A stretch of 64,000 nucleotides of DNA from the IMG/VR virus record IMGVR_UViG_3300031857_000065, positions 34,476-98,475 of that record; one strand, given 5' to 3'. This DNA comes from a virus. Numbering within the stretch: the first letter of the stretch is position 1; every line of letters begins with the position of its first letter. A program made the translations under genes and the position numbers. Under the pieces are notes generated by a model. It did no database searches, was not told the DNA's origin, and saw only the letters and a list, made by a program, of their open reading frames with translations. Positions 1 to 64,000 of this stretch are shown piece by piece.

Positions 1-16
1 CAATAATATTAGACAT
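1..16 (-). CDS. Start of an unknown gene running off the left edge
   Basis: An ATG at 16-14 on the minus strand follows a GGAGAG Shine-Dalgarno sequence (29-24) with about seven bases of spacing, four bases after the stop of the preceding glycosyltransferase gene. Only five residues (MSNII) are visible. The tight spacing says the glycosylation operon continues to the left. Nothing can be said about function. Confidence 0.5.
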
Positions 17-19
17 ATT

Positions 20-844
20 TTATCTCTCCAGATATCCAAGTTTATACCACATATTACTCACATCTTCCATATTTTTTTGAATAGATTGATTGGTTCTAAA
101 TGCATTACAACCGTGAATATCGGACGTAATAGGAACCATTCTTATTACTGGGAATGTTTCTACGCGTGGTGAATTGTCTCCATTACAATTTTCACACTTC
201 AACACTATCTTTTTTATATTTTTATATCCCATATAAGCAGACAACACAATATCATCATTCCAATGTTGTGCCATAAAGTTTTCTAAATCCTTTAAATCTT
301 CAGAAAAAAATGATCTTAAATAAGACACAGTTTTATATCCCTCTAACATTCTCACTCTTATATCTTCCGCTAACGATGTAACGAAATGTTGTCCACCGGT
401 TGGATGAACGCCTCTATTGTCAGCCGGAAGTGATTCATTAATAGAACCCATTCCAGCATATCCTATGGCACATTCTTTATACTTCGTTTGAGCGTCTATG
501 TGAGCTTGGACAAATCCATCGTTATATGCAAGATCATCGTCTACCGTTATAAGAATAGTATTCGGATCAGTTACACGTTTTAGTGTAGGATATATCTTTG
601 TTATTGGACCGTAATCTTTACATCTAAACACTTTTAAATGTTTGTATGTTGATTGCCATTCTCTTAACCAATCGGGAACTGTTATTTGCTGACCTCTGTG
701 TTCGTATGGAACATTTAAATGTACTTCGTAGTCAGCGTTTGATTGTTCTAATATCGTCTTTAAAGACGGACGAATTCCCCATTCAGAATCAACCTCAAAT
801 AATCTTCGAGGTAACGTTGTCATTGTTACGATAACCTTTGTCAT
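20..844 (-). CDS. Glycosyltransferase-like protein, GT-A type
   Basis: 274 aa, soluble, with no signal peptide or membrane segment. It opens with a beta-strand (TKVIVTMTTLPRR) and has a TILITVDDDLAYNDG segment near residue 100, which matches the hydrophobic strand plus DxD metal and nucleotide-sugar site of GT-A glycosyltransferases. A small cysteine pair (CENC) occurs near residue 215. It sits at the visible end of an operon of sugar-transfer genes, ten bases after its upstream neighbour. Donor and acceptor are unknown; by context it probably extends a glycan made by the other enzymes here. The start is supported by a GAGATAA sequence upstream. Confidence 0.6.
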   Translation of the reverse strand: MTKVIVTMTTLPRRLFEVDSEWGIRPSLKTILEQSNADYEVHLNVPYEHRGQQITVPDWLREWQSTYKHLKVFRCKDYGPITKIYPTLKRVTDPNTILITVDDDLAYNDGFVQAHIDAQTKYKECAIGYAGMGSINESLPADNRGVHPTGGQHFVTSLAEDIRVRMLEGYKTVSYLRSFFSEDLKDLENFMAQHWNDDIVLSAYMGYKNIKKIVLKCENCNGDNSPRVETFPVIRMVPITSDIHGCNAFRTNQSIQKNMEDVSNMWYKLGYLER

Positions 845-854
845 ATCTATTATC

Positions 855-1859
855 TCAATTTAAAAAGTTTTTATTGAATCTGTCCATTATAATTTCTGCG
901 GAGAAATTTCTGTAGCAGTTCCAATCCTCATACTTTAAATATGTACCAAGGTTATTAATAATGTCATAAAGCTCTTCATAACTGTTATAAATTAATCCCT
1001 TGTCTCCTAAAATTTCCAGATGACATCGTTCTCCCGATAATCCGTATGTTATTACAGGTTTATTTGCGCTACTAAATTCTGCCACAGCCATTCCGAACGT
1101 TTCTCCACCTCCTCTGGCGTGTAACATAGCATCGCATGTTTTAACAAACTTAGCCTTTCGAGTTAAATCCCACGTACCAGGCAACCATCTATAATTTTCA
1201 TGCGTGTGTGTTATACCACGATGAGTACTTGGTATATTCATAAAAATAAAATAAATGTCATTACGTTCTGACAAGACTCTATCCATCACCATATGTACAA
1301 AATCAATATTAAATTCAGTTGGACCACCATAACACCCAAACACCGTCGCTGTTTTTGGTATACCTAGCTCATCTCTTAAATCTTCGTCAACTACAGGCAA
1401 CGGTTCAACGATATGAGGTACCGCGTGATTTTCTCTAGGTGAATATCCCATCGTCCCAGCCAACCAATCAGACACATACATATATCGATGTCCGTGTGGT
1501 TCATTAAACAAAAATACTGCGTGTATTAAATTTTTGATATAATTTTCATCTAACATACCACCATCACGTTGTCCGGCTTTAATATAATAAAAATATTCAG
1601 CGTTATATTCTCTCAACATATGCGTCTGAACATCGTACAATCCACCCAATTCTCTACCGACTAGATGTACACGACCTGGAAACTGTTTTTCGAATTTATC
1701 TAGTGTAGACTTATCCCCTATATCTTCTCTAACAGCACTGTGTGAATATATGACACTACGATTTCCTAAAATTTCTTCGTTATATTTTGCATAAAGAAAC
1801 ATAGCAACACTAGTACCACGCAATCCTAGATTGTTATCCCAAAATCCTATAGTTTTCAT
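855..1859 (-). CDS. Glycosyltransferase, GT-B type (GT4-like)
   Basis: 334 aa. The C-terminal half carries the hallmark of retaining GT-B enzymes: a CDAMLHARGGGETFGMAVAE segment near residues 245-265 with two glutamates eight residues apart (E-x7-E), followed by a NKPVITY strand. The N-terminal half (GFWDNNLGLRGTSVAM) looks like an acceptor-side Rossmann domain. It has no membrane segment. The ATG overlaps the stop of the upstream fucosyltransferase-like gene (ATGA), so the two are translationally coupled and probably act on the same glycan. Sugar specificity cannot be read from the sequence. Confidence 0.68.
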   Translation of the reverse strand: MKTIGFWDNNLGLRGTSVAMFLYAKYNEEILGNRSVIYSHSAVREDIGDKSTLDKFEKQFPGRVHLVGRELGGLYDVQTHMLREYNAEYFYYIKAGQRDGGMLDENYIKNLIHAVFLFNEPHGHRYMYVSDWLAGTMGYSPRENHAVPHIVEPLPVVDEDLRDELGIPKTATVFGCYGGPTEFNIDFVHMVMDRVLSERNDIYFIFMNIPSTHRGITHTHENYRWLPGTWDLTRKAKFVKTCDAMLHARGGGETFGMAVAEFSSANKPVITYGLSGERCHLEILGDKGLIYNSYEELYDIINNLGTYLKYEDWNCYRNFSAEIIMDRFNKNFLN

Positions 1860-2737
1860 ATACCACTCTCCGCTACTTCTATAATTTTTGTCATGAGATT
1901 AAATTCATTAAAAAATCTCTGTTTAATTTTTAGTGCTTCTGGTAACATTTGTCGATAAAGTTCTTCTGCGTTTTCGTTTATATGTTTTAGTAGGTTGGCA
2001 ATGCCATCTAAATCTTCTAAATCATCTATTACAAAATACCCATTTTCAGGAAAAACCTCTTTGATATTTTTTGCACCGTAGTATATTGGGATGGTGTTTG
2101 TTAAAATTGCATCATAAAATTTTTCTGAAATGTAGTTTTGTTCTCTACTGTTTTCTATACCAATACTAAATCGATATGGTTTTAATCCTTCAATTTTTCT
2201 TGGGAGTCCACCAACGCAATTTGGAGAATCACAATCTCTGAATACATCTACCGATACACTCGAACGCATCAAGTATTGAGCTACATCATCTCGTTTATCG
2301 TATAGACATGAAGATATATTGTAAATGTTTCTTTTATCCGACAATATACAACTGATATTTTTTGTTTTTTCGTAATCAATTTTGGTATCTTCTACAGTCC
2401 AATTTTCGCCACCAGCTCCGTAGAACATATAGGTTGGACACTCAACTACTCTAGTCGAATCATCAAATATGTTTTTATCTTGAGCGAAGATTGTAGCATC
2501 AATACCCGAATTGTTTCTTTGTACGTTTCCCGACCAACACGGTTCCATATTAAAAATATATTTTTTTATTCCAGACGGTACGACTTGCGTTTCATATCCG
2601 CAATAAAAAATAACGTCAAATTCATCACCGTGAACAAATTCTACATTTGTTAAATCTTGTCCTATATAAAATTGGTCAAATAATCGTTTTGTACCTTGTT
2701 CAGAAGAACACCAGTTTGGAAGAAATTTAATTTTCAC
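1856..2737 (-). CDS. GT10-like alpha-fucosyltransferase
   Basis: 293 aa. Residues about 190-245 hold the GDP-fucose-binding signature of family GT10 alpha-1,3/1,4-fucosyltransferases: FSIGIENSREQNYISEKFYD followed by a TNTIPIYYGAKNIKEVFPE stretch, which corresponds to the family pattern of F-x-x-x-x-E-N, then Y-x-x-E-K, then P-(V/I)-x-x-G. It would move fucose from GDP-fucose to a GlcNAc- or Gal-containing acceptor. It is soluble, like bacterial GT10 enzymes without the animal stem region. The operon also encodes a GDP-fucose synthase-like reductase (5647-6564), which supports fucose as the donor sugar. Confidence 0.78.
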   Translation of the reverse strand: MKIKFLPNWCSSEQGTKRLFDQFYIGQDLTNVEFVHGDEFDVIFYCGYETQVVPSGIKKYIFNMEPCWSGNVQRNNSGIDATIFAQDKNIFDDSTRVVECPTYMFYGAGGENWTVEDTKIDYEKTKNISCILSDKRNIYNISSCLYDKRDDVAQYLMRSSVSVDVFRDCDSPNCVGGLPRKIEGLKPYRFSIGIENSREQNYISEKFYDAILTNTIPIYYGAKNIKEVFPENGYFVIDDLEDLDGIANLLKHINENAEELYRQMLPEALKIKQRFFNEFNLMTKIIEVAESGI

Positions 2738-2740
2738 AAC

Positions 2741-3415
2741 TTATCCTCTATAAAAAGAAATATTTACTTCATTATCTGCTGGGTCATTCGTGGACACTCG
2801 TATATCGTTAAATCCACATTGTTTTAAATACTCAATTGTTTCTTCTTTAGAATTTTGATTTTTATATAAAATGTCTGGTTTGTTTGCAGCTTCTACCGTT
2901 CCAGAATTTACTATATGAATGTAGTCTCCCAAACCTTTCAATACATTTAAATCTGATCCTTGTGTATCTACCCAAAGAAAATCAATATGGTCTATGTTAT
3001 TTTGTTGTATAAAAGAATCCAATCTAATGACATTAACTTCTATTTCTTCCAGAACTAACATATCCGTTCTTCCGTACCAAGAATCCAATACATTATCCGA
3101 CAATTCTAGTAAAGAACTACATCCATGCCAATTATGTTCCACGAATTTATGAAAGTCTAAATCTACAAATGTTTGAATTTCTTTTTTTGATGGTTCGCCT
3201 GATATACGAAATGATGCCGTTCCATTAAAATCAGAAACAGCAGTTTGTGTTACAACATAGTTAGGATAATCTTTTGTTTGTTGTTTTATGTAATTCACTA
3301 AAGCAGGAACAGGTTCAAATGCATATACTCTAGCATCTGGATTTTTGCGTATAATTGGCACAGAACTATCACCATTATTTGCTCCTACATCAAAAAATAT
3401 ATATTGTTCGTTCAT
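2741..3415 (-). CDS. FkbM-family SAM methyltransferase
   Basis: 224 aa class I SAM-dependent methyltransferase. The SAM site is IFFDVGANNGDSSVP near residues 6-20 (motif I, D-V-G-A-N-x-G). An acidic strand VYAFEPVPALV (about residues 30-40) and DFLWVDTQGSDLNVLKGLG (about 143-161) are typical of FkbM O-methyltransferases. FkbM-like enzymes often methylate sugar hydroxyls in surface glycans. Its ATG overlaps the upstream stop. In this operon it probably O-methylates the phage-specified glycan; a protein or lipid acceptor cannot be excluded. Confidence 0.8.
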   Translation of the reverse strand: MNEQYIFFDVGANNGDSSVPIIRKNPDARVYAFEPVPALVNYIKQQTKDYPNYVVTQTAVSDFNGTASFRISGEPSKKEIQTFVDLDFHKFVEHNWHGCSSLLELSDNVLDSWYGRTDMLVLEEIEVNVIRLDSFIQQNNIDHIDFLWVDTQGSDLNVLKGLGDYIHIVNSGTVEAANKPDILYKNQNSKEETIEYLKQCGFNDIRVSTNDPADNEVNISFYRG

Positions 3416-4236
3416 GGTCTTAAGTCTCCGTACTCATCAATTCGTCGAATTAAACTTGCTGAAAAGTCTTTAGATGGTAACATAACTGTTTTTATTTTAT
3501 TGTACCACACGTTCAACGACCAGACTGTTTCTGGAATTGGTTTGTGCTTCCATTTGTGTGATTCACTACACAATAAATTATTTTTCATACACTCATCAAA
3601 GTAAAAATTTTTAATATTTAAAGCATGTTTACAATTAGGATGTAGTATAAATCCAGTATCTATAAATCCATGATTATCTGGCCACGCTCTATCATCTCTA
3701 TCACACCAAGAACACCAATAATCGGTATATGCGTATAATACTTCTTCATTTAAGATAGTTAAATCGGGAAATACATCTGGCTGTAAATCATATCTCCAGA
3801 AAACAATCCAATCATAATTTTCATCCCAATTCACCATATTAAATACTTTTTCGATTGAAATAAATTTATGAATTGGACCTAACATACTTTTATCTTCATA
3901 AAAAACTTCACACCCATTTGTAGTCGGATACAATTTTTTCAATGACTCAATGAAAATATTCTGCGAATCTTCCGTGCTATCAAATAATGGTTTATCTATT
4001 TGAAACTTTTTGGGATTGTATAAGTTATTAAACTTAATAGGAAATTGTTTATCTACGTCAAACTTATAAGACTGTGACCAGGGTGAACGATGTACTACAT
4101 CGTGTGATTCCGCTTCGTCCCACCACGCATGTGCATATACATCACAATCATATACGTCTAATATATGTTTTTTTATGTGTGGAAAAACTTCCTCATATAA
4201 TCGTGGTTGACCTGAAAGCAGAAGTGCAATTTTCAT
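3412..4236 (-). CDS. Putative glycosyltransferase-like protein
   Basis: 274 aa. The N-terminus (MKIALLLSGQPRLYEEVFPH) and the YDWIVFWRYDLQPDVFPDL segment (about residues 140-160) resemble proteins in phage and bacterial surface-glycan clusters annotated as glycosyltransferase-like. The RYDLQPD stretch sits where a GT-A metal site would be, but a canonical DxD is not certain. It is rich in Trp and His. ATGA overlaps on both sides place it inside the translationally coupled core of the operon. Function is inferred mainly from context. Confidence 0.45.
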   Translation of the reverse strand: MKIALLLSGQPRLYEEVFPHIKKHILDVYDCDVYAHAWWDEAESHDVVHRSPWSQSYKFDVDKQFPIKFNNLYNPKKFQIDKPLFDSTEDSQNIFIESLKKLYPTTNGCEVFYEDKSMLGPIHKFISIEKVFNMVNWDENYDWIVFWRYDLQPDVFPDLTILNEEVLYAYTDYWCSWCDRDDRAWPDNHGFIDTGFILHPNCKHALNIKNFYFDECMKNNLLCSESHKWKHKPIPETVWSLNVWYNKIKTVMLPSKDFSASLIRRIDEYGDLRP

Positions 4237-4832
4237 ACAACTTTTTTATATGCGTGCTTATATCCTGTGGATTTGAACGTTTCAAATCCATTCTGCAAAA
4301 TATATTCGTGAATAGTTTCATGTGGGTACTGTTCAACATCATCAAAAACTATTATACCATTTGTAGCTATTCTACTTTTAAAGAAATCAAATTCATCCTT
4401 AACGATATTCACTTCATGTGGTCCGTCAATAATTACTAACGCATATTTGTTATAAATACGTTCTTCGTTAATGTATACAGGAATACCATCAGAAAATCTT
4501 TTGAAAAACTGTGTGTCTGTCATATTGAAAAACAAAAAGTATGTATTCAATTCATAAGACAATTGATGTATGTCTCGTAGAAACATATTTTTTACATTAT
4601 TTGTATATCCCGCACTGTGTATACCATTTATATCGTGATATGGAATGTCTCCGTATGGATCAACCGAAAGAAATATTCTATCTCGTTGATTCATTTCCGA
4701 AAATGTTTCCATAAGTAATTTGAGTCCACCACCTTGATACGATCCTAATTCACATACCAAACCTTCAATTTCCTTTACAGCAACACATGCATCCTTGATT
4801 ACATAATAATCATTTCCATCGGTTTTTAACAT
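4233..4832 (-). CDS. TylF-like class I SAM O-methyltransferase
   Basis: 199 aa. Motif I is GLVCELGSYQGGGLKLLMET (about residues 24-43), the acidic strand is IFLSVDPYGD (about 53-62), and a catalytic-type ALVIIDGPHE lies near residue 131. A C-terminal GIIVFDDVEQYP matches the metal-dependent TylF/macrocin O-methyltransferase and Methyltransf_24 group. These enzymes methylate sugar hydroxyls. It is the second methyltransferase of the operon, so the glycan may carry more than one methyl group. Its stop overlaps the next start. Confidence 0.68.
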   Translation of the reverse strand: MLKTDGNDYYVIKDACVAVKEIEGLVCELGSYQGGGLKLLMETFSEMNQRDRIFLSVDPYGDIPYHDINGIHSAGYTNNVKNMFLRDIHQLSYELNTYFLFFNMTDTQFFKRFSDGIPVYINEERIYNKYALVIIDGPHEVNIVKDEFDFFKSRIATNGIIVFDDVEQYPHETIHEYILQNGFETFKSTGYKHAYKKVV

Positions 4833-4845
4833 AATTTATCTCATT

Positions 4846-5643
4846 TTATAATTTTGCTTTTTCCCAATTACTACCGTTATATTTTACACAAAATACATCG
4901 TGGTGAATATATGAATCAATTTCTGCTAATTTATAACCAGCAACTTTTACCCCAATACCCAACTCGAATGCTTCCATATCAGGACTACATGCGATGTACG
5001 GTTGTCCAATTTGAGATTCTAATTTTTCATTAAATTCAGCAATTTTATCTGACATAATCTGTAATTTATTATCTTCATTCTTTAAGAACAGTATGTGTTC
5101 ACATGGCATTGGAGCATCTTCCCACTCCGGTGGTACGGTATTCAAGTTTAAGTTATAAAAATTAAATTTGGCGCTAAACATATTTGCTATGCCTGAACAA
5201 TGTTCTGTTAACTGTTGCAGGAAGTATCCCGTACCAGATCTATTTACCATGCCGTTTTGGTTGTTTTCTTCTAGTTTGGTAATTGTTTCTGTTACCAATT
5301 CATTATCAACTGTTTTAAAGAATGATGAATCGCAATCTAAATACAGAACATAATCGTATTTCGATGGTACATCTTTTAGTGCTAAAAATTTTAGTAATTG
5401 ATTGAATGCACCAACCCAAACCTGTTTATCTTCCAACGTGTCTACAAATAAAGAAACTCTGTCACCATATTTTAATAATGCGTCGGAAAACAGTTCTGGT
5501 CTGTTTGTTGCTACTCGAATATCAAAATTCGTTTTTTCCATCGTAGAATCTATCAAACGATTGGCAAACGTTGCATATATCTCTGCACCATCCTTAATTT
5601 TATTGGGTTGAATAAAACATATAGTAGATACTAGTATTTTCAT
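4846..5643 (-). CDS. Putative glycosyltransferase, GT-A-like
   Basis: 265 aa. The N-terminal strand MKILVSTICFIQPN and KYDYVLYLDCDSSFFK (about residues 92-107, containing DCD) match the architecture of GT-A enzymes such as the GT8-like families, in which a DxD coordinates Mn2+ and the nucleotide sugar. There is no membrane segment. It is separated from the epimerase-like gene by only three bases. The acceptor is unknown. Confidence 0.55.
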   Translation of the reverse strand: MKILVSTICFIQPNKIKDGAEIYATFANRLIDSTMEKTNFDIRVATNRPELFSDALLKYGDRVSLFVDTLEDKQVWVGAFNQLLKFLALKDVPSKYDYVLYLDCDSSFFKTVDNELVTETITKLEENNQNGMVNRSGTGYFLQQLTEHCSGIANMFSAKFNFYNLNLNTVPPEWEDAPMPCEHILFLKNEDNKLQIMSDKIAEFNEKLESQIGQPYIACSPDMEAFELGIGVKVAGYKLAEIDSYIHHDVFCVKYNGSNWEKAKL

Positions 5644-5646
5644 ATT

Positions 5647-6564
5647 TTACTTCCTACAGTTAGTGTAATTTTCTACAAACCACTCTACGGTATTTTTTAT
5701 ACCAACATCTAGAGGAGTATATTCTATTGGACAAAGTGTTCTAACCACATTGGAATCGCTTGGCTTTCTGTATTGTCCGTCTTTTGACACATCTCCGTCA
5801 AATAGTAATTGTCCCTCATAACCTATAGCATTAGAAATTAGCTCTGCTACCGATTTTATACTATATGATGTTTCTGATGAAACTATTAATGGTGTTGGTG
5901 TTGTGTAATTTTCTATAGCCCACGCTAATATTTTCCCTAAATCTTCAGCGTATATAAATTCCCGTTCTGCCAATCCAGTACCCATCATATTCATCAATGG
6001 TTGATTATTTATTTTATTCAAATACATCTTATGAATTAACGCAGGAATTACATGAGATTTTTCAAGATTAAATTGATCATATTTGCCATAAATATTTGTT
6101 GGGATAATCGTGGTCCAATCTGTTCCGTATTGTTTATTATATGTTCGTATTTGAACTTCTAACATGCGTTTTGCATAAGCATATCCAAAGTTGCTATGAT
6201 GTGGTTCACCCTTATGAATTTTATCAGGCGTTAGAGGATACGTCACATCATCTGGGAATATACAAGTGGACAACATTCCAATTAAGTTTTGCACTTTAAA
6301 TTTATGAGCACAGTTTAGTACATTTGCGTTCATCAACACATTATCTTCAAAAAACTCTACTGGGTATTTCATATTATACGTTATGCCACCTACTTTAGAA
6401 GCTAAATGGATAACGTGCGTTGGTCGATAGTAATAAAACAACGCCGCAGTATCTTCGTAACTAGTTAAATCGTAATCCTTTGAAGAAACATAATATGCGT
6501 CAGGAAGAGATTGTTTCAAGTTTTCTCCAACCAACCCAGTTCCACCTGTTACTAAAATTCTCAT
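5647..6564 (-). CDS. GDP-L-fucose synthase-like NAD(P)-dependent epimerase/reductase
   Basis: 305 aa short-chain dehydrogenase of the extended (epimerase) type. The nucleotide-binding glycine motif is VTGGTGLVG (residues 5-13). The HVIHLASKVGGITYN segment and ML-STCIFP (about residues 107-114) resemble GDP-fucose synthase (Fcl/WcaG). The catalytic Y-x-x-x-K is YAYAKRM (about 137-143). Fcl turns GDP-4-keto-6-deoxymannose into GDP-L-fucose. The upstream dehydratase Gmd is not in this window, so the keto intermediate would have to come from the host or from phage genes outside. With the GT10-like enzyme it forms a fucose make-and-transfer pair. Confidence 0.8.
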   Translation of the reverse strand: MRILVTGGTGLVGENLKQSLPDAYYVSSKDYDLTSYEDTAALFYYYRPTHVIHLASKVGGITYNMKYPVEFFEDNVLMNANVLNCAHKFKVQNLIGMLSTCIFPDDVTYPLTPDKIHKGEPHHSNFGYAYAKRMLEVQIRTYNKQYGTDWTTIIPTNIYGKYDQFNLEKSHVIPALIHKMYLNKINNQPLMNMMGTGLAEREFIYAEDLGKILAWAIENYTTPTPLIVSSETSYSIKSVAELISNAIGYEGQLLFDGDVSKDGQYRKPSDSNVVRTLCPIEYTPLDVGIKNTVEWFVENYTNCRK

Positions 6565-6565
6565 A

Positions 6566-7525
6566 TTATTCTAACCCCAACCAATTAATTGTGTGTCTTA
6601 CATTGTTCGGATACATAAGATATTTTTCATAATACTCTCTTGCATTAGTAGATACAAATCTTAAAAATTCTTTGTCATCTATTACTTCTAAATAACGTTG
6701 CTCTATTAACTTTGCGTGATGTTCTAATCCCATCCTATCTAATCCAACACCACAAGTACGTTGTTCTGTTGGTAAGTCATTCGGCCTATCTACTGAAATA
6801 TAGTGTACATTTGGAATTAATGGTTCTTTAAGACTGCTAGCGAATTCAAAACGCAAAAACGGTATACCCATTCCCATATATTCAATATCTCTATAACACA
6901 ACTCACCAACACCGCCTATGGATAATCCGATTTCGTGATTAATTGCTTCGTTGAAATAATCATTTTGATTAATTGTTTGGCCTGATTCCAAGATAGATGG
7001 AGAAAAGTACTTTAAAATAGGACGGTCATCAATTTTACCACGAAAGTATAATTTTTTATTAAAATTGAGTATTAACTTTCTTTTATAAAAATATTCTTCT
7101 AAATTAGTCAATCCACTTTGAAAATAAATCCATGGGGAATATTTACTGGTATGTGGATTTTCTACGTTGTGTTTAATAATTTGGTCTATGTACTGTGCCA
7201 CCAATACTTTTTTTAAGTGTGGATTCTCTCTTTCAGCTATTACGTGTCCGGTCAATACATCACACGCTGTCAATATATAGAAGTCACCCGATTCTACGTT
7301 TTCTATAACGTAGTCTGATTCATAAATTTCTAAATCACATTTTGCCTTTTTGAGTTTTATTGGCATTGGTATTGTATGGGCATGTTCGAAATATCTGTTT
7401 TCTTCAATTTCAAACGTTTTACCTAACTCGTAAGTCAAAGCATCCCAAAAAAAATTATAATATCTATAATACCTAGTGTACTTGTTGCAGGAATTATGAA
7501 TACGTAATTTTGTTTTGTGCTGCAT
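6566..7525 (-). CDS. Putative glycosyltransferase-like protein, unknown specificity
   Basis: 319 aa from the ATG at 7525. Longer reading frames reach back to 7651 but would overlap the upstream gene by 125 bases, whereas this ATG lies one base past the upstream stop (7529-7527). The C-terminal half has a GLSIGGVGELCYRDIEYMGM run (about residues 215-234) followed by GIPFLRFEF, reminiscent of the nucleotide-sugar lobe of GT-B enzymes where a glycine-rich loop precedes a conserved glutamate. The N-terminus (MQHKTKLRIHNSCN) looks like an acceptor domain. I do not recognise a defined family. Confidence 0.45.
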   Translation of the reverse strand: MQHKTKLRIHNSCNKYTRYYRYYNFFWDALTYELGKTFEIEENRYFEHAHTIPMPIKLKKAKCDLEIYESDYVIENVESGDFYILTACDVLTGHVIAERENPHLKKVLVAQYIDQIIKHNVENPHTSKYSPWIYFQSGLTNLEEYFYKRKLILNFNKKLYFRGKIDDRPILKYFSPSILESGQTINQNDYFNEAINHEIGLSIGGVGELCYRDIEYMGMGIPFLRFEFASSLKEPLIPNVHYISVDRPNDLPTEQRTCGVGLDRMGLEHHAKLIEQRYLEVIDDKEFLRFVSTNAREYYEKYLMYPNNVRHTINWLGLE

Positions 7526-7526
7526 T

Positions 7527-8768
7527 TTAGATATCTCCAACCAATCGATCACACCATCCGTGTGATTTAGAATGTGGCCAAACAATCCATCTGGCGGGTT
7601 TTGCCGTTGCGTGAAACTGTCTCCACAATTTACAATATCCGTCAGGATCATTCTTCATTTGTATGATATCATCTTCTGTAGCATCGTGTCTATATATCTC
7701 GTTACCAAATTCATCTTCAAATGCTACCGCCCAAAAATCATAGTCATTATACGGTACATATTGATATGGTAAATCAATACAATGTTTAAAAATTCTAAAG
7801 AATGGTTGATTTGGCGGGTTGGGTGGTTCACGATGTTCTAACGTATGTTTTTGTATACTTCTTGTAGAAAATTGTATTCCCGCATATTCTTCGTACTGCT
7901 GTAGTGTACGTTGTGTACCAAATCCAAATTCTCCAAAATCTTCATTAGGGTCATTCTCGTTATCCACGTTTAACAATCTTCTGTTACGTGCCAACGATTG
8001 ATTATCCCAATTAGTCCAATCTGATATGTCGTCCCACGATTTACGAGGGCGGTGATTTCGTGAATATTCGTGCCACACTACAGGTTTATGTGCCGCAAAC
8101 AAATCATATCCCCACGTATACGCTCGTGCGGCAATAGAAATTTCCTCACCGTGAAACAAGTAGTTCGGATCGTGAGGAACTTCTTTACAAAATTGTCCAA
8201 GTGTGAATCCAAAATGAGCGGAATAAAATCTACTTGGATATGGTAATTTACGATTTTTCCAATCAGGAATAACAGCGGGTATAAAAAATACTGCTCCAGC
8301 TGGAGTGAATCTGTCAAATGTTAAGAACCACGGGTCTGGTGCTCGTCCCGTGGGATCGTTATGTGGTTCATAACTTGACATATATGCAGTCAATAATGGT
8401 TTTTTATATCCTGCTTTTTGTAAATCTTTGACCATCTTAATTAGCATACTATCCCAATTTTTAGCAAAACGATGATGTGAATCTAATTGTAGGGTATATG
8501 CTTCTCCGTTCCAATGTTGTTGGATTTGATACCGTGCCCAACACGTTCCTTTTGTCTGTAGATGTGGAATATCTAGAATTATAAATCGTGAATCGTTTTT
8601 AAACTCATCTAAATTGTCCCAGACATCTTCGTTAGAATGCTGCCACGCAATACAGAATCGAAGATTTTCCGGGTTCTTCGCATTGGATATACAATCACGA
8701 ATAGTGGGTAGTAATTCTGGATCACGGTATGCTGCAATTTGAACGAAAATATTTTTATTTTTTCTCAT
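7527..8768 (-). CDS. GT60-like polypeptide GlcNAc transferase (copy 2)
   Basis: 413 aa from the ATG at 8768, one base after the upstream stop; the reading frame back to 8780 would need a TTG. It matches the GlcNAc-transferase family PF11397/GT60, known from Dictyostelium Skp1 GnT1 and mucin-type Thr GlcNAc transferases. Signatures are IFVQIAAYRDPELLPT at the N-terminus, FCIAWQHS, and YTLQLDSHHRF near residues 92-102 (the DSH metal site). HGEEISIAARAYTWGYD follows (about 210-226). A C-terminal beta-rich domain ends in RWIVWPHSKSHGWCDRL. It is a tandem paralogue of the gene just upstream. By family it would transfer GlcNAc to hydroxyl groups on protein; the substrate here is inferred, not shown. 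Confidence 0.78.
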   Translation of the reverse strand: MRKNKNIFVQIAAYRDPELLPTIRDCISNAKNPENLRFCIAWQHSNEDVWDNLDEFKNDSRFIILDIPHLQTKGTCWARYQIQQHWNGEAYTLQLDSHHRFAKNWDSMLIKMVKDLQKAGYKKPLLTAYMSSYEPHNDPTGRAPDPWFLTFDRFTPAGAVFFIPAVIPDWKNRKLPYPSRFYSAHFGFTLGQFCKEVPHDPNYLFHGEEISIAARAYTWGYDLFAAHKPVVWHEYSRNHRPRKSWDDISDWTNWDNQSLARNRRLLNVDNENDPNEDFGEFGFGTQRTLQQYEEYAGIQFSTRSIQKHTLEHREPPNPPNQPFFRIFKHCIDLPYQYVPYNDYDFWAVAFEDEFGNEIYRHDATEDDIIQMKNDPDGYCKLWRQFHATAKPARWIVWPHSKSHGWCDRLVGDI

Positions 8769-8769
8769 A

Positions 8770-10089
8770 TTATCGTCCAAATTTACCAGTTAATCTTTCA
8801 CACCACCCATTACTCTTACTATGAGGCCACACGATCCACCCATCAGCTGGTTGATCAGAATAGAATGCTCTCCATATATGCACAAACTTATCTGCTTCAT
8901 AAGGTACACTCATAGCCATATTTATTTCATTTTCATCAGCATCATGTCTATGAAATTCTATTCCATCTTTATTTGTAAACGCAACTACCCAGAAATTATA
9001 ATCCTTCTCTGGTAATGATCCTTTATACACATCAATACATACTTTATGATAAGGAACCAATCCTTGTGTATGGGATTCTACATCTAAAGAAACTGGAGGG
9101 CGTATTTTTTGTATGGTCATCGTATGAGCACGTTTTGTAGAAAACTCCAATCCAGCATACATTTCATATTCCTGAAGTGTTCGTACATTATCTTTTAATT
9201 TTCTGTTCTTCGATTCAATACCGTACATTTTGCGATGATATGCGTGTGAGATTCTATCTTCTGATGCCCAATTTGTATGGTCCTCCCAATGTTTACTCTT
9301 TCCTTCTCTATAGTATTCGTGCCAAGCAATAGTTCTGTGTGGTGCGAATAGATCGTACCCCGCCATATAAGAACGAACAGATAAATCAATTTCTTCACCG
9401 TGAAAATAATAATTTGGGTCATACGGAACTTCTTTAACAAATATTCCGTCAGCAAATATAAAATGACCAGACATGAATCTTGATGGAACTGGTGATGTCA
9501 GTTCTCTCCAATCGTCTATTGTATGTGGTAAGAAGTGTACTGGCCCTTCTGGACCAAATCTGTCAAATTCCATAATCCACGGAGCAGGTAATTCACCTTC
9601 AGGTCCTGTTACTGGATTAAAATCTGGTAAGTATGAACTCAGCAGTGGTTTTGTGTGTCCTTTACTACGCAATCCTTCTAACATTTCTATTACTTGCGTA
9701 TCCCAATGTTCGGTAAATCTATGATGTGAATCTAGTTGTAGTGTATAAGTTTCGCCATTATACAATTTCTGTATTTTTTCACGCATCCAGCAAACACCTT
9801 TAGATTTACGATAATCTATATCTATTATCTTAAATCTTGTGTCATCTTTGAACTCATCTAAATTATCCCACTTCTCATAGGGAGAATGCTGCCAACCAAT
9901 GGCAATAGTCAAATTTTCTGGATGATCTGCGTTTTGTAATAAACTGCGAAGAGTGTGTAATAATTCTGGATCACGGTATGCTGCAATTTGAACGAAAATA
10001 GTAGGTACTTTCTTTTTAACTCGTCCAGCAGTCTTTTTTATACTCTGATTTCTTACAGTCTTTTTAACAACTTTCTTTTTTGTAGTCAT
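8770..10089 (-). CDS. GT60-like polypeptide GlcNAc transferase (copy 1)
   Basis: 439 aa from the ATG at 10089, chosen because GAGGG lies four bases upstream and a promoter-like motif (10129-10121) lies 32 bases upstream; a frame back to 10119 lacks this. A Lys/Arg-rich N-terminal tail (residues 1-27) precedes TIFVQIAAYRDPELLHT, then IAIGWQHSPYEKWDNLDEF and YTLQLDSHHRF with the DSH metal site. HGEEIDLSVRSYMAGYD and a C-terminal domain ending WIVWPHSKSNGWCERL follow, the same order as the neighbour. First gene of the glycosylation operon. The basic tail is absent from the other copy and could bind an acidic partner or membrane. Confidence 0.78.
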   Translation of the reverse strand: MTTKKKVVKKTVRNQSIKKTAGRVKKKVPTIFVQIAAYRDPELLHTLRSLLQNADHPENLTIAIGWQHSPYEKWDNLDEFKDDTRFKIIDIDYRKSKGVCWMREKIQKLYNGETYTLQLDSHHRFTEHWDTQVIEMLEGLRSKGHTKPLLSSYLPDFNPVTGPEGELPAPWIMEFDRFGPEGPVHFLPHTIDDWRELTSPVPSRFMSGHFIFADGIFVKEVPYDPNYYFHGEEIDLSVRSYMAGYDLFAPHRTIAWHEYYREGKSKHWEDHTNWASEDRISHAYHRKMYGIESKNRKLKDNVRTLQEYEMYAGLEFSTKRAHTMTIQKIRPPVSLDVESHTQGLVPYHKVCIDVYKGSLPEKDYNFWVVAFTNKDGIEFHRHDADENEINMAMSVPYEADKFVHIWRAFYSDQPADGWIVWPHSKSNGWCERLTGKFGR

Positions 10090-10120
10090 AAAACCCTCAT
10101 TTATATAACCTGTACACAAG

Positions 10121-10129
10121 TATAAATAG
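10121..10129 (-). promoter_or_regulatory. Candidate promoter element (CTATTTATA) of the glycosylation operon
   Basis: Minus-strand CTATTTATA, one mismatch to the ATATTTATA motif found before several other units. It lies 32 bases upstream of the ATG at 10089 in the only sizeable gap of this region. Confidence 0.4.
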
Positions 10130-10180
10130 TTTACGTCAATAGAAAAATATAATCTACTCGACTTAACAAGTCAAGGTTTA

Positions 10181-10612
10181 CTACAGCTTTTTAATTATTG
10201 GTAAAGTATTTTGTAGTTTCTGTCCTATATTAGCATTTTGAGTCGTATACATGAGACTATATTCATTTGGTACCGTTTTTATCCATTTTATTGGATTGGT
10301 ATTAATATACGATTGTACTAATGTTTTTGATGGGCCTTCAACCCTATTCGTAAAATCTAAAGGAGTTATAACGTTTTTATCTTTATCAAAACACGATAAA
10401 TTTAATATAAACTCATCATCTGTGGTGTCGTATTGCAACCATAACACTCTAAAAGGTGTTTGTTTATCAATTAAATAATGAATTTGTCGATATAATCCGT
10501 TTCCCGTGGTGAGTGATTTTAAAGCATCACACGTTGTATTATCCACACAGTTATAATTTTGGATTATTGCGTTAGCATCAACCAATAATTGTAAATCTTG
10601 AAATGTATTCAT
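10181..10612 (-). CDS. Hypothetical protein (143 aa)
   Basis: Mixed alpha/beta sequence with no membrane segment and no motif I recognise. Three cysteines (NYNCVDNTTC and LSCFDKDKN) and an aromatic FRVLWLQYDTTDDEF strand suggest a small globular domain. It starts 33 bases after the giant TPSIT gene's stop, with AGAG upstream of the ATG, and is followed by about 90 bases that hold the promoter-like motif of the glycosylation operon. It could be a chaperone or accessory for the repeat protein, but that is only position. Confidence 0.5.
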   Translation of the reverse strand: MNTFQDLQLLVDANAIIQNYNCVDNTTCDALKSLTTGNGLYRQIHYLIDKQTPFRVLWLQYDTTDDEFILNLSCFDKDKNVITPLDFTNRVEGPSKTLVQSYINTNPIKWIKTVPNEYSLMYTTQNANIGQKLQNTLPIIKKL

Positions 10613-10645
10613 ATTTATTCTCTAAATTTTAAGTTACCGTTATTT

Positions 10646-13600
10646 TTACGTACAAAGGAATTGACTTCCACCACAGTCTACATAATCCACACATGCTAGT
10701 TCATAAGTTCCGAGATTACAATAGTATAGATTTACTCCAATACACGCATACGTGCCGTCTTGACACGAAGATGTCGGTGATGGTGTTACTGGTGCGGGTG
10801 TTGGTGCAGGTGTTACTGGTGCAGGTGTTGGTGCTGGTGTTGGCGAAGGCGTTACTGGTGCAGGTGTTGGTGATGGTGTTGGCGAAGGCGTTACTGGCGA
10901 TGGTGTTGGTGACGGCGTTGGTGAAGGCGTTACCGGTGATGGTGTTACTGGCGAAGGTGTTGGTGATGGTGTTGGCGAAGGCGTTACTGGTGATGGTGTT
11001 ACTGGTGATGGGGTAACAGGTGAAGGCGTTACAGGTGACGGCGTTACTGGCGATGGCGTCGGTGACGGCGTTGGCGAAGGCGTCACTGGCGATGGCGTTC
11101 TTGTTTTAGATGGAGTTATCGTCGGTGTCGGTGTAATAGTCGGTGTTACTGATGGTATAATATTTTCTAATTGAATTGCCGCTGCTTTAATATTTAACGT
11201 CTGGCTGTGGGTCCAATCTAACTGTCCAGCTGTACTTGATGCATATTTTTTGGACATATTTACTTCAAAATCATATGTCAATGCCGTACTGGTTGTTGTC
11301 CATTCCGAGGTAGATCCTCCTGCCGCTGACAACGTACTTGGTGAACCGAATGCATTTACTCCAACACCAATTCCAATCATTAAAGAACTATTATCCGCAT
11401 CTGTGTATAATGGAACGAACATACTTGTGCCGTTTGTACTGGTAAAATCTTTATCCCACACGGCTACAGCATTTTTATAATTAGTATGATACATACGATA
11501 ATACATAGTACCGTTATACGCAATTTCTAATGCACCTGTGCCAGAATTTGGACTGAATAATGTCCAGATTGTTAGAGCAATACCATCACCAATATTAGCT
11601 GATTCTTGTTGCATTGTTAATGCGGTTCTTCCCCAACTTCCAGACCACCACATTGCTGTCGGTTTACCGTATGTTGGAAATTCTGCCTGTGAAGCCACAC
11701 GTGCTACTAACGCTGTAGCGTTTGATTGTACGGTCCATGTATGTGATCCTGTAGATGCTCCCGTTGTTGTATTACTACTTGCTGACCCACTAGCAAGTTC
11801 AATAACCATTGTTCCCGGTGTGTTAGAAGGCGTAATAGACGGTGTTCTGGTAATAGACGGCGTAGTGGTAATACTCGGCGTTCTAGTAATAGACGGCGTT
11901 CTAGTAATAGACGGTGTTGTAGTAATACTTGGCGTTCTAGTAATAGACGGCGTTGTTGTAATACTTGGCGTGATACTTGGCGTTCTTGTAATAGAAGGCG
12001 TTGTAGTAATGCTTGGCGTAGTGGTAATAGACGGTGTTTTGGTAATACTTGGCGTGATGGTAATACTTGGAGTAATACTTGGCGTAGTAGTAATAGATGG
12101 TGTAGTCGTAATAGACGGCGTTCTAGTAATACTTGGCGTAGTAGTAATAGATGGTGTTGTAGTAATAGAAGGCGTTGTCGTAATACTTGGTGTTCTGGTA
12201 ATACTTGGTGTAGTCGTAATAGATGGTGTAGTGGTAATAGACGGCGTAATACTAGGAGTAATACTTGGTGTTCTGGTAATACTAGGCGTGGTAGTAATAG
12301 ATGGCGTAGTTGTTACGCTTGGCGTTCTAGTAATAGACGGTGTAGTAGTAATACTTGGCGTTGTAGTAACACTCGGCGTTTTCGTAATAGAAGGCGTTGT
12401 AGTAATAGAAGGCGTTACCGTAATACTTGGAGTAATACTCGGCGTTGTAGTAATAGAAGGCGTTGTAGTAATAGAAGGCGTTGTCGTAATACTTGGTGTT
12501 CTGGTAATACTAGGAGTAGTAGTAATAGATGGTGTGATGGTAACAGATGGTGTAACGGTAATACTTGGCGTTTTAGTAATAGATGGCGTAGTTGTAATTG
12601 ATGGAGTAATACTTGGCGTTACGGTAATACTCGGCGTTGTAGTAATACTTGGCGTTGTAGTAATAGAAGGCGTTTTAGTAATACTTGGAGTAATACTTGG
12701 CGTTGTAGTAATACTTGGCGTTGTAGTGATAGAAGGTGTAGTAGTAATTGACGGCGTTTTAGTAATACTTGGCGTTGTTGTAATACTTGGTGTAGTGGTA
12801 ATACTTGGGGTTCTAGTAATAGAAGGCGTTTTTGTAATACTTGGTGTAGTTGTAATAGATGGAGTAATACTTGGTGTAGTTGTAATAGACGGTGTTGTAG
12901 TAATACTTGGTGTAGTCGTAATAGATGGTGTGGTGGTAATAGACGGAGTTACACTTGGTGTTGTAGTAATACTTGGCGTAATGGTAATAGAAGGTGTAAT
13001 GCTAGGTGTTGTAGTAATAGACGGCGTTCTGGTAATAGAAGGCGTAGTGGTAATACTTGGCGTTCTAGTTACGGAAGGTGTGGTTGTAATAGACGGTGTG
13101 GTAGTAATACTTGGCGTTTTAGTAATAGATGGCGTAGTTGTAATTGATGGAGTAATACTTGGCGTAACAGTAATAGACGGTGTAGTAGTAATACTCGGGG
13201 TTCTAGTAATAGAAGGCGTAGTGGTAATAGATGGTGTAATACTAGGCGTAATAGTAACAGAAGGCGTTGTAGTAATACTTGGTGTTGTAGTGACAGAAGG
13301 CGTTATCGTAATACTTGGCGTAATACTTGGCGTAGTCGTAATAGACGGCGTTCTGGTAATAGACGGCGTAGTGGTAATAGACGGCGTAATACTGGGCGTA
13401 GTAGTAATAGAAGGCGTAGTGGTAATACTTGGTGTGGTGGTAATAGATGGAGTAGTCGTAATGGATGGTGTAATGCTTGGTGTAGTTGTGATAGAAGGCG
13501 TTACCGTAACACTAGGCGTTCTTGTAATAGAAGGCGTTATCGTAATACTCGGCGTTTTAGTAATAGAAGGCGTAGTAGTAATACTTGGCGTTCTTGTAAT

Positions 13601-15295
13601 AGATGGTGTAGTAGTAATAGAAGGCGTTGTCGTAATACTTGGCGTAATACTTGGTGTAGTTGTAATAGATGGTGTAGTAGTTACTGATGGCGTGGTAGTA
13701 ATAGACGGCGTTACCGTAATACTTGGTGTAGTCGTAATAGAAGGCGTTTTGGTAATACTTGGCGTTGTAGTAATAGAAGGCGTAGTTGTAATAGAAGGCG
13801 TTTTGGTAATACTTGGTGTGGTAGTAATAGATGGTGTAGTGGTAATAGATGGAGTAATACTTGGTGTGGTAGTAACACTAGGCGTGGTGGTGATAGACGG
13901 TGTAGTAGTTACTGATGGTGTTGTAGTGATACTTGGTGTATTTGTAACAGATGGTGTTGTGGTAATAGAAGGCGTAGTTGTAATTGATGGAGTAATACTC
14001 GGTGTTGTGGTAATAGACGGCGTAGTAGTAATAGAAGGCGTTACCGTAACACTCGGTGTTTTTGTAATAGAAGGCGTAGTAGTAATAGACGGTGTTACCG
14101 TAATACTTGGGGTTACACTAATCCCCGGCGAAGACGTAATACTTGGCGTAATACTTGGCGTTTTAGTAATAGATGGTGTAACTGTAATACTTGGAGTAGT
14201 TGTAACTGACGGTGTTGTGGTAATAGACGGCGTAGTGGTAATAGACGGCGTAGTGGTAATAGACGGCGTAGTGGTAATTGACGGTGTAATACTTGGAGTA
14301 ATACTTGGCGTAGTAGTAATAGATGGTGTAGTCGTAATAGAAGGCGTGGTAGTAATACTTGGCGTAGTAGTAATAGATGGTGTTTTGGTAACACTTGGTG
14401 TTGTAGTAATAGAAGGCGTGGTAGTAATACTTGGTGTTCTGGTAATACTAGGAGTGGTAGTAATAGATGGCGTAACGCTTGGCGTCGTGGTAACACTAGG
14501 GGTAGTTGTAATAGACGGCGTTGTAGTAATACTTGGAGTAGTTGTGATAGACGGTGTAGTGGTAATAGATGGTGTAACACTTGGCGTAGTTGTTACGCTT
14601 GGCGTTGTAGTAATAGAAGGTGTGATACTTGGGGTTACCGTAATAGATGGCGTTCTGGTAACACTCGGTGTTGTAGTAATAGAAGGTGTTTTAGTAATAG
14701 ATGGTGTAATGGTAATACTTGGCGTAATACTTGGCGTTTTAGTAATAGATGGTGTAACAGTAATACTTGGCGTAATACTTGGCGTAGTGGTAATAGACGG
14801 CGTAGTGGTAATAGACGGCGTAGTAGTAATACTTGGCGTTTTAGTTACGCTTGGTGTAGTCGTAATAGAAGGCGTTCTAGTAATACTTGGGGTGATAGTA
14901 ATTGATGGCGTAGTCGTAATAGATGGCGTTCTAGTAATACTTGGCGTAGTTGTAATAGATGGTGTAATAGTAATAGAAGGTGTAACTGTAATACTTGGCG
15001 TAGTAGTAGCAGTAATAGACGGAGTTATCGTAATTGAAGGGGTGTTAGTAACACTAGGTGTAGTTGTTACTGTTATTGACGGAGTAATACTTGGCGTTCT
15101 AGTAATAGAAGGCGTAATACTTGGCGTAATTGTGATTGATGGTGTAATACTAGGCGTTACGCTTCTCGACGGAGTAATACTTGGTGTAACCGATGGAGTA
15201 CGAGTAATTGAAGGCGTAGGCGTTGGTGTTATTGCCCCAAATAAACCAAACGACCTAACACTAGCACCACCTCGTGCACCAAGTACCGGAGTCAT
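10646..15295 (-). CDS. Giant mucin-like TPSIT-repeat virion protein A (1549 aa)
   Basis: Residues 1-24 are a short head (ARGGASVRSFGLFG) shared in pattern with the protein at 55799-57907. Residues about 25-1160 are tandem TPSIT-x and TPSI units (six- and four-residue spacing), almost only T, P, S, I and V with one variable residue. About 1162-1375 is a globular, Trp- and Asn-rich beta domain. About 1380-1505 is PSPVT/PSPTP repeat. The last ~43 residues are a Cys-rich cap (SCQDGTYACIG... ending GGSQFLCT) nearly identical to that of the 55799 protein. Most likely an extended fibre or surface coat stalk. Start is coupled to the upstream stop ten bases away; there is no clear SD. Ser/Thr density makes it a candidate O-glycosylation substrate for the adjacent operon. 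Confidence 0.8.
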   Translation of the reverse strand: MTPVLGARGGASVRSFGLFGAITPTPTPSITRTPSVTPSITPSRSVTPSITPSITITPSITPSITRTPSITPSITVTTTPSVTNTPSITITPSITATTTPSITVTPSITITPSITTTPSITRTPSITTTPSITITPSITRTPSITTTPSVTKTPSITTTPSITTTPSITTTPSITPSITVTPSITKTPSITPSITITPSITKTPSITTTPSVTRTPSITVTPSITPSITTTPSVTTTPSVTPSITTTPSITTTPSITTTPSITTTPSVTTTPSVTPSITTTPSITRTPSITTTPSITTTPSVTKTPSITTTPSITTTPSITTTPSITTTPSITPSITPSITTTPSITTTPSITTTPSITTTPSVTTTPSITVTPSITKTPSITPSITSSPGISVTPSITVTPSITTTPSITKTPSVTVTPSITTTPSITTTPSITPSITTTPSITTTPSVTNTPSITTTPSVTTTPSITTTPSVTTTPSITPSITTTPSITTTPSITKTPSITTTPSITTTPSITKTPSITTTPSITVTPSITTTPSVTTTPSITTTPSITPSITTTPSITTTPSITRTPSITTTPSITKTPSITITPSITRTPSVTVTPSITTTPSITPSITTTPSITTTPSITTTPSITTTPSITPSITTTPSITRTPSITTTPSITPSITITPSVTTTPSITTTPSVTITPSITPSITTTPSITRTPSITTTPSITVTPSITPSITTTPSITKTPSITTTPSITTTPSVTRTPSITTTPSITRTPSITTTPSITPSITITPSITTTPSVTPSITTTPSITTTPSITTTPSITTTPSITPSITTTPSITKTPSITRTPSITTTPSITTTPSITKTPSITTTPSITTTPSITTTPSITPSITKTPSITTTPSITTTPSITVTPSITPSITTTPSITKTPSITVTPSVTITPSITTTPSITRTPSITTTPSITTTPSITTTPSITPSITVTPSITTTPSITKTPSVTTTPSITTTPSITRTPSVTTTPSITTTPSITRTPSITPSITPSITTTPSITTTPSITRTPSITTTPSITTTPSITTTPSITRTPSITTTPSITTTPSITPSITITPSITKTPSITTTPSITTTPSITRTPSITPSITTTPSITRTPSITTTPSITRTPSITRTPSITTTPSITRTPSITPSNTPGTMVIELASGSASSNTTTGASTGSHTWTVQSNATALVARVASQAEFPTYGKPTAMWWSGSWGRTALTMQQESANIGDGIALTIWTLFSPNSGTGALEIAYNGTMYYRMYHTNYKNAVAVWDKDFTSTNGTSMFVPLYTDADNSSLMIGIGVGVNAFGSPSTLSAAGGSTSEWTTTSTALTYDFEVNMSKKYASSTAGQLDWTHSQTLNIKAAAIQLENIIPSVTPTITPTPTITPSKTRTPSPVTPSPTPSPTPSPVTPSPVTPSPVTPSPVTPSPVTPSPTPSPTPSPVTPSPVTPSPTPSPTPSPVTPSPTPSPTPAPVTPSPTPAPTPAPVTPAPTPAPVTPSPTSSCQDGTYACIGVNLYYCNLGTYELACVDYVDCGGSQFLCT
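10771..11150 (-). repeat. PSPVT/PSPTP-coding tandem repeat
   Basis: Short 9- and 15-base units encoding S-P-x-T-P and S-P-T-P between the globular domain and Cys-rich cap of protein A. Units read GGCGAAGGCGTTACT-like on the plus strand with many synonymous changes, unlike the near-perfect array at 56295-56444. Confidence 0.85.
11819..15224 (-). repeat. TPSIT-coding tandem repeat array, ~3.4 kb
   Basis: Units of 18 bases (TPSITx) interspersed with 12-base units (TPSI). On the plus strand the units read like GTAGTAATACTTGGCGTT. Codons vary synonymously from unit to unit while the protein pattern is kept, so selection seems to act on the protein. One interruption, SSPGISV near 14130, has a counterpart in protein B. 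Confidence 0.9.
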
Positions 15296-15304
15296 ACAAT
15301 CTTA

Positions 15305-15820
15305 TTAAACGAAAGGTATTACTGATGCTAACACAGTAAATGTAGCATTTGCTGTTTTTATTATAACATACGAATACACATCAATACAATTTGTGTTACC
15401 CGCTGAGGGAACAGCACCACCTTGCCATTTTGGTGTTACAGAAGCACCATCAATTGTATGAGATGTGACATAAAATGCGGGAGAACCGTTTGTTACTAAA
15501 AACGCCAAACTCAAACTTTGCCCAATATACATTATATTATTTAATGTAGTTGAAATGTCACCTGTGAAGTTTAGAGTCCAATTACCCGATGAGTTGGTTG
15601 TATAATACAACACCCCTTGTGATAATACATTAAAATTAATTGTCCCCGTTGCCGCAGTCGCAGCAATAGTATTTTTTTCTAATATTTGTTGTAGAACTGT
15701 CGTACCGCCAACATGAAGAGAACCACTTGGTGTGGTCACATCTCCAACTGATAGTTTGTTCACAGGTCCGATATTCGTTCCAGTTCTTATTAATGCGCCA
15801 GAAAGTCTTGTCTCAGCCAC
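15305..15820 (-). CDS. Virion protein, stand-alone capping-like domain
   Basis: 171 aa starting at GTG (15820) with GAGGTG upstream. Residues about 43-171 are clearly paralogous to the last ~130 residues of the 874-aa protein at 57910-60534: both share TAATGTINF/Y, NWTLNF, LAFLVTNGS, TSHTIDG, TPKWQGGAVPS and IIKTANATFTV. Each copy directly precedes a TPSIT-repeat gene with the same type of N-terminus, so this domain probably attaches or caps the repeat fibre. The short N-terminal part (ETRLSGALIRTGTNIG) looks like a linker. Function is inferred from this paired arrangement. Confidence 0.7.
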   Translation of the reverse strand: MAETRLSGALIRTGTNIGPVNKLSVGDVTTPSGSLHVGGTTVLQQILEKNTIAATAATGTINFNVLSQGVLYYTTNSSGNWTLNFTGDISTTLNNIMYIGQSLSLAFLVTNGSPAFYVTSHTIDGASVTPKWQGGAVPSAGNTNCIDVYSYVIIKTANATFTVLASVIPFV

Positions 15821-15847
15821 GAATACACCTCACGTTATACATTTCAT

Positions 15848-15856
15848 ATAAATATG
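15848..15856 (-). promoter_or_regulatory. Candidate promoter element (ATATTTATA)
   Basis: Exact minus-strand ATATTTATA centred in CATATTTATATG, 28 bases upstream of the GTG start at 15820 and inside the 40-base gap after the stop of protein B. Confidence 0.5.
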
Positions 15857-15860
15857 AATT

Positions 15861-18800
15861 TTAATAACTAAATGAAGATTCGTTAGATAATGCGAACTCA
15901 TAATTTGTAATATCATCACCAATTACCCAATACAAACGTCCATTTTTGATAAATATTTCACCTGCTTTACGATTGGTTATTTGTACTCTAGCACCAGTAA
16001 TTACTCTTGTCACCCCACTATAATCACTGTATAATAATTGTTCTCCGTACACCCAAATATTACCTTGGTCTTTTACAGGTAAAGATTGATTTACACCACC
16101 AATGTATGAATGTTCCACCATTCCAACTTTATAACGTAATTCTATACCATAAATTGCTATATCACTAACTTTTACTTCAGACGGGGTAATTGATGGAGTT
16201 ATAGAAGGTGTTATTGTTACACTCGGTGTTACTGTAGGGGTAGTTGAACGAGTCGGTGTAATAGTTGGCGTAACCGTTGGTGTTTTTGTTACACTACGAG
16301 TCGGTGTTATCGATGGGGTTTTAGTTATTGATGGGGTAATACTGACGGTAATTGATGGTGTAATAGACGGAGTTGTAGTAACACTAGGTGTAACGCCTGA
16401 TGTTCTAGTGATACTTGGTGTAGTTGTGATAGAAGGCGTTCTAGTAATACTTGGGGTAGTAGTAATACTTGGGGTAGTAGTAATACTTGGGGTAGTAGTA
16501 ATTGAAGGCGTTGTAGTAATACTAGGTGTAACACTTGTTGTTCTAGTAATACTTGGGGTAGTCGTAATAGATGGCGTTCTAGTAATACTTGGCGTTGTGG
16601 TAATAGACGGCGTAGTGGTAATAGATGGCGTGATACTTGGCGTTCTAGTGACACTAGGCGTTCTAGTAATACTTGGAGTAGTAGTAATAGACGGCGTAGT
16701 GGTAATAGATGGCGTAGTAGTAATACTTGGTGTGGTAGTAATTGACGGCGTAGTAGTAATACTTGGCGTAATACTTGGCGTAGTTGTGATTGATGGTGTT
16801 CTGGTAACAGACGGTGTAGTAGTGATACTGGGTGTAGAAGTAACAGACGGCGTAGTGGTAATAGATGGCGTGATACTGGGCGTTCTAGTAATACTTGGCG
16901 TTGTGGTAATAGACGGCGTAGTAGTAATACTTGGGGTAGTAGTAATAGAAGGTGTTCTAGTGACACTAGGTGTAGTGGTAATAGACGGCGTGGTAGTGAT
17001 ACTCGGTGTAACGGTAACAGATGGTGTTGATCCTGGTGTTGTAGTGATACTCGGCGTTCTAGTAATACTTGGCGTAGTTGTAATACTTGGCGTTGTGGTA
17101 ATACTTGGCGTTGTGGTAATAGATGGCGTTGCCGTGATAGACGGTGTTGTAGTAATACTAGGCGTGGTTGTAACAGACGGTGTTGTAGTAATACTAGGCG
17201 TGGTTGTAACAGACGGCGTATTGGTGATGGATGGTGTAACACTAGGCGTTGTAGTAATACTTGGCGTAATAGTAACACTTGGTGTAACACTTGGTGTGGT
17301 GGTAATAGATGGCGTATTGGTGATGGATGGTGTAACACTAGGCGTTGTAGTAACAGATGGAGTAACACTTGGTGTAGTAGTAATAGACGGCGTTCTAGTA
17401 ATACTTGGCGTTGTAGTAATACTTGGGGTAGTAGTAATACTTGGGGTAGTAGTAATACTCGGGGTAGTGGTAATAGATGGCGTAGTGGTTATTGATGGTG
17501 TAACGCTTGGCGTAGTTGTAACGCTTGGCGTAGTTGTAACGCTTGGCGTAGTTGTAATACTTGGAGTTCTAGTAATACTTGGCGTAGTTGTAATACTTGG
17601 CGTAGTTGTAACGCTTGGCGTAGTTGTAATACTTGGTGTGATACTTGGCGTAGTAGTAATACTTGGCGTAGTTGTTATACTAGGTGTGACACTTGGGGTC
17701 GTTGTTATACTCGGCGTAGTAGTAATACTTGGGGTAGTAGTAATACTTGGCGTAACAGTAATAGATGGTGTTGCGGTAATAGAAGGCGTTGTGGTAATAC
17801 TAGGCGTAGTAGTAATACTTGGGGTAACAGTTATACTAGGCGTAGTAGTAATAGATGGCGTAGTTGTTATACTTGGTGTGGTAGTAATTGACGGCGTAGT
17901 AGTAATACTTGGGGTAGTAGTAATACTTGGCGTAGTGGTAATAGAAGGCGTTGTTGTAATAGATGGTGTTGTTGTAGCCGAAGGAGTTACAGTAACACTA
18001 GGGGTTGCTGTAATACTAGGACTTACTGTAATACTTGGTGTAATAGAAGGTGTTGTGGTTATTGATGGAGTTACAGTTATTGATGGAGTTACAGATACAC
18101 CAGGTGAAGCTGTAATACTTGGTGTAACTGTTACACTTGGAGTTGTGGTGATAGATGGCGTTGTAGTAATACTTGGCGTAGCCGTAACAGATGGTGTTGT
18201 AGTAATAGAAGGTGTGATACTCGGTGTTGTAGTAATACTTGGCGTAATTGTAACCGACGGCGTAATACTTGGAGTAGTAGTAATAGACGGCGTAGTAGTA
18301 ACAGATGGTGTAGTAGTAATACTTGGCGTGATACTTGGCGTAGTAGTAATACTTGGCGTAGTTGTTATACTTGGTGTTACCGTTATTGATGGTGTAACGC
18401 TAGGTGTTCTAGTAACAGATGGCGTAGCAGTAATAGAAGGCGTAACGGTAACCGATGGCGTAGCAGTGACCGATGGTGTTGTTGTAATAGATGGTGTGAC
18501 TGTAATAGATGGTGTAACTGTAACCGATGGTGTTATACTTGGTGTGGTAGTAATTGACGGCGTAGTAGTAATACTTGGGGTAGTAGTAATACTCGGCGTA
18601 GTGGTAACAGATGGTGTAGTAGTAATACTCGGCGTAGTGGTTATTGATGGCGTAACGCTTGGAGTAGTTGTAACGCTTGGCGTAGTAGTAATACTAGGCG
18701 TGACGCTAGGTGTAGTAGTAATACTAGGCGTGGTGGTAATAGATGGCGTGACACTTGGAGTAGTGGTAATTGACGGCGTAGTGGTAATAGAAGGCGTTAC

Positions 18801-20933
18801 CGTAATAGACGGTGTTGTGGTAATACTCGGAGTAGTTGTAATTGACGGAGTAGTAGTAATACTTGGTGTAGTGGTAATAGATGGCGTAACGGTAATACTT
18901 GGCGTGACACTAGGAGTGGTAGTGATACTTGGCGTTGTAGTAATAGATGGTGTAGTAGTAATACTGGGTGTAATACTTGGTGTTGTGGTGATACTTGGGG
19001 TAGTAGTAATACTTGGGGTAGTAGTAATACTTGGGGTAGTAGTAATACTTGGGGTTGTAGTAATAGATGGTGTAGTGGTAATAGATGGTGTAGTGGTAAT
19101 GGAAGGTGTGACACTTGGTGTAGTAGTAATACTAGGCGTTGTAGTAATAGATGGCGTTCTAGTAATAGATGGCGTTACAGTAATACTTGGGGTAGTCGTA
19201 ATACTTGGAGTAGTGGTAATAGAAGGCGTAGTAGTAATACTTGGAGTTCTAGTAATAGACGGTGTATTAGTAACGCTGGGTGTTGTAGTAATACTCGGAG
19301 TAGTCGTAATACTTGGTGTTGTGGTAATGGAAGGTGTGACACTTGGGGTAGTAGTAATACTAGGCGTGGTAGTAATAGACGGTGTTGTAGTAATACTTGG
19401 CGTAATACTCGGCGTGGTAGTAATACTCGGCGTTGTGGTAATAGATGGTGTGACTGTAATAGATGGTGTTATACTTGGCGTAATAGTAATTGACGGCGTT
19501 GTTGTGATAGACGGTGTTACAGTAATAGATGGTGTAGTGGTAATAGAAGGCGTAGTGGTAATACTTGGAGTTCTAGTAATACTCGGCGTTGTAGTAACAC
19601 TCGGTGTAGTAGTAATAGACGGTGTGGTCGTAATAGATGGCGTAATACTTGGGGTGGTGGTAATACTAGGCGTTGTTGTAATACTAGGCGTTGTAGTAAT
19701 ACTAGGGGTAACAGTTATACTTGGTGTAGTGGTAATAGATGGTGTTACAGTAATAGACGGTGTTGGTGTTGGTGTTGGTGTTGTAGTTGGCGTTGGACTC
19801 GGTGCAGCAACGGCACCATCCAAATCCATAATAACAATGGCTGCATCAGAAATTGTCGCATTTACGTTTGCTTCTGGACGCCATGCGATGACTTTTGTAA
19901 TCGACCCCGCAGTTAATGATTCAACGTCCGTCCATCCGTGTGCAAATTCGTCAATATTATTAACGGATGCTTCACGGAGTGGTTGGCGGGTTGCTGTATA
20001 TTGACCAGGTTCCGTAGTTGAAGTACCAAAGTGAGAAAAGACTGATGAGTTAGTTGCGCTAATTTTTGTCGTCCACGTACCCACCACTAAATGATTGCCT
20101 GTGTTTGCAATAGTTGGCGTATATGTTATTATGGCGGTTGGTGCACCGGCACTTGTAGAGTCTATTTGTGCAGATTCACTGACCGCGGCATACGTTTCTG
20201 CAAATTTAGACCTGTCTAATGCTAATAATGTTCGATATTGATTGACAATATTTTGTCCGTTTGGTGAGCTATGTTCTAGTGAAAACGTTGTTGTTGCACC
20301 AAGAGAAGCCGTTACGATTGCAAAATATGGTGTTATTCCTAATGTATCTTTTGCATAATACTGTGTTCGTACCATATAGGTGTTTGTGCCGTCAGACAAT
20401 TGTACAACCATATCATCCGCTGCTTGTGCCGTTCGTGGAGTATTGACGTTACACGATCCAAACACAAACCATTCGCCAGCAGGAATATTAATAGAATCTA
20501 TTGGAGTAGCTACGGCATTTGTTGTAGCAATTTGTGTGCTATCATATGAAGAAACGTCAGCATCATCTAATTCTAACACATTAATATACGCGTCAGAAAT
20601 GGTAGCAGTACCGGCGGATGCACTCCATTGTATAGCAAATTCAATTGTTGTAGTAGATGAAGCAGTAAATACGTTTACATCCACTGCACTCATTCTGTCC
20701 GTTAAGTCTTGTGGTTCAAATTCAAATTGCTGTAATGTTACTCCATTAGTAACGTTTTGTAGTCGAACGCGCGCACGAGAAGTTAACGCACTATGACTCA
20801 TTATTGCTGACCAGAATATCGCATAGCGTTTACCCGCCGTAACACTAACACTTACGGAAGTACGACTACTGTATGCAGTTAGAGGGGATCCTGAAGCTGC
20901 TGTTTGTGCAGCTTGTGAATATATTCTGGCCAT
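15861..20933 (-). CDS. Giant mucin-like TPSIT-repeat virion protein B (1690 aa)
   Basis: Residues 1-~375 are globular and beta-rich and look like two related sandwich domains (both end in ATISDAYINVLELD / ATISDAAIVIMDLD). About 376-1583 is TPSIT-x / TPSI repeat. The last ~107 residues (VKVSDIAIYGIELRY onwards) form a distinct C-terminal domain rich in Tyr and Val. There is no Cys-rich cap, unlike proteins A and C. The N-terminus (MARIYSQAAQTAASG) starts after GAGGTAG. Probably a long virion fibre: N-terminal attachment or receptor domains, a mucin-like stalk, and a C-terminal tip. No homologue beyond the repeat family is recognised. Confidence 0.78.
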   Translation of the reverse strand: MARIYSQAAQTAASGSPLTAYSSRTSVSVSVTAGKRYAIFWSAIMSHSALTSRARVRLQNVTNGVTLQQFEFEPQDLTDRMSAVDVNVFTASSTTTIEFAIQWSASAGTATISDAYINVLELDDADVSSYDSTQIATTNAVATPIDSINIPAGEWFVFGSCNVNTPRTAQAADDMVVQLSDGTNTYMVRTQYYAKDTLGITPYFAIVTASLGATTTFSLEHSSPNGQNIVNQYRTLLALDRSKFAETYAAVSESAQIDSTSAGAPTAIITYTPTIANTGNHLVVGTWTTKISATNSSVFSHFGTSTTEPGQYTATRQPLREASVNNIDEFAHGWTDVESLTAGSITKVIAWRPEANVNATISDAAIVIMDLDGAVAAPSPTPTTTPTPTPTPSITVTPSITTTPSITVTPSITTTPSITTTPSITTTPSITPSITTTPSITTTPSVTTTPSITRTPSITTTPSITTTPSITVTPSITTTPSITITPSITPSITVTPSITTTPSITTTPSITPSITTTPSITTTPSITTTPSVTPSITTTPSITTTPSITTTPSVTNTPSITRTPSITTTPSITTTPSITTTPSITVTPSITRTPSITTTPSITTTPSVTPSITTTPSITTTPSITTTPSITTTPSITTTPSITTTPSITTTPSITPSITTTPSITTTPSITTTPSVTPSITVTPSITTTPSITTTPSITTTPSITTTPSITVTPSITTTPSITTTPSVTPSITTTPSITTTPSVTPSITTTPSVTTTPSVTPSITTTPSITTTPSVTTTPSITTTPSITTTPSITTTPSITPSVTVTPSITVTPSITTTPSVTATPSVTVTPSITATPSVTRTPSVTPSITVTPSITTTPSITTTPSITPSITTTPSVTTTPSITTTPSITPSVTITPSITTTPSITPSITTTPSVTATPSITTTPSITTTPSVTVTPSITASPGVSVTPSITVTPSITTTPSITPSITVSPSITATPSVTVTPSATTTPSITTTPSITTTPSITTTPSITTTPSITTTPSITTTPSITTTPSITVTPSITTTPSITTTPSITATPSITVTPSITTTPSITTTPSITTTPSVTPSITTTPSITTTPSITPSITTTPSVTTTPSITTTPSITRTPSITTTPSVTTTPSVTTTPSVTPSITTTPSITTTPSITTTPSITTTPSITTTPSITRTPSITTTPSVTPSVTTTPSVTPSITNTPSITTTPSVTPSVTITPSITTTPSVTPSITNTPSVTTTPSITTTPSVTTTPSITTTPSITATPSITTTPSITTTPSITTTPSITRTPSITTTPGSTPSVTVTPSITTTPSITTTPSVTRTPSITTTPSITTTPSITTTPSITRTPSITPSITTTPSVTSTPSITTTPSVTRTPSITTTPSITPSITTTPSITTTPSITTTPSITTTPSITTTPSITRTPSVTRTPSITPSITTTPSITTTPSITRTPSITTTPSITRTTSVTPSITTTPSITTTPSITTTPSITTTPSITRTPSITTTPSITRTSGVTPSVTTTPSITPSITVSITPSITKTPSITPTRSVTKTPTVTPTITPTRSTTPTVTPSVTITPSITPSITPSEVKVSDIAIYGIELRYKVGMVEHSYIGGVNQSLPVKDQGNIWVYGEQLLYSDYSGVTRVITGARVQITNRKAGEIFIKNGRLYWVIGDDITNYEFALSNESSFSY
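16183..19790 (-). repeat. TPSIT-coding tandem repeat array, ~3.6 kb
   Basis: Same 18/12-base architecture as in protein A. Local runs are near identical, for example GTAGTAGTAATACTTGGG repeated at about 16450-16500 and 19005-19055, which suggests recent local duplication. Interruptions ASPGVSV (near 18100) and TTPGSTP (near 17030) occur. Confidence 0.9.
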
Positions 20934-20946
20934 CTACTACCTCATA

Positions 20947-21291
20947 TTACGGTTGAGTGGGCCAAATAATGTTTTCAGGTTCTACTTGTTGTTGAGGAAC
21001 GTTTCGTAATTCTTGACGATAAGATGCCCACGCAGCTTTTTGTCCAGCATCTAACGGACTGTCAGATAACTGCGTCCAATCTGATGATTGTAATAATTCA
21101 TCTCGGTCAGCACGAACCACATCCCACTTTAGTTCTAATGATACTTCCGCATCCAATCCACGAAGCTCCAATTCTGTGGGTTTTGGTATTGTGTTTTCTG
21201 GATACCAAGCTAATGTGTTGTAATCATCATTACCACATGTCCATATCGTATTTGGATATCGTTTTGTAAGAATTTCTACTAAATTTGCCAT
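20947..21291 (-). CDS. Phage tail/fibre assembly chaperone-like protein
   Basis: 114 aa. The C-terminal half has the pattern of the phage tail assembly chaperone family (PF16778-like): VVRADRDELLQSSDWTQLSD, SPLDAGQKAAWASYRQELRN, then VP. The N-terminal half (NLVEILTKRYPNTIWTCGND) is short and variable, as expected for a partner-specific part. Such proteins help fold or trimerise tail fibres and are encoded beside them, as here between fibre protein B and the 1408-aa protein. Confidence 0.75.
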   Translation of the reverse strand: MANLVEILTKRYPNTIWTCGNDDYNTLAWYPENTIPKPTELELRGLDAEVSLELKWDVVRADRDELLQSSDWTQLSDSPLDAGQKAAWASYRQELRNVPQQQVEPENIIWPTQP

Positions 21292-21305
21292 AGTACATAA
21301 CTCCG

Positions 21306-24300
21306 TTATTCTGTTATTCGTCCCTTAATTCCACGTGCCGCATTAAAACTAACCGTAATTCCATCATTTGGTGAGGTAAATGATGCAGCAGTAGTGCCTG
21401 CTATAATTAGTTTGTTACCTGCACCAACTTGTACGGAATTACCAAAATCTGCCGCACCAGTTCCTATTTGATATTTTTTCCACGTTTCCGTTGTTATATC
21501 AAATATCGCCACAAACACATCACTAGAACCAAACGAATTTCCATCATCAGCAAATACACCTGTAGTAGACCCTACAATTGCAATACGACCATCTCTCAAA
21601 TACGTGCTTGGTTTGCCAAAAGTATTTAATGTATCGTTTTGTGTGGTACCTAACTGATAGACATTGCCCCAAGTATCAGTACTATAATTAAATAAAATAA
21701 TACCGATATCTTCTGCACCAAGATTTGCACTACCACCAACGTCACCAGCAGTTTCATACGTAATTGCTAACGTATTTGGTATAACGTTATTTATATCATG
21801 CACAACAAATCCTCGGTCAGCTAACCCAGATCCAGTAGTATAATAGTCGGTGGTAAATCGTGCCGCACCGCCGGCAGGTGGGACAAATTGTGTCAAGTTA
21901 CGAACATCGGTGATACCCAAGAAAATATCATATCCACCTACGGGCGTACCACCAAGGTCGCCCGCTGTACGACCAACGAATGCTACCCGCCCATCTGATA
22001 ATTCGGTAAGCGAATAAATTTCTTCATCGAATTCTGTACCAATCTGATTAATTAAGAATCCGGTATCAGAAAGTGGATTAGCGGGATCATAAAACGCAAT
22101 CATATAATCGTACACACCCGTGTTACCCGTATTATATGCTACTACGTCACCAGATGCTACCGCTGCAATTCCAATACGTCCTGCGTTACTACCCGAGGTT
22201 AATTCAATTACATCGTACGCAAAGATATTACCATCGTCTGCTTCACCGTCACCGGCTACACCAATTTGTGTCCATGTAACTAAACTATTAATAGGATTAA
22301 TTGCTCCTTCAATATAAGAGCCGGAATTTTTATATTCTTGTAAATCGTTTAAATCTAGTACGCCAAAAAATCCGTCAAACACATTACTACCTTCGTAAAT
22401 TTCGTTCATGTATGAACTAGATATTGAAGTAAATGTTATAGACGCGCTTGTTAATAATGTTCCTGCAGTATTAGTTGGTGTTGTTGATGTACTGGATGTA
22501 CCTAAACTTGCGGTTGAAGTTAGTGCTGAAGCAGAAGCATACCACATATCCATTCCCGTTTCATCTTGTAAATGATGATTACCAGTTCCAAAACCAGTAC
22601 GAGCAAATCTAAATATCAATCCTCGGCGTCCGTTGGTATGTGATTCTGACCACCCTGCAGTGATATAATTAAATGTCGTAACATCACGTTCTATTGCATA
22701 TAATGATTCTGCCTTATCGTGACCTAATCCATTAATAAAGAATACACTTCCCGTGTTATCAAATCCAGCAATAATACCATCACCACCCCCATGTTCAGCA
22801 CCAGTTACTTGTGTACCAGAACTACTTGCATACCCCACAGCAAAAAATCGTCGTGATGAAGTGGCGACCGATGATGGAGATGCGGAGACTGCTTTCCAAT
22901 ATGAACCTGACGTAGTAGTTGTCCATTGACTTGTTAGTCCACCACTTTGACTAACAATTTCTGTTGCAAATCCATTCGTACCTTCCGTACCCACCACTAC
23001 ATATTCCAAATATCCAGAACCCGTACCGGTGTTTCGCATGTCCATTGCTTCCGTATTTGTAGAAGCGCTGTTGTGACTGCGCATCCATTCTATCATTGGA
23101 GTGTTGATAATTGTTCCTACTCCAAATGATGCTGTACTGACACTTCCCGTAATTTTTCCTGCAAAGGTAAACCTACCGTCTGATGTGGTTTCATGTCTGC
23201 GTACTCTATTTACTACTAAATTAGGATACGAGTTTTGTTCTTGAATAGTACCGTCAGTATCAACCGTTGTAAGAGTTGTTGTACTACCCGAAACAACGGA
23301 AAGTAAAATATAATCTGTGTTATTTTTTGTGACCCGAGCAACAGAGCTTGCATATTGATTGTCAGACGTACCGTACATTTTTGTCCACACAATAGATCCA
23401 GTAGAGTCTAACTTAATTAATAATGCATCTTGATTTCCACTTCCACTGTTAGTAGTACCACCGGCGACATATAGGTATCCCAAGGTGTCCCGAGTAATTG
23501 CATATGCGGTATCTGCTAATGACCCACCAGATATATCTCGTTGCCATTGAAGATCAAAATCCTTGTCGTATTTTGCAACTACAATACTTGAACTTTGAAT
23601 ATGGTTCCCAGCATAGTATTGTGACCCCGTACTGTCCGTTACCATATCAATAAATTCAATTTTTTCTGTAGTGTTCATTGACTTTACTAATCCACGACCA
23701 ATACCATGTACGAATAATCTACTTTTCGGTACTAATTCATCTTTAGTATATCCGACAATATAAATTTTACCATTTGATGCTTGTGTTACGCCCGTAATAA
23801 AGTCATCAAAACGTCCAGTAACTTGGTAATATTCTGGTGGCGATGTATCTCCTGGACTAAACAATGCGATAAGACCGTTGTTATAATTAATATCAAAGTC
23901 ATCATCTATCGCTGCTTTAGTACCCACAAATAACTGGCGACCGTCCTGTAATTCTATACCTTGTATAAAATTTTCGTCGGCCGACAAAACAGCTTGTCGT
24001 TTATCAAAAAATTGTGTACTGCTATCATCATATTGTAAAACGGGCATAGTCACATCAAGACCTTGTGGTTCTTGAGATCCAGAACGTTTTAATGTACCCG
24101 TTGATGTATCAAACTGCACGTAGCCATTTGTTAAGGCATTTCGTACAATAAATGAATTACTACCTGTGATGTAATCTAAATGCTTATAACCTAAAAACGG
24201 GATGTCTGGAGAAAAGGAGTACACACCTGACCCAGAATATGTCGTACCCGACCCCGAAGCGTCACCGGAAATCATTGTGTAAAATTTGAATTCTTCTACA

Positions 24301-25532
24301 TTAAAGTTCAATCCGTGAACACGTAAATATTTTCCAGGATTATTAGATACAATTTGTCCTTGATTGTACCACACACTAGCACTATATTTATACAAATTTA
24401 CTCCACCATCATTTGTATTACTGACCGCTGCGTATAAAGTATTATTAGCAATTTCTAAATGACAATCCGGTCGTACATTCGAACCGCTGATAATAGTTGT
24501 TACTGTTGGGAGTTCTGATAGGTTATTTGCGGATGTAAAGTTCCACACCTTTAAGTCAAATTTTCCAGAAGAACCGCTATTGTAAATAGCAGGAATATAT
24601 ATTTCCGATCCTATACGTTTTCCTACACTTGCGCGAAATGGATACAAACTAGACGACCCTGGTGTTCTAGCAATCTGTGCATCTGCTAAATCATATGTCC
24701 CATGATTGACTTCGGCATTAAACACTTGATTAACATAATTAAATGTACGAGAAAATACATCCCATTGTGATCCATTTGCTGTCAAGTAAAATGCATGAAA
24801 TCTATCAGATGATCCATTAATTATACCACCCATCATATAATTTTTATTTGTGACAGATGGAAGTTCTAAATCGTTATGAGAATTGTGTGCACCACCAACG
24901 GACGGTGTGTGAACGCGAGCCATAACAGATAAATAATTTGTTGCTCCAGATTTTACAGACACGTTAATCATATGCCCATATTCTTCAATTCCAGTTGGTC
25001 CTTGTCTATCTTCTGCTCCCATTACAAATCGACCATTATTAAATGTCGCATATGACGTAGGATTGTGTGCATGATATTGATAAAAATCCCAAGTATATGA
25101 TCCGGTCGGTACATACAAACGATCCCAATAGAAGAAATCGTCAAGTGTCGCACTAGTCGTACCATATTGTCCTAAATGAGCAAAGAAAAACGCATCATCT
25201 TCACGAACACCAGTAATATCGTTTACACCACGACCAATATGAATAATATCACTACCGTGATAATTGACCCAATTGCTAGACCCACTTAAACTTTCCGATA
25301 CTAATTGTACGGTTCCTGTTATCGTGTGAAACCCATCAGTACGAGATCCAGATAGTAATGTATTCCATTTATACGCTCTAATTAATCCAGAGCCGTTATT
25401 GATCTGATTAGATGTGGAACTTGCTGAATAAATAATATAATATCCCTCGTCCATCCCGCAACCTGCGGGATGTGGGAGATACCATTTAGTATTATTAAGG
25501 TCTACACTTCTAGTGACATTAGTTATTGGCAT
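21306..25532 (-). CDS. Large beta-propeller-like fibre/adhesin protein (1408 aa)
   Basis: The N-terminal ~480 residues are Ser/Gly/Tyr-rich beta structure. From about residue 500 there are repeated blades resembling SBBP/Kelch-type beta-propeller repeats, such as SLADTAYAITRDTLGYLYVA, then GGTTNSGSGNQDALLIKLDS, TGSIVWTKMYG, and near the C-terminus EIYSLTELSDGRVAFVGRT with GGYDIFLGITD. No transmembrane or signal segment. ATG at 25532 overlaps the upstream stop by 14 bases, with GGAG nine bases before. Size and neighbours suggest a distal tail fibre or baseplate-peripheral receptor-binding protein. Confidence 0.65.
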   Translation of the reverse strand: MPITNVTRSVDLNNTKWYLPHPAGCGMDEGYYIIYSASSTSNQINNGSGLIRAYKWNTLLSGSRTDGFHTITGTVQLVSESLSGSSNWVNYHGSDIIHIGRGVNDITGVREDDAFFFAHLGQYGTTSATLDDFFYWDRLYVPTGSYTWDFYQYHAHNPTSYATFNNGRFVMGAEDRQGPTGIEEYGHMINVSVKSGATNYLSVMARVHTPSVGGAHNSHNDLELPSVTNKNYMMGGIINGSSDRFHAFYLTANGSQWDVFSRTFNYVNQVFNAEVNHGTYDLADAQIARTPGSSSLYPFRASVGKRIGSEIYIPAIYNSGSSGKFDLKVWNFTSANNLSELPTVTTIISGSNVRPDCHLEIANNTLYAAVSNTNDGGVNLYKYSASVWYNQGQIVSNNPGKYLRVHGLNFNVEEFKFYTMISGDASGSGTTYSGSGVYSFSPDIPFLGYKHLDYITGSNSFIVRNALTNGYVQFDTSTGTLKRSGSQEPQGLDVTMPVLQYDDSSTQFFDKRQAVLSADENFIQGIELQDGRQLFVGTKAAIDDDFDINYNNGLIALFSPGDTSPPEYYQVTGRFDDFITGVTQASNGKIYIVGYTKDELVPKSRLFVHGIGRGLVKSMNTTEKIEFIDMVTDSTGSQYYAGNHIQSSSIVVAKYDKDFDLQWQRDISGGSLADTAYAITRDTLGYLYVAGGTTNSGSGNQDALLIKLDSTGSIVWTKMYGTSDNQYASSVARVTKNNTDYILLSVVSGSTTTLTTVDTDGTIQEQNSYPNLVVNRVRRHETTSDGRFTFAGKITGSVSTASFGVGTIINTPMIEWMRSHNSASTNTEAMDMRNTGTGSGYLEYVVVGTEGTNGFATEIVSQSGGLTSQWTTTTSGSYWKAVSASPSSVATSSRRFFAVGYASSSGTQVTGAEHGGGDGIIAGFDNTGSVFFINGLGHDKAESLYAIERDVTTFNYITAGWSESHTNGRRGLIFRFARTGFGTGNHHLQDETGMDMWYASASALTSTASLGTSSTSTTPTNTAGTLLTSASITFTSISSSYMNEIYEGSNVFDGFFGVLDLNDLQEYKNSGSYIEGAINPINSLVTWTQIGVAGDGEADDGNIFAYDVIELTSGSNAGRIGIAAVASGDVVAYNTGNTGVYDYMIAFYDPANPLSDTGFLINQIGTEFDEEIYSLTELSDGRVAFVGRTAGDLGGTPVGGYDIFLGITDVRNLTQFVPPAGGAARFTTDYYTTGSGLADRGFVVHDINNVIPNTLAITYETAGDVGGSANLGAEDIGIILFNYSTDTWGNVYQLGTTQNDTLNTFGKPSTYLRDGRIAIVGSTTGVFADDGNSFGSSDVFVAIFDITTETWKKYQIGTGAADFGNSVQVGAGNKLIIAGTTAASFTSPNDGITVSFNAARGIKGRITE

Positions 25533-26160
25533 TTAACACTACTCCTTCGTAATTTGCCCACGTATGTGAAGGACTGACATCGATCCATTGCTCTACTGTT
25601 TTATTAGTAAATGCTTCACCACAATCTAAATCTACAATATGAAATACCTTCTGTGACACACTATTACAATTAAAAATAATTTGTGTAAAGTCATCAAATG
25701 ACGGGAGTACATCTTCAGTCACTATACAATCAAATGCGGTGTGACCCGTTGCTTGTTGTATTTCGGTAGTAAAGTTACTTGACGTAATATCAATATTATG
25801 AATTGGAAATTGTATTTTTTCTGGATTTTTGGGGTCTTTGGTTAGTAATTGAATATAAGATGAATTATCAAATCCGTATACGACCATACCCAACTTTTGT
25901 AATGATTCCATCAAAAATCCTAATGCACATCCTGCGACCAACACCCGACTACCTGCGGCAAGATTAAAATGTGTGACAATATGTTGCGCACGGATATCAA
26001 ACATTTTCATAGATGTAAAATACTGACGACAGTATGTTGCCAGTTTTCCAGTACACACACAACTCTTTATGTGTTTAGCTTTACATCCTTTTTGTTTGTA
26101 TACGTATTTTTCATAGGAATTACGAAAACCTTCTACGTTCCAATTATAAATTTGTGCCAT
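25519..26160 (-). CDS. Class I SAM methyltransferase-like protein with Cys-rich N-terminus
   Basis: 213 aa. AAGSRVLVAGCALGFLMESL (about residues 68-87) is motif I of a Rossmann methyltransferase with GCALG in place of the usual G-x-G-x-G, and MVVYGFDNSSY is the acidic strand. DCIVTEDVLPSFDD occupies the motif IV region. The N-terminus has four cysteines, CKAKHIKSCVCTGKLATYC, which could bind zinc or a metal cluster. It lies inside the fibre gene block, not the glycosylation operon, so it may methylate a fibre protein or its glycan. Confidence 0.6.
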   Translation of the reverse strand: MAQIYNWNVEGFRNSYEKYVYKQKGCKAKHIKSCVCTGKLATYCRQYFTSMKMFDIRAQHIVTHFNLAAGSRVLVAGCALGFLMESLQKLGMVVYGFDNSSYIQLLTKDPKNPEKIQFPIHNIDITSSNFTTEIQQATGHTAFDCIVTEDVLPSFDDFTQIIFNCNSVSQKVFHIVDLDCGEAFTNKTVEQWIDVSPSHTWANYEGVVLNANN

Positions 26161-26162
26161 AA

Positions 26163-26528
26163 TTAACCCGAGATAGGAATACCAGGACGGAAAAGTAAAT
26201 CAGTAGTATTAATTGCAAATCCAATATATAATACTCGAATTGTTGAAGATGGTGTTGGTGGTGATGAAGTTAATCCACCAAACTCATCAAGAAAATATGG
26301 AGCGCCTGCTACAAGTCCACTTAATTCCGGTATTACACCTGCTGCGTAATATACGCCTGCCTGTTTAAATAGTACTGCATTTAATTGAGATGCCGTGTCA
26401 TTATAACTTGCGTTGGTTACAGTATTGTTTCCACTTATTCGTACTATTTTACCATTAGTTCCACCTACCAAACCATCTACAGTGAGTGCAACGTCAGTAA
26501 TAAGATTTGTCGATTTGATAAATGCCAT
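26163..26528 (-). CDS. Small virion/fibre-associated protein
   Basis: 121 aa, beta-rich, rich in Thr, Ser and Gly. The region LSGLVAGAPYFLDEFGGLTS and the C-terminal RVLYIGFAINTTDLLF resemble short phage proteins found beside tail fibres, in which a small beta-barrel ends in an I-G-x-A-I strand. AGGAG precedes the start. Function is not defined. Confidence 0.55.
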   Translation of the reverse strand: MAFIKSTNLITDVALTVDGLVGGTNGKIVRISGNNTVTNASYNDTASQLNAVLFKQAGVYYAAGVIPELSGLVAGAPYFLDEFGGLTSSPPTPSSTIRVLYIGFAINTTDLLFRPGIPISG

Positions 26529-26529
26529 A

Positions 26530-27486
26530 CTATACTCCTAACCGTGTTAATTCAAAAAATGTATTGTCTGCTTCTATAGTACCTAAATTTTCAGTATTAC
26601 TATATGTTATTTCTATATAATCATTTAATTCTAAATAATATGTTTCGTCTAATTCAGCCGATTCGTTTGCGCCTAACGTTATTGTTTCTATATCTGTGGT
26701 GTTGTTTTTTTTGACATTAATCGTATATGAATCAGATGAACCATTTATACCAGTTAAAATAAATGCACGTAATCTATAATATCCAGCAGTGGATACTGTA
26801 AATTTGCTAGGTTCGCCGTTATCCCAATATACGTTTCCTGCCGAATCAGCATTTGTATTAAATACAATATCAGATGTTAACCATTCTATAGCAGTTTCTG
26901 TACTTGATACCGATAATTGATTTTGCAATTCTGCTTTTATTCCGCTAAATTCAAATCCAGGAATTAACGAACTACCGAATGTATATCCCACCAACTGAAC
27001 TTCCACGAATGTACCTTCAACTAATCTACCAATATTATTATCTTCGGACGCATATAATATAATTTCATCACCGCTATTTAATAATGTAGTTACGTCATAT
27101 ATACCCGATTGATAAGCAGCCATCGACTCTTGTATTAATGTCGATGAGTTTCTTTTTAATTCGATAGTATATGACGCACCGTTACCTTCTTGTCCCGTGT
27201 ATATTGACAAATGTAATCTATAGTATCCGGTAGTTGGAATGCGTATTATAGTTGCAGCTGATGCATTAAAAAACCCAGAGGTATCAAATTCTTCTGTATC
27301 CCATGGTATTGTACTTAATGTATCATTTAAAAATACATCATTTGCTAAACTAATTTTTGTTCCGAAAAATTGTTTGATGCCGGGCGTGTTGGATATATTC
27401 CACTTCACGCTATCGTATTTCCACACTTTTCCATTTCCATCTGTATATTGCTGTCCCGTCGTTGGGTTTGTCGGAAAACTTAACAT
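26530..27486 (-). CDS. Tail fibre protein with two C1q/TNF-like jelly-roll domains
   Basis: 318 aa. It opens with a fibre-attachment motif common in phages (FPTNPTTGQQYTDGNGKVWK). Two similar beta-sandwich domains follow, about residues 38-170 and 180-318, each with a Y-Y-R-L strand (GYYRLHLSIYTG and GYYRLRAFILTG), a YTI-LKRN/NVKKN strand, and a final FVEVQLV/FFELTRL strand. This is the pattern of C1q-like jelly rolls, often trimeric receptor-binding heads. The internal duplication is clear by eye. Confidence 0.65.
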   Translation of the reverse strand: MLSFPTNPTTGQQYTDGNGKVWKYDSVKWNISNTPGIKQFFGTKISLANDVFLNDTLSTIPWDTEEFDTSGFFNASAATIIRIPTTGYYRLHLSIYTGQEGNGASYTIELKRNSSTLIQESMAAYQSGIYDVTTLLNSGDEIILYASEDNNIGRLVEGTFVEVQLVGYTFGSSLIPGFEFSGIKAELQNQLSVSSTETAIEWLTSDIVFNTNADSAGNVYWDNGEPSKFTVSTAGYYRLRAFILTGINGSSDSYTINVKKNNTTDIETITLGANESAELDETYYLELNDYIEITYSNTENLGTIEADNTFFELTRLGV

Positions 27487-27498
27487 ATCACATTCCTA

Positions 27499-28584
27499 TT
27501 AATTTAGACTTGCACTAACATATTTAGTGCCGTTATAGATATACAACCAATTACCAGAAAAATAAATTGATCCAGTTAATGGTGTAGTTGGTTGAAAATT
27601 TGGAATAGTAAACGTTATAGATGAACTTGCTGCTTGTACAACAGCACCTACATCGTATGTTGGGTCTGATTGTAATACCCACTGCCCTTGACTTGCGCTA
27701 ACATAATAGATGTATGTTTTACCAGTTGTGTTATCATACCATAGTTCATTCTGAGCAGGATATGCCGGTGCGGTAGCTGACGATGTTATTGCCGAAGAAT
27801 TTAATGCATACGATGCTGTAGTTGCGAAACTTGCTGTACCGTTGAAAGAACCAGTAAATGAGCCGGTGTACGATGCCTGGCCGACCGTTGCACTTCCCGT
27901 ATATACTGATACTTTAAATGTTAGACTAGAAGTTTCTGCGTAACTACTTGAAATTGAATTATTTGCCCAACTACTGGTACCAATAAGTTGACCAGTAAAT
28001 GATCCACTAAATGACCCAGTATTAATTTGTACCGAACTGGATACAAGTCCACTAGGTTTATTTGTTATATCGTCCCAATCACTTGACATTCCACTAACAT
28101 AAGACGCAGTGGTTGCGTAGTTTGCCCAACTACTAGTACCAAATAACGAACTAGTTATACCTTGTGTTACATTTAGTGAACCGGTAATGTACTGATTTCC
28201 ATTAAATTGATTTGAACCAGTTGTTACAAATATATTATAGTTTGATATTTGTGTAGATGATGATACCAATCCAATTGGTTTGTTTGAAATAGTATCCCAT
28301 GTACTGGCCGCTCCACTTACATATGAAGCAGTTAATGCATACGATGATGACGCTGCAAACGCAGAATAAGACGCAGATTCAATAGACCCACTAAGCGATA
28401 ATGCATAAATAGCATACGACGAAGTTACTGCGTATGACGCAGTTATTGCGCTCTGTGCTACATTTAAGTATGGAGAAGTCTGGGATACTAAAGTTGTAGG
28501 TTGTCGTAAAATGACACGCGTATTATTTATTTCACTTTCTATATTGACATTTAAATCTGGAACATCTAATTCAATATGTGCCAT
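27499..28584 (-). CDS. Tail fibre protein with ASYA-repeat stalk
   Basis: 361 aa. Most of the chain is made of ASYA/SSWA/TGSF-type repeats such as YAVTSSYAIYALSLSGS, ATTASYVSGMSSDWDDITNK and SFTGQLIGTSSWANN. This composition is typical of trimeric phage fibre shafts. The pair SDWDDITNKPSGLVSSS / STWDTISNKPIGLVSSS is a repeated D-I-x-N-K-P-x-G-L-V motif, common in phage fibres. The C-terminal ~90 residues (PAYPAQNELWYDNTTGKTYI) form a globular tip. The start shares one base with the upstream stop. Confidence 0.68.
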   Translation of the reverse strand: MAHIELDVPDLNVNIESEINNTRVILRQPTTLVSQTSPYLNVAQSAITASYAVTSSYAIYALSLSGSIESASYSAFAASSSYALTASYVSGAASTWDTISNKPIGLVSSSTQISNYNIFVTTGSNQFNGNQYITGSLNVTQGITSSLFGTSSWANYATTASYVSGMSSDWDDITNKPSGLVSSSVQINTGSFSGSFTGQLIGTSSWANNSISSSYAETSSLTFKVSVYTGSATVGQASYTGSFTGSFNGTASFATTASYALNSSAITSSATAPAYPAQNELWYDNTTGKTYIYYVSASQGQWVLQSDPTYDVGAVVQAASSSITFTIPNFQPTTPLTGSIYFSGNWLYIYNGTKYVSASLN

Positions 28585-28940
28585 TAGTAATCTCTAGTAA
28601 CTGCTGGTCTGATCGTAAATGCCCCTTCTAATAAACGACGAACAACTTCGCCCGAAGATCCCGTAATCATCAATAAATCGTACACATATGTACGTTGTTC
28701 TAACATATCTGTTTGTTCCGGCGTTAAACTAACAAAAATACTACCACTAGCATATGGTAATATTTTTTCTACATTAAATGTGGCGGCAACTTCTGTTGTT
28801 GTGTAGTTTTCACGCATTTGCCCAACAAACGTGTAATTGGTAATGTCTATAGGAACACTACCAGATGTATCGGTGTATATATGTGCAAGAATTTTGAAAG
28901 TTTCTCCTTGACCTATATCAAAATCCGTAATGTCTGCCAT
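28584..28940 (-). CDS. Baseplate-periphery protein, BppU-N/Ig-like domain
   Basis: 118 aa from the ATG at 28940, chosen because GAGA precedes it and the candidate promoter lies 27 bases upstream; a longer frame to 28979 would start inside that element. It has an all-beta pattern: GETFKILAHIYTDTSG, then PIDITNYTFVGQMRENY and GSIFVSLTPEQTDMLEQRTY. This resembles the N-terminal domain of phage baseplate upper proteins that link fibres to the baseplate. It is first in the fibre transcription unit, just after the tube gene terminator. Confidence 0.6.
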   Translation of the reverse strand: MADITDFDIGQGETFKILAHIYTDTSGSVPIDITNYTFVGQMRENYTTTEVAATFNVEKILPYASGSIFVSLTPEQTDMLEQRTYVYDLLMITGSSGEVVRRLLEGAFTIRPAVTRDY

Positions 28941-28967
28941 AGTATTCTCACGAAAAAAGCACTCTTG

Positions 28968-28976
28968 TATAAATAT
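28968..28976 (-). promoter_or_regulatory. Candidate promoter element (ATATTTATA) of the fibre unit
   Basis: Exact minus-strand ATATTTATA, 27 bases before the ATG at 28940 and about 40 bases after the strong terminator hairpin at 29054-29017. Confidence 0.55.
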
Positions 28977-29016
28977 CAAAAACCATATTAAGAGAGTGAT
29001 TTTGACTTATAAAAAT

Positions 29017-29054
29017 ATAACTCTCGCAGATGAATGAACACCTGCGAGAGTTAT
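29017..29054 (-). terminator. Intrinsic terminator after the tail tube gene
   Basis: A perfect 13-bp inverted repeat (ATAACTCTCGCAG / CTGCGAGAGTTAT) with a 12-base loop at 29030-29041, followed on the minus strand by ATTTTTATAA. It lies 20 bases after the tube stop codon and just before the promoter-like motif of the next unit. Confidence 0.85.
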
Positions 29055-29073
29055 TATTAAATTGTAACTACGA

Positions 29074-29562
29074 TTAGTAGTTCAATACGCAATAGTCTGG
29101 TTGAATTTCAATTGTGAATTCAACTTGGTCATCTGCACCCCAATCCATTTCTGCAAAGTCTACTTGAGTAATTTGTGCACCCTTAATAATCCACTCTTCA
29201 ACCTTGTCACCTACTGGGCCAAGAACGTTGAGGGTTAAATCTTTCTTGTAGAATTCAAGATAGCCGTCACGGCCTGTTACTGATTCGTGGTGTAAACGAA
29301 CCCATTCCATTACTGCTTGTGCGCCTGATGGAACAATTGGATCGTAAAGTGTCAATGACATTGTGCCCCACTTGGTTTTGCCCTTAACATAACGTTGAAC
29401 GTTAATGTGGTCAAGTGCTTTTGCGTCTTGGGTTAACTTTGGACGATTGATTTTCTTTACGATGTATGAAGGAATACCATCCATATAAAGGATGAAGCGA
29501 TTCTTCATTTTTGGTTCAAATGCTGTAAAGAATAGCTCTTGTTCTTGTACTAGGTTTGCCAT
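29074..29562 (-). CDS. Tail tube protein (gp19-like)
   Basis: 162 aa, the size of T4 gp19. The N-terminus FFTAFEPKMKNRFILYMDGI, the IVKKINRPKLTQDAKALDHI strand and the C-terminal VDFAEMDWGADDQVEFTIEI match the T4-like tube family, in which the same fold stacks into hexameric rings inside the sheath. GGAGA precedes the start. It has its own promoter-like motif and terminator, in line with the high dose needed. Confidence 0.9.
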   Translation of the reverse strand: MANLVQEQELFFTAFEPKMKNRFILYMDGIPSYIVKKINRPKLTQDAKALDHINVQRYVKGKTKWGTMSLTLYDPIVPSGAQAVMEWVRLHHESVTGRDGYLEFYKKDLTLNVLGPVGDKVEEWIIKGAQITQVDFAEMDWGADDQVEFTIEIQPDYCVLNY

Positions 29563-29588
29563 GTATAATCTCCGAAAGGATATCTAGC

Positions 29589-29597
29589 TATAAATAT
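29589..29597 (-). promoter_or_regulatory. Candidate promoter element (ATATTTATA) of the tube gene
   Basis: Exact minus-strand ATATTTATA, 27 bases upstream of the tube ATG and 16 bases past the hairpin that follows the sheath gene. Confidence 0.55.
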
Positions 29598-29612
29598 TAA
29601 ATTAGTTGAATT

Positions 29613-29643
29613 TGTGGAGGGAATTTTTTAGGTTCCCTCCACA
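29613..29643 (-). terminator. Hairpin after the tail sheath gene
   Basis: A perfect 11-bp stem (TGTGGAGGGAA / TTCCCTCCACA) with a 9-base loop, starting nine bases after the sheath stop. The minus-strand 3' side reads AATTCAACT, so the U-tract is poor. It may be a weak terminator or a 3'-end stabilising hairpin. Confidence 0.65.
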
Positions 29644-29651
29644 GTTTCAGC

Positions 29652-31985
29652 TTACGCTGTTGGGAATGTAGCGCCCGTTGGAAGAACGTTGAAGTCAAGA
29701 ATAATGAATTCAGCGGTCTTTGTCGGTTGTAGATAGAGTTGTCCATAGAGGATGTTTCTATCGATAATATCCGGTGTATTGTTGGTTTCATCCATAATAA
29801 CACGGAATGCGTACAAACCAGAACGTTCTTGGACACTTGCCAAATATGGATTGACAATGTTTAAGAAACGGTTACGAGTGGATTCCACGTTTTGTTCGAA
29901 TACGAGGTAACGTGAAACACTTGCAATATATTTCTTCACAGCGATTAACAAACGACGGACATTTACACGGTCAAGTGCTGATGGACGGCGTTGTAAGGTC
30001 TTTTGACCCCATACACAGATGCCTTGACCTGGGAACTGTGCGATTGGGTTTACCTTACCTTCGTACAATGTGTCACGAAGTGCTTGTGGAAGTCTTGCAC
30101 GTACACCGACTGCACTTGCGATACCACCACGATTCAAACCAGCTGGTGCAAACCATTCTGCTGCAACGTTGTCGTTGTATGCATAAATTTCTGGAAGAAT
30201 GACTGAAGGTGGAACCCAAAGCAATTTGTTTGTATTTACATCAATGACTCTTAACCAAGGATAGTAAGTTGCTGCATAGTTACTATCAATTTCTGCAGCC
30301 TTACCAGTTGCGTTTGCAATGGTCGAGTTCAATCCAACAGTATCCATCAAATAGAATGCATCACCACGTTCTTCACACAAACTTAATGCTTCGTTTGCGA
30401 TATACGAATGATATTCGTAAATAACGCCTGGAAGTACAAGAAGGTTGAAGTCCCATTGGTCTTGATTACTGATAGCTTGGATAGCTTTCTTATATGCTAC
30501 TGAACCATCGGTTGTTGAATTTGCTAAATTAAATCCTTGTGAATTTGAAGCAACAATGTCACCACCGAGATTAATATCACGTGCTGGATTTAATCCGTCA
30601 AATCCGCCTTGGAATGGAACAGAGAATTTACGATATGCGAGACTGTCATCATCATCAATATCAATAGTCTTTGATGTCAATCCATCTGGAACATCACTTA
30701 ATGATTCAAGATTAAATGCTGAACCAACACTTACTGAGCCTGATGGAATTGGTGCAAGATATGATGGATTTGTACCTTCTGTGGTCATAAAGTTCCAACC
30801 ATAGTAGTACTTCTTATCTACTGCATCAATTGAATATCCTTCCGTTGAACCACTCAACCAACGTGAAGTGACATAATCTGGTGATACTAATGCTGTTGAA
30901 GTTACACTTACTGGTGATTGTAGTGCCGCAAATCCATATGGTACTGCTGTTTTTGGAATTACTGCATCGCTCATTTCAACATATACATACTTTGAACGAT
31001 TTGGGAAATCACCTTGATAATAACGTTCGTCAGTATTTGGATCGTCATATGGAGCACTATTACCAACAACACGTGCGATAAATTGTGGACTATCTGGATC
31101 CAATGTTACATTATCATATTGTTCAAGAACTTCAATACGTGCATCCGTATCATCATATGAACGAATCAACATAGTAAATGTTGCCCACTCATCTTCATCA
31201 GATGCTTTTTTCATATTCAAGAATGATACTTTAATTTCTTTATTTGATGCTACACCGTCACCCAATGTCCAGAATTTAAACAAGTCAATGTTATCACCAC
31301 CAACTGTTTGTGATTGAATCCAAGGAGTTGATGCGTTACTGTATCGACCGTATACTGAACCAGAGAAGAACAATGCTGTACTTGAGGTTACTGCGGACAT
31401 AGTGACTGCGGTTCCAACAGATGTTATTGCTTCTGGGAAGATTGCATACACATACGCACCCTTACTAGTTGCCGGTGTGTATCCAAAAAAATCACCTAGA
31501 TATGCTGATGAACCTGCGTCGCCACTTAATCCACTTGCACTAATATCAGCTGCGGTTCCTGGAACGTTTACTGAAAGATTAAAACTTCCAGAATTTCCTA
31601 ATATAGTAACATCTGAAATAGTGTTACCAGTACTACTTGGATGCAATACTGCAAACAATTTTTGACCAGTTGATCCACTTGCGTAGATTAATGCTGGTAC
31701 AACTTCATCATTATCGTATCCGTTTAATCCAAGAACACGAACGATGGTTGCTACACCTGCTTCACGTAGATAATTTTTTACTGTTAATCCCGTATAGTGA
31801 TTTGCGTCGGCTTCACCAAATTGGGTAACATACTCTTGTTGACTTCTAACGATAGTTGGAATAAATGCTGGACCTTTTGGTGTCGGTCCAATGAATGCAC
31901 CCCCGATTTCACTAATACCTTGAGTCAAGAAACTCAAATCTCTTTCTCTAGTGAAAACGCCTGGTGACACAATGCGTTCTGCCAT
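29652..31985 (-). CDS. Contractile tail sheath protein (gp18-like)
   Basis: 777 aa, somewhat longer than T4 gp18 (659 aa). The N-terminus SPGVFTRERDLSFLTQGISE, followed by GGAFIGPTPKGPAFIP, is the classic sheath signature. The C-terminal portion has YPWLRVIDVNTNKLLWVPPS, AGLNRGGIASAVGVRARLP and QGICVWGQKTLQRRPSALDR with VNVRRL, all conserved in sheath domain IV that forms the contractile lattice. The extra length lies in the middle, surface-exposed domains. Strong SD (GGAGGATTCGT) before the ATG. Confidence 0.95.
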   Translation of the reverse strand: MAERIVSPGVFTRERDLSFLTQGISEIGGAFIGPTPKGPAFIPTIVRSQQEYVTQFGEADANHYTGLTVKNYLREAGVATIVRVLGLNGYDNDEVVPALIYASGSTGQKLFAVLHPSSTGNTISDVTILGNSGSFNLSVNVPGTAADISASGLSGDAGSSAYLGDFFGYTPATSKGAYVYAIFPEAITSVGTAVTMSAVTSSTALFFSGSVYGRYSNASTPWIQSQTVGGDNIDLFKFWTLGDGVASNKEIKVSFLNMKKASDEDEWATFTMLIRSYDDTDARIEVLEQYDNVTLDPDSPQFIARVVGNSAPYDDPNTDERYYQGDFPNRSKYVYVEMSDAVIPKTAVPYGFAALQSPVSVTSTALVSPDYVTSRWLSGSTEGYSIDAVDKKYYYGWNFMTTEGTNPSYLAPIPSGSVSVGSAFNLESLSDVPDGLTSKTIDIDDDDSLAYRKFSVPFQGGFDGLNPARDINLGGDIVASNSQGFNLANSTTDGSVAYKKAIQAISNQDQWDFNLLVLPGVIYEYHSYIANEALSLCEERGDAFYLMDTVGLNSTIANATGKAAEIDSNYAATYYPWLRVIDVNTNKLLWVPPSVILPEIYAYNDNVAAEWFAPAGLNRGGIASAVGVRARLPQALRDTLYEGKVNPIAQFPGQGICVWGQKTLQRRPSALDRVNVRRLLIAVKKYIASVSRYLVFEQNVESTRNRFLNIVNPYLASVQERSGLYAFRVIMDETNNTPDIIDRNILYGQLYLQPTKTAEFIILDFNVLPTGATFPTA

Positions 31986-32008
31986 ACGAATCCTCCAAAT
32001 GGGTTATA

Positions 32009-32269
32009 TTATACTGTTATTTCTCCGGTATTCAAATCGATGTTACCGGTACCATATTTTTCTTGCAACTTATTATAAATAACCTTTTCTCTTTCTTGGA
32101 AGTCCGTGAATTTTTGTTCTTCGTTTTTTATGTTATTTTCTACGGTTTCGATTTCTTTTTGTAACAACACTTTTGTAAGGTGCATTTCACCGATAGTAGA
32201 AGTAATAACATATAACGTGTCCCGTAAATCTTGTACTTCTTTCAACTCTTCTGGCGTGACCTTTTTCAT
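32009..32269 (-). CDS. Small coiled-coil protein between tail genes
   Basis: 86 aa, almost entirely helical and heptad-like: EELKEVQDLRDTLYVITSTI, then KEIETVENNIKNEEQKFTDF and KVIYNKLQEKYGTG. It ends in a short beta hairpin (NIDLNTGEITV). Similar small coiled-coil proteins occur next to sheath genes in marine T4-like phages. It might be an assembly factor or a minor virion protein; function unknown. Confidence 0.6.
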   Translation of the reverse strand: MKKVTPEELKEVQDLRDTLYVITSTIGEMHLTKVLLQKEIETVENNIKNEEQKFTDFQEREKVIYNKLQEKYGTGNIDLNTGEITV

Positions 32270-32300
32270 ATAGAATCCTTTTTAAAAATTATATACCTAT

Positions 32301-32309
32301 CATAAATAT
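32301..32309 (-). promoter_or_regulatory. Candidate promoter element (ATATTTATG) of the sheath unit
   Basis: Minus-strand ATATTTATG, one mismatch to the recurring motif, 32 bases upstream of the coiled-coil gene that precedes the sheath gene. Confidence 0.45.
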
Positions 32310-32339
32310 ATGAAATTTTTCTGAAACATTGATATTTTT

Positions 32340-33134
32340 TTATATGTCGTTTACGTCTGTCACGATTTCGGAATTGAATACAACTTTCTTTGCGGTGTAG
32401 TTTATACGGGATGTGCTGACTCTATTTCCATCACGGTTTAATGCCGATTCTGGAACGATGTATGCCTTAACGTCTATAGTACATCTGCTTCTTACAAGTC
32501 TGTCATTTGCATTTGGTAAATCATTTGTTTGGTCAAATTGATTGATTCTAGTTATAAATTTATAATTGTTATCTTCACCCCAATATTCATCACTTTCAAA
32601 AGATACGCTCTCTACTATTTTATTCATCTGTTCCATATACTCGGTCCATATGATGGTTTCATATGTAATATCGTAATAGTCGGGAACCATCACAGATTGA
32701 AATGTTTGCGATGGAGTGATTCCATTTAATGCCGTAAATTTATCGTATATATTACGAGAATTCCAACCAGTTTTAAACAGATATTCTTGATATTTGTTTA
32801 CCGGTGAGTTCATACTATTTTTCTTTATGCTTGTACGCCGTATCATTATGATTGGCAACTGAATTTTACCATTCTTGTCACGGATGGCACCATCACGTTG
32901 TACAGACTTCCATCTTTCTGGATTTCCGTAAATAACAGGAACTTTAATTTGTTTACCGTCTTGTGTAACTACTGGAACTATTTTTGATTGTAGATATTTG
33001 ATAATAGAAGTATCTACTGTCATCAGTCCTACTGACGTTGGTAGTATTTGTTCTTTTTCTTGTTTATTTTCTTCCCCACGACTTGTTCTGCTTCGTGTAG
33101 TTTTTAATGCTCTATTAAATCTTGGAATGCTCAT
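32340..33134 (-). CDS. Tail sheath stabiliser/completion protein (gp15-like)
   Basis: 264 aa, close to T4 gp15 (272 aa). The conserved core is VPVIYGNPERWKSVQRDGAI followed by RDKNGKIQLPIIMIRRTS, then VMVPDYYDITYETIIWTEYM. These are the signature blocks of gp15, which caps the tail after sheath assembly and joins it to the neck. The ATG overlaps the gp14-like stop (ATGA). A basic, Ser-rich N-terminal arm (residues 1-35) is present. Confidence 0.8.
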   Translation of the reverse strand: MSIPRFNRALKTTRSRTSRGEENKQEKEQILPTSVGLMTVDTSIIKYLQSKIVPVVTQDGKQIKVPVIYGNPERWKSVQRDGAIRDKNGKIQLPIIMIRRTSIKKNSMNSPVNKYQEYLFKTGWNSRNIYDKFTALNGITPSQTFQSVMVPDYYDITYETIIWTEYMEQMNKIVESVSFESDEYWGEDNNYKFITRINQFDQTNDLPNANDRLVRSRCTIDVKAYIVPESALNRDGNRVSTSRINYTAKKVVFNSEIVTDVNDI

Positions 33135-33586
33135 ATGTGCGTTTCCTCAATATTAATTGCACTACGACGAGTCAAGTGAGTTGTGCAAATAATTGAATGA
33201 TCAAATTGTGGACGACTTGCTATCAATTGTACATCATTTACATTATCAATTTCATAAAAATTGTCATTATATCCAATAATATCACCAACTTCAGGAAACA
33301 CATCAACATCTTGTAATAGTTTTTTAACAAATTTAAATTCGACAGTTTGTGTTGTATCAAATCCAAATCCTTCTGAAACTGCTTCAGTTTTAGGATATTG
33401 AACCAATCCATGTAATTGAATTCCACGGTATCTAGTTTTACTCGTAGATTCACCGTAAATGTTTACACTAGTAATTTCTGGAATTATTCTATACAACACG
33501 ACCGGTACATCAACTACTTCAATTACTATTTCTTTGTTGATGTGTTGGAAGAACTGAAAGTCTCTTTCAGATACAAAGCGTGGCAT
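33131..33586 (-). CDS. Neck protein (gp14-like)
   Basis: 151 aa, shorter than T4 gp14 (256 aa). RDFQFFQHINKEIVIEVVDV near the N-terminus, YRGIQLHGLVQYP, and DVFPEVGDIIGYNDNFYEID resemble neck proteins of marine T4-like phages that lie between gp13 and gp15. It would sit under the portal and join head to tail. Order and coupling to the gp15-like gene support this; sequence evidence alone is moderate. Confidence 0.65.
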   Translation of the reverse strand: MPRFVSERDFQFFQHINKEIVIEVVDVPVVLYRIIPEITSVNIYGESTSKTRYRGIQLHGLVQYPKTEAVSEGFGFDTTQTVEFKFVKKLLQDVDVFPEVGDIIGYNDNFYEIDNVNDVQLIASRPQFDHSIICTTHLTRRSAINIEETHI

Positions 33587-33596
33587 TAACTATCTC

Positions 33597-34760
33597 TTAA
33601 TAAATGTATATTGGCGTTGGGATGTGCTTGAATATTTGCTGCATAGCTTCGGCATTTTCCATACTCTTTTTTAATTGAGCTTGGTGTCCCGTTTGTTCCA
33701 ACGTTTCACGAAGTTCTTCAACCAATCCCTTCTTTTCATCCGCAGCTTCTCTACGCAAAGTTTCACCATCTAATGTTATTTCAGCATCAGGAATAGGTAT
33801 TCTTTGATACTTTGATCGTATATTACCTAATAATTCTTTTGCTGTTGCTAATGTGTATTTGTAAATCCACAAACGCCCAATACTATTAATGTTTTTGTAT
33901 TGGATATTATCATATGGAATATTTGAAAAATCAGAAACAATAGAGTTTTCTGAGCCAGATTGATAGAGTGCATTTCCACTCATCTTATCATCTACAACCA
34001 TATAATCAAACCACACAACAGAATTTACTTTAAAAACTGGTTGAAAATGAACAATATTATTTGCTATACTAAAGCTGTATTGACTTTTACGAATCATATC
34101 ATTGATTTCAATTGCTTGAATACGGAGTAAATCTTCGTATGCCGGCATCATCACGAAGGTAACTGGTGGTGAGTATCCATCAAATCCAAATTCACTCATC
34201 AAGTTCGTTAAACCAAGACCCGTGGTTGCAAATGGGTCATAGTAACGTGCAATGGCTGGTGGCATGTAGTGATAGATACGACGAACTTCTATTGCTTTTC
34301 CAGTATCTTCTGGCAATACCCAATTTCGTAAATCATATGATTGAGTGTATGCTGATGCACTAATTGCTGCAGATTTAACTGATACATTACCACCACTTTC
34401 TGCTTCAGTTCCATATTGTGCTGATAATTTTACCAATTGTGGAATTGGTGTAGAAATAATATTACGTTGAGTAATTTCTGTAGACGTACTCATTCCTTGC
34501 AACGACAACATATGTTCTCGTGCATTAAATTGATTAACTTGATTACTATATGTCGTTATTGCTTCCTCAAAACATGCATAAATTTGTCTATGCGTTAACT
34601 CAACATCAACTACTGGGTATCCCAATCTGCGTGCTACGAATGTTGCAGCTTTTGGTGCTTCAATTTGAAATTGAGGATCGTTATCATAGAAACCAAATGG
34701 AGTTAATCCATATGGGTTTACAGGTCTTTCTTCAAACGTAATTGGTTCACGATTTTGCAT
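33597..34760 (-). CDS. Neck protein / head completion (gp13-like)
   Basis: 387 aa from the ATG at 34760, chosen for the GGGGAG SD four bases upstream and a promoter-like motif 24 bases upstream; the open frame to 34853 would start inside the terminator. The segment LWIYKYTLATAKELLGNIRS, followed by KYQRIPIPDAEITLDGETL, is the hallmark of T4-like gp13 neck proteins. The VVDVELTHRQIYACFEEAIT block near the N-terminus is also conserved. It binds the portal and completes the head. Confidence 0.82.
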   Translation of the reverse strand: MQNREPITFEERPVNPYGLTPFGFYDNDPQFQIEAPKAATFVARRLGYPVVDVELTHRQIYACFEEAITTYSNQVNQFNAREHMLSLQGMSTSTEITQRNIISTPIPQLVKLSAQYGTEAESGGNVSVKSAAISASAYTQSYDLRNWVLPEDTGKAIEVRRIYHYMPPAIARYYDPFATTGLGLTNLMSEFGFDGYSPPVTFVMMPAYEDLLRIQAIEINDMIRKSQYSFSIANNIVHFQPVFKVNSVVWFDYMVVDDKMSGNALYQSGSENSIVSDFSNIPYDNIQYKNINSIGRLWIYKYTLATAKELLGNIRSKYQRIPIPDAEITLDGETLRREAADEKKGLVEELRETLEQTGHQAQLKKSMENAEAMQQIFKHIPTPIYIY

Positions 34761-34783
34761 GTGTCTCCCCAAATAGATACAGA

Positions 34784-34792
34784 TATAAATAT
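34784..34792 (-). promoter_or_regulatory. Candidate promoter element (ATATTTATA) of the neck unit
   Basis: Exact minus-strand ATATTTATA within GATATTTATATC, 24 bases upstream of the gp13-like ATG and about 35 bases after the capsid terminator. Confidence 0.55.
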
Positions 34793-34825
34793 CAAATACT
34801 GTTTGATAACTTGTGTTATAGGCAT

Positions 34826-34856
34826 AAAAATGGGAACCATTTCTGGTTCCCATTTT
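34826..34856 (-). terminator. Intrinsic terminator after the capsid gene
   Basis: A perfect 13-bp stem (AAAATGGGAACCA / TGGTTCCCATTTT) with a four-base loop (GAAA on the transcript), followed on the minus strand by a T run (TTTTTAT). It begins 18 bases after the capsid stop codon and would isolate the abundant capsid transcript. Confidence 0.9.
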
Positions 34857-34874
34857 ACTACAATCAAAAGTTTA

Positions 34875-36467
34875 TTAAACTCTTGAGAGCTTGTCGAGGT
34901 AGATCTTACCGAAGAATTCCGGACGAACAATCTTCTTCGCGTAACGGGTCATTACGCCGCGACGTGGTGTGAAGTTGTTTGGATCATAGACAAGTGGGGT
35001 CATAATTAATGGAATGTATGGTGCATATACTGCGCCAGTTTCCAAGAATTGTGAACCACGGAAGCCCATCAACATTACGTTTTCCTTCATGTATGGGTTC
35101 TTGTATACGGTGAAACGGTTAGCAAATGAACCAATCTTGGTTACACCAGCTGCGAATTCCATCTTGTCACCATCGGTACCAGCTTGGAAGCCAGGAATGG
35201 TTTCAAGAATTGTTGCTGCGGTTGGCGAAACAACTGCGAAGTTTGCACCACCACGCATTGTTGCTTGGTGAATCTTGTTTGATACTTTTTGCATCTTTTG
35301 ACCAAGTGTTTGGTACCAGGTCATATTGGTCCATGCAGTTCCTTGGAAAGAGTTAGCTGCAAAGGTTGAACCGTTCCATACAGTACCAATTTCTGCTGAC
35401 CAGTATTCGGTGTTAGCTGCTGGTGCTGCTGCAATTAACATATCAAGAATTTCAAGGTCAATTTCAGTTGCAACATAGTCACTCAACATTGCTGTTAATT
35501 CTGCTTCTGCGTCAATTGAGTGGTATGCGTTCAAGTCTTGTGCAAGTTCTGGTGACCAGACTGCCTTCAACTTACGGGTCTTAGCAACGATAGTTTCTGA
35601 CTTAAGTTCCAAATCAATTTGTGGAATTGCCAAATCAGTTGTTGCGTCAACTGGACCGCCTGTACGATCTTCAAAGTCACCACGGGTTGTGTCCGTTGGT
35701 TGCTTGACAAAGAACAAATGTGTTGCTGCATCGTTTGTAGTTGCGTTTACGATGAAGGTAAGATTTGTACCATCATACTTGGTAAATTCTGGAAGCAATT
35801 TGCTTGCAAAATCAACGGTTGAACCAGAAATTACGAATGCACGTGATGCTAAGAAATCACCGTTTGATGCAGAAACTGCTGGTACTACGTACTTGGTCAA
35901 TGAACCAGTTACAAGGAATTCATCATTGTAGTTTACATCAGCAAATGTTACTGATTGTGATGCTACTGAATTGATTGCAACTGACGCGTCATTGATTGAG
36001 TAGCCATAACGTCCTGCACCATACAAACCACCGGTAGTTTGGTTACCGAAAGTGGTGAATGGTGAAGAAAGTGTACTACCATAAAGTGATTGTTGTGCGG
36101 TTTGACCGTTTGCGGTATTACCGTACTTGAAGTCCATATAGAACACCAAACCTGCTGGGAGGTTCATTGGTTGAACTGATACGAAATTCTTTGATGCAAT
36201 TGAACCAAAGACCTTACGGACTAATGGAAGTGCAACACCTGCCCAGTTTTCACCAGCTGTGCCTGCACCTTGTGGATTTGTTACTGTTACTTCACTGATA
36301 AGTTGTTGTGCTTGGTTTTCAAGCAAAACTGACATACCTTGCTTTTCATATCCCTTTAAGCCTTCAAGAAGACCTGACTTTTCCCACTTTGCTGATAATC
36401 CGCGTGTTTGGTTGATGATTACATCGTGAGCGGACTTAGCTTCACTAATAAGTTCATGTACTGACAT
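34875..36467 (-). CDS. Major capsid protein (gp23-like)
   Basis: 530 aa (T4 gp23 is 521). LISEVTVTNPQGAGTAGENW at residues about 56-76 and PLVRKVFGSIASKNFVSVQP are characteristic of gp23, as is LKAVWSPELAQDLNAYHSID later. The sequence QQLISE (residues 54-59) followed by Val fits the (L/I)-x-E cleavage rule of the gp21 protease and is near the place where T4 gp23 is cut (residue 65), so the first 59 residues are probably removed on maturation. GGAG precedes the start; a strong terminator follows. Confidence 0.95.
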   Translation of the reverse strand: MSVHELISEAKSAHDVIINQTRGLSAKWEKSGLLEGLKGYEKQGMSVLLENQAQQLISEVTVTNPQGAGTAGENWAGVALPLVRKVFGSIASKNFVSVQPMNLPAGLVFYMDFKYGNTANGQTAQQSLYGSTLSSPFTTFGNQTTGGLYGAGRYGYSINDASVAINSVASQSVTFADVNYNDEFLVTGSLTKYVVPAVSASNGDFLASRAFVISGSTVDFASKLLPEFTKYDGTNLTFIVNATTNDAATHLFFVKQPTDTTRGDFEDRTGGPVDATTDLAIPQIDLELKSETIVAKTRKLKAVWSPELAQDLNAYHSIDAEAELTAMLSDYVATEIDLEILDMLIAAAPAANTEYWSAEIGTVWNGSTFAANSFQGTAWTNMTWYQTLGQKMQKVSNKIHQATMRGGANFAVVSPTAATILETIPGFQAGTDGDKMEFAAGVTKIGSFANRFTVYKNPYMKENVMLMGFRGSQFLETGAVYAPYIPLIMTPLVYDPNNFTPRRGVMTRYAKKIVRPEFFGKIYLDKLSRV

Positions 36468-36484
36468 GTATATTTTCTCCTAGA

Positions 36485-37573
36485 TTATAGAATGCCTGCG
36501 AGTTGTTGTAAACGTTTTGCTATCGTATTTTCAACGATAACTTCAGCCTTTGGTGCTGTACTTGGTGTAGCTTTTGATGCTAAACCTTCTACTACAACTT
36601 TCTTGCGTGATGCGTTGAAAGTTTTAGCTGCTACTGAAAGATTTTCTACAAGTGCAGCGTAAACAAGCTTAACTTCACGAACGGTGGTTGCTCGATCGAA
36701 TGATTCGACAATGCGAACTTTTTGATCATTATTGAGTCCTTCCTTACGGAAAATCTTGTTTGTAAAGAGTAACTTAGCGTTTAACAAGTTAACTTCTTGT
36801 AAACGGCCACGGAGAACATTAACTGCTTCTCTATATTGTGCGAGTTCTTGCTTGAGTCCTGCAAGTTTAGCAGCCATTGCGTGTGTCTTGTCCTCACCAC
36901 CATGTGCTTCAGCACCGGCTAGGTCGTCTTCGGCTTCAAGTTCTGCAAGAATTTCTTCAAGGGAAACTTCTTCTTCTTTTTCTTCACTTTCCTTTAATTC
37001 TTCCTTCTCTTCTTCTTCCTTTGCTTCAGCTACTGGAGCTTCTTTTTCTTCTTCCTTTGCTTCAGCTACTGGAGCTTCTGGCATTTCTTCTTCTGATTCT
37101 TCTTTATTTTCTTCCGAACCAGAGAGAGCTGCGATATCGTTTTCTAATTCTTTGATAATTTCACCGAGATCGAAATCTGCTTCGTCCCAATCATCATACC
37201 AATCGGTTTCACTATCAGATGGTGCTTCACCACTCATATCCATTTCTGATGCATCAAATGCATCATCTGATGGTTCTTTGTTGTCGCCGGTGCCGATAGT
37301 TGAACTGTCAGCTGGCATTTCGGAAGAACCTTCTGCTTCACCATCTTCAAATGGTGTTTCTGTTGCTTCTTCCATTTCTGGTGCGTCTTTCTTAAGTTCT
37401 GGTGTTTCCGTAGCACCTTCTGCTTCAACACGGAGACGGCGTGCAATCATACCCTTAATTTGTGGGGTGATTGATTCTTCCAAAACGAGCTTAGCATTAG
37501 CAATAGCAGTTTCACGAACTGCTTCTGCATCTGCAATAGCTTGTTTTAAAAGCTTGTTAGTAATTTCTGCCAT
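36485..37573 (-). CDS. Prohead core scaffolding protein (gp22-like)
   Basis: 362 aa. The central ~140 residues are extremely acidic and low-complexity (runs such as KEEEKEAPVAEAKEEEEKEE), flanked by helical ends: KLLKQAIADAEAVRETAIAN at the N-terminus and FRKEGLNNDQKVRIVESFDR near the C-terminus. Charge, helicity and place just upstream of the capsid gene match T4 gp22, the internal core that shapes the prohead and is later digested. A repeat of APVAEAKEEE occurs twice. Confidence 0.82.
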   Translation of the reverse strand: MAEITNKLLKQAIADAEAVRETAIANAKLVLEESITPQIKGMIARRLRVEAEGATETPELKKDAPEMEEATETPFEDGEAEGSSEMPADSSTIGTGDNKEPSDDAFDASEMDMSGEAPSDSETDWYDDWDEADFDLGEIIKELENDIAALSGSEENKEESEEEMPEAPVAEAKEEEKEAPVAEAKEEEEKEELKESEEKEEEVSLEEILAELEAEDDLAGAEAHGGEDKTHAMAAKLAGLKQELAQYREAVNVLRGRLQEVNLLNAKLLFTNKIFRKEGLNNDQKVRIVESFDRATTVREVKLVYAALVENLSVAAKTFNASRKKVVVEGLASKATPSTAPKAEVIVENTIAKRLQQLAGIL

Positions 37574-37665
37574 AAAATGTTACTCCTATAGGGATTTAAG
37601 TAGATATTAGTATCTGCTATTTTACTTTGAAATTAAACCCACTAATAATAAACTAGTGTTTCTAT

Positions 37666-37674
37666 AATAAATAT
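37666..37674 (-). promoter_or_regulatory. Possible promoter element (ATATTTATT) of the scaffold-capsid unit
   Basis: Minus-strand ATATTTATT, one mismatch, in the 133-base gap between the bS21-like and scaffold genes. It is 93 bases from the ATG, farther than the other examples, so this one is weaker. Confidence 0.3.
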
Positions 37675-37706
37675 AAGGTTATTTTCTAAAAATTCAATTT
37701 TATTAA

Positions 37707-37916
37707 TTAATACTTTTTTTGACGAGCTAATCTTTTTTCTTCCCGTTTTCGTCTACGAAGAGCTTCTTGGCGCTTTGCTATACGTTTTTTAGATGGCTTC
37801 AAAAAAAATTCTCTACGTTTAAGTTCTGGGATTAGTTCTGATTTTTTTACCATACTATTGAAAACCTTTAAAGCCTTTGACAACTCATCTTTTCCTTCTC
37901 TTACCGTAACTTCCAT
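37707..37916 (-). CDS. rpsU: Ribosomal protein bS21 homologue
   Basis: 69 aa, the size of cellular bS21 (71 aa in E. coli). The order VREGKDELSKALKVF, ELIPELKRREFFLKPSKKR, then a Lys/Arg-rich helix (RRRKREEKRLARQKKY) matches bS21 motifs (VREN, ALRRFKR, RRREFYEKP). bS21 binds the 30S platform near the anti-Shine-Dalgarno end of 16S rRNA and helps initiation. Phage copies are known and may replace the host protein to favour phage mRNAs. It is expressed with head genes, with a strong SD (GGAGGAAGT) of its own. I see no frameshift or missing region. Confidence 0.88.
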   Translation of the reverse strand: MEVTVREGKDELSKALKVFNSMVKKSELIPELKRREFFLKPSKKRIAKRQEALRRRKREEKRLARQKKY

Positions 37917-37933
37917 ACTTCCTCCGAAATTAT

Positions 37934-39406
37934 TTAACGTGGTTTAACTCTTATTCCAAATCTTTTTGCGTACGCATTTACCATACCCATTGCTTGTTTA
38001 TACGCTGAATGTGTTTTGTCTTTACGTAATGCCGTCTGTACAAAAATCTTCTCACCCGTATCTGGATTAGTGACTTTACTTCTTAATAATTGTTTTATTG
38101 TTTCTCTTTTTGATTTTGGTGTGGTAGTTGGTGGTGCTGGTTGTGGTTTCTTTACAGCCAAACGTTTTTTTGCTGCGTTTTCAATTTCTTTCGCAGGTTG
38201 CCCGTCCTTTGGATAATCAAATATAGGTTTTTTAATTTGAGCTAACAACTGATCCCTTTCATTCTGGTCTTTACCCAATGCGTATAAAAATTTATGTTTA
38301 CCAGTTTCCGGCTTTAATTTCTCAATAAAAAATCCTTTGTCTGCTAACGATTTTAGTACAGAAGATTTAATTGTTGTTCGAGTTACTGTATCGCCTGTTT
38401 TTGGATCCGTAATTGCCCAACCAGTACGAGGTGGTTGTTCTCCAAGATATGTTGCATTACTTGCTTTATACACAGACCCTGCGTGACCTTGTGCGCTGTC
38501 TGCGTAGGATACAATTGCTTTTACTGGTTTACCGTCTTTAGTTTTTGCGTTTGTACGAATGTATTCATTACCACGCGATATTACCATTGACCCAAGATTT
38601 GGTACTAATTGTTTTGCTTCGTCAGTAGTGAACGCCCGTTGAAGTTCCCACAGTTGATTGTTTGCCATCACACCTGGTCCAAAAATATCGGTTGCCGCTT
38701 GCCCTCTTGTCCCAATACCATAGACCAATGTTCCCGACAATTTACCATCAACATATACGCCTAATGTGGATTGAACAGACTTTGGCCATTTTTTGAGATA
38801 ATGTTGGGTACGTATCCACTCGTCTGCTTGTACGTAATCGTCATCACCTTTTTTAATAGGACGAAGTTCAACTTCTTTTTTAGGAGATGTTGTAGGTTCT
38901 TCAGGTTCTTTTACTTGATGCACCAACATCTTAACGTCTGGATATTTTGCTTTTAATTTATTGACTGCTTCAATATTTTTTGGTGAGTCGTCAACAAATG
39001 CAACTCTAGTGTATCCGTCTTGTATTTGTTTTTCTATGTATCTTGCTTTTTTTTCTGGGTTGGAATCTCCCAGTGCCGCAATTGCAACACTACCCGAACG
39101 AATTCCAATCATTTTTAAAAATTGTGCAACTGGTCTAGTATGCCCTCGGGCCGTTAAAACCACAACTTTATCTGCGCTCTCTACTGCAGCTTTTAATAAT
39201 TTAACAAATCGTTGAATTGGTCGTGGATTTTTTAATTGCTCAAATTCTGAAAAATCAAATTGATCGCCCGGCTGTTCTTCATATGTAGCATATTCAGCTG
39301 GATCCATTTCTATCCGATTACCATTTCTAACGACAATAACCTTGGCATCTGTGCGTGCCAAGGTATCATCAAAATCTGTTACAAATAAAGTCTTTCCCTT
39401 TGCCAT
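37934..39406 (-). CDS. HAD-family phosphatase / Mom-like fusion protein
   Basis: 490 aa in three parts. Residues 1-~165: HAD hydrolase with LFVTDFDDTLART (motif I, D-x-D-x-T), VVVLTARG (motif II) and VAFVDDSPKNIEA (motif IV). Residues ~175-330: a domain resembling phage Mu Mom-type GNAT-fold proteins, with WIRTQHYLKKWPKSVQSTLG, LWELQRAFTTDE and IVSYADSAQGHAGSVYKASN. Residues ~430-490: a basic module, LLRSKVTNPDTGEKIFVQTA, also found at the end of the 53193-55760 protein. Mom modifies adenines in phage DNA; whether this domain does so is unproven. It lies between head genes and could be packaged. Confidence 0.72.
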   Translation of the reverse strand: MAKGKTLFVTDFDDTLARTDAKVIVVRNGNRIEMDPAEYATYEEQPGDQFDFSEFEQLKNPRPIQRFVKLLKAAVESADKVVVLTARGHTRPVAQFLKMIGIRSGSVAIAALGDSNPEKKARYIEKQIQDGYTRVAFVDDSPKNIEAVNKLKAKYPDVKMLVHQVKEPEEPTTSPKKEVELRPIKKGDDDYVQADEWIRTQHYLKKWPKSVQSTLGVYVDGKLSGTLVYGIGTRGQAATDIFGPGVMANNQLWELQRAFTTDEAKQLVPNLGSMVISRGNEYIRTNAKTKDGKPVKAIVSYADSAQGHAGSVYKASNATYLGEQPPRTGWAITDPKTGDTVTRTTIKSSVLKSLADKGFFIEKLKPETGKHKFLYALGKDQNERDQLLAQIKKPIFDYPKDGQPAKEIENAAKKRLAVKKPQPAPPTTTPKSKRETIKQLLRSKVTNPDTGEKIFVQTALRKDKTHSAYKQAMGMVNAYAKRFGIRVKPR

Positions 39407-39408
39407 TT

Positions 39409-39612
39409 TTAATAAGTAAGTACTTTATACGCAACAGCTACCATTTCATTAATTGAACGACCGAACAGTTTTTGTTTGTTTTCTTCGTTTAATTTACGAA
39501 TCACGGTCATCAACATATTTGCCGTAAACGTATCTACCATTTTACCTTTTACAAAGTCTGGTGTATCCGTTTCAACAATACGTTTTAGCGTCTGTTCGAC
39601 GTTTTCAATCAT
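39409..39612 (-). CDS. Small helical protein (67 aa)
   Basis: Helical (VEQTLKRIVETDTPDFVKGK, then TANMLMTVIRKLNEENKQKL), with no known motif. AGGA precedes the ATG and it is packed between the HAD/Mom gene and a small membrane protein. Conserved-looking small head-region proteins of this kind are common in T4-like phages. Function unknown. Confidence 0.55.
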   Translation of the reverse strand: MIENVEQTLKRIVETDTPDFVKGKMVDTFTANMLMTVIRKLNEENKQKLFGRSINEMVAVAYKVLTY

Positions 39613-39613
39613 A

Positions 39614-39865
39614 TTATACGTCCTTTTTTTTACGTGGCTTTCTTGTAGTTACTTTTTTAGCTACACTTTTAACTTTTGTTGCTGCAGCTTTAACGTCAGC
39701 AACATTTACCACACCATCCTTATTGACATCTACTACTTTTTCTACGGTATCTTCTACTTTTTGTGCAGTTGTCTTTACGGTCTTAACTAACGGAGTATTC
39801 ATATCCTTAATGACATACCAAGCAATTGCAACAAAAAGTGCGAGTATAAGTATAAATCCTAGCAT
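39614..39865 (-). CDS. Small membrane protein with EF-hand/dockerin-like Ca loop
   Basis: 83 aa. Residues 2-19 (LGFILILALFVAIAWYVI) form one transmembrane helix. Residues ~47-58 read DVNKDGVVNVADV, a D-x-N-x-D-G-x-(V/I)-x-x-x-D calcium loop as in EF-hands and dockerins. The C-terminus is strongly basic (RKPRKKKDV). Likely inserted in the inner membrane with the calcium loop and basic tail in the cytosol. The role is unknown; it sits next to the prohead protease gene. Confidence 0.6.
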   Translation of the reverse strand: MLGFILILALFVAIAWYVIKDMNTPLVKTVKTTAQKVEDTVEKVVDVNKDGVVNVADVKAAATKVKSVAKKVTTRKPRKKKDV

Positions 39866-39877
39866 ATATTTCTCCTT

Positions 39878-40462
39878 TTATTTTATTTCGCTGAGGAAAT
39901 CGTGAATTAATTTGTCAATATTGTCATAAGGCGCAACAACTTTTGATTGAACATTTTCGTTGATAAATGCACCAATAGTTGATGGATTACTAACAATATC
40001 AAAACAAATTAACGAAAAATCTTCTTGTACTTCAACGGTGTTTTCTCCAAGCGATTTTACCGAACCCATACCTCGGGACGATACGCCTAGACGGATATTG
40101 TTCTTAATAAGTTCACGAACAATATTACCAGTTGGTGTGGTGAGTATTTCAATGTCTCCACGAACGTCATCACCTTCTGTCCATAATCCGACGATATTGC
40201 AGCAAACATTCTTAAGGTTGACAACTGGACTTTCTGGATGGTCGAGTTCACCTAATGCTCGGCGGCTTTCCACAAAGTTCTTCTTATACATAGCCGCTTC
40301 ACGCATCAAAATTTCTTTTGGATAGACTCGGCCGTTTTGGTTTTTGGCATCGGCACGTTGTAATACGACATTACGAAGAACTAATGGTTTGTTACTGTCC
40401 ATTGCTTCCGTTAGAATACTACGGTCGTATTGTAATTCAGTATATTCACAAAGTAATGCCAT
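39878..40462 (-). CDS. Prohead core protease (gp21-like)
   Basis: 194 aa, close to T4 gp21 (212 aa). The serine-protease fold of herpesvirus assemblin type is indicated by ALGELDHPE (catalytic His, about residue 77) and NIRLGVSSRGMGS (catalytic Ser, about 130). AKNQNGRVYPKEILMREAAM is also typical. It cuts capsid, scaffold and internal proteins after (L/I)-x-E during head maturation, which is relevant to the many head-region proteins here that carry such sites near their N-termini. Confidence 0.92.
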   Translation of the reverse strand: MALLCEYTELQYDRSILTEAMDSNKPLVLRNVVLQRADAKNQNGRVYPKEILMREAAMYKKNFVESRRALGELDHPESPVVNLKNVCCNIVGLWTEGDDVRGDIEILTTPTGNIVRELIKNNIRLGVSSRGMGSVKSLGENTVEVQEDFSLICFDIVSNPSTIGAFINENVQSKVVAPYDNIDKLIHDFLSEIK

Positions 40463-40476
40463 ATATTTTCCTATAA

Positions 40477-41052
40477 TTAAATATCGTATGGGTCATTGAT
40501 ACTAAACGTATCAGTTTCAGAATCATAACTAAATGGTTGTTCATAGCTATTGTTATTTTGAGCTGTCCAAACTGCTGCCTTTCTTGGAATACCCGTTGCG
40601 GCAATAAATTCATCCGCAGGAATGTCATCATAATACTTGTACTTACCTAATAATGCATCGGAAGTATCAAAAAATTTACTAATAACTTTGTCAGCAATTC
40701 TATTCCCCGCATCAGTACCGGTGTATTTTCCCATTGCGTTAAATTCCGCATCCTTTTCTGGTTCTGGTCTGTTTCGTCGTCGTTGTTGATCTGGTGTTTT
40801 AGTTACCATTGTAGATGCACCAATAGGACGATTTGCTTTTTTTGCTTTATCAGCCGCTAACGGATTCATAGCTTTTAATGGAACAAGTTTTCCACTTTGG
40901 GTTGTATGGGTTATTTTGTCTTTTGTACCCCAACGACCAAATCCTCTATATACTAAACCTTGCTTCTTTGCATCATCACTTGCTTGTGATTCTAATTCCA
41001 ATTCTTCGTTGATTGTTTCACGAATAATTTCCATTAAACGAGATTTTTTCAT
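40477..41052 (-). CDS. GFGRWG-module protein 1, putative internal head protein
   Basis: 191 aa. The N-terminus is a short charged helix (MKKSRLMEIIRETINEELEL) with I-x-E sites. Then comes a module shared with two other proteins of this window: AKKQGL, GFGRWG (residues 37-42), THTT and GKLVPL. The rest (GKYTGTDAGNRIADKVISKF onward to FSINDPYDI) is unrelated to the other two and unrecognised. It follows the portal-proximal genes and precedes the protease gene. Likely packaged in the prohead. Confidence 0.55.
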   Translation of the reverse strand: MKKSRLMEIIRETINEELELESQASDDAKKQGLVYRGFGRWGTKDKITHTTQSGKLVPLKAMNPLAADKAKKANRPIGASTMVTKTPDQQRRRNRPEPEKDAEFNAMGKYTGTDAGNRIADKVISKFFDTSDALLGKYKYYDDIPADEFIAATGIPRKAAVWTAQNNNSYEQPFSYDSETDTFSINDPYDI

Positions 41053-41053
41053 A

Positions 41054-41557
41054 TTATCCTCTCATCTCACGAAGGCGGCCGGCAAGTTCTACAAGCTTAC
41101 CTTCTAGTTTGGTCATTTGGTGTTTGGTACGTTTCCACAATTTGTCGTCTGAAATACCGTACTCTTTCTTTAAACGACTATTCATTTTTAAAGCCCGTTC
41201 TACTAGCTTTAATTGTTTGTTTAATTCAGAGATAGCCGTACCAATCTTTTGATGAGGAAGTTTACTGGTATCATTCCGATATTCATAGTAATAGTTTTCC
41301 GTGAGAGTCTTAAACTCATCTTTTAACTTATTATAAGACTCGGTTAACTTATCACCTTTATTGTCTTTTTTACCTTTATTTGTCAGCGTATACCCGATGC
41401 GTTTTGCCATACGGTCAACTGATGCGGTTCTATCTTTTTCCCCAGAAAAAGCATGTGGAGTTAAATACCCAGGAACACCGGCAGTAGTTGAAATTTCATT
41501 CATTAATTCACGAACCATCTTTCGAATATATTCACGGAGGCGTTGTTCTTTATCCAT
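41054..41557 (-). CDS. Conserved helical protein of the head region (167 aa)
   Basis: The N-terminal helix MDKEQRLREYIRKMVRELMN contains an L-x-E site and is followed by EISTTAGVPGYLTPHAFSGE, a motif I associate with head-gene clusters of marine T4-like phages. The remainder is a long helical, Lys-rich region (KLTESYNKLKDEFKTLTENY, then LVERALKMNSRLKKEYG). It may be a core or internal protein. No enzymatic motif is visible. Confidence 0.5.
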   Translation of the reverse strand: MDKEQRLREYIRKMVRELMNEISTTAGVPGYLTPHAFSGEKDRTASVDRMAKRIGYTLTNKGKKDNKGDKLTESYNKLKDEFKTLTENYYYEYRNDTSKLPHQKIGTAISELNKQLKLVERALKMNSRLKKEYGISDDKLWKRTKHQMTKLEGKLVELAGRLREMRG

Positions 41558-41560
41558 ATA

Positions 41561-42421
41561 TTAACTCAACGAATTCATATCTTGTACTAATTGATATGCA
41601 ATAAGAAGTGCTGTGATGTGGTTTTCTTTAATGATTGGTTTTGCTTGTATATTTTTTAGTTGTGCAACGACTTCGTGTAGTTTGATACGAGTTACCTCGT
41701 TTTTAATTTTTACACTTTGTTTTTTAATTTGAGATTCTAAAAACGTTGCTTCAGCTATTGCATATTTTCTAAACTGCTCAACATCTGTTCCTTTATTGAT
41801 ATATTCACGAAGTAATGCTTTTTGTTTGTCATTAAAATTACTATATTTTTCATTAAATCGTTCTAATAAAAATTTATATGACAGATAACGAATTTCTTCA
41901 TCTTGACCACGAAGTGCTTCAACGTATGAGCTTTCTTTAATAATTTCTTCTTCTTTAAAAATACCTTGCAAATGTTCCACTACCAAAAAGCGTGATTTTA
42001 CCACATCCTCCAATTGCATCACATCATCAGAACCACTTTCAAAAAGTTTATAAATTGATGCATACACTTTATAGGAAGGAACACGACCGTTTAGAAATTG
42101 TTTTAAATCACAATTTTGTTTAATTTCTTTAATTAAAAGAAATTTTTGTGCAGAAAGTACTTTTTCATTTAAACTACGGCGGCGTTGAACAATTAAATCA
42201 AGCATGTTAAATGCTTTACTTTCCGTCAACTTCGGTGTATTAAAAAACGTGCGATATAATTGCAACTCCTTTCCAAGTTCTGATTTTGGATGGAAGTGCT
42301 CACGCATCAATTTGATGGCAAAACTATCTTGTTTGCCATCTAATACATCCGTTGCGATTTTTCTAACCAGCAATTCAAACAAAATGCCGGTATTCTTAAT
42401 TTTATTGTGTTTGAGGCTCAT
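41561..42421 (-). CDS. Conserved T4-like phage protein beside the portal (286 aa)
   Basis: All-helical protein starting MSLKHNKIKNTGILFELLVR. This N-terminus recurs in proteins next to portal genes in marine T4-like phages, but no function is established to my knowledge. It has no membrane segment or metal motif. Its position between portal and protease suggests a role in prohead assembly. A weak promoter-like motif (42468-42460) lies 39 bases upstream. Confidence 0.5.
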   Translation of the reverse strand: MSLKHNKIKNTGILFELLVRKIATDVLDGKQDSFAIKLMREHFHPKSELGKELQLYRTFFNTPKLTESKAFNMLDLIVQRRRSLNEKVLSAQKFLLIKEIKQNCDLKQFLNGRVPSYKVYASIYKLFESGSDDVMQLEDVVKSRFLVVEHLQGIFKEEEIIKESSYVEALRGQDEEIRYLSYKFLLERFNEKYSNFNDKQKALLREYINKGTDVEQFRKYAIAEATFLESQIKKQSVKIKNEVTRIKLHEVVAQLKNIQAKPIIKENHITALLIAYQLVQDMNSLS

Positions 42422-42459
42422 ATGTTATCCGTATTTAACGAGTAAACAACCATCATATA

Positions 42460-42468
42460 AGTAAATAT
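42460..42468 (-). promoter_or_regulatory. Possible promoter element (ATATTTACT)
   Basis: Minus-strand ATATTTACT, two mismatches to the recurring motif, in the 59-base gap downstream of the portal gene. Confidence 0.3.
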
Positions 42469-42480
42469 AATCGACATATA

Positions 42481-44385
42481 CTAACCGTCCAATTTAGTGT
42501 CTGGAATAATGCTGTCAGCAATCATCTGACGGTATTTACTTACACCCTTTCTAGGTAATTTGTCTAGAAATTGCTTGGCTTCCGTAGAAAGTGTACTTCT
42601 TTTATAGGTTTTGGTATTTTCTTTATGCCCCAAAGGATCTCTACCTAACGGATGTCTATCCGTACCAAATTTTAATCCTTCACGGGGACGACCAACTTTA
42701 TTTTTCACTAAAATTTCTTCCAGTTCATCGTCCATCGATTCATCTTCATCGATATCTTCCCCCAACGAATTTAAAATAGCATTTACATCGTCGAGTTCCT
42801 CTGGTTCCACACCATCTTCTTGGCCCATTTCTGGGTCTGGTCCTAATTCAACATCAGCATCTGCTGGAGTTGCTGGTTGTAATTCACCCGATGGAGCGTC
42901 ACCACCTTGTGTTCCCGATTCTTGTGGTTGTGCCGCAGCTTGTTGTTCTTGAACACGTTTAATATCGTCCATTATTTTTTTACGCTCATCTTCAACTTCT
43001 TCTTGCGACATTTCAAGAATATGCTTATATACCCAATCTTGTGAAAGAATTTGAGCTTGTCCGCCGGTCATATCTCTTGCCAAAGCAAACTTTTCTTTCC
43101 AAATATTAATTTTTTCTTGTTCGTAAAGCGTAGATGGATTTGTTAATGCTAATTCAAAATTTACCAATTCCTCGTCAGTAAATCCTTGAACATATAGATG
43201 AATAATAGCAATTTTAGTTAATTCCGATACCACGATACGTTGGATACGTTCAACTGTTCGAGCAAAGCGAACGTCTTGTGCAGCCAATGTAGCTTTTCCA
43301 TTAATATCTTCTTCATATCCAATAAATGATTTAGGGACTTTAAATGCTGCAAGTAACTTTTGACGAAGGTATTCAATATCTTCAATAGCATTAAATTGTA
43401 GACCTTGCATTGTTTCAATGTCAGTACCCGAATCTCTACCACGAACGGGCATATAAAAATCTTCTACAATGTTCATCATGTTATAACGAAGATTATAATC
43501 ACCAGTTTTTGGATCGATAAGTGGTGACTTTTTCATGCGATCAATAATACGCTGCATATATGTTTCCACTTCATTTGGTGGAATATTACCAATATCAATC
43601 TTAAACTTACGTTTATCTGGTGCACGCATAATGCGATGTACTAACATTGCGTCTTCCATCAATTGTAATTGCTTCCAGACACGACGACCGCCTTCAATCA
43701 TTGCCTTACCATATGGAAGGAAATTGGTATCAGAAAGGAGACGGAAGTGTGCAATTTCGTAATTATCGAATTCCTTTTTTCCAAGATTCAAGAAATCATT
43801 TTGTATGTGAAACTCTACAGAAAAAGGATTTTCTGGATTCGCACCTTCCACTCTAGTAGTTTCGTAAATTGATAACGGTACAGCGTTAACGATACCATAC
43901 TCTGGGTCTATGTCCAGATATAAGAAAAAATCCCCGTATTTTGTAAGATTGCGAATCCACGGCCAGAGATTAAATTCCACATTTAATACATCATAAAATA
44001 AATTTTCTAGAATCTGTTGAATTTGTGTGTTATCAGTTTTAATAGCAAGAATTTTACTGAATTCGTCTTTTACTGTAGATTCGTCTGCGTAAATGTCCAA
44101 CACAGAAGATATAATTGGATCATTATCCATCATATCGTAATCACGGAATAATTGGAGACGTGCGCCTTGAAATGCCGCTGCAGTTTCCATTCTACCGTAA
44201 TGTGAACCATATCCACCAGTTCCCGATTGATATACGCGAGTATATCTGTCAACACCTCGTCTATTGATAAAAGACTGAACGTTGTCTGTGTCAGCGATGC
44301 GTAATTTTTTACCACCGACATTTCTGACGATGGTACTTGTAGAAAATAATTTTTTAAGTCTTGAAAATACAGTATTATCTGCCAT
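42481..44385 (-). CDS. Portal protein (gp20-like)
   Basis: 634 aa, longer than T4 gp20 (524 aa). SGTGGYGSHYGRMETAAAFQ, RDYDMMDNDPIISSVLDIYA with DEST, and GKATLAAQDVRFARTVERIQ are highly characteristic of T4-type portals, which form the dodecameric DNA gate. The extra length is a C-terminal tail (about residues 480-634): Gln/Pro/Asp/Glu-rich, then KNKVGRPREGLKFGTDRHPL and a basic end. The tail may face the scaffold or internal proteins. GAGG precedes the ATG. Confidence 0.93.
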   Translation of the reverse strand: MADNTVFSRLKKLFSTSTIVRNVGGKKLRIADTDNVQSFINRRGVDRYTRVYQSGTGGYGSHYGRMETAAAFQGARLQLFRDYDMMDNDPIISSVLDIYADESTVKDEFSKILAIKTDNTQIQQILENLFYDVLNVEFNLWPWIRNLTKYGDFFLYLDIDPEYGIVNAVPLSIYETTRVEGANPENPFSVEFHIQNDFLNLGKKEFDNYEIAHFRLLSDTNFLPYGKAMIEGGRRVWKQLQLMEDAMLVHRIMRAPDKRKFKIDIGNIPPNEVETYMQRIIDRMKKSPLIDPKTGDYNLRYNMMNIVEDFYMPVRGRDSGTDIETMQGLQFNAIEDIEYLRQKLLAAFKVPKSFIGYEEDINGKATLAAQDVRFARTVERIQRIVVSELTKIAIIHLYVQGFTDEELVNFELALTNPSTLYEQEKINIWKEKFALARDMTGGQAQILSQDWVYKHILEMSQEEVEDERKKIMDDIKRVQEQQAAAQPQESGTQGGDAPSGELQPATPADADVELGPDPEMGQEDGVEPEELDDVNAILNSLGEDIDEDESMDDELEEILVKNKVGRPREGLKFGTDRHPLGRDPLGHKENTKTYKRSTLSTEAKQFLDKLPRKGVSKYRQMIADSIIPDTKLDG

Positions 44386-44400
44386 AAAACCTCACTTATG

Positions 44401-44739
44401 TTAGTCTGCGATAAGTTCGTCCAACGCTTTTACAAACGGAAGGACATCGACTTTTTCAGATTCTAATAATTTTGAAGCTTCTTCTTTAGCTTCAGCAATT
44501 TTAGATATTAATGCTACCTTTAACACCGGCCACTCTGGATATGCGTTCCATAATGTATAAGGTAATTCATTAAGTTTTGTAGCCATTTGATGAATTTCTG
44601 TGCAAATTTGTGTCAGTTTTGTTGCGTTATTCTTAGCGAGCACCGGCAACATTTTCTCCATTAGCACTTCTAATTTCATCAAGTTGATACGGTTTTCTTT
44701 ATTACCGTGTTCTATTAATATATCTTTTAAGCGAATCAT
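44401..44739 (-). CDS. Small helical protein with capsid-targeting-like N-terminus
   Basis: 112 aa. The first residues MIRLKDILIEHGNKEN resemble T4 capsid-targeting sequences, with LIE as a possible gp21-type cleavage site. The rest is helical (KLEVLMEKMLPVLAKNNATK and EAKEEASKLLESEK), without an enzymatic motif. It starts with a TAATG overlap and AGGAG upstream. Candidate internal head protein. Confidence 0.5.
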   Translation of the reverse strand: MIRLKDILIEHGNKENRINLMKLEVLMEKMLPVLAKNNATKLTQICTEIHQMATKLNELPYTLWNAYPEWPVLKVALISKIAEAKEEASKLLESEKVDVLPFVKALDELIAD

Positions 44740-45197
44740 TAATTTTTCTCCTTGTCGAGATGCGAACGCATCTTTTTTACATCTTTAGGTTTTGGTGCTC
44801 CTTTAATGTAACCAACTGGACCCACTAAACTTGATACGCTTGAAGTTGGTCCTGCGGTCCCACTTATATCTTCGTTTTTAGTTTCAATATATTTTTTTAG
44901 TAAAGTATAATAATTTGGCTTCTCCTTCAAGTGGGCCGCTGCTATCTTTGCCGTCTTGACGATATTGCCTTTAGTAACGTCTTGATGTTCTAATTCGGTG
45001 TTCATACCCAACAAAAACTCGTTGAAGTCAAAGTCATATCCCATCTTATCATAAATACGCTTTGCGTCAACCTTACTAATATAAGTATTCTCATTTACCG
45101 TGGGAGTGGTCTTTTTTGTTTCCAATCGGTCAAGGAGTTTTTTCGTACCCCGCATCGAATCACCCATCAATAAATCTACAATCGTCATTTTTTTCAT
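44739..45197 (-). CDS. DUF5661-like protein (152 aa)
   Basis: The segment YDFDFNEFLLGMNTELEHQD, followed by GNIVKTAKIAAAHLKEKPNY with YTLLKK, fits the DUF5661 pattern (E/D-F-x-x-G-x-x-x-E-L-E-H ... A-x-x-H-L-x-E-x-P-x-Y-Y) as I remember it. The N-terminus MKKMTIVDLLMGDSMRG is a short hydrophobic helix that could be a targeting sequence. The function of the family is unknown to me. The conserved Glu and His residues hint at metal binding. Confidence 0.55.
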   Translation of the reverse strand: MKKMTIVDLLMGDSMRGTKKLLDRLETKKTTPTVNENTYISKVDAKRIYDKMGYDFDFNEFLLGMNTELEHQDVTKGNIVKTAKIAAAHLKEKPNYYTLLKKYIETKNEDISGTAGPTSSVSSLVGPVGYIKGAPKPKDVKKMRSHLDKEKN

Positions 45198-45198
45198 A

Positions 45199-46416
45199 TT
45201 ATTTTTCTAGCTGTTGAAGTTGAACGGTATATGTGACATTAATCAATCGTCCGTCTGGTTCTGTTATAGTTTTTTCTCGTCTGGTTTCTTGTTGTAGTAC
45301 ACTCATAATTTGGAACTTTGACGACCGAGTAACCACTTCAGATTCTTTTTCGTGAGCGTTTCGTGGAATACCAGCGAGATGCATTGCTCGAAATCCTTTT
45401 TTTGGAGGAAGAGCGCGAAGAATAACAGATACTTGTGGGTCACCAATATTTGCAAAATCCATTGCCACTTTAAGTGTTGTGGTAAATCCTGACGGTGGGA
45501 GTTCAATGGTACCACCAGAAGTTATCAATTTTATAAATGATTTTGCGTAGTCTATATTTTTATTTGTAAAATAAACGCCACGATATAGTTCTTTTGCTTC
45601 AGTTACACGAAGGTTAGCTTGGTCAATTAGCTTATCCATTGTTTCGTAAATTTGCAATCTTTGACTTGTAATTCTGTCAAATACTTTATCGTCAGTCCAC
45701 ATTCGAATATTTGCTAGAACTTGTTGTCTATCTGAACGGGCGGGGTCAACCGGCGTTGTCCATATTATGCCAGTAGCCACATCTACTTCAGAAGGTTCTC
45801 CTGTTTTGGGATTGAATGGTTTTTTTAGTTTATATAATTTTCCAGTACGAAAATCTGCAGCGTGAGTTACCTTTCCACTTGGACCAATAAACAATGTACC
45901 CCGTAACAAACTACCCGGCAAGTTAGCTCGTTTCAATCCTAATGTTTTAACTTGTAGTCGAATTGCCTTTTCGTTTGGTGTTTCTGCAGGGCCTTGTGTT
46001 AACTGATCAATTTGTGTCCAATGTGATTTAGCTTCTTCAACCACTTCAGGTGGACGACTCCATTCTGCACTTAATCCTTGACCCTCCGCATATCGTTCTC
46101 GTCGGCGTTCTAAACGTTCTATTGAAGTTTCTTCGTCTGCTCCAGCCCACGGATTAGGAAGAAGCCACGGAAGTAATGGTTCACCCCTTTGAACTTTAAC
46201 TTTCTTTTGTTGCGATGTGCTTTTTGGTTTTTGTGTTGTACCACCTTTATTTTTTGCAACAGGGACAAGTTTACTACCTTCGGTTTTATGCGTGGTAACT
46301 CCTTTTTTGTTTACAATTTTACCCCAACGACCAAACCCCAGATATTTCAAGCCTAATTTTTTAGCTTGTTCTGCTGGGGTAAGAGTTTCAATAAGGTAAT
46401 CGTTAGTCGTAAACAT
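45199..46416 (-). CDS. Putative packaged ADP-ribosyltransferase with GFGRWG module
   Basis: 405 aa from the ATG at 46416 (TAATG overlap with upstream stop). N-terminus MFTTNDYLIETLTPAEQ looks like a T4 capsid-targeting sequence with LIE. The GFGRWG module (residues 27-32, then THKT and SKLVPV) follows. The C-terminal third shows the R-S-E order of Arg-type ADP-ribosyltransferases: KELYRGVYF (Arg near 277), PSGFTTT (near 307) and KESEVVT (E-x-E near 356), as in VIP2 and T4 Alt. T4 Alt is packaged in the head and modifies host RNA polymerase; a similar role is plausible. Confidence 0.65.
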   Translation of the reverse strand: MFTTNDYLIETLTPAEQAKKLGLKYLGFGRWGKIVNKKGVTTHKTEGSKLVPVAKNKGGTTQKPKSTSQQKKVKVQRGEPLLPWLLPNPWAGADEETSIERLERRRERYAEGQGLSAEWSRPPEVVEEAKSHWTQIDQLTQGPAETPNEKAIRLQVKTLGLKRANLPGSLLRGTLFIGPSGKVTHAADFRTGKLYKLKKPFNPKTGEPSEVDVATGIIWTTPVDPARSDRQQVLANIRMWTDDKVFDRITSQRLQIYETMDKLIDQANLRVTEAKELYRGVYFTNKNIDYAKSFIKLITSGGTIELPPSGFTTTLKVAMDFANIGDPQVSVILRALPPKKGFRAMHLAGIPRNAHEKESEVVTRSSKFQIMSVLQQETRREKTITEPDGRLINVTYTVQLQQLEK

Positions 46417-46880
46417 TACCACTTACGACAAGACCAATACCGAGCTTTTGTTCTTGGACCAGGATTATCGCAATTATGTCGTGCTCTAAAATTCTTACGT
46501 CGGCCTGGATTGGACTTTTTAATTCTCATAGATTTGTCACCAAAATTAACTTTTTTAACATTTCCGGTTTTTGGGTCTTTAACATATACCTTAAACTTCT
46601 TGACATCACCTTGCATCGGCTTTCCAAGTTTAACTTTACGACCTTGATATTCTGCTTCCATCATTAAATTAGCATGTTCTTTGATGTACTCTGCTAAACA
46701 TGCTGAACAGAACTCACCTTCGTACAAATCATTTTCGTTAACGGGGACACAATTAGGAACCATTTTACCATTTTTTTCTTTCATCCCAACTTGTTTGTAT
46801 CCGTCCCAGCACGCTTCTTCTAGTCGTGTTTCGTCAACTGGAAATTGTGCGTTAAACATATCATTGTCTAGATTAGCCAT
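46416..46880 (-). CDS. Conserved Cys-containing head-region protein (154 aa)
   Basis: Conserved-looking blocks: RLEEACWDGYKQVGMKEKNG with KMVPNCVPVNE, then FCSACLAEYIKEHA (a C-x-x-C pair), then a basic C-terminal part PGRRKNFRARHNCDNPGPRT ending ARYWSCRKW. The blocks are familiar from marine T4-like phages near portal genes, though no function is known to me. The cysteines could form a zinc site with the C-terminal Cys and His residues. LEE near residue 20 may be a protease site. Confidence 0.55.
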   Translation of the reverse strand: MANLDNDMFNAQFPVDETRLEEACWDGYKQVGMKEKNGKMVPNCVPVNENDLYEGEFCSACLAEYIKEHANLMMEAEYQGRKVKLGKPMQGDVKKFKVYVKDPKTGNVKKVNFGDKSMRIKKSNPGRRKNFRARHNCDNPGPRTKARYWSCRKW

Positions 46881-46882
46881 AG

Positions 46883-47209
46883 TTAATCTTCCTTCTTAAA
46901 TGTTGATACCATCTTTGGTTTTCCACCGGTATTTTTTGCTTTTCGTTTTCTAGTAACTGCCGATCGTTTTTCACCTTTGGTCATTGCTGCCGCAGAACGA
47001 GCCGGTCTACACTTTGGATACTTTGCTGATCCACCTTTTCGTTCTTTCTTACCTGCTGAATCACCACATGGTGGATGTTTTCCGTCTTTATTTTTACGAG
47101 AAATGTCTACCCATTTTTGACGAAGCCATTTACCAAGACTACCTTTGGTCTTGTATTTTTCGTCAAGTTGGTCAACAACTTCTTCTAAAATATCAGTAAG
47201 ACTAATCAT
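46883..47209 (-). CDS. DUF5872-like basic protein (C-terminal-type half)
   Basis: 108 aa from the ATG at 47209; the frame extends to 47302 but would overlap the upstream gene by 100 bases. MISLTDILEEVVDQLDE is a capsid-targeting-like helix. KWLRQKWVDISRKNKDGKHP with PCG, then AKYPKCRP and MTKGEKRSAVTRKRKAKNTG resemble one half of a family (DUF5872) that I recall from phages and giant viruses. It is strongly basic, so may bind DNA in the head. The other half of the pattern is encoded by the gene just upstream. Confidence 0.5.
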   Translation of the reverse strand: MISLTDILEEVVDQLDEKYKTKGSLGKWLRQKWVDISRKNKDGKHPPCGDSAGKKERKGGSAKYPKCRPARSAAAMTKGEKRSAVTRKRKAKNTGGKPKMVSTFKKED

Positions 47210-47432
47210 TTTTACCCTTCTTCCACCCACCACCCATACTCTTATATTTCTTTGCTGCCCATAAGTTAGCATATGCAGATGGATATACATCAAATTTAGC
47301 ACGTGCAGCTGCTTTTGCTTTTGACCATTTATCGGGGTCCGTAGGCGTGTTTTTTTCTAGTAAATTAAACACTTCTTCAGCAAGTTGTAAATTTTCGTTT
47401 AATATATCACGATAAAAATCTTTGTATTCCAT
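47202..47432 (-). CDS. DUF5872-like small protein (N-terminal-type half)
   Basis: 76 aa. WSKAKAAARAKFDVYPSAYA, followed by NLWAAKKYKSMGGGWKKG, is the conserved VYPSAYAN block of the family described for the neighbouring gene. The first 27 residues (MEYKDFYRDILNENLQLAEE) form a helix with an LNE site. The stop overlaps the next start by eight bases, so both halves are co-translated and may form one functional unit. Confidence 0.5.
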   Translation of the reverse strand: MEYKDFYRDILNENLQLAEEVFNLLEKNTPTDPDKWSKAKAAARAKFDVYPSAYANLWAAKKYKSMGGGWKKGKND

Positions 47433-47797
47433 TATTTTAAAAACTTCAACTTGTACACGGTAGATGAAATTAAACCAGAAATTTCATCAACAGTATTGTT
47501 GAGTTCCCCGTCTTGTGGTAAAGTTTGACGAATATTGTCTACAAACTTCTGTAATCCCATAAAGTACTTAAGAAAGTTACCATCTTCAATCAATGCCATA
47601 TTTGTTGCAGAATATCCCGTAATAATTCCATAACGACCTTGTGCCATTTCCGCATACGAATCAATAAGATCAACTATTCCAGAATAATAATCATCTAATG
47701 CTTTATGTGCGGCAAATGATGTAGTCTGTAAATGAAATATATGTGCTTGATTACGACTTGCCATCAACGTTGCGATAAACTTTGCAATCTCTTCCAT
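47432..47797 (-). CDS. Dps/ferritin-like four-helix protein (DUF5856-like)
   Basis: 121 aa. The segment QAHIFHLQTTSFAAHKALDD, followed by YYSGIVDLIDSYAE, follows the spacing of the Dps and ferritin-like ferroxidase signature (H, a dozen residues to a second H, then D and E one to two turns later). Dps proteins bind iron and protect DNA; the catalytic residues look present, but the chain is short of the usual ~160 residues. It is coupled to both neighbours by TAATG overlaps. It may bind DNA in the head or be an unrelated structural protein with that fold. Confidence 0.5.
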   Translation of the reverse strand: MEEIAKFIATLMASRNQAHIFHLQTTSFAAHKALDDYYSGIVDLIDSYAEMAQGRYGIITGYSATNMALIEDGNFLKYFMGLQKFVDNIRQTLPQDGELNNTVDEISGLISSTVYKLKFLK

Positions 47798-49440
47798 TAT
47801 TCTTCTCCCTTATAATTCATAAATGCTTTTTCTATTACTTCATCTGGGATATCCATCTCTTCCATATTTTTTAATACTAACTCAATAAATTTTTCCATCA
47901 TTGCGTCATCAGTTTGATCTTCTGGACCAGCGAACAATGCCGCACGTCCTGCTCCCTTTAAGATACTTTCACCAACAACGTGTGGAATAAATTCAATTAA
48001 GACTGCCTTACCAAGTGCGGCCGCACCACCTGCTGCAGCTCCAAGACCCGTAGCAACTACAGCAGTCATAACTACTTTTGTTGCAACAGATTGCATTGCT
48101 TTCTTTTCACGTTCATTTGGTCCTTTACCACGGAAGAATCCACGAAGTCCACGACCGGCATCACGAAATACTGCTTTTTCATGTTTTAATTCGTGTTTAA
48201 TATCTTTCCATGCACCTTTTGCTTTATCACGAACTTTTTCAACTAGAGAACGGCGTTCTGGTGTCTTACCTTTGTGTAGTTCTTCTTCAAAGAATGCTTT
48301 GGCTTCTTCTTTTTGCTTCTTACCCCACGATTTAACCGTATCCAACATACGTCGAGTAAATCCTTTTTTCTTTGGTTCTTCTTTTGGAGTTTCTGCAGAT
48401 TTACCATCACCGGCCGATCCCGTATCTGCTGCTTTAGCACGAATACCAATATCTTCTGCAAATTTATTAGATTTTTGTACTAAAGGTTCAATATCATCAT
48501 CAATAACACGAACTTGCATTTCAATTTGATCGTTTGGATTAGATGCGTTGTGTGCAACTACTGCCGCCCAACGATGATGTCCGTCTAATACATACCCATC
48601 ACGACTGACATAGATTGGTGCGGTAATCTTTCCATATGCAGGATGGTTCTTATCTGCTAATACCTTACTCATACCTGCTACCTTCACACCAACCAATTCA
48701 GATTGCGTTGCCTTTAATCGGTCAGGTGGAACGGTGGTTGGTTCTGATACCTTGATGCCATCCTTTTCCAACATTTGCTTAAAGAATTCTTCGGTATCTA
48801 CTTCTCCATCTTTATCTTTAGGAAGTTTATCTGCTGGAGATCCCGCGCGTGGTGTACCTTTAAATTGAGGCATTTCGGCACGAGGAATACCTTTATTATC
48901 ACCACAGAATAGGTTAGTGCCGGGAATGGCAACTTGACACAAATTAAAGTTTGGTGCTTTTTCTCCCTTTGCTTTAGCTTCTTCGCCCATCTTTGCTAAA
49001 TCATCAATACGAGTAGCAACTTGCTGGAGTTGTTCTGATGGGACTTTACTTAATGGACGACCTGACAATTTTGCTTTAGGCATTGCTTGTTGTGCTTTGT
49101 CTTTAGCTGGGTCTGGTTCTTCTTTAGGTTGTTCTGGTTTAGTTTCACCTGCGGCTGTGTCTTTTTTAGGTTGATTATCTTGTGGTTTTTTCTCACCAGA
49201 TGGAGCTTCTTTTTCTTTCTCATCATCTTGTTTTACTGGTTCGAGTTTACCATCTGTGGTTTTGTGAGTTACTTTATCGTCCTTACCCCAACGACCGAAT
49301 CCCATACTTTTTAAACCCATTTTTTTAGCTTGGTCAGCAGCAGATTCTTGCTCTTCGAGAATTTTAATAAATTTCTCGTTTCGTTGTAAAGCTTCTAATA
49401 AGCGTTTTTCAAATTTTTTAAAATCAAACGCGTTATTCAT
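47797..49440 (-). CDS. GFGRWG-module protein 3 with ParB/Srx-like domain
   Basis: 547 aa. The N-terminal helix (FKKFEKRLLEALQRNEKFIK) is followed by the module AKKMGL, GFGRWG (residues 47-52), THKT, GKLEPV. A long Lys/Glu/Pro linker (about 65-115) follows. Around residues 225-330 is a ParB/sulfiredoxin-like domain with YVSRDGYVLDGHHRWAAVVA (DGHHRW near 283). Then a basic helical region, and a Gly/Ala-rich hydrophobic stretch (about 445-500) that could span or perturb a membrane. ParB-like domains bind nucleotide and can act as nucleases. Likely an injected or internal virion protein. Confidence 0.6.
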   Translation of the reverse strand: MNNAFDFKKFEKRLLEALQRNEKFIKILEEQESAADQAKKMGLKSMGFGRWGKDDKVTHKTTDGKLEPVKQDDEKEKEAPSGEKKPQDNQPKKDTAAGETKPEQPKEEPDPAKDKAQQAMPKAKLSGRPLSKVPSEQLQQVATRIDDLAKMGEEAKAKGEKAPNFNLCQVAIPGTNLFCGDNKGIPRAEMPQFKGTPRAGSPADKLPKDKDGEVDTEEFFKQMLEKDGIKVSEPTTVPPDRLKATQSELVGVKVAGMSKVLADKNHPAYGKITAPIYVSRDGYVLDGHHRWAAVVAHNASNPNDQIEMQVRVIDDDIEPLVQKSNKFAEDIGIRAKAADTGSAGDGKSAETPKEEPKKKGFTRRMLDTVKSWGKKQKEEAKAFFEEELHKGKTPERRSLVEKVRDKAKGAWKDIKHELKHEKAVFRDAGRGLRGFFRGKGPNEREKKAMQSVATKVVMTAVVATGLGAAAGGAAALGKAVLIEFIPHVVGESILKGAGRAALFAGPEDQTDDAMMEKFIELVLKNMEEMDIPDEVIEKAFMNYKGEE

Positions 49441-49441
49441 T

Positions 49442-49972
49442 TTATTGTCCTTTGTGTGATTTATATCCCTTGTTCTTCATCCAATGTGCTAATGCCCACG
49501 GATTATCAATACCAGGTTCGTCTTTCATTGCTTTAACCGTACCTTCCCATCCCTCTGGTGCTTTTTCGGTTACTGGTGCATCCATACAACCTTCACCCTC
49601 ACACGGCATATTTTCCATAGGTGTATTATATTCATGATAGTTAGTAGATGCTTGATTAATAAAATTTTGTGCTTGAGAAATGTGGTCTTGAATCCACGCT
49701 GGAATATCCTTTTCCCCCGCGCCCATCTTTGCCTTGAGTTCAGTTGCACTACGAATAATATCGTCTAATAATCCTTGTGCCATTGATACTTCGTGATCAC
49801 CTCCGTGAGTTTCATTTTTAGCACGAAGTTTTGCAAGATCATCACCTTCAATCTTACCATCTTTATCAACATCAAGTTGTTTTTGCTTATCAGTAAGTTC
49901 TGCTTCTTCTAATGCAGACCCTTTTAAAGTCACAACTGGTCTTAAATTTACTAATCCCGTTAAACGAATCAT
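49442..49972 (-). CDS. EF-hand protein of the head region
   Basis: 176 aa from the ATG at 49972, right after the upstream stop. N-terminus MIRLTGLVNLRP, then ALEEAELTDKQKQLDVDKDG with KIEGDDLAKL, a canonical EF-hand loop (D-x-D-x-D-G-x-I-x-x-x-D/E). A helical middle (HEVSMAQGLLDDIIRSATEL) and PCEGEGC follow. The C-terminus PEGWEGTVKAMKDEPGIDNP with WALAHWMKNKGY is a motif I have seen in several phage proteins. It is probably a calcium-stabilised virion component; not proven. Confidence 0.55.
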   Translation of the reverse strand: MIRLTGLVNLRPVVTLKGSALEEAELTDKQKQLDVDKDGKIEGDDLAKLRAKNETHGGDHEVSMAQGLLDDIIRSATELKAKMGAGEKDIPAWIQDHISQAQNFINQASTNYHEYNTPMENMPCEGEGCMDAPVTEKAPEGWEGTVKAMKDEPGIDNPWALAHWMKNKGYKSHKGQ

Positions 49973-49974
49973 AA

Positions 49975-50238
49975 TTACTCTCCACCATCGATGGCGATAT
50001 TGGTTGCTGTTGCCCACAAATAATCTTCCCACTCGTCGCCAAATTCTTTTTTAAAGTATTTAACTGCGCCGGGATTGTCTAACATCTTTTGTCCAACTTT
50101 ATCCCTACGTTTAACTTGAGCACTAGTCATTTCCCGTGCACCGTTTCTATTGTAAGGTTGCGGAACCGATTTTTCTTGAACGTTCATAAGACTATGTAAT
50201 TCAGTTCGAACTAATTCTCTCAATTCATCAGGTTTCAT
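49975..50238 (-). CDS. Small conserved protein downstream of the terminase (87 aa)
   Basis: N-terminus MKPDELRELVRTELHSLMN is a helix of capsid-targeting type with LRE. The C-terminal part, QVKRRDKVGQKMLDNPGAVK then YFKKEFGDEWEDYLWATATN, is a block found in several phage proteins, where KRRD...A is followed by an F/Y-G-x-x-x-E-D-x-x-x-A-x-A-T helix. Function unknown. It is first in its unit after a promoter-like motif. Confidence 0.5.
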   Translation of the reverse strand: MKPDELRELVRTELHSLMNVQEKSVPQPYNRNGAREMTSAQVKRRDKVGQKMLDNPGAVKYFKKEFGDEWEDYLWATATNIAIDGGE

Positions 50239-50263
50239 ATATGTCTCAAAAACGATGTCATTA

Positions 50264-50272
50264 TATAAATAT
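50264..50272 (-). promoter_or_regulatory. Candidate promoter element (ATATTTATA) of the small head-protein unit
   Basis: Exact minus-strand ATATTTATA, 26 bases upstream of the ATG at 50238 in the 60-base gap after the terminase stop. Confidence 0.55.
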
Positions 50273-50298
50273 AAGGAAAAATTGTATTATCTATGGAT

Positions 50299-51879
50299 TT
50301 ATCCAAGTAACCAAGTAATATCTTCTGTTTGTCGATCCCCGATTTGCATCTGGTATGGGTTCTTTACTTGATTTCCGTTTAGTGCAAAAGGCATAGTTGT
50401 ATACGCAGTGCGTTCTAACGATAATTTTGTTAATTCAATTCCTTGTTGACGCAATCGTAGTGCCGTATCTCGTACCCACAAACCAATTCCTAATGCAAAT
50501 ATTAAGTCATCATTATATCCTTGCAATGCCTCTGCTCTACCATTTTTCCAAATAAAAGTTTCAAATTCAGTTATAGTTCTTACAGATTGGACTGTGATGG
50601 CATTTTCTCGCATATATTCTTCAATTTTAGCGATAATCAACGGACGCGTTCGAGATGAAACAACAAATCCAGGTTTCATATTTCGTTCAGTAACAAATTT
50701 TTTGTCAGTAATTTGATGTTCAACATCTACATAATGCATATCTGCTGACATATAGAATAGATTTCGGTATCCTCTGTCAATTACTTGTTGAATTGCCGCC
50801 CATCCAATCGATGAATTATCAGGTATTAATAAAGCGTCATTATATTGTGTAGCGATAGACATCATCAAATTACCAAATTCTTTTGTAGATAATTTACCTT
50901 TATATTCTGCTACCTGTAAAGATCGTTCTGCGTCAATAACATGAAATGTAGAAAAGTCTTCGCCATCACCACGTGCAACGTCCGCAGCGACGATATACGT
51001 CTTTCCTGGAATAGGATACTCCCATACCCATAGGTTGTTATCAAATCCCTGCTTTGATATTGGTTCTTTGATATGTGTTCTTTTATAGAATTCAATTATA
51101 TCTGGACTGACGACTGTGTTACCTGAAAATATGAAGGATGCATCGTGTTCTTGTGCCGCTTGCATCTCACCTAAAATTTCAGTCTGTCTATCTCTCCATG
51201 CCTGATCTCGTTCTGGATGAACTCTCCAATCTAATAATATTGTATTAAATTCATTTGTTTTTGCTTCTGCTTGTTGCCACATCTTGTGGAAGAAGTTACC
51301 GACACCATTTGGAGTAGAAATTAATATAGCTTTACCACCAGTTGATAACGTACTGGATGCTGCGGTCCAGATAATTTCCGCGTTATCGATAAACGCACAC
51401 TCGTCAAGAATAAGAAGAGACAATGCTTCAGAACGACCAGCATCTTTACTACTTGCTACAGCTTTAATTTGCGATCCATTTGCAAATCTCATCGATAACT
51501 TATTATCTTCTACCATACTTCCTCGTAACCAAACGGGAAGATTGGCATGCATAAATCTTACCTTTGTTACCAAGTTTTTTGCAGTATCTTGTTTTGTTGC
51601 GATAACTAATACGTTTTTATCTTTATGAAATAACATTAACCACAATGCATATCCTGCAACCAATGTAGAAAATCCGAGCTGGCGTCCCTTAAGAACAATA
51701 TTATATCGATTTTCTTCAAAATCCTGCATCGCGTTTAATTGGTATGTGTATAAATCAAACAACACCCGACCGCGAATCGGGTGTTGAATAAATGAGTATT
51801 TCTTTAAAAAGTATTCTGGACTCGCCGCACACTTTTTAAACTCTGCTTTAATAATATCTTTTATATTTGGTTGTGTCAT
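50299..51879 (-). CDS. Terminase large subunit (gp17-like)
   Basis: 526 aa. The ATPase domain has NIVLKGRQLGFST (Walker A-like, about residues 59-71), LSLLILDECAFI (Walker B with catalytic Glu, about 152-163) and KAILISTPNGVGN (coupling motif). The C-terminal nuclease domain has KTYIVAADVARGDGEDFSTF (first catalytic Asp) and LLIPDNSSIGW (second). It pumps DNA through the portal and cuts headful units. Slightly shorter than T4 gp17 (610 aa). The small terminase subunit was not recognised in the window. Confidence 0.95.
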   Translation of the reverse strand: MTQPNIKDIIKAEFKKCAASPEYFLKKYSFIQHPIRGRVLFDLYTYQLNAMQDFEENRYNIVLKGRQLGFSTLVAGYALWLMLFHKDKNVLVIATKQDTAKNLVTKVRFMHANLPVWLRGSMVEDNKLSMRFANGSQIKAVASSKDAGRSEALSLLILDECAFIDNAEIIWTAASSTLSTGGKAILISTPNGVGNFFHKMWQQAEAKTNEFNTILLDWRVHPERDQAWRDRQTEILGEMQAAQEHDASFIFSGNTVVSPDIIEFYKRTHIKEPISKQGFDNNLWVWEYPIPGKTYIVAADVARGDGEDFSTFHVIDAERSLQVAEYKGKLSTKEFGNLMMSIATQYNDALLIPDNSSIGWAAIQQVIDRGYRNLFYMSADMHYVDVEHQITDKKFVTERNMKPGFVVSSRTRPLIIAKIEEYMRENAITVQSVRTITEFETFIWKNGRAEALQGYNDDLIFALGIGLWVRDTALRLRQQGIELTKLSLERTAYTTMPFALNGNQVKNPYQMQIGDRQTEDITWLLG

Positions 51880-51880
51880 T

Positions 51881-52564
51881 TTACCGTCCTAGTTGACTCC
51901 CTACAACAACTCCAGCCGCAAGTGCCACAACACCGACAACAGTTCTACTTGGCTTTGGTATTAATCCAAAGAAAAACTTATTAGGGTTAGAAGGAGCTTT
52001 TGGTAAAGATGATAAAACGGTCTGCAGGCTGTCTCCCCGCATCGTCGATAATGTTAACGCTTGATTTAACGCCAATACTTGAGTTGACTGAGCCTGAATA
52101 ACTTGTTTTTGGTCATCAACAATTGCTTCCGTAGTTACTACTTGTTCTTTTAAATTTGTAATTACGGTATCTTGTGTGGCAACAACGACTATTAGGTTAG
52201 AATCTGCCTTAGCCGCTTCAATTCTGTTTTCAAGTTGAGCAAGTTGTCGAACTTGTGCTACTTTTTGTTGTTCTCTAAACGAAATACTAATAGTTAATTT
52301 TTTAATCTTATCATCTTGACGTTTTGCACTATCTACTAGCTGTGTGACTTCACGTTGTAGTGAGTCCGCATATACTGTTGTCTTTTTTGCATTTTCTTGT
52401 AGCGTTTTGTATTCTACTAAAAATGAATCCAGTTCAGTTTTACCATTACAATTACCAACAGAAAATGCAACAACTATTAAAATCACGGCGACAGCAATTT
52501 GGCTTATTTGTGTTAATTGACCAAACGCTTTACCAAATTTAATTACTTCATTTAATATCTTCAT
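51881..52564 (-). CDS. Membrane-anchored coiled-coil protein, possible i-spanin
   Basis: 227 aa from the ATG at 52564, with GGAGA about eight bases upstream; the longer frame to 52594 would begin with TTG. Residues ~22-38 (ISQIAVAVILIVVAFSVG) are a transmembrane helix, followed by ~150 residues of Gln/Lys-rich coiled coil (DSLQREVTQLVDSAKRQDDK and similar). The C-terminus is hydrophobic and Gly-rich (VVGVVALAAGVVVGSQLG). A type II anchor plus periplasmic coiled coil is the layout of Rz-like inner-membrane spanins; the hydrophobic C-terminus is unusual for that role. No o-spanin lipoprotein was seen next to it. Confidence 0.45.
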   Translation of the reverse strand: MKILNEVIKFGKAFGQLTQISQIAVAVILIVVAFSVGNCNGKTELDSFLVEYKTLQENAKKTTVYADSLQREVTQLVDSAKRQDDKIKKLTISISFREQQKVAQVRQLAQLENRIEAAKADSNLIVVVATQDTVITNLKEQVVTTEAIVDDQKQVIQAQSTQVLALNQALTLSTMRGDSLQTVLSSLPKAPSNPNKFFFGLIPKPSRTVVGVVALAAGVVVGSQLGR

Positions 52565-53144
52565 CGGTGAAATCTCCGGCTTCAGCTTTTTCAATACTCT
52601 TTTTGAGAATTGTAATATCTTGTTCTAAATCAGAACGTATTTTATTTAAATCAACGTCCCACTTTTCCACCATCAATACTTTCTTTTCGTGGTCATCAAA
52701 ATGCATAACCTCTGGAGCAGAAAGATTTTCTTTGATGTGTTCTAATCTTTGCAATGTGTCTTTCATTTCTGCTATAAAATTAGCTCGCATTAAGGACTGT
52801 TCGTATTCTTCCCATTTACCTTGTTTACGAATTTCCATTTCTTCTTTAATATTACAGTCAAAACAGTGTCCACGAATGCGCCAAAATTTAACATCTAAAC
52901 GATGATTAAGTGCTTTACTACATTTTGGACACCACCACGGAGTTTTTGCAGCATCTAGTTTTGTAACCTTCTGTTTAATACCATTTTTCATTGTCCATTT
53001 TGTACCGTCACGGGCTTCCCAAACATCACCCTCTTGATGTTTTTCTTCTAATTCAGGTCGCCACCCGACAACAATGCGTTCATCGTTTTTTTTCATAACT
53101 TCATTTATTTTTCTTCGAACATCATTTATTGCGTCGTGATTCAT
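52548..53144 (-). CDS. Zinc-ribbon coiled-coil protein next to the terminase
   Basis: 198 aa from the ATG at 53144 (SD GAGGTG). The middle holds a treble-clef or zinc-ribbon: TPWWCPKCSKALNHRLDVKF then WRIRGHCFDCNIKEEME (C-x-x-C, 20-odd residues, C-x-x-C). VWEARDGTKWTMKNGIKQKV precedes it. The C-terminal ~90 residues are helical. Genes of this kind neighbour terminase genes in marine T4-like phages. It may bind DNA or RNA and could act as a terminase accessory; unproven. Confidence 0.6.
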   Translation of the reverse strand: MNHDAINDVRRKINEVMKKNDERIVVGWRPELEEKHQEGDVWEARDGTKWTMKNGIKQKVTKLDAAKTPWWCPKCSKALNHRLDVKFWRIRGHCFDCNIKEEMEIRKQGKWEEYEQSLMRANFIAEMKDTLQRLEHIKENLSAPEVMHFDDHEKKVLMVEKWDVDLNKIRSDLEQDITILKKSIEKAEAGDFTDEDIK

Positions 53145-53180
53145 AACCACCTCATTTCGAGAGTACTAATATACATAGTC

Positions 53181-53189
53181 TATAAATTT
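53181..53189 (-). promoter_or_regulatory. Possible promoter element (AAATTTATA) of the terminase unit
   Basis: Minus-strand AAATTTATA, one mismatch to the recurring motif, 37 bases upstream of the zinc-ribbon gene in a 48-base gap. Confidence 0.35.
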
Positions 53190-53192
53190 ATC

Positions 53193-55760
53193 TTACTTTT
53201 TCTTTTTACTTCTTGCGATTGCTTGACGAACCAATTTTTCTGCTTGTTTACGCATTGGGTCAGTTAGATCATATCCTAATGCGGTTGCAACATAAATTTC
53301 ACGACCGGTCTTTGGATTTTTTATGCGTTGACGTAACACATCTCGAGCGCTTTGCATTTGCTGTGCATCTGGTTTCTTTGGTGCCGTCTTTTTTGGTGTT
53401 GTCTTTTTAGCTACCTTTTTAGCTTTTCTTTTCTTACCACTATCACCATATTGTGCAGTTAATTGACGAGCCTCTTCCGATTCCGTCGTTGTTTTGACAA
53501 TTTTCTTAAATATTTCAGGATTAAATCTACCATATACTTTTGTAAAGATTTCCTTTTTAGCCCGTTCAGTAATTCTCGGGTCGCCCATTACTTGGCGAAG
53601 TTGAGTACCACTAATGTTCTTACCATCTACTGACAATTGAAATTCTGGTGCTACAATAAAGTACCCACGGTCAGCAAACCCTTCTGTTGATTTTCCATCT
53701 TCATATGGTCTAAAGTATTTACCTTTTGAACCCAATCGTTCTGCATCCTTCTGACTGACAGCGGTAACGTAAGTTGTGTTCGGTGGTAATTTTTCTAATA
53801 CTTCCGTTGGAGCATATGGATTTGCTACTTGGACGACATGATCTTCTGGAACATCAAACATTGTTGTGATAATTTTGTGTTTTTCGTCAAACCCAAACGG
53901 AGAACGAACTGGGTCTGTAACATCTGATGAGGCAATATATACGTTGTCCTTACCAAATTTCTTTACCAATGCCTCATAAACACTATAATGTCCAGCGTGA
54001 AATGGTTGGAATCGTCCAGCAAAGATAGCTACAGTACGTTTTGGTCCTCGTGCTTGTGTCTTATTTGCTACAGTTGGTTGTGCCGCAGGAGATGCTTTAC
54101 GTTCTGCTGCCTTTTCTGGTGATTCTGCTGGTTCGACTATTTCGGCTTTTCCAGCAGCAAACTTCAAGGTACCTAAAATTTGGTTAACTGGGGCAAATGT
54201 GCCTGTAAATTTATAAGGTTTACCGTTATAGACGAACACCATACCTTCTGATGGAACGATGTTATCTACCCCTAACGCCTGTAGTCGTTCTACTTGCTGT
54301 TGAAGTTTAGCTAATTTGTTCTGGTCATCGGTGTTTTGAAGTTCTCGGATAGTATCTAACACTTCTTTCTTTAATTGAGCAGCTAGTTGTGGATTATTAG
54401 AACCCAAGAAGTCCGTGACTCGACGCATTGCATCCGTACCTACTTGCAAGAAGGTACGTTCTAATGGTTGTGCTGCCTTACGTTGGAGACTTGGAACGTG
54501 TTCACTTTCAAATTCTTTGACTTTCTTTTTCAGTTCTTTATCTTCAATATCTTTTGGGCCAAACTTCTTGATACCCATTGCCCAACGACCAATTAATCCT
54601 TCTCGCTGTTCATCGGTTAAATCCCACCCCATTGCATCAATTTCACGACCCCACCATTCACGCTTGTACTCTTCAACAGTAGAATCGTCATCTAATCTAT
54701 ACTCATTTTGCAATCGCTGAATACGACGAATATACTCTTGCATCTTTTTCTTGTTGCGAGAGGTATCTGTATCACTAAATGTAATGGTTTTTGGACCAGA
54801 GATACCGAATGTTTTTTGCTTACTCGCATTTGCCTTCACTAATGCATCGTGTACGGCCTTTGCATCATCTTGTGAACGACCAATCTCTTCCCCCGATTCG
54901 TCATATTCAATAGTTCCGTGAAATACCAATACTGATTTATCGTATGGTATAACGTTTTTTGTATCTGGAAAAATGATTTCCACATTCATAAACTTACTAC
55001 CGTTACCAAAAATAGCGTCACGTTGTTCAGGTGGCATTTTAGCAACTGCATCTCGTAAATCTTCTGCGGCTCCAGTAAAAGCTCGTTCAATATTGCCTCT
55101 ACCCGCAAACATATTTCGGATACCAGCTACATCTAATGCATTTTGACCACGGTTCTTAACTTGTCCTTTGTTACGAGCAAACCGAATTTCCCCGTCACGA
55201 ATAGTAAATGCAATATTTTGACCATCTAATTTTTCGGTAACGGGAGCTTCTGCGTCTAATGCCCCCACCAATCCACGATGAATCATTTCTTTTACTTGGG
55301 CAAACGTCAACGAGTCATCTTCGTATGGATGTGCCATATGACCAGCGGCACCACCTTCCACAATCATACGAAATACTTCATTAACTTTATCTCTACCGTG
55401 ATCTTTTTTAGTTAAACGTGCGTTACCGTTATGTGGACCGTTTGGATGATGGACATCGTGATTTTTCATTTTAGTTTTTCCATGTTTTGCGACAGCTTTA
55501 CGTCTGTCTCTGTTACGAGCAACACGATCATCTTGTGTCTTTTTTAGATATTGACGTACTTTTTCTCTATTTTTTTTATTATATCGACGCATACGGGTTG
55601 TACTAGAATCAGCTTCAATTAAATCATCATCATTGCGCTGTTCTACACCAGATTCATCGTCCACATATTTTAATGTAAGTGATTTTTTTAAAGTATCTAC
55701 AGGATGTTTGTGTTTACCTGTAAATTTAGGAATTGTATAATCTAGTACGTTTTCTTCCAT
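53193..55760 (-). CDS. Ligase-like nucleotidyltransferase / cytidylyltransferase (NMNAT-like) fusion
   Basis: 855 aa. Residues 1-~135 are basic and helical. About 140-545 resembles a covalent nucleotidyltransferase (RNA/DNA ligase type): VTEKLDGQN (motif I K-x-D-G, near 177), FMNVEIIFPD, SEGMVFVYNGKPYKFTG (motifs IV-V). About 570-740 is a HIGH-superfamily adenylyl/cytidylyltransferase: VAIFAGRFQPFHAGHYS (near 580) and ISGTQLRQVMGD. The final ~110 residues are Lys-rich and end in a module (LRQRIKNPKTGREIYVATAL) shared with the HAD/Mom protein. The NMNAT-like part could make NAD, a cofactor for ADP-ribosylation or for ligation. Roles are inferred; the ligase motif set is incomplete by eye. Confidence 0.65.
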   Translation of the reverse strand: MEENVLDYTIPKFTGKHKHPVDTLKKSLTLKYVDDESGVEQRNDDDLIEADSSTTRMRRYNKKNREKVRQYLKKTQDDRVARNRDRRKAVAKHGKTKMKNHDVHHPNGPHNGNARLTKKDHGRDKVNEVFRMIVEGGAAGHMAHPYEDDSLTFAQVKEMIHRGLVGALDAEAPVTEKLDGQNIAFTIRDGEIRFARNKGQVKNRGQNALDVAGIRNMFAGRGNIERAFTGAAEDLRDAVAKMPPEQRDAIFGNGSKFMNVEIIFPDTKNVIPYDKSVLVFHGTIEYDESGEEIGRSQDDAKAVHDALVKANASKQKTFGISGPKTITFSDTDTSRNKKKMQEYIRRIQRLQNEYRLDDDSTVEEYKREWWGREIDAMGWDLTDEQREGLIGRWAMGIKKFGPKDIEDKELKKKVKEFESEHVPSLQRKAAQPLERTFLQVGTDAMRRVTDFLGSNNPQLAAQLKKEVLDTIRELQNTDDQNKLAKLQQQVERLQALGVDNIVPSEGMVFVYNGKPYKFTGTFAPVNQILGTLKFAAGKAEIVEPAESPEKAAERKASPAAQPTVANKTQARGPKRTVAIFAGRFQPFHAGHYSVYEALVKKFGKDNVYIASSDVTDPVRSPFGFDEKHKIITTMFDVPEDHVVQVANPYAPTEVLEKLPPNTTYVTAVSQKDAERLGSKGKYFRPYEDGKSTEGFADRGYFIVAPEFQLSVDGKNISGTQLRQVMGDPRITERAKKEIFTKVYGRFNPEIFKKIVKTTTESEEARQLTAQYGDSGKKRKAKKVAKKTTPKKTAPKKPDAQQMQSARDVLRQRIKNPKTGREIYVATALGYDLTDPMRKQAEKLVRQAIARSKKKK

Positions 55761-55798
55761 AATATTCTACTAAAAGTTGTTGTGTAGTTATAACAATT

Positions 55799-57907
55799 TT
55801 ATGTACATAAAAACTGACTTCCACCACAGTCTACATAATCCACGCATGCTAATACATAGGTTCCAAACGAACAATAATATAAATCTACCCCAAAACAGGC
55901 ATATGTGTCGTGTTGACACGAAGATGTCGGAGCAGGTGTAGGCGCAGGTGCTTCTGGTGATGGCGTTTCTGGTGATGGAGTTATTGGTGATGGTGTTTCA
56001 GGTGATGGCGTTTCTGGTGATGGAGTTATTGGTGATGGCGTTTCTGGTGATGGAGTTATTGGTGATGGCGTTTCTGGTGATGGAGTTATTGGTGAAGGAG
56101 TTATTGGCGAAGGAGTTATTGGCGATGGCGTATTTACACAAGAACCTCCACTACAAATTTGATCAGTTAAATCGCAATTTTGTACTGTGTAATTTGCTAC
56201 CGTAGAACAGTTAGCAAATTGATAAGTGGTACATCCTACTAAATATAAATCTTTACAATAAAGTGAACCTATACACCCAACTGAACATGCTACTGGCGAA
56301 GGCGTTACCGGCGAAGGCGTTACCGGCGAAGGCGTTACCGGCGAAGGCGTTACCGGCGAAGGCGTTACCGGCGAAGGCGTTACCGGCGAAGGCGTTACCG
56401 GCGAAGGCGTTACCGGCGAAGGCGTTACCGGCGAAGGCGTCACCGGCGAAGGTGTTGGTGATGGCGTTGGCGAAGGCGTCACTGGCGAAGGCGTTGGTGA
56501 TGGAGTTGGTGACGGCGTTACTGGCGATGGTGTTTTTGTTACAGATGGTGTTACTGTTCTAGTAATACTTGGCGTTCTAGTAATAGACGGTGTTACAGTT
56601 ATTGATGGCGTAATACTTGCTGTTTTAGTAATACTTGGCGTTCTAGTAATAGACGGTGTTGTGGTAACAGAAGGTGTAATACTTGGCGTTCTAGTAATAG
56701 ACGGCGTTGTGGTAACAGAAGGTGTAATACTTGGCGTTCTAGTAATAGACGGCGTTGTGGTAACAGAAGGTGTAATACTTGGCGTTCTAGTAATAGACGG
56801 CGTTGTGGTAACAGAAGGTGTAATACTTGGCGTTGTAGTAATAGACGGTGTTGTAGTAATACTTGGTGTAGTCGTAATAGATGGTGTAATACTTGCAGTT
56901 CTGGTAATAGATGGTGTTGTAGTAATAGATGGTGTTCTGGTAATACTTGGAGTTGTTGTAATGGATGGGGTTATACTTGGAGTTATAGTAATACTTGGGG
57001 TAGTGGTAATACTTGGAGTAATTGTAATTGATGGTGTAGTAGTTACTGATGGTGTAGTAGTGATACTTGGTGTTCTAGTAATAGAAGGCGTAGTAGTAAT
57101 ACTCGGTGTTTTAGTAATGGAAGGCGTTGTAGTTATAGAAGGCGTAATACTAGGTGTTGTGGTAATTGATGGCGTTGTAGTAATACTAGGTGTTGTGGTA
57201 ATTGATGGCGTTGTAGTAATACTAGGTGTTGTGGTAATAGATGGTGTAATACTTGGTGTAGTTGTGATAGACGGTGTAGTTGTGATAGATGGGGTAATAC
57301 TTGGGGTGGTAGTAATTGATGGCGTAGTGGTAATAGACGGTGTTGTGGTAATAGACGGTGTTGTGGTAATACTTGGAGTAATACTAATAGATGGAGTTCT
57401 AGTAATTGATGGCGTTGTAGTAATAGATGGTGTTCTGGTAATACTTGGAGTTGTTGTAATGGATGGGGTTATACTTGGAGTTATAGTAATACTTGGAGTA
57501 ATACTAATAGATGGAGTTCTAGTAATTGATGGCGTTGTAGTAATAGACGGCGTTTTAGTAACAGATGGTGTAGTAGTAATAGAAGGGGTAATACTTGGTG
57601 TTGTGGTAATAGATGGTGTTCTGGTAATACTTGGCGTTGTGGTAATAGATGGAGTAGGTGTAATTGATGGTGTTGTGGTAACACTAGGGGTAGATGTTAT
57701 TGATGGTGTTGGTGTAATAGTTGGTGTAACTGATCTTGATGGAGTAGTTGTTTGTGTTACAGTTGGTGTTATTGATGGAGTTTTTGTAAGTGATGGAGTT
57801 ATTGTTACACTAGGTGTTATTGATGGAGTTGGCGTAGGCGTTACTACCATCATAAATCCAAAACCACGGGCTGCTGCAGCACCGATATTGTTTACAATAG
57901 GAGTCAT
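55799..57907 (-). CDS. Mucin-like TPSIT-repeat virion protein C (702 aa)
   Basis: Head residues 1-20 (MTPIVNNIGAAAARGFGFMM) match the pattern of protein A. About 22-455 is TPSIT-x/TPSI repeat, then PSPVT repeats to ~540. A first Cys-rich domain follows (ACSVGCIGSLYCKDLYLVGC to CSGGSC, ~540-592), then PSPIT/PSPET repeats, then the terminal Cys-rich cap (SCQHDTYACFG... GGSQFLCT, ~660-702) almost identical to protein A's. The start is three bases from the upstream stop and has no clear SD, so it depends on coupling to the 874-aa gene. Probably a fibre stalk with disulphide-stabilised knobs. Confidence 0.8.
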   Translation of the reverse strand: MTPIVNNIGAAAARGFGFMMVVTPTPTPSITPSVTITPSLTKTPSITPTVTQTTTPSRSVTPTITPTPSITSTPSVTTTPSITPTPSITTTPSITRTPSITTTPSITPSITTTPSVTKTPSITTTPSITRTPSISITPSITITPSITPSITTTPSITRTPSITTTPSITRTPSISITPSITTTPSITTTPSITTTPSITTTPSITPSITTTPSITTTPSITPSITTTPSITTTPSITTTPSITTTPSITTTPSITPSITTTPSITKTPSITTTPSITRTPSITTTPSVTTTPSITITPSITTTPSITITPSITPSITTTPSITRTPSITTTPSITRTASITPSITTTPSITTTPSITTTPSITPSVTTTPSITRTPSITPSVTTTPSITRTPSITPSVTTTPSITRTPSITPSVTTTPSITRTPSITKTASITPSITVTPSITRTPSITRTVTPSVTKTPSPVTPSPTPSPTPSPVTPSPTPSPTPSPVTPSPVTPSPVTPSPVTPSPVTPSPVTPSPVTPSPVTPSPVTPSPVTPSPVACSVGCIGSLYCKDLYLVGCTTYQFANCSTVANYTVQNCDLTDQICSGGSCVNTPSPITPSPITPSPITPSPETPSPITPSPETPSPITPSPETPSPETPSPITPSPETPSPEAPAPTPAPTSSCQHDTYACFGVDLYYCSFGTYVLACVDYVDCGGSQFLCT
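56295..56444 (-). repeat. Perfect 15-bp tandem repeat (PSPVT-coding)
   Basis: Unit GGCGAAGGCGTTACC (plus strand) occurs nine times without a change from 56295 to 56429, and a tenth copy has one substitution. The sequence identity contrasts with the diverged codons of the neighbouring repeats and indicates recent expansion by slippage or unequal exchange. Confidence 0.95.
56527..57845 (-). repeat. TPSIT-coding tandem repeat array, ~1.3 kb
   Basis: Same 18/12-base unit structure as in proteins A and B. A longer unit of about 69 bases (PSVTTTPSITRTPSIT) is repeated four times at about 56640-56830. Confidence 0.9.
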
Positions 57908-57909
57908 AA

Positions 57910-60534
57910 TTACAAAAACATTACTTGTGATGCAAACACTGTAAACGTTGCATTTGCTGTTTTTATGATGGTGTAGGTGTAAATGTCTACAGCATTAGTG
58001 TTTCCCGACGAAGGAACTGCACCACCTTGCCATTTTGGTGTTATAACGTTTCCATCTATAGTGTGAGATGTTGGATAATATCCAGTACTACCGTTTGTTA
58101 CTAAAAACGCCAGTGTCAACGTTTGTCCAACTGCCATCAAAGTATTTAATGAAGTTGTAGAATCTCCTCTAAAATTCAAGGTCCAATTATTGGTAGAATT
58201 TAAAGTATAATATAACACCACCTGTTTAGCAATGTCGTAATTTATTGTACCCGTGGCTGCAGTATTTTGAATTTGTGCTTTTTCTAAAATAGCCTGCATT
58301 GCTGTTGTTCCAGTAACATCTAATCCACTTCCAGACACCGTAAGAGAACCCGTTATCAACGCAGATCCACTGTATGGAAATGCGTTTTCAGCAAATTCTG
58401 CATAGCTTGCGGTAACAGCATTACTTATGTTTCCTAAAAATGATCCACTAAACGAACCAGTTAAATTTTCTGTGACGTTTAGAAATGCTCGTACTAAAAT
58501 ATTAGATTGACTTGGTGGTGCGGAAATGAAAGATAATGTTGTACCAGATATACTATAGTCTATTGTTTCTGTATATGTTAAGCCATCAACTGACACTATA
58601 ATTGATGTAGAGTCATATGGCTTTGACAAAGCAAAATTATTTGTAATAGCATCACCAACAAATGTATCCGTTTCAATTGTAAATGGATAACTGCCACCAC
58701 TTCCAGATACAGCGTCTGAACCTACAAAGTATGTTGGCAATGATACTGTAGATATTCCTATAGAGTTGTTATTGATATCCAGATATTCTGCTTTAAACGT
58801 TACAAACTTATTTCTATAATTTACGTTAGGGATTAATGTATCAAATTCATCTGGACTAAAGAATGGTTCTGTTGCTGGTTTGATGGATACATTTGCTATA
58901 TCCCAAAATCCCCCATAAACTATAAATCGTAAAGCAAACGTTCCAACTTCCTTGGTTTTTGGAATAAAATTATATTCTAATGTTTCAAAATTTTGTCTTT
59001 GAAAAGTCTGCGATGGTGTTATTGTCGCTAATCTTTGACCTCTTGGATCTGTACCTAGTACTTTAGAACCAGACAATGGAATTAAATAAACTTCCATAGA
59101 ATAATCTGATTGATTTAGTGTAATTGAACCGGAAGTTCTGGATACAAACGCTTCAAACGATAAAGTATATTCTGTTTGTGGGAATAGTTGTAGAGAGGAT
59201 GAAGCACGAGTTCCAATAAAGTACGAAACATCATTTTCAAATGTAGTATTACTACTAGAAATTGGTGGATTGGCGTTTACAGAATCTAGTAAGTTTATAC
59301 AACATTGATTTAAAAAATTTGACGTTGTTATTAACGAAGAAGATAAATAATAATCTGGAACAGAATCCGGGTGATCGGTTTCTGGAAATTTTTGTAGTGA
59401 CATAGTAGCACTATACCAGTATGTGTCTATATCAATTTCTCTAAATTTTCCAACTTCTGCTATTTTACTGCCACTATCAACTGCTAATAATTCACTAACA
59501 TTTGAACGTACATCACCTAATACGACAAACTCACCTGGTTCTGTTGCTGGCTTATACGACAGTCGTATTTTGTTAATTTCACCTGATATAGTATTTAAGT
59601 TTACTAGTCGTATTTTAGCGAAGGATATTGCTTCTTTTGTTAAGAAAGTTTGTAATTGATTGTATTCAATATTTAAACTACTTGTCAAGTTTACATTATT
59701 TGATTTATTAATTGCAGTGGAATATTGACCACTACTACTAATAAATCCACTTAATATTAAATTATTTTTATCCGTGTATATCAACGAACCTTCTGACTCA
59801 GCGAAACTTCTATTATATATTCGAGTTATTGGTAGATTTATACTAGCAGTTTCTGCACCATTAGGTCCATCGTATTTTATTGACCCAGTAACAACTCCGC
59901 CTAAATAATCAGAAAAAAATCTAGTACTAGTATCCGGTCCATTTATTTTTAACAAATATCCGTTTGGAAACACACTAAAATATTTAGGTGAGATTTGTAA
60001 ATCAACTTGTTCTTGTGCGGATTGAGTAAAAGCAGAAGAACTTGGTGCAAGATAAAATTTTTCCTCTACTATAAGTTCAGGCGAACGTAAAAATCTTATA
60101 GGTGTTCTATTTTCTACTAAAGGTGAAATTACTACATCAGAAATCCATCGAACATTAAATTTATCAGACCATTCAGATGGAATAGGTTTTCCATCGATAT
60201 AGGTATCGGCACATCCTAATATAACAATCTTCCCAGGTCCAATAGGCGTATCTGAATAAATTTCTACTTGAATTAATCGTGAATTACCTTCAACAAACGA
60301 TTGAACCGGTACGCTGTATACTGTATCTCCATCTGAATTTAATATTTCTACTAAAATTTTAGAATTTGGTCGCAGAACACCGGCGCCCGCAATGAGAAAC
60401 GCATTGCGGCCGCCGTAGAAATATCCATCAAATTGTGATATTTTAAAGTATTCTGATCGAGTCCCTTTATCTTCAATTAATACATTATATTTAATAAGAT
60501 TAAGGGGTTGTATCGATTTTCGTGTACGCGCCAT
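57910..60534 (-). CDS. Large virion protein with C-terminal capping-like domain (874 aa)
   Basis: Starts MARTRKSIQPLNLIKYNVLI after GGGGA. The first ~740 residues are a string of beta domains (for example RFLRSPELIVEEKFYLAPSS and the Ser-rich YSMEVYLIPLSGS region), without signal or membrane segments. A fibre-like AVTASYAEFAENAFPYSGSA stretch precedes the last ~130 residues, which are paralogous to the protein at 15305-15820. Probably a baseplate or neck-associated fibre base, with protein C as its distal partner. No specific family is recognised for the N-terminal part. Confidence 0.6.
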   Translation of the reverse strand: MARTRKSIQPLNLIKYNVLIEDKGTRSEYFKISQFDGYFYGGRNAFLIAGAGVLRPNSKILVEILNSDGDTVYSVPVQSFVEGNSRLIQVEIYSDTPIGPGKIVILGCADTYIDGKPIPSEWSDKFNVRWISDVVISPLVENRTPIRFLRSPELIVEEKFYLAPSSSAFTQSAQEQVDLQISPKYFSVFPNGYLLKINGPDTSTRFFSDYLGGVVTGSIKYDGPNGAETASINLPITRIYNRSFAESEGSLIYTDKNNLILSGFISSSGQYSTAINKSNNVNLTSSLNIEYNQLQTFLTKEAISFAKIRLVNLNTISGEINKIRLSYKPATEPGEFVVLGDVRSNVSELLAVDSGSKIAEVGKFREIDIDTYWYSATMSLQKFPETDHPDSVPDYYLSSSLITTSNFLNQCCINLLDSVNANPPISSSNTTFENDVSYFIGTRASSSLQLFPQTEYTLSFEAFVSRTSGSITLNQSDYSMEVYLIPLSGSKVLGTDPRGQRLATITPSQTFQRQNFETLEYNFIPKTKEVGTFALRFIVYGGFWDIANVSIKPATEPFFSPDEFDTLIPNVNYRNKFVTFKAEYLDINNNSIGISTVSLPTYFVGSDAVSGSGGSYPFTIETDTFVGDAITNNFALSKPYDSTSIIVSVDGLTYTETIDYSISGTTLSFISAPPSQSNILVRAFLNVTENLTGSFSGSFLGNISNAVTASYAEFAENAFPYSGSALITGSLTVSGSGLDVTGTTAMQAILEKAQIQNTAATGTINYDIAKQVVLYYTLNSTNNWTLNFRGDSTTSLNTLMAVGQTLTLAFLVTNGSTGYYPTSHTIDGNVITPKWQGGAVPSSGNTNAVDIYTYTIIKTANATFTVFASQVMFL

Positions 60535-60546
60535 TCATATCCCCAA

Positions 60547-63500
60547 TTACACCGAAATTTGCGAGTACCCATCCTCCTTGCGAATTTCGATTAAGTTATC
60601 TACCATGTCTCGTGCACTCTCCAAGTGACTTACTATAAGTATAAAATCAAAATGAGTTTTGAGGATATTAAACAATGTTTGCATGGAATGAAGATTATCT
60701 GCGTCCAATACTCCGAATCCTTCGTCAATAATCATAAAGTTGGACTTGGGGAGATTCGAAGCGTTCATTAATGCGACACGGATTGCCAAGCTACTGACAA
60801 ATCGTTCCATCCCCGACGAGTTTTCCAGCGGCCAGATACGGTCATTATCATACGTTAGCTTTCCGCTGATGTTCTTACCATCCACCTCTAGCGACACAGT
60901 AAAGTCTACAATCTGTGATAAAATCGTATTAATCTCTGCTTCAATATTTGGAATAGCCTTACTCATCAATTCATACGGCACCCCGTCACGACCAACTGCC
61001 ATCATATAATGGTTATAGGCTTCGTAGGTTGTTTCCAATTCTTCGGCTTCCTTTAGTTTTGCTAATAGTTCTTCCTTTTTTGCCTTTAATACAGAGATTG
61101 TGCCGTGGATTTCACGAAGTCTATTATCAACTTTTTGTAAAGCCTTTTTGTTTTCCGCAATCTTCTGTTGAATCTCTTCTAACTTACTATCAATATCTGC
61201 ATTATATAAGATATTTTCTTCGTTGGTCTTATATGTTACGATATCCGATTCGACGGCTGAAATTACATTCTGTGTCTTTTCTTGTGCAAGTGTTAGGGTG
61301 GCAAGAGCTGTCTCGGATTCGTTCAATTTTTGCTTCCACGTATTGATTGTATCCTTTAACTCTTGTGCTTCTTCATATTCCTTTTTGTCATTTTCCAACG
61401 GTTCCATCTGTTCAATAATTCTGGTGATAGAATCTTCTTGAATTAACCGTTTGGCGTTCAACTCATCCAACTCAGCGTTTACTGCCGTTAAATCTTCGAT
61501 AACTGAAGCGTTGTTCGCAACACAAACATCACACTTCGGATTGTACTTATACCCCGATAGTTTAGTCTTAAACTTGTCCTTCTCTTCTATCTTGGTGTTA
61601 ACAACACGAAGGGCGCTATTTCCCTTACTTAACAAATCATTTAACTTGTTCCAGTTTGCAATAGACTCTTCTAGTTTAGCAATATCATATTGTTCAAAGT
61701 CATCCTCTACCATCTTTAATTCATTACGTTCCGATTGTACCTTCATATCGGTGTATGACATATCTTCTTGAATCTTCTTCAACTTGGTCTGATGCTTTTT
61801 AAGTGTTGATTCTAGTTCGTCAATATCTCCCGATGTTTCGGGTACGGGGCGTTTTAATGTATGTTGTACTTTATACTCTTCATTCAGTCCAAGTATAAAG
61901 TTTTCATAGTATTCTTTTTCTTCTTCCACCTCTGTCATTACAACTGACTCGGTAGTTAATTTATTCTGCGTTTCAGCAATCTGGTCGGTGACATCAGACT
62001 TTTTAAATCGCTTGAGGACGCCGGAGATTTCTTTACTCTCTCCGTGAGCCGCATCAAACAGTTTATCAAATACATTCAATCCCATAAACTGAATAAGTAA
62101 GTCTTTTCGTTCCGAGTGTGATTTGTCGATGAAGAGGGCATTACTGTTTTGACTACTCAATGCTGTCATCACGAAATCTTCATAGGTTCCCACATACGAA
62201 CGAATGCTAGCGTTCGTATCTCGTCGGTCCTCACCGTTGAGATTGAGTTTGTCTCCGTTGTCTTGCACCTTCCAAAATGAGGCATCAACCTTGACATCAC
62301 CATTCTTCTTTCTGGTACCAACCCGCTTAATACCAAACACTTCGTTGTTAATTTCAAATGTGAGTTCACATTCAAAGCTATCTTTTCGGTTATTGATGAT
62401 GTGGTCACCCTTAAACGCACGTGGAGTCTTGTCATAGAGACAGAACATCAACGCATCCATAATAGAACTTTTTCCAGAAGCGTTTGGTGCGAATACACCA
62501 TACACACCCTTCATGTCGGTGAAGTCAATTTCGTTATCTTCCCCATACGAGAACATATTGGAGAAGGTAAACTTCAGCGGACGCCAATGGATATTACGAG
62601 AATGATCATCGTGTGCAATCTTCCCGTTCAAATCCTTGTTAATCTTTTCAATTGCCCGTAACACATCGGGATCCAATGTAGAATAATTACGTCCTAACCA
62701 TTGATTGATGAGTGTATTCTGTGTCGGCACGTCTGTTAAATCTAACGCATCGTGTGTCGCATTTGCGAGACGAGTAACTGTCTTGTTAAATCGATTCTTA
62801 CTGACACTCAATTCGATGATGTTGTAGTTGTTTCGCAGTGTGGTAATAATTTTCTTGACTTGTGTGTTTTCCAAATCACCTGTAAACAGACGCATTCTGG
62901 CGTTCTTGGGCATATTCGCAGGGTATGTAATCTTTGTATCATGTACTTCAAGTGTTACATATCCGTAGTCATTTTCAAGTGGGATAAATTCAAAACTCTT
63001 TGACGGAATATCCCAGAGACACCAACCGTGATTCTCGAGCGTCTCTCCGTGGTTCTGTTGAATAAGACTTGAAGCATAGACAATAATTGGGTCAGCTTCC
63101 TTAAGAACTTGATGCTTGTGAATGTCTCCGAGCATAACGATATCATACCCATTGAATGAATCAACGTGTACGTGGCGATTAGTAATGGTAAAGTTTGCGT
63201 CGGTAGTAGAACCGTGCACCGGCCCGTGATAGAGAGCAATTTTTGTTCCTTCGTCAATCTCATCAGCGGTTGGCCAGTTCTCTTGTTCGTCAAAGATAGA
63301 ACACACCGCAAACGTGGTATCAGCAACCTCGACCAATGCACTTTCTCTTACATAATAGAGATTGGGATGTTGGAGGTTGTTTACGATGGGTGTAAGTGCA
63401 TCCATACGATTTGTATTTGCAAGATTACAATCGTGGTTACCTGCAATCATAATGGTCGGTGCAATATCCGAAATAGTCTTTAAGAAACGAGAAGTCACCT

Positions 63501-63708
63501 CAACCATTTCTGGACTCATATCGGTTTTAGCGTGAACGATGTCACCGGCTAATACGATGACAAAGTTCTTCAACTGCTTATCACGAATGTCTTGATATAA
63601 ACGACTAAATGCCTGCTCATATTCATCGTGTCTACGGAACAAACGAATATGGATATCGGCTAAATGTATAACGTGCTGTAATTTCTTAAACGGAACTTTT
63701 ATTTTCAT
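60547..63708 (-). CDS. Fused SbcD-SbcC (Mre11-Rad50; gp47-gp46-like) recombination nuclease
   Basis: 1053 aa in one frame. Residues 1-~330: calcineurin-like phosphodiesterase with LADIHIR, LAGDIVH, AGNHDCN, YHGPVHG and GDIHKHQ, the Mre11/SbcD metal motifs. About 370-1053: Rad50/SbcC ATPase with Walker A APNASGKSSI (near 401), long coiled coils about 560-900, zinc hook CDVC (near 722), LENSSGMERFVSSLA signature and Walker B FMIIDEGFGVLDA (near 993). T4 has these as two proteins (gp47, gp46) that resect ends for recombination-dependent replication. Overlaps the upstream primase stop (ATGA). Confidence 0.93.
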   Translation of the reverse strand: MKIKVPFKKLQHVIHLADIHIRLFRRHDEYEQAFSRLYQDIRDKQLKNFVIVLAGDIVHAKTDMSPEMVEVTSRFLKTISDIAPTIMIAGNHDCNLANTNRMDALTPIVNNLQHPNLYYVRESALVEVADTTFAVCSIFDEQENWPTADEIDEGTKIALYHGPVHGSTTDANFTITNRHVHVDSFNGYDIVMLGDIHKHQVLKEADPIIVYASSLIQQNHGETLENHGWCLWDIPSKSFEFIPLENDYGYVTLEVHDTKITYPANMPKNARMRLFTGDLENTQVKKIITTLRNNYNIIELSVSKNRFNKTVTRLANATHDALDLTDVPTQNTLINQWLGRNYSTLDPDVLRAIEKINKDLNGKIAHDDHSRNIHWRPLKFTFSNMFSYGEDNEIDFTDMKGVYGVFAPNASGKSSIMDALMFCLYDKTPRAFKGDHIINNRKDSFECELTFEINNEVFGIKRVGTRKKNGDVKVDASFWKVQDNGDKLNLNGEDRRDTNASIRSYVGTYEDFVMTALSSQNSNALFIDKSHSERKDLLIQFMGLNVFDKLFDAAHGESKEISGVLKRFKKSDVTDQIAETQNKLTTESVVMTEVEEEKEYYENFILGLNEEYKVQHTLKRPVPETSGDIDELESTLKKHQTKLKKIQEDMSYTDMKVQSERNELKMVEDDFEQYDIAKLEESIANWNKLNDLLSKGNSALRVVNTKIEEKDKFKTKLSGYKYNPKCDVCVANNASVIEDLTAVNAELDELNAKRLIQEDSITRIIEQMEPLENDKKEYEEAQELKDTINTWKQKLNESETALATLTLAQEKTQNVISAVESDIVTYKTNEENILYNADIDSKLEEIQQKIAENKKALQKVDNRLREIHGTISVLKAKKEELLAKLKEAEELETTYEAYNHYMMAVGRDGVPYELMSKAIPNIEAEINTILSQIVDFTVSLEVDGKNISGKLTYDNDRIWPLENSSGMERFVSSLAIRVALMNASNLPKSNFMIIDEGFGVLDADNLHSMQTLFNILKTHFDFILIVSHLESARDMVDNLIEIRKEDGYSQISV

Positions 63709-64000
63709 GCGATAGATAACCTCTGTTCAATAAACTGCTTGAAATTCGTTGTTTTTGCGGAATCAATTGCATCCCACGAAGTTGTGAATCCCATCTCACT
63801 CGCATCTTTTCCATCGGTCAAGACGAGTTTTGTGTCAATCTCATACTGCTTCAATCGGTGTTCAAGTTTCAATGCATCCATCCGAGCATCAGCGTCAAGA
63901 AAGATGACGATGTTCTCTACACTATGACGGAGAAGTGCGTACTCTAAATTCTTGGAAATTGTTTTTCCCATCAACGGGATAGCGTTCTGTCGAAGAGCAA
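63705..64000 (-). CDS. DNA primase fragment, TOPRIM C-terminal part (5' end outside window)
   Basis: The frame is open to the right edge: codons before the internal ATG at 63971 read ALRQNAIPL, so the apparent start is only internal. The visible ~98 residues hold IVIFLDADARMDALKLEHRL, a TOPRIM D-x-D motif, and LVLTDGKDASEMGF, as in DnaG-type primases. It would make RNA primers at the replication fork. Coupled to the fused nuclease by an ATGA overlap. Confidence 0.75.
   Translation of the reverse strand, partial: ALRQNAIPLMGKTISKNLEYALLRHSVENIVIFLDADARMDALKLEHRLKQYEIDTKLVLTDGKDASEMGFTTSWDAIDSAKTTNFKQFIEQRLSIA

Follow-up and report, generated by a model that had tools for sequence, protein, structure and literature searches.

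The window, which is the whole 64,000-nucleotide stretch analysed, belongs to a 98,475-base virus record of a lake phage, and a single bS21 gene was found in the whole record. The genes and sequence elements at and around this gene are as follows.

29652–31985, minus strand: tail sheath (PF17482 and PF04984).
34875–36467, minus strand: major capsid protein, gp23 family (PF07068, 245.8 bits).
36485–37573, minus strand: acidic scaffold-like protein, 362 residues (position before gp23, conserved homologues).
37599–37618, minus strand: leader hairpin 2, loop ACTAAT, with one mismatch in the window phage (from alignment; 45 of 56 non-redundant relatives have a version of 7 bp or more).
37640–37659, minus strand: leader hairpin 1 (alignment A6, 100% of cells paired).
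37662–37677, minus strand: putative promoter-like motif CTTATATTTATTATAG before scaffold–capsid, near-invariant in eight aligned leaders.
37707–37916, minus strand: bS21 (RpsU), 69 residues (PF01165, TIGR00030, dN far below dS).
37921–37925, minus strand: GGAGG Shine–Dalgarno (SD) sequence of bS21, 4 nt before the ATG (sixth of 83 gene starts in pairing energy).
37934–39406, minus strand: fusion of a HAD/PNK-like and a Mom-like part, 490 residues (PF25680 Mom, 90.8 bits; phrog_1384, Mom-like; phrog_415, polynucleotide kinase).
39878–40462, minus strand: prohead protease, S77 (PF03420, 88.2 bits).
42481–44385, minus strand: portal, gp20 family (PF07230, 236.9 bits).
50299–51879, minus strand: large terminase (PF03237, 47 bits).

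The head-gene cluster runs, all on the minus strand, in the order portal, three ORFs, prohead protease, two small ORFs, HAD–Mom fusion, bS21, scaffold-like protein and gp23 capsid protein, and is flanked by the terminase and sheath genes, one on either side. The set expected of a T4-like myovirus (gp23 capsid, gp20 portal, S77 protease, T4-type terminase and contractile sheath) is complete. The scaffold-like protein gave no family match in Pfam or PHROG searches and was called from its position and acidic composition only. Two isolates come closest by capsid protein: Flavobacterium phage immuto, at 54.5%, and Microcystis phage Mel-JY01, at 50.0%. A large block of glycosylation genes occupies positions 1–10119 of the window and is also present in two other loci (L016 and L017); it comprises GlcNAc transferases, O-FucT, HPAT-like proteins (hydroxyproline arabinosyltransferase family), a fucosyltransferase, epimerases and a carbamoyltransferase. 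Very long ORFs with strong GC skew lie near this block (10646–15295, 15861–20933 and 55799–57907) and possibly encode repetitive collagen-like fibres.

The bS21 ORF is intact on the minus strand; the plus-strand translation of the same positions is interrupted by stops. The protein was matched by PF01165 (Ribosomal_S21) at 48.3 bits (cut-off 27), by TIGR00030 at 39.5 bits (curated cut-off 28.95) and by PHROG 21469 ('ribosomal protein S21') with an E value of 2.4e-6. It contains the RREFxxKPS-type core of bacterial bS21. Residues E31, R35, K40, P41 and S42 are constant across five phage types of the window clade and across four further rows, two from other phages and two from bacteria; P41 is replaced by K or R in some bS21 proteins of the window clade. 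The earlier note had counted a loss of 16S-contacting residues against its own reading; judged by sequence, the conserved core residues are kept. An AlphaFold model, for which 19 phage bS21 sequences were used as input, has helices at residues 9–25, 28–36 and 43–68 (pLDDT 79.9, pTM 0.36). When this low-pTM model was compared with the PDB in Foldseek, one irrelevant match (E = 6.8) and no bS21 chain were returned; a sequence search of the PDB with the window bS21 does match S21 chains of 30S subunits.

A protein scan of IMG/VR gave 14 bS21 loci, namely eight near-identical phages, one phage at 90%, four at 68–73% and one at 41% protein identity. Relatives were collected more widely by using three aligned capsid proteins as the query of a further scan, from which 80 of at least 596 confirmed loci were kept; with seven further loci, this made 87 rows, which were searched with an HMM. 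bS21 was present in 43 of the 87 rows (41 after the removal of two duplicates), always on the strand of the capsid gene (43 of 43), and in 39 of these 43 it lies no more than 500 nt before the scaffold ORF. In 20 rows whose upstream sequence spans 3 kb or more, the HMM search showed no bS21, and the 24 rows with neither a match nor 3 kb upstream were scored as bS21-unknown. When 24 loci, both non-carriers and comparators, were searched more sensitively, a single further bS21 came to light, in the 484-kb huge phage LR756508, about 2 kb before the capsid gene. A tblastn search of 50,697 phage records with the window bS21 gave no match at E = 0.01; this search is insensitive to diverged bS21, since Mel-JY01 carries the gene yet was unmatched. 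The placement of bS21 between the HAD/Mom fusion and the scaffold gene, to which attention had been drawn, is correct as a location, but it is special on the scaffold side only: on the other side, the Mom domain was found in three of the 87 rows, all of the window's own phage type. The HAD part alone, without Mom, is kept in some relatives.

The bS21 gene is under purifying selection. Comparison of locus L101, whose bS21 is identical to that of the window, with L013 gave a dN of 0.250 and a dS of 3.785 (dN/dS 0.066), and two closer pairs gave dN 0.023 against dS 0.671 and dN 0 against dS 0.517; dS was saturated in most other pairs. With the family models matched above their cut-offs, this upholds the proposal that positions 37707–37916 encode a genuine bS21 with the full family layout. 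The ORF is not a chance one, because of the purifying selection and the conserved slot in relatives; it encodes a real phage bS21 of an ordinary kind that is under selection. Mapped on the capsid tree, which has 53 non-redundant rows, the presence of bS21 takes five changes (shuffled mean 15.3, minimum 11), and with midpoint rooting presence is the root state. When the bS21-unknown rows were treated as a separate group, bS21-positive rows took 16 changes compared with 28 after shuffling. Three loci were left out of the trees and of the SD tests described below: L002 and L102, which both duplicate L101, and L009, whose capsid ORF is short. Pairwise bS21 and capsid identities are correlated across 40 rows (Mantel 0.60, with none of 1000 permutations as high), so the two genes have diversified together. 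The tree, the slot and the Mantel result suggest that bS21 is ancestral in the lineage and has been lost about five times since, i.e. that it is an old resident and not a recent single capture; a gene lost that often is dispensable.

The gap between bS21 and the scaffold gene is 133 nt. About 100 nt before the scaffold ATG lies a TATATTTAT-type motif, present in the eight aligned leaders and, in similar form, in most of the relatives' leaders listed; it is a candidate late promoter of the phage lineage. Motifs of this type also occur on the gene strand near 50265–50275 and 32302–32310, before several late genes. A generic sigma-70 scan did no better than chance (14 found, 12.4 expected), and the T4 late promoter TATAAATA was not enriched. 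In three relatives (L144, L127 and L164) a hairpin followed by a T-run can be read from the sequences after the bS21 stop codon. bS21 appears to be the last gene of an upstream unit, and scaffold–capsid a separate unit, because the promoter-like motif and the hairpin leader intervene and terminator-like hairpins follow bS21. In the available text of Chen et al. (2022; PMC9723584) the corresponding region is likewise not a single operon. The earlier note expected bS21 to be expressed late; late co-expression in other bS21 phages speaks for this (Chen et al., 2022), and the support that had been drawn from position is weakened, as bS21 is set apart from the scaffold–capsid genes.

The strong SD claimed for bS21 is present. 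Its 5 bp core has a predicted pairing energy with the 16S tail of about −9.5 kcal/mol. It is not exceptional, because it ranks sixth of 83 gene starts and many bacterial rpsU genes are preceded by strong SDs as well. Autoregulation through an extended SD, as in Flavobacterium, was considered and rejected on the same rank; the energy is not below −13. Over the 98-kb record, 40 of 83 gene starts have an SD, compared with 14% in shuffled sequence; the corresponding counts in the isolates are 25 of 43 for Mel-JY01 and two of 58 for immuto. Gene starts were called crudely as those of the longest ORFs, save for immuto and Mel-JY01, whose starts in the isolate comparison follow the record annotation, and rows with fewer than eight gene starts were excluded from the SD tests. 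An SD 4-mer stands before 20 of the 32 genes that make up the structural segment and before 25 of the 52 others (Fisher p = 0.26), and the predicted SD pairing energy does not differ between structural and other genes (p = 0.28). GGAG and GAGG sites are therefore no marker of structural mRNAs, and the suggestion that a late ribosome favours structural mRNAs through these sites finds no support in the counts.

bS21 is located on the 30S platform beside the 3′ tail of 16S rRNA and is exchangeable. In the reading that we prefer, with a probability of about 0.7, the phage bS21 acts on the host ribosome: it would be produced during infection, would exchange with, or top up, the host bS21 on the 30S platform, and translation initiation would be kept or tilted in the phage's favour while virions are being assembled. 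The window bS21 most likely fits the ribosome of an SD-using host, since its sequence is like that of bS21 from SD-using bacteria and SD sites are in use in the phage's own genes. The bS21 of pelagiphage HTVC008M enters Escherichia coli 70S ribosomes, and ribosomes carrying it yield about 5% of the control protein (Mizuno et al., 2019; PMC6375957), so that incorporation need not aid translation. In lake phages bS21 transcripts accompany structural transcripts late in infection, for which late ribosome substitution was proposed, and in 388 of 900 published bS21 phages a core structural gene lies no more than ten genes away (Chen et al., 2022; PMC9723584). The same hijacking of the ribosome was proposed by Al-Shayeb et al. 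(2020), and bS21 paralogues change protein output in Francisella tularensis (Trautmann & Ramsey, 2022). As far as the available text of these reports goes, phage bS21 genes, which the earlier note had rightly called known, their association with capsid genes, their transcription late in infection and the substitution in ribosomes are all already published, and the idea of that note is in print (Chen et al., 2022; Mizuno et al., 2019; Al-Shayeb et al., 2020).

The strongest competing explanation, which we regard as rather unlikely, is maintenance without selectivity, in which the phage bS21 would keep the 30S subunit replete when the host supply stops or is removed and all translation would rise equally. 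The exchangeability of bS21 (Mizuno et al., 2019; McNutt et al., 2023, PMC9976891) agrees with this, as does the finding that SDs are not preferred in structural over other genes; the strong SD of the bS21 gene itself points the same way, although many bacterial rpsU genes are alike in this. Maintenance leaves the lasting position beside the capsid genes unexplained, however, and the published models favour selectivity, which is itself a proposal there (Chen et al., 2022; PMC9723584).

The ribosome type to which the window bS21 corresponds was assessed by sequence comparison. Its top relatives in the PDB are non-Bacteroidia (8fmw, E = 3.4e-7, compared with E = 0.087 for F. johnsoniae 7jil), and the local score of the identical L101 protein against F. 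johnsoniae bS21 is 42 below that of the best non-Bacteroidia row. At the column of F. johnsoniae Tyr54 the window bS21 has Arg; an aromatic residue is found there in four of 37 bS21 rows (rows with at least eight gene starts). On these comparisons the window bS21 is not Bacteroidia-like and is not of the Tyr54 type that sequesters the anti-SD. Loci L144, L163 and their kin belong to the same lineage and have bS21 in the same slot, with a bS21 that matches that of F. johnsoniae best and with few SD sites; this set provides a natural contrast for ribosome-type matching. A profile search of genome contigs with a phage-only bS21 alignment gave zero relatives. Among the best 80 of at least 146 relatives from a contig scan with a looser pattern, distant bS21 proteins of Bacillota, Spirochaetota and others were found, and the top near-full-length bacterial bS21 proteins among these 80 reached about 45% identity and belonged to scattered phyla; the pattern is biased towards the REF/KPS signature. 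With about 45% identity at best and this bias, the donor cannot be named, and neither scan gave a donor or host lineage among the matches listed.

A reading in which Tyr54 of a Bacteroidota host bS21 hides the anti-SD and the Arg-containing phage bS21 frees it, so that SD-bearing phage mRNAs win, was tested because the nearest Flavobacterium phage, immuto, is nearly without SDs and no bS21 was seen in the part of it examined. Translation from strong SDs goes up three- to fivefold in F. johnsoniae when bS21 is truncated or carries Y54A (McNutt et al., 2023; PMC9976891). The window bS21 has the Arg and its phage uses SDs heavily, and immuto, nearest by capsid, combines two SDs in 58 starts with no bS21 in the 49 kb examined. 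SDs are pooled at 295 of 669 starts in bS21 carriers and 68 of 335 in non-carriers (uncorrected Mann–Whitney p = 2.6e-4, 37 and 19 loci), and the Bacteroidia-likeness of bS21 falls as SD use rises (uncorrected Spearman −0.59, 37 rows). With independent contrasts as a correction for phylogeny, however, the relations of SD use to bS21 presence (r = 0.23, p = 0.10) and to bS21 type (r = −0.12, p = 0.48) both weaken; the uncorrected correlations arise from a few deep splits. SDs are also used by three of the four phages with an aromatic residue at bS21 position 54, and nothing points to a Bacteroidota host for the window phage, whose bS21 is not Bacteroidia-like. Unmasking of the anti-SD thus fails on the Tyr54 rows and on the contrasts; it is very improbable and is not claimed here. 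A host switch with a matching bS21 would also explain the pattern of bS21 type and SD use.

Just as improbable is an extra-ribosomal or virion role, as a small basic helical RNA- or DNA-binding protein recruited to head assembly and perhaps packaged: the bS21 slot adjoins scaffold and capsid, an extra-ribosomal part in the OLE RNA complex has been reported for bS21 elsewhere and packaging was suggested by Chen et al. (2022; PMC9723584), but a pure head role would need neither the bS21 signature that is kept (R35 and K40–S42, window numbering) nor a bS21 type that roughly tracks bacterial ribosome types.

The leader before scaffold–capsid was analysed in 69 relatives whose scaffold ORF is near-complete; removal of redundancy left 56 leaders. 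A hairpin of at least 7 bp with a loop ending in AAT is present in 45 of the 56, compared with an expectation of 1.2 (at most 4 in any of 60 Markov shuffles); the search pattern was built on what had been seen, so that this count is a description with a shuffle control and not a blind test. The hairpin sits 17–33 nt before the scaffold start codon and its 5′ stems have 21 different sequences. In eight close leaders 98% of the cells are paired, with compensatory changes at three pairs. In the window clade a second hairpin precedes the AAT-loop hairpin. Homologues of the hairpin include those of L009, L106, L121, L129, L163 and L179. No Rfam family was matched in the window, and no other gene of the 98-kb record has the AAT-loop hairpin close in front of it. 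It may be an operator or stabiliser of the capsid mRNA, acting on translation or on mRNA stability. According to the available text of a T4 review, T4 gene 43 has a hairpin operator some 40 nt upstream to which the gene 43 product binds; with the leader hairpin this is a functional analogy only. In a literature search no description of a scaffold–capsid leader hairpin was found.

The 30S platform can serve as a docking site for structured mRNAs. It is conceivable, if a long shot, that the phage bS21 and the leader hairpin form one system, in which ribosomes with the phage bS21 would preferentially dock and initiate on the capsid mRNA. The end of the hairpin would lie where the mRNA leaves over the 30S platform that holds bS21, and where the phage lacks bS21 the host protein would take its place in reading the hairpin. 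The 45 leaders with the hairpin come from 26 bS21 carriers, 16 non-carriers and three unknowns; since it occurs with or without bS21, the two are not yet tied.

Several described systems can be set beside the window phage. The huge phages that infect freshwater Bacteroidetes and form clades a–e of Chen et al. (2022; PMC9723584) are likewise freshwater myoviruses with bS21 a few genes from protease, capsid, portal and terminase, and the same ribosome substitution was proposed for them, with late transcripts measured. As described there, they differ in that their bS21 lies on the strand opposite to the structural genes, whereas in the window, as in each of the 43 related rows, it is co-directional; and in an aromatic residue at the Tyr54 position, where the window protein, which is not Bacteroidia-like, has Arg. 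Mel-JY01 (PP395634), which is T4-like with a capsid protein 50% identical to that of the window phage, has an annotated RpsU between protease and capsid that is co-directional as in the window, and it too uses SDs; its bS21 is only about 31% identical, and two annotated genes separate it from the scaffold position. The HTVC008M bS21 (PMC6375957) belongs to a phage bS21 family that is under purifying selection, as is the window gene, but has a clear donor, being 54% identical to Pelagibacter bS21, whereas no donor was found for the window bS21. F. johnsoniae rpsU (McNutt et al., 2023; PMC9976891) has a strong SD, as does the window gene; the window SD is 5 bp, Tyr54 is absent and many other genes have an SD.

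To these systems the window adds a lineage in which a co-directional bS21 has been kept vertically, with natural losses, with variation at Tyr54 and with both SD-using and SD-poor members. Comparison of such sister phages makes the question of specialised ribosomes testable. The leader hairpin, a by-product of this analysis, may matter more than bS21 itself.

Follow-up and report, generated by a model that had tools for sequence, protein, structure and literature searches.

A mobile GFGRWG mini-domain accompanies T4-like leaders in probable head cargo of a T4-like myovirus

Cargo carried in the heads of large phages has mostly been identified after the fact by mass spectrometry, and the closest described counterparts of the proteins considered here are the internal head proteins of phage T4. 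T4 ipII starts with a removable leader of 10 residues, MKTYQEFIAE. In T4 IPIII, targeting depends on residues 4 and 7 and processing on residues 8 and 10, with the leader of about 10 amino acids being able by itself to package foreign proteins (PMC9026906). Virion lists have also been published for the cyanophages S-CREM2 (52 proteins of about 219 genes, PMC10665884), S-SM1 (41 of about 240, PMC3037559) and S-SCSM1 (45 of about 290, PMC9602691), and the S-CREM2 authors caution that CsCl-purified virions can contain abundant contaminants. Here, we consider the window, a stretch of 64,000 nucleotides from a T4-like myovirus whose virus record is 98,475 bases long, in which three head-region proteins had been proposed to share an N-terminal GFGRWG module that sorts them into the head. 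We favour a revised account, probable though by no means assured, in which the three belong to the T4-type internal head proteins and their leaders do most of the sorting, with the module being a mobile accessory domain of such cargo. The leader type is already known from phage T4; it is the GFGRWG module that is a new mobile domain.

The genes for the gp23 capsid protein, the gp20 portal, the gp21-type protease and the terminase-like protein all lie on the minus strand, as do the features described below; read on the plus strand, the coordinates given for the three module proteins yield nothing but stops. The three module genes sit between the terminase-like large subunit gene (50299..51879, inferred from sequence and position), which forms the upper border of the cargo block, and the gene for a T4 gp21-type prohead protease of the S77 family (39878..40462; Peptidase_S77 in Pfam, 6.6e-25; phrog_207, 2e-50), the expected processor of leaders. 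They are arranged around the portal gene (42481..44385; Portal_T4, 5e-70). The first, directly upstream of the protease gene, encodes a 191-aa protein (40477..41052) whose body has no match in Pfam, PHROGs or NCBIfam. The second encodes a 407-aa protein (45199..46422; 405 aa from an internal ATG, 45199-46416) and the third a 547-aa protein (47797..49440). Further along, the gene for the major capsid protein gp23 (34875..36467; Pfam Gp23, 1e-72) includes a candidate maturation site, LISE/V, near residue 60, and a HAD-phosphatase and Mom-like protein, identified by Pfam and PHROGs (37934..39406), is free of the module, the syntenic HAD genes of relatives ending in it.

As predicted, the bodies of the three proteins share no Pfam, PHROG or NCBIfam family and show no relationship to one another by these collections. 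Of the two body assignments made originally, the ParB-like one draws support from both motif and PHROGs. The 547-aa protein has a conserved region at its C-terminus and a putative ParB/sulfiredoxin-like domain (YVLDGHHRWAA); it has the DGHHRW motif and matches phrog_2859, of unknown function in PHROGs, at 8e-17 over residues 168-336, and there was no match to Pfam ParB. Distant matches to this body occur in 405 phage records, and some of these homologues are annotated as structural or internal virion proteins. For the 407-aa body, a putative ADP-ribosyltransferase function is plausible, the assignment coming from C-terminal motifs read by eye (LYRG, GFTTT and ESE, the last an ExE). These R-S-E-type motifs are also retained in a homologue (L134), and searches with the body gave no match in Pfam, no sequence match in the PDB and no tblastn match in phages. 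A structure model of this body was discarded, having been built on a two-sequence alignment with a pLDDT of 36. PADLOC returned weak kinase matches only.

The GFGRWG module itself is a domain of about 36 residues, present in the 191-aa protein at 40873..40983 (ASDDAKKQGLVYRGFGRWGTKDKITHTTQSGKLVPL; profile match of 1.6e-18 in its own record), in the 407-aa protein at 46255..46377 (PAEQAKKLGLKYLGFGRWGKIVNKKGVTTHKTEGSKLVPV; with a 4-residue insertion after GFGRWG) and in the 547-aa protein at 49231..49341 (AADQAKKMGLKSMGFGRWGKDDKVTHKTTDGKLEPV; 2e-21, the best profile match in the record). Aligned, the three copies are identical at 17 positions, including AKK.GL, GFGRWG, TH.T and KL.P, and the resemblance is far above chance: profile domain E-values range from 1e-17 to 1e-21, in the 98-kb record a 41-aa module query matched itself at 3e-25 and the other two copies at 6e-12 and 9e-10, and blastp aligned the 407-aa and 547-aa proteins at 51% over 49 aa (2e-7). 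Neither the profile nor the 41-aa query found a fourth copy in the whole record. The copies are also alike at the DNA level, including the run GGTCGTTGGGGTA, which suggests a shared and perhaps recent ancestry. No match to the module was found in Pfam or NCBIfam, and PHROGs hold it only as the N-terminal part of the long phrog_3561. The module is a real domain, previously unnamed and not represented by any family of its own in Pfam, NCBIfam or PHROGs. From 42 aligned modules, AlphaFold2 produced a helix followed by four strands (pLDDT 80, pTM 0.52), so the module is predicted to be a small, independently folding unit. Solved structures in the PDB gave no credible match to it by sequence or by fold, and the strong viral matches from Foldseek were to further phage proteins, which include several known carriers and one named as an ADP-ribosyltransferase.

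At E-values of up to 10, where the weakest matches may be chance, a tblastn search with the module consensus reached 385 phage records, almost all of the module-bearing phages being cyanomyoviruses, together with Pseudomonas phages Lu11 and HRDY3 and Xanthomonas phage X1. Scans of IMG/VR, combined with the profile, yielded 143 module reading frames, 84 of them distinct, at 124 loci. Among 84,980 bacterial and archaeal genomes there were 111 pattern matches and no relatives, using window-type patterns that divergent copies could escape, and none was found in plasmids. The module is joined to a variety of bodies, many of them effector-like: NMNAT/cytidylyltransferases alone, NMNAT with a zeta-toxin-like kinase, DUF6267 with NMNAT, Ser/Thr-type kinases, HNH or 'Cas9-like' proteins (phrog_3561), HAD phosphatases, an OmpR-type winged helix, Lys-rich basic proteins and several unknowns. 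In cyanophages, several carrier genes lie close to replication and nucleotide genes and not to head genes. The expectation that the module is always N-terminal holds for the three window copies but not for relatives. In NMNAT-kinase proteins of 700-920 residues it is central, at about residues 460-520, and in HAD proteins of 220-236 aa (L060, L062, L070, L072), encoded between the prohead protease and the gp22/gp23 scaffold and capsid genes, it lies at the very C-terminus with no obvious leader. The kinases of S-H34 and S-CREM2 have two copies each, and in Lu11 and HRDY3 the module occurs on Lys-rich proteins that again lack an obvious leader. An S77 protease was not detected in these last two phages, although it is present in nine of the 12 module phages examined. 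Given its central or C-terminal position in relatives, the module is best regarded as a mobile domain and not as an N-terminal signal.

The leaders of the carriers point more directly towards T4. Cyanophage leaders of the form MKxFxxFLxE agree with the T4 capsid-targeting sequence at residues 4, 7, 8 and 10, and our limited literature search retrieved no description of a T4-register leader in cyanophages. With the loci clustered more strictly for this count, the leader pattern [FYWLI]..[FYI][LIMF].E was found near the start of 21 of 33 module-bearing clusters, compared with 38 of 799 others (p 3e-18, a value that overstates independence as clusters share ancestry), and at control positions it was found in 0/31. 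Across nine cyanophage genomes, a DNA pattern in the T4 register picked out 19 starts and the reversed pattern one. Within the window, the leader of the 407-aa protein (46387..46416, MFTTNDYLIE) has an aromatic residue at 7, Leu at 8 and Glu at 10, as in the T4 internal proteins, and Thr at 4; its L134 homologue begins MFTTKDYLTE/A. The leaders of the 191-aa and 547-aa proteins are longer than the 10-residue T4 register and contain LxE-type sites. That of the 191-aa protein (MKKSRLMEIIRETINEELELE, 40990..41052), found in motif scans, includes a capsid-targeting-like motif, LMEIIRE, with candidate cleavage, and orthologues in L060, L062 and L073 retain MK..(L)..IIRE.INE; that of the 547-aa protein (49351..49440) offers two candidate LxE sites, RLLE/A and ILEE/Q. 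Motif scans also revealed leaders in exact T4 register on two module-less neighbours, MIRLKDILIE (44710..44739) on a 112-aa protein (44401-44739) and MISLTDILEE (47180..47209) on a 108-aa protein (46883-47209). Leader similarity and a protease gene are what we observe here, and packaging, cleavage and injection would follow by analogy with T4: the leader may act like the T4 capsid-targeting sequence, bringing the protein into the prohead core, where the gp21-type protease encoded alongside would cut it.

Where virion lists could be consulted, in cyanophage relatives of the window phage, the module proteins are virion proteins, and to this extent the proposal of head packaging gains ground. All four module-bearing proteins of three cyanophages were detected by mass spectrometry. 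S-CREM2 encodes exactly two, the gp14 kinase (21 unique peptides) and the gp12 'Cas9-like' HNH protein (28), S-SM1 has one, the T4-GC190 cytidylyltransferase SSM1_190, detected in purified virions, and S-SCSM1 has one, the gp91 NMNAT, also in the virion. By our own arithmetic from 52/219, 41/240 and 45/290, four out of four would arise by chance with a probability near 0.0015. The module is also present in the S-CRM01 kinase, which a secondary citation describes as virion-associated. T4-GC190 was not among the proteins seen in earlier proteomics of S-PM2. The leader shows a similar association, since the S-CREM2 virion proteins that are non-structural by annotation include starts such as MKDFDSFLEE, VKRFDAFLTE, MKNFSSFLTE, MKDLHSFLTE and MQTFSMFFSE, gp12 has FASFMAE at residues 18-24, and all five S-CREM2 genes that open with the leader in a genome scan are in the virion list. 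The small, leader-bearing S-SZBM1 gp191 and S-SCSM1 gp30 are, however, not reported in virions. The module is not required for virion presence: S-CREM2 gp6, gp13, gp136 and gp154 and S-SZBM1 gp140 are leader-bearing virion proteins that lack it, and S-SZBM1 has no module in its genome and yet has a cytidylyltransferase in its virion, for which reason we rejected the idea that the module is needed there.

The original view of the module as the sorting tag itself is not supported by this comparison. Besides the module-less leader proteins in virions and the sufficiency of the T4 leader, there are homologues, about 62-77% identical in the ParB-like body, that keep MIRLxDLLxE-type leaders and then have another mini-domain, KNKKTGNVYVVQ, in place of the module, whilst one homologue (L143) combines YTFLNE with a divergent segment, HIGYGRY...GKFVPV. 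Judged from these sequences, what stands between leader and body can be exchanged, and this is our main reason for considering the module an accessory of the cargo and not its address. In the NMNAT-kinases the module stands some 460-520 residues away from the leader, and a role as a cleavage-site tag was rejected on that account. In the account that we favour, the module, placed behind the leader, would have spread in T4-like phages to a wide range of unrelated bodies of effector-like character, whose sorting would depend chiefly on another signal. Tentatively, its most probable role would be accessory binding in the head or during ejection, for example tethering cargo to core, shell or DNA.

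Some carriers do nevertheless leave room for a second-address reading of the module, namely the leaderless HAD, Lu11 and HRDY3 proteins. It may be that the GFGRWG domain sorts or retains cargo in the capsid autonomously and from any position, as a second address for head cargo beside the T4-type leader that would work C-terminally on the HAD proteins or on the leaderless basic proteins of Lu11 and HRDY3; on the sequences at hand we think this doubtful. The related possibility that the module is itself the head-sorting domain, binding prohead core or shell and importing cargo with or without a T4-like leader, would also accommodate the location of the HAD-module genes beside the prohead protease, the paired copies in kinases and the detection of every module protein for which a virion list exists. 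We consider it unlikely, given that leader-only proteins reach virions (S-CREM2 gp6, gp136 and gp154; S-SZBM1 gp140) and that the same ParB-like body exists without the module. Less likely again is a role after injection, in which the leader alone packages and the module docks effectors to one host target, be it nucleoid, membrane, RNA polymerase or ribosome. Carrier bodies of the kinase, NMNAT, ART-like, nuclease and winged-helix kinds would act on the host, and the Foldseek match to a phage protein named as an ADP-ribosyltransferase is in keeping with this, but module phages infect hosts as different as cyanobacteria, Pseudomonas and Xanthomonas, and no module homologue was seen in the cellular proteins covered by bacterial and archaeal genomes, plasmids and the PDB. 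That the carriers are ordinary intracellular early or late proteins, with the module a generic phage domain and virion detection a matter of the carry-over raised by the S-CREM2 authors, is very improbable despite the carrier genes near replication and nucleotide genes, as detection is repeated across independent laboratories and phages, leader and virion presence are associated, and the window genes lie in a head operon.

If leader-directed sorting of these proteins is borne out, a T4-register leader combined with a recognisable cargo domain would allow likely injected effectors (kinases, NAD enzymes, ART-like proteins, nucleases) to be predicted from sequence across hundreds of cyanophage and environmental genomes. 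The binding partner of a domain fused to so many head cargoes also becomes a directly testable question.

Set against known systems, the cyanophage proteins, and in part those of the window, resemble T4 IPI-IPIII and Alt, which have a capsid-targeting sequence and are processed by gp21. The resemblance lies in a short leader at the N-terminus whose positions 4 and 7 are hydrophobic or aromatic, with Leu or Ile at 8 and Glu at 10, in the adjoining S77 protease gene and in their varied cargo bodies, with virion detection coming from relatives of the window phage. They differ in that no GFGRWG module is known from the T4 internal proteins, in that two window leaders are off the exact register, and in that packaging and cleavage are, for the window phage, predictions. 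The cyanophage T4-GC190 cytidylyltransferase/NMNAT, the PKN8-like kinase and the phrog_3561 proteins have the same module, usually behind MKxFxxFLxE, and several are found in virions, but they are known as whole proteins only, with module and leader unnamed in the literature that we found. The ParB-like homologues (L144-L160) share the layout of leader, mini-domain and body, although their mini-domain is unrelated in sequence to the module. Finally, the polyvalent proteins of Iyer et al. 2017 (PMC5512222) are likewise effectors packaged by phages, and their domains include ParB, ART and kinase; compared at the level of whole proteins, they are multi-domain, whereas the window proteins are short, each consisting of one body and a mini-domain.

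A second mini-domain, CW.GY..VG.K.K.GK.VPNCVP, was observed in the operon of the GFGRWG module (window 46416-46880) and in locus L141 (5673-6242), which has two tandem copies. It accompanies the GFGRWG module in L025 and L026, and also occurs on many unrelated phage proteins (about ten PHROG families matched). A third, GPC.R..GE.KPKC....RA.L.K.ERA.AV..KR, is found in L028, L097 and many NMNAT proteins, lying downstream of the GFGRWG module in the NMNAT-kinase proteins; the window protein 46883-47209 has a similar stretch, with Cys, standing alone. For window 46883-47302 and 49442-50032, first-ATG/GTG calls place the gene starts too far upstream, and internal ATGs (47209 in the former) yield N-termini like the leader, the stretch resembling the T4 capsid-targeting sequence.

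In L021:57-815 the GFGRWG module is combined with a winged-helix DNA-binding domain of the OmpR type (match to Trans_reg_C at 1e-22), and this fusion could possibly represent an injected transcription factor. The virion protein gp12 of S-CREM2 (L037:7704-10313) is annotated 'Cas9/Csn1', a label that looks doubtful; its sole match is phrog_3561, of unknown function, and it matched no Pfam family.

Large proteins with TPSITPS-type repeats occupy window 10646-25532 and 55799-57907; the long antisense open frames opposing two genes of the former block (11538-15308 and 16408-20004) are probably composition artefacts. Finally, window 37934-39406 encodes a fusion of a HAD phosphatase and a Mom-like DNA-modification domain whose C-terminal end is the segment NPDTGEKIFVQTAL, whereas the syntenic HAD genes of relatives end in the GFGRWG module.
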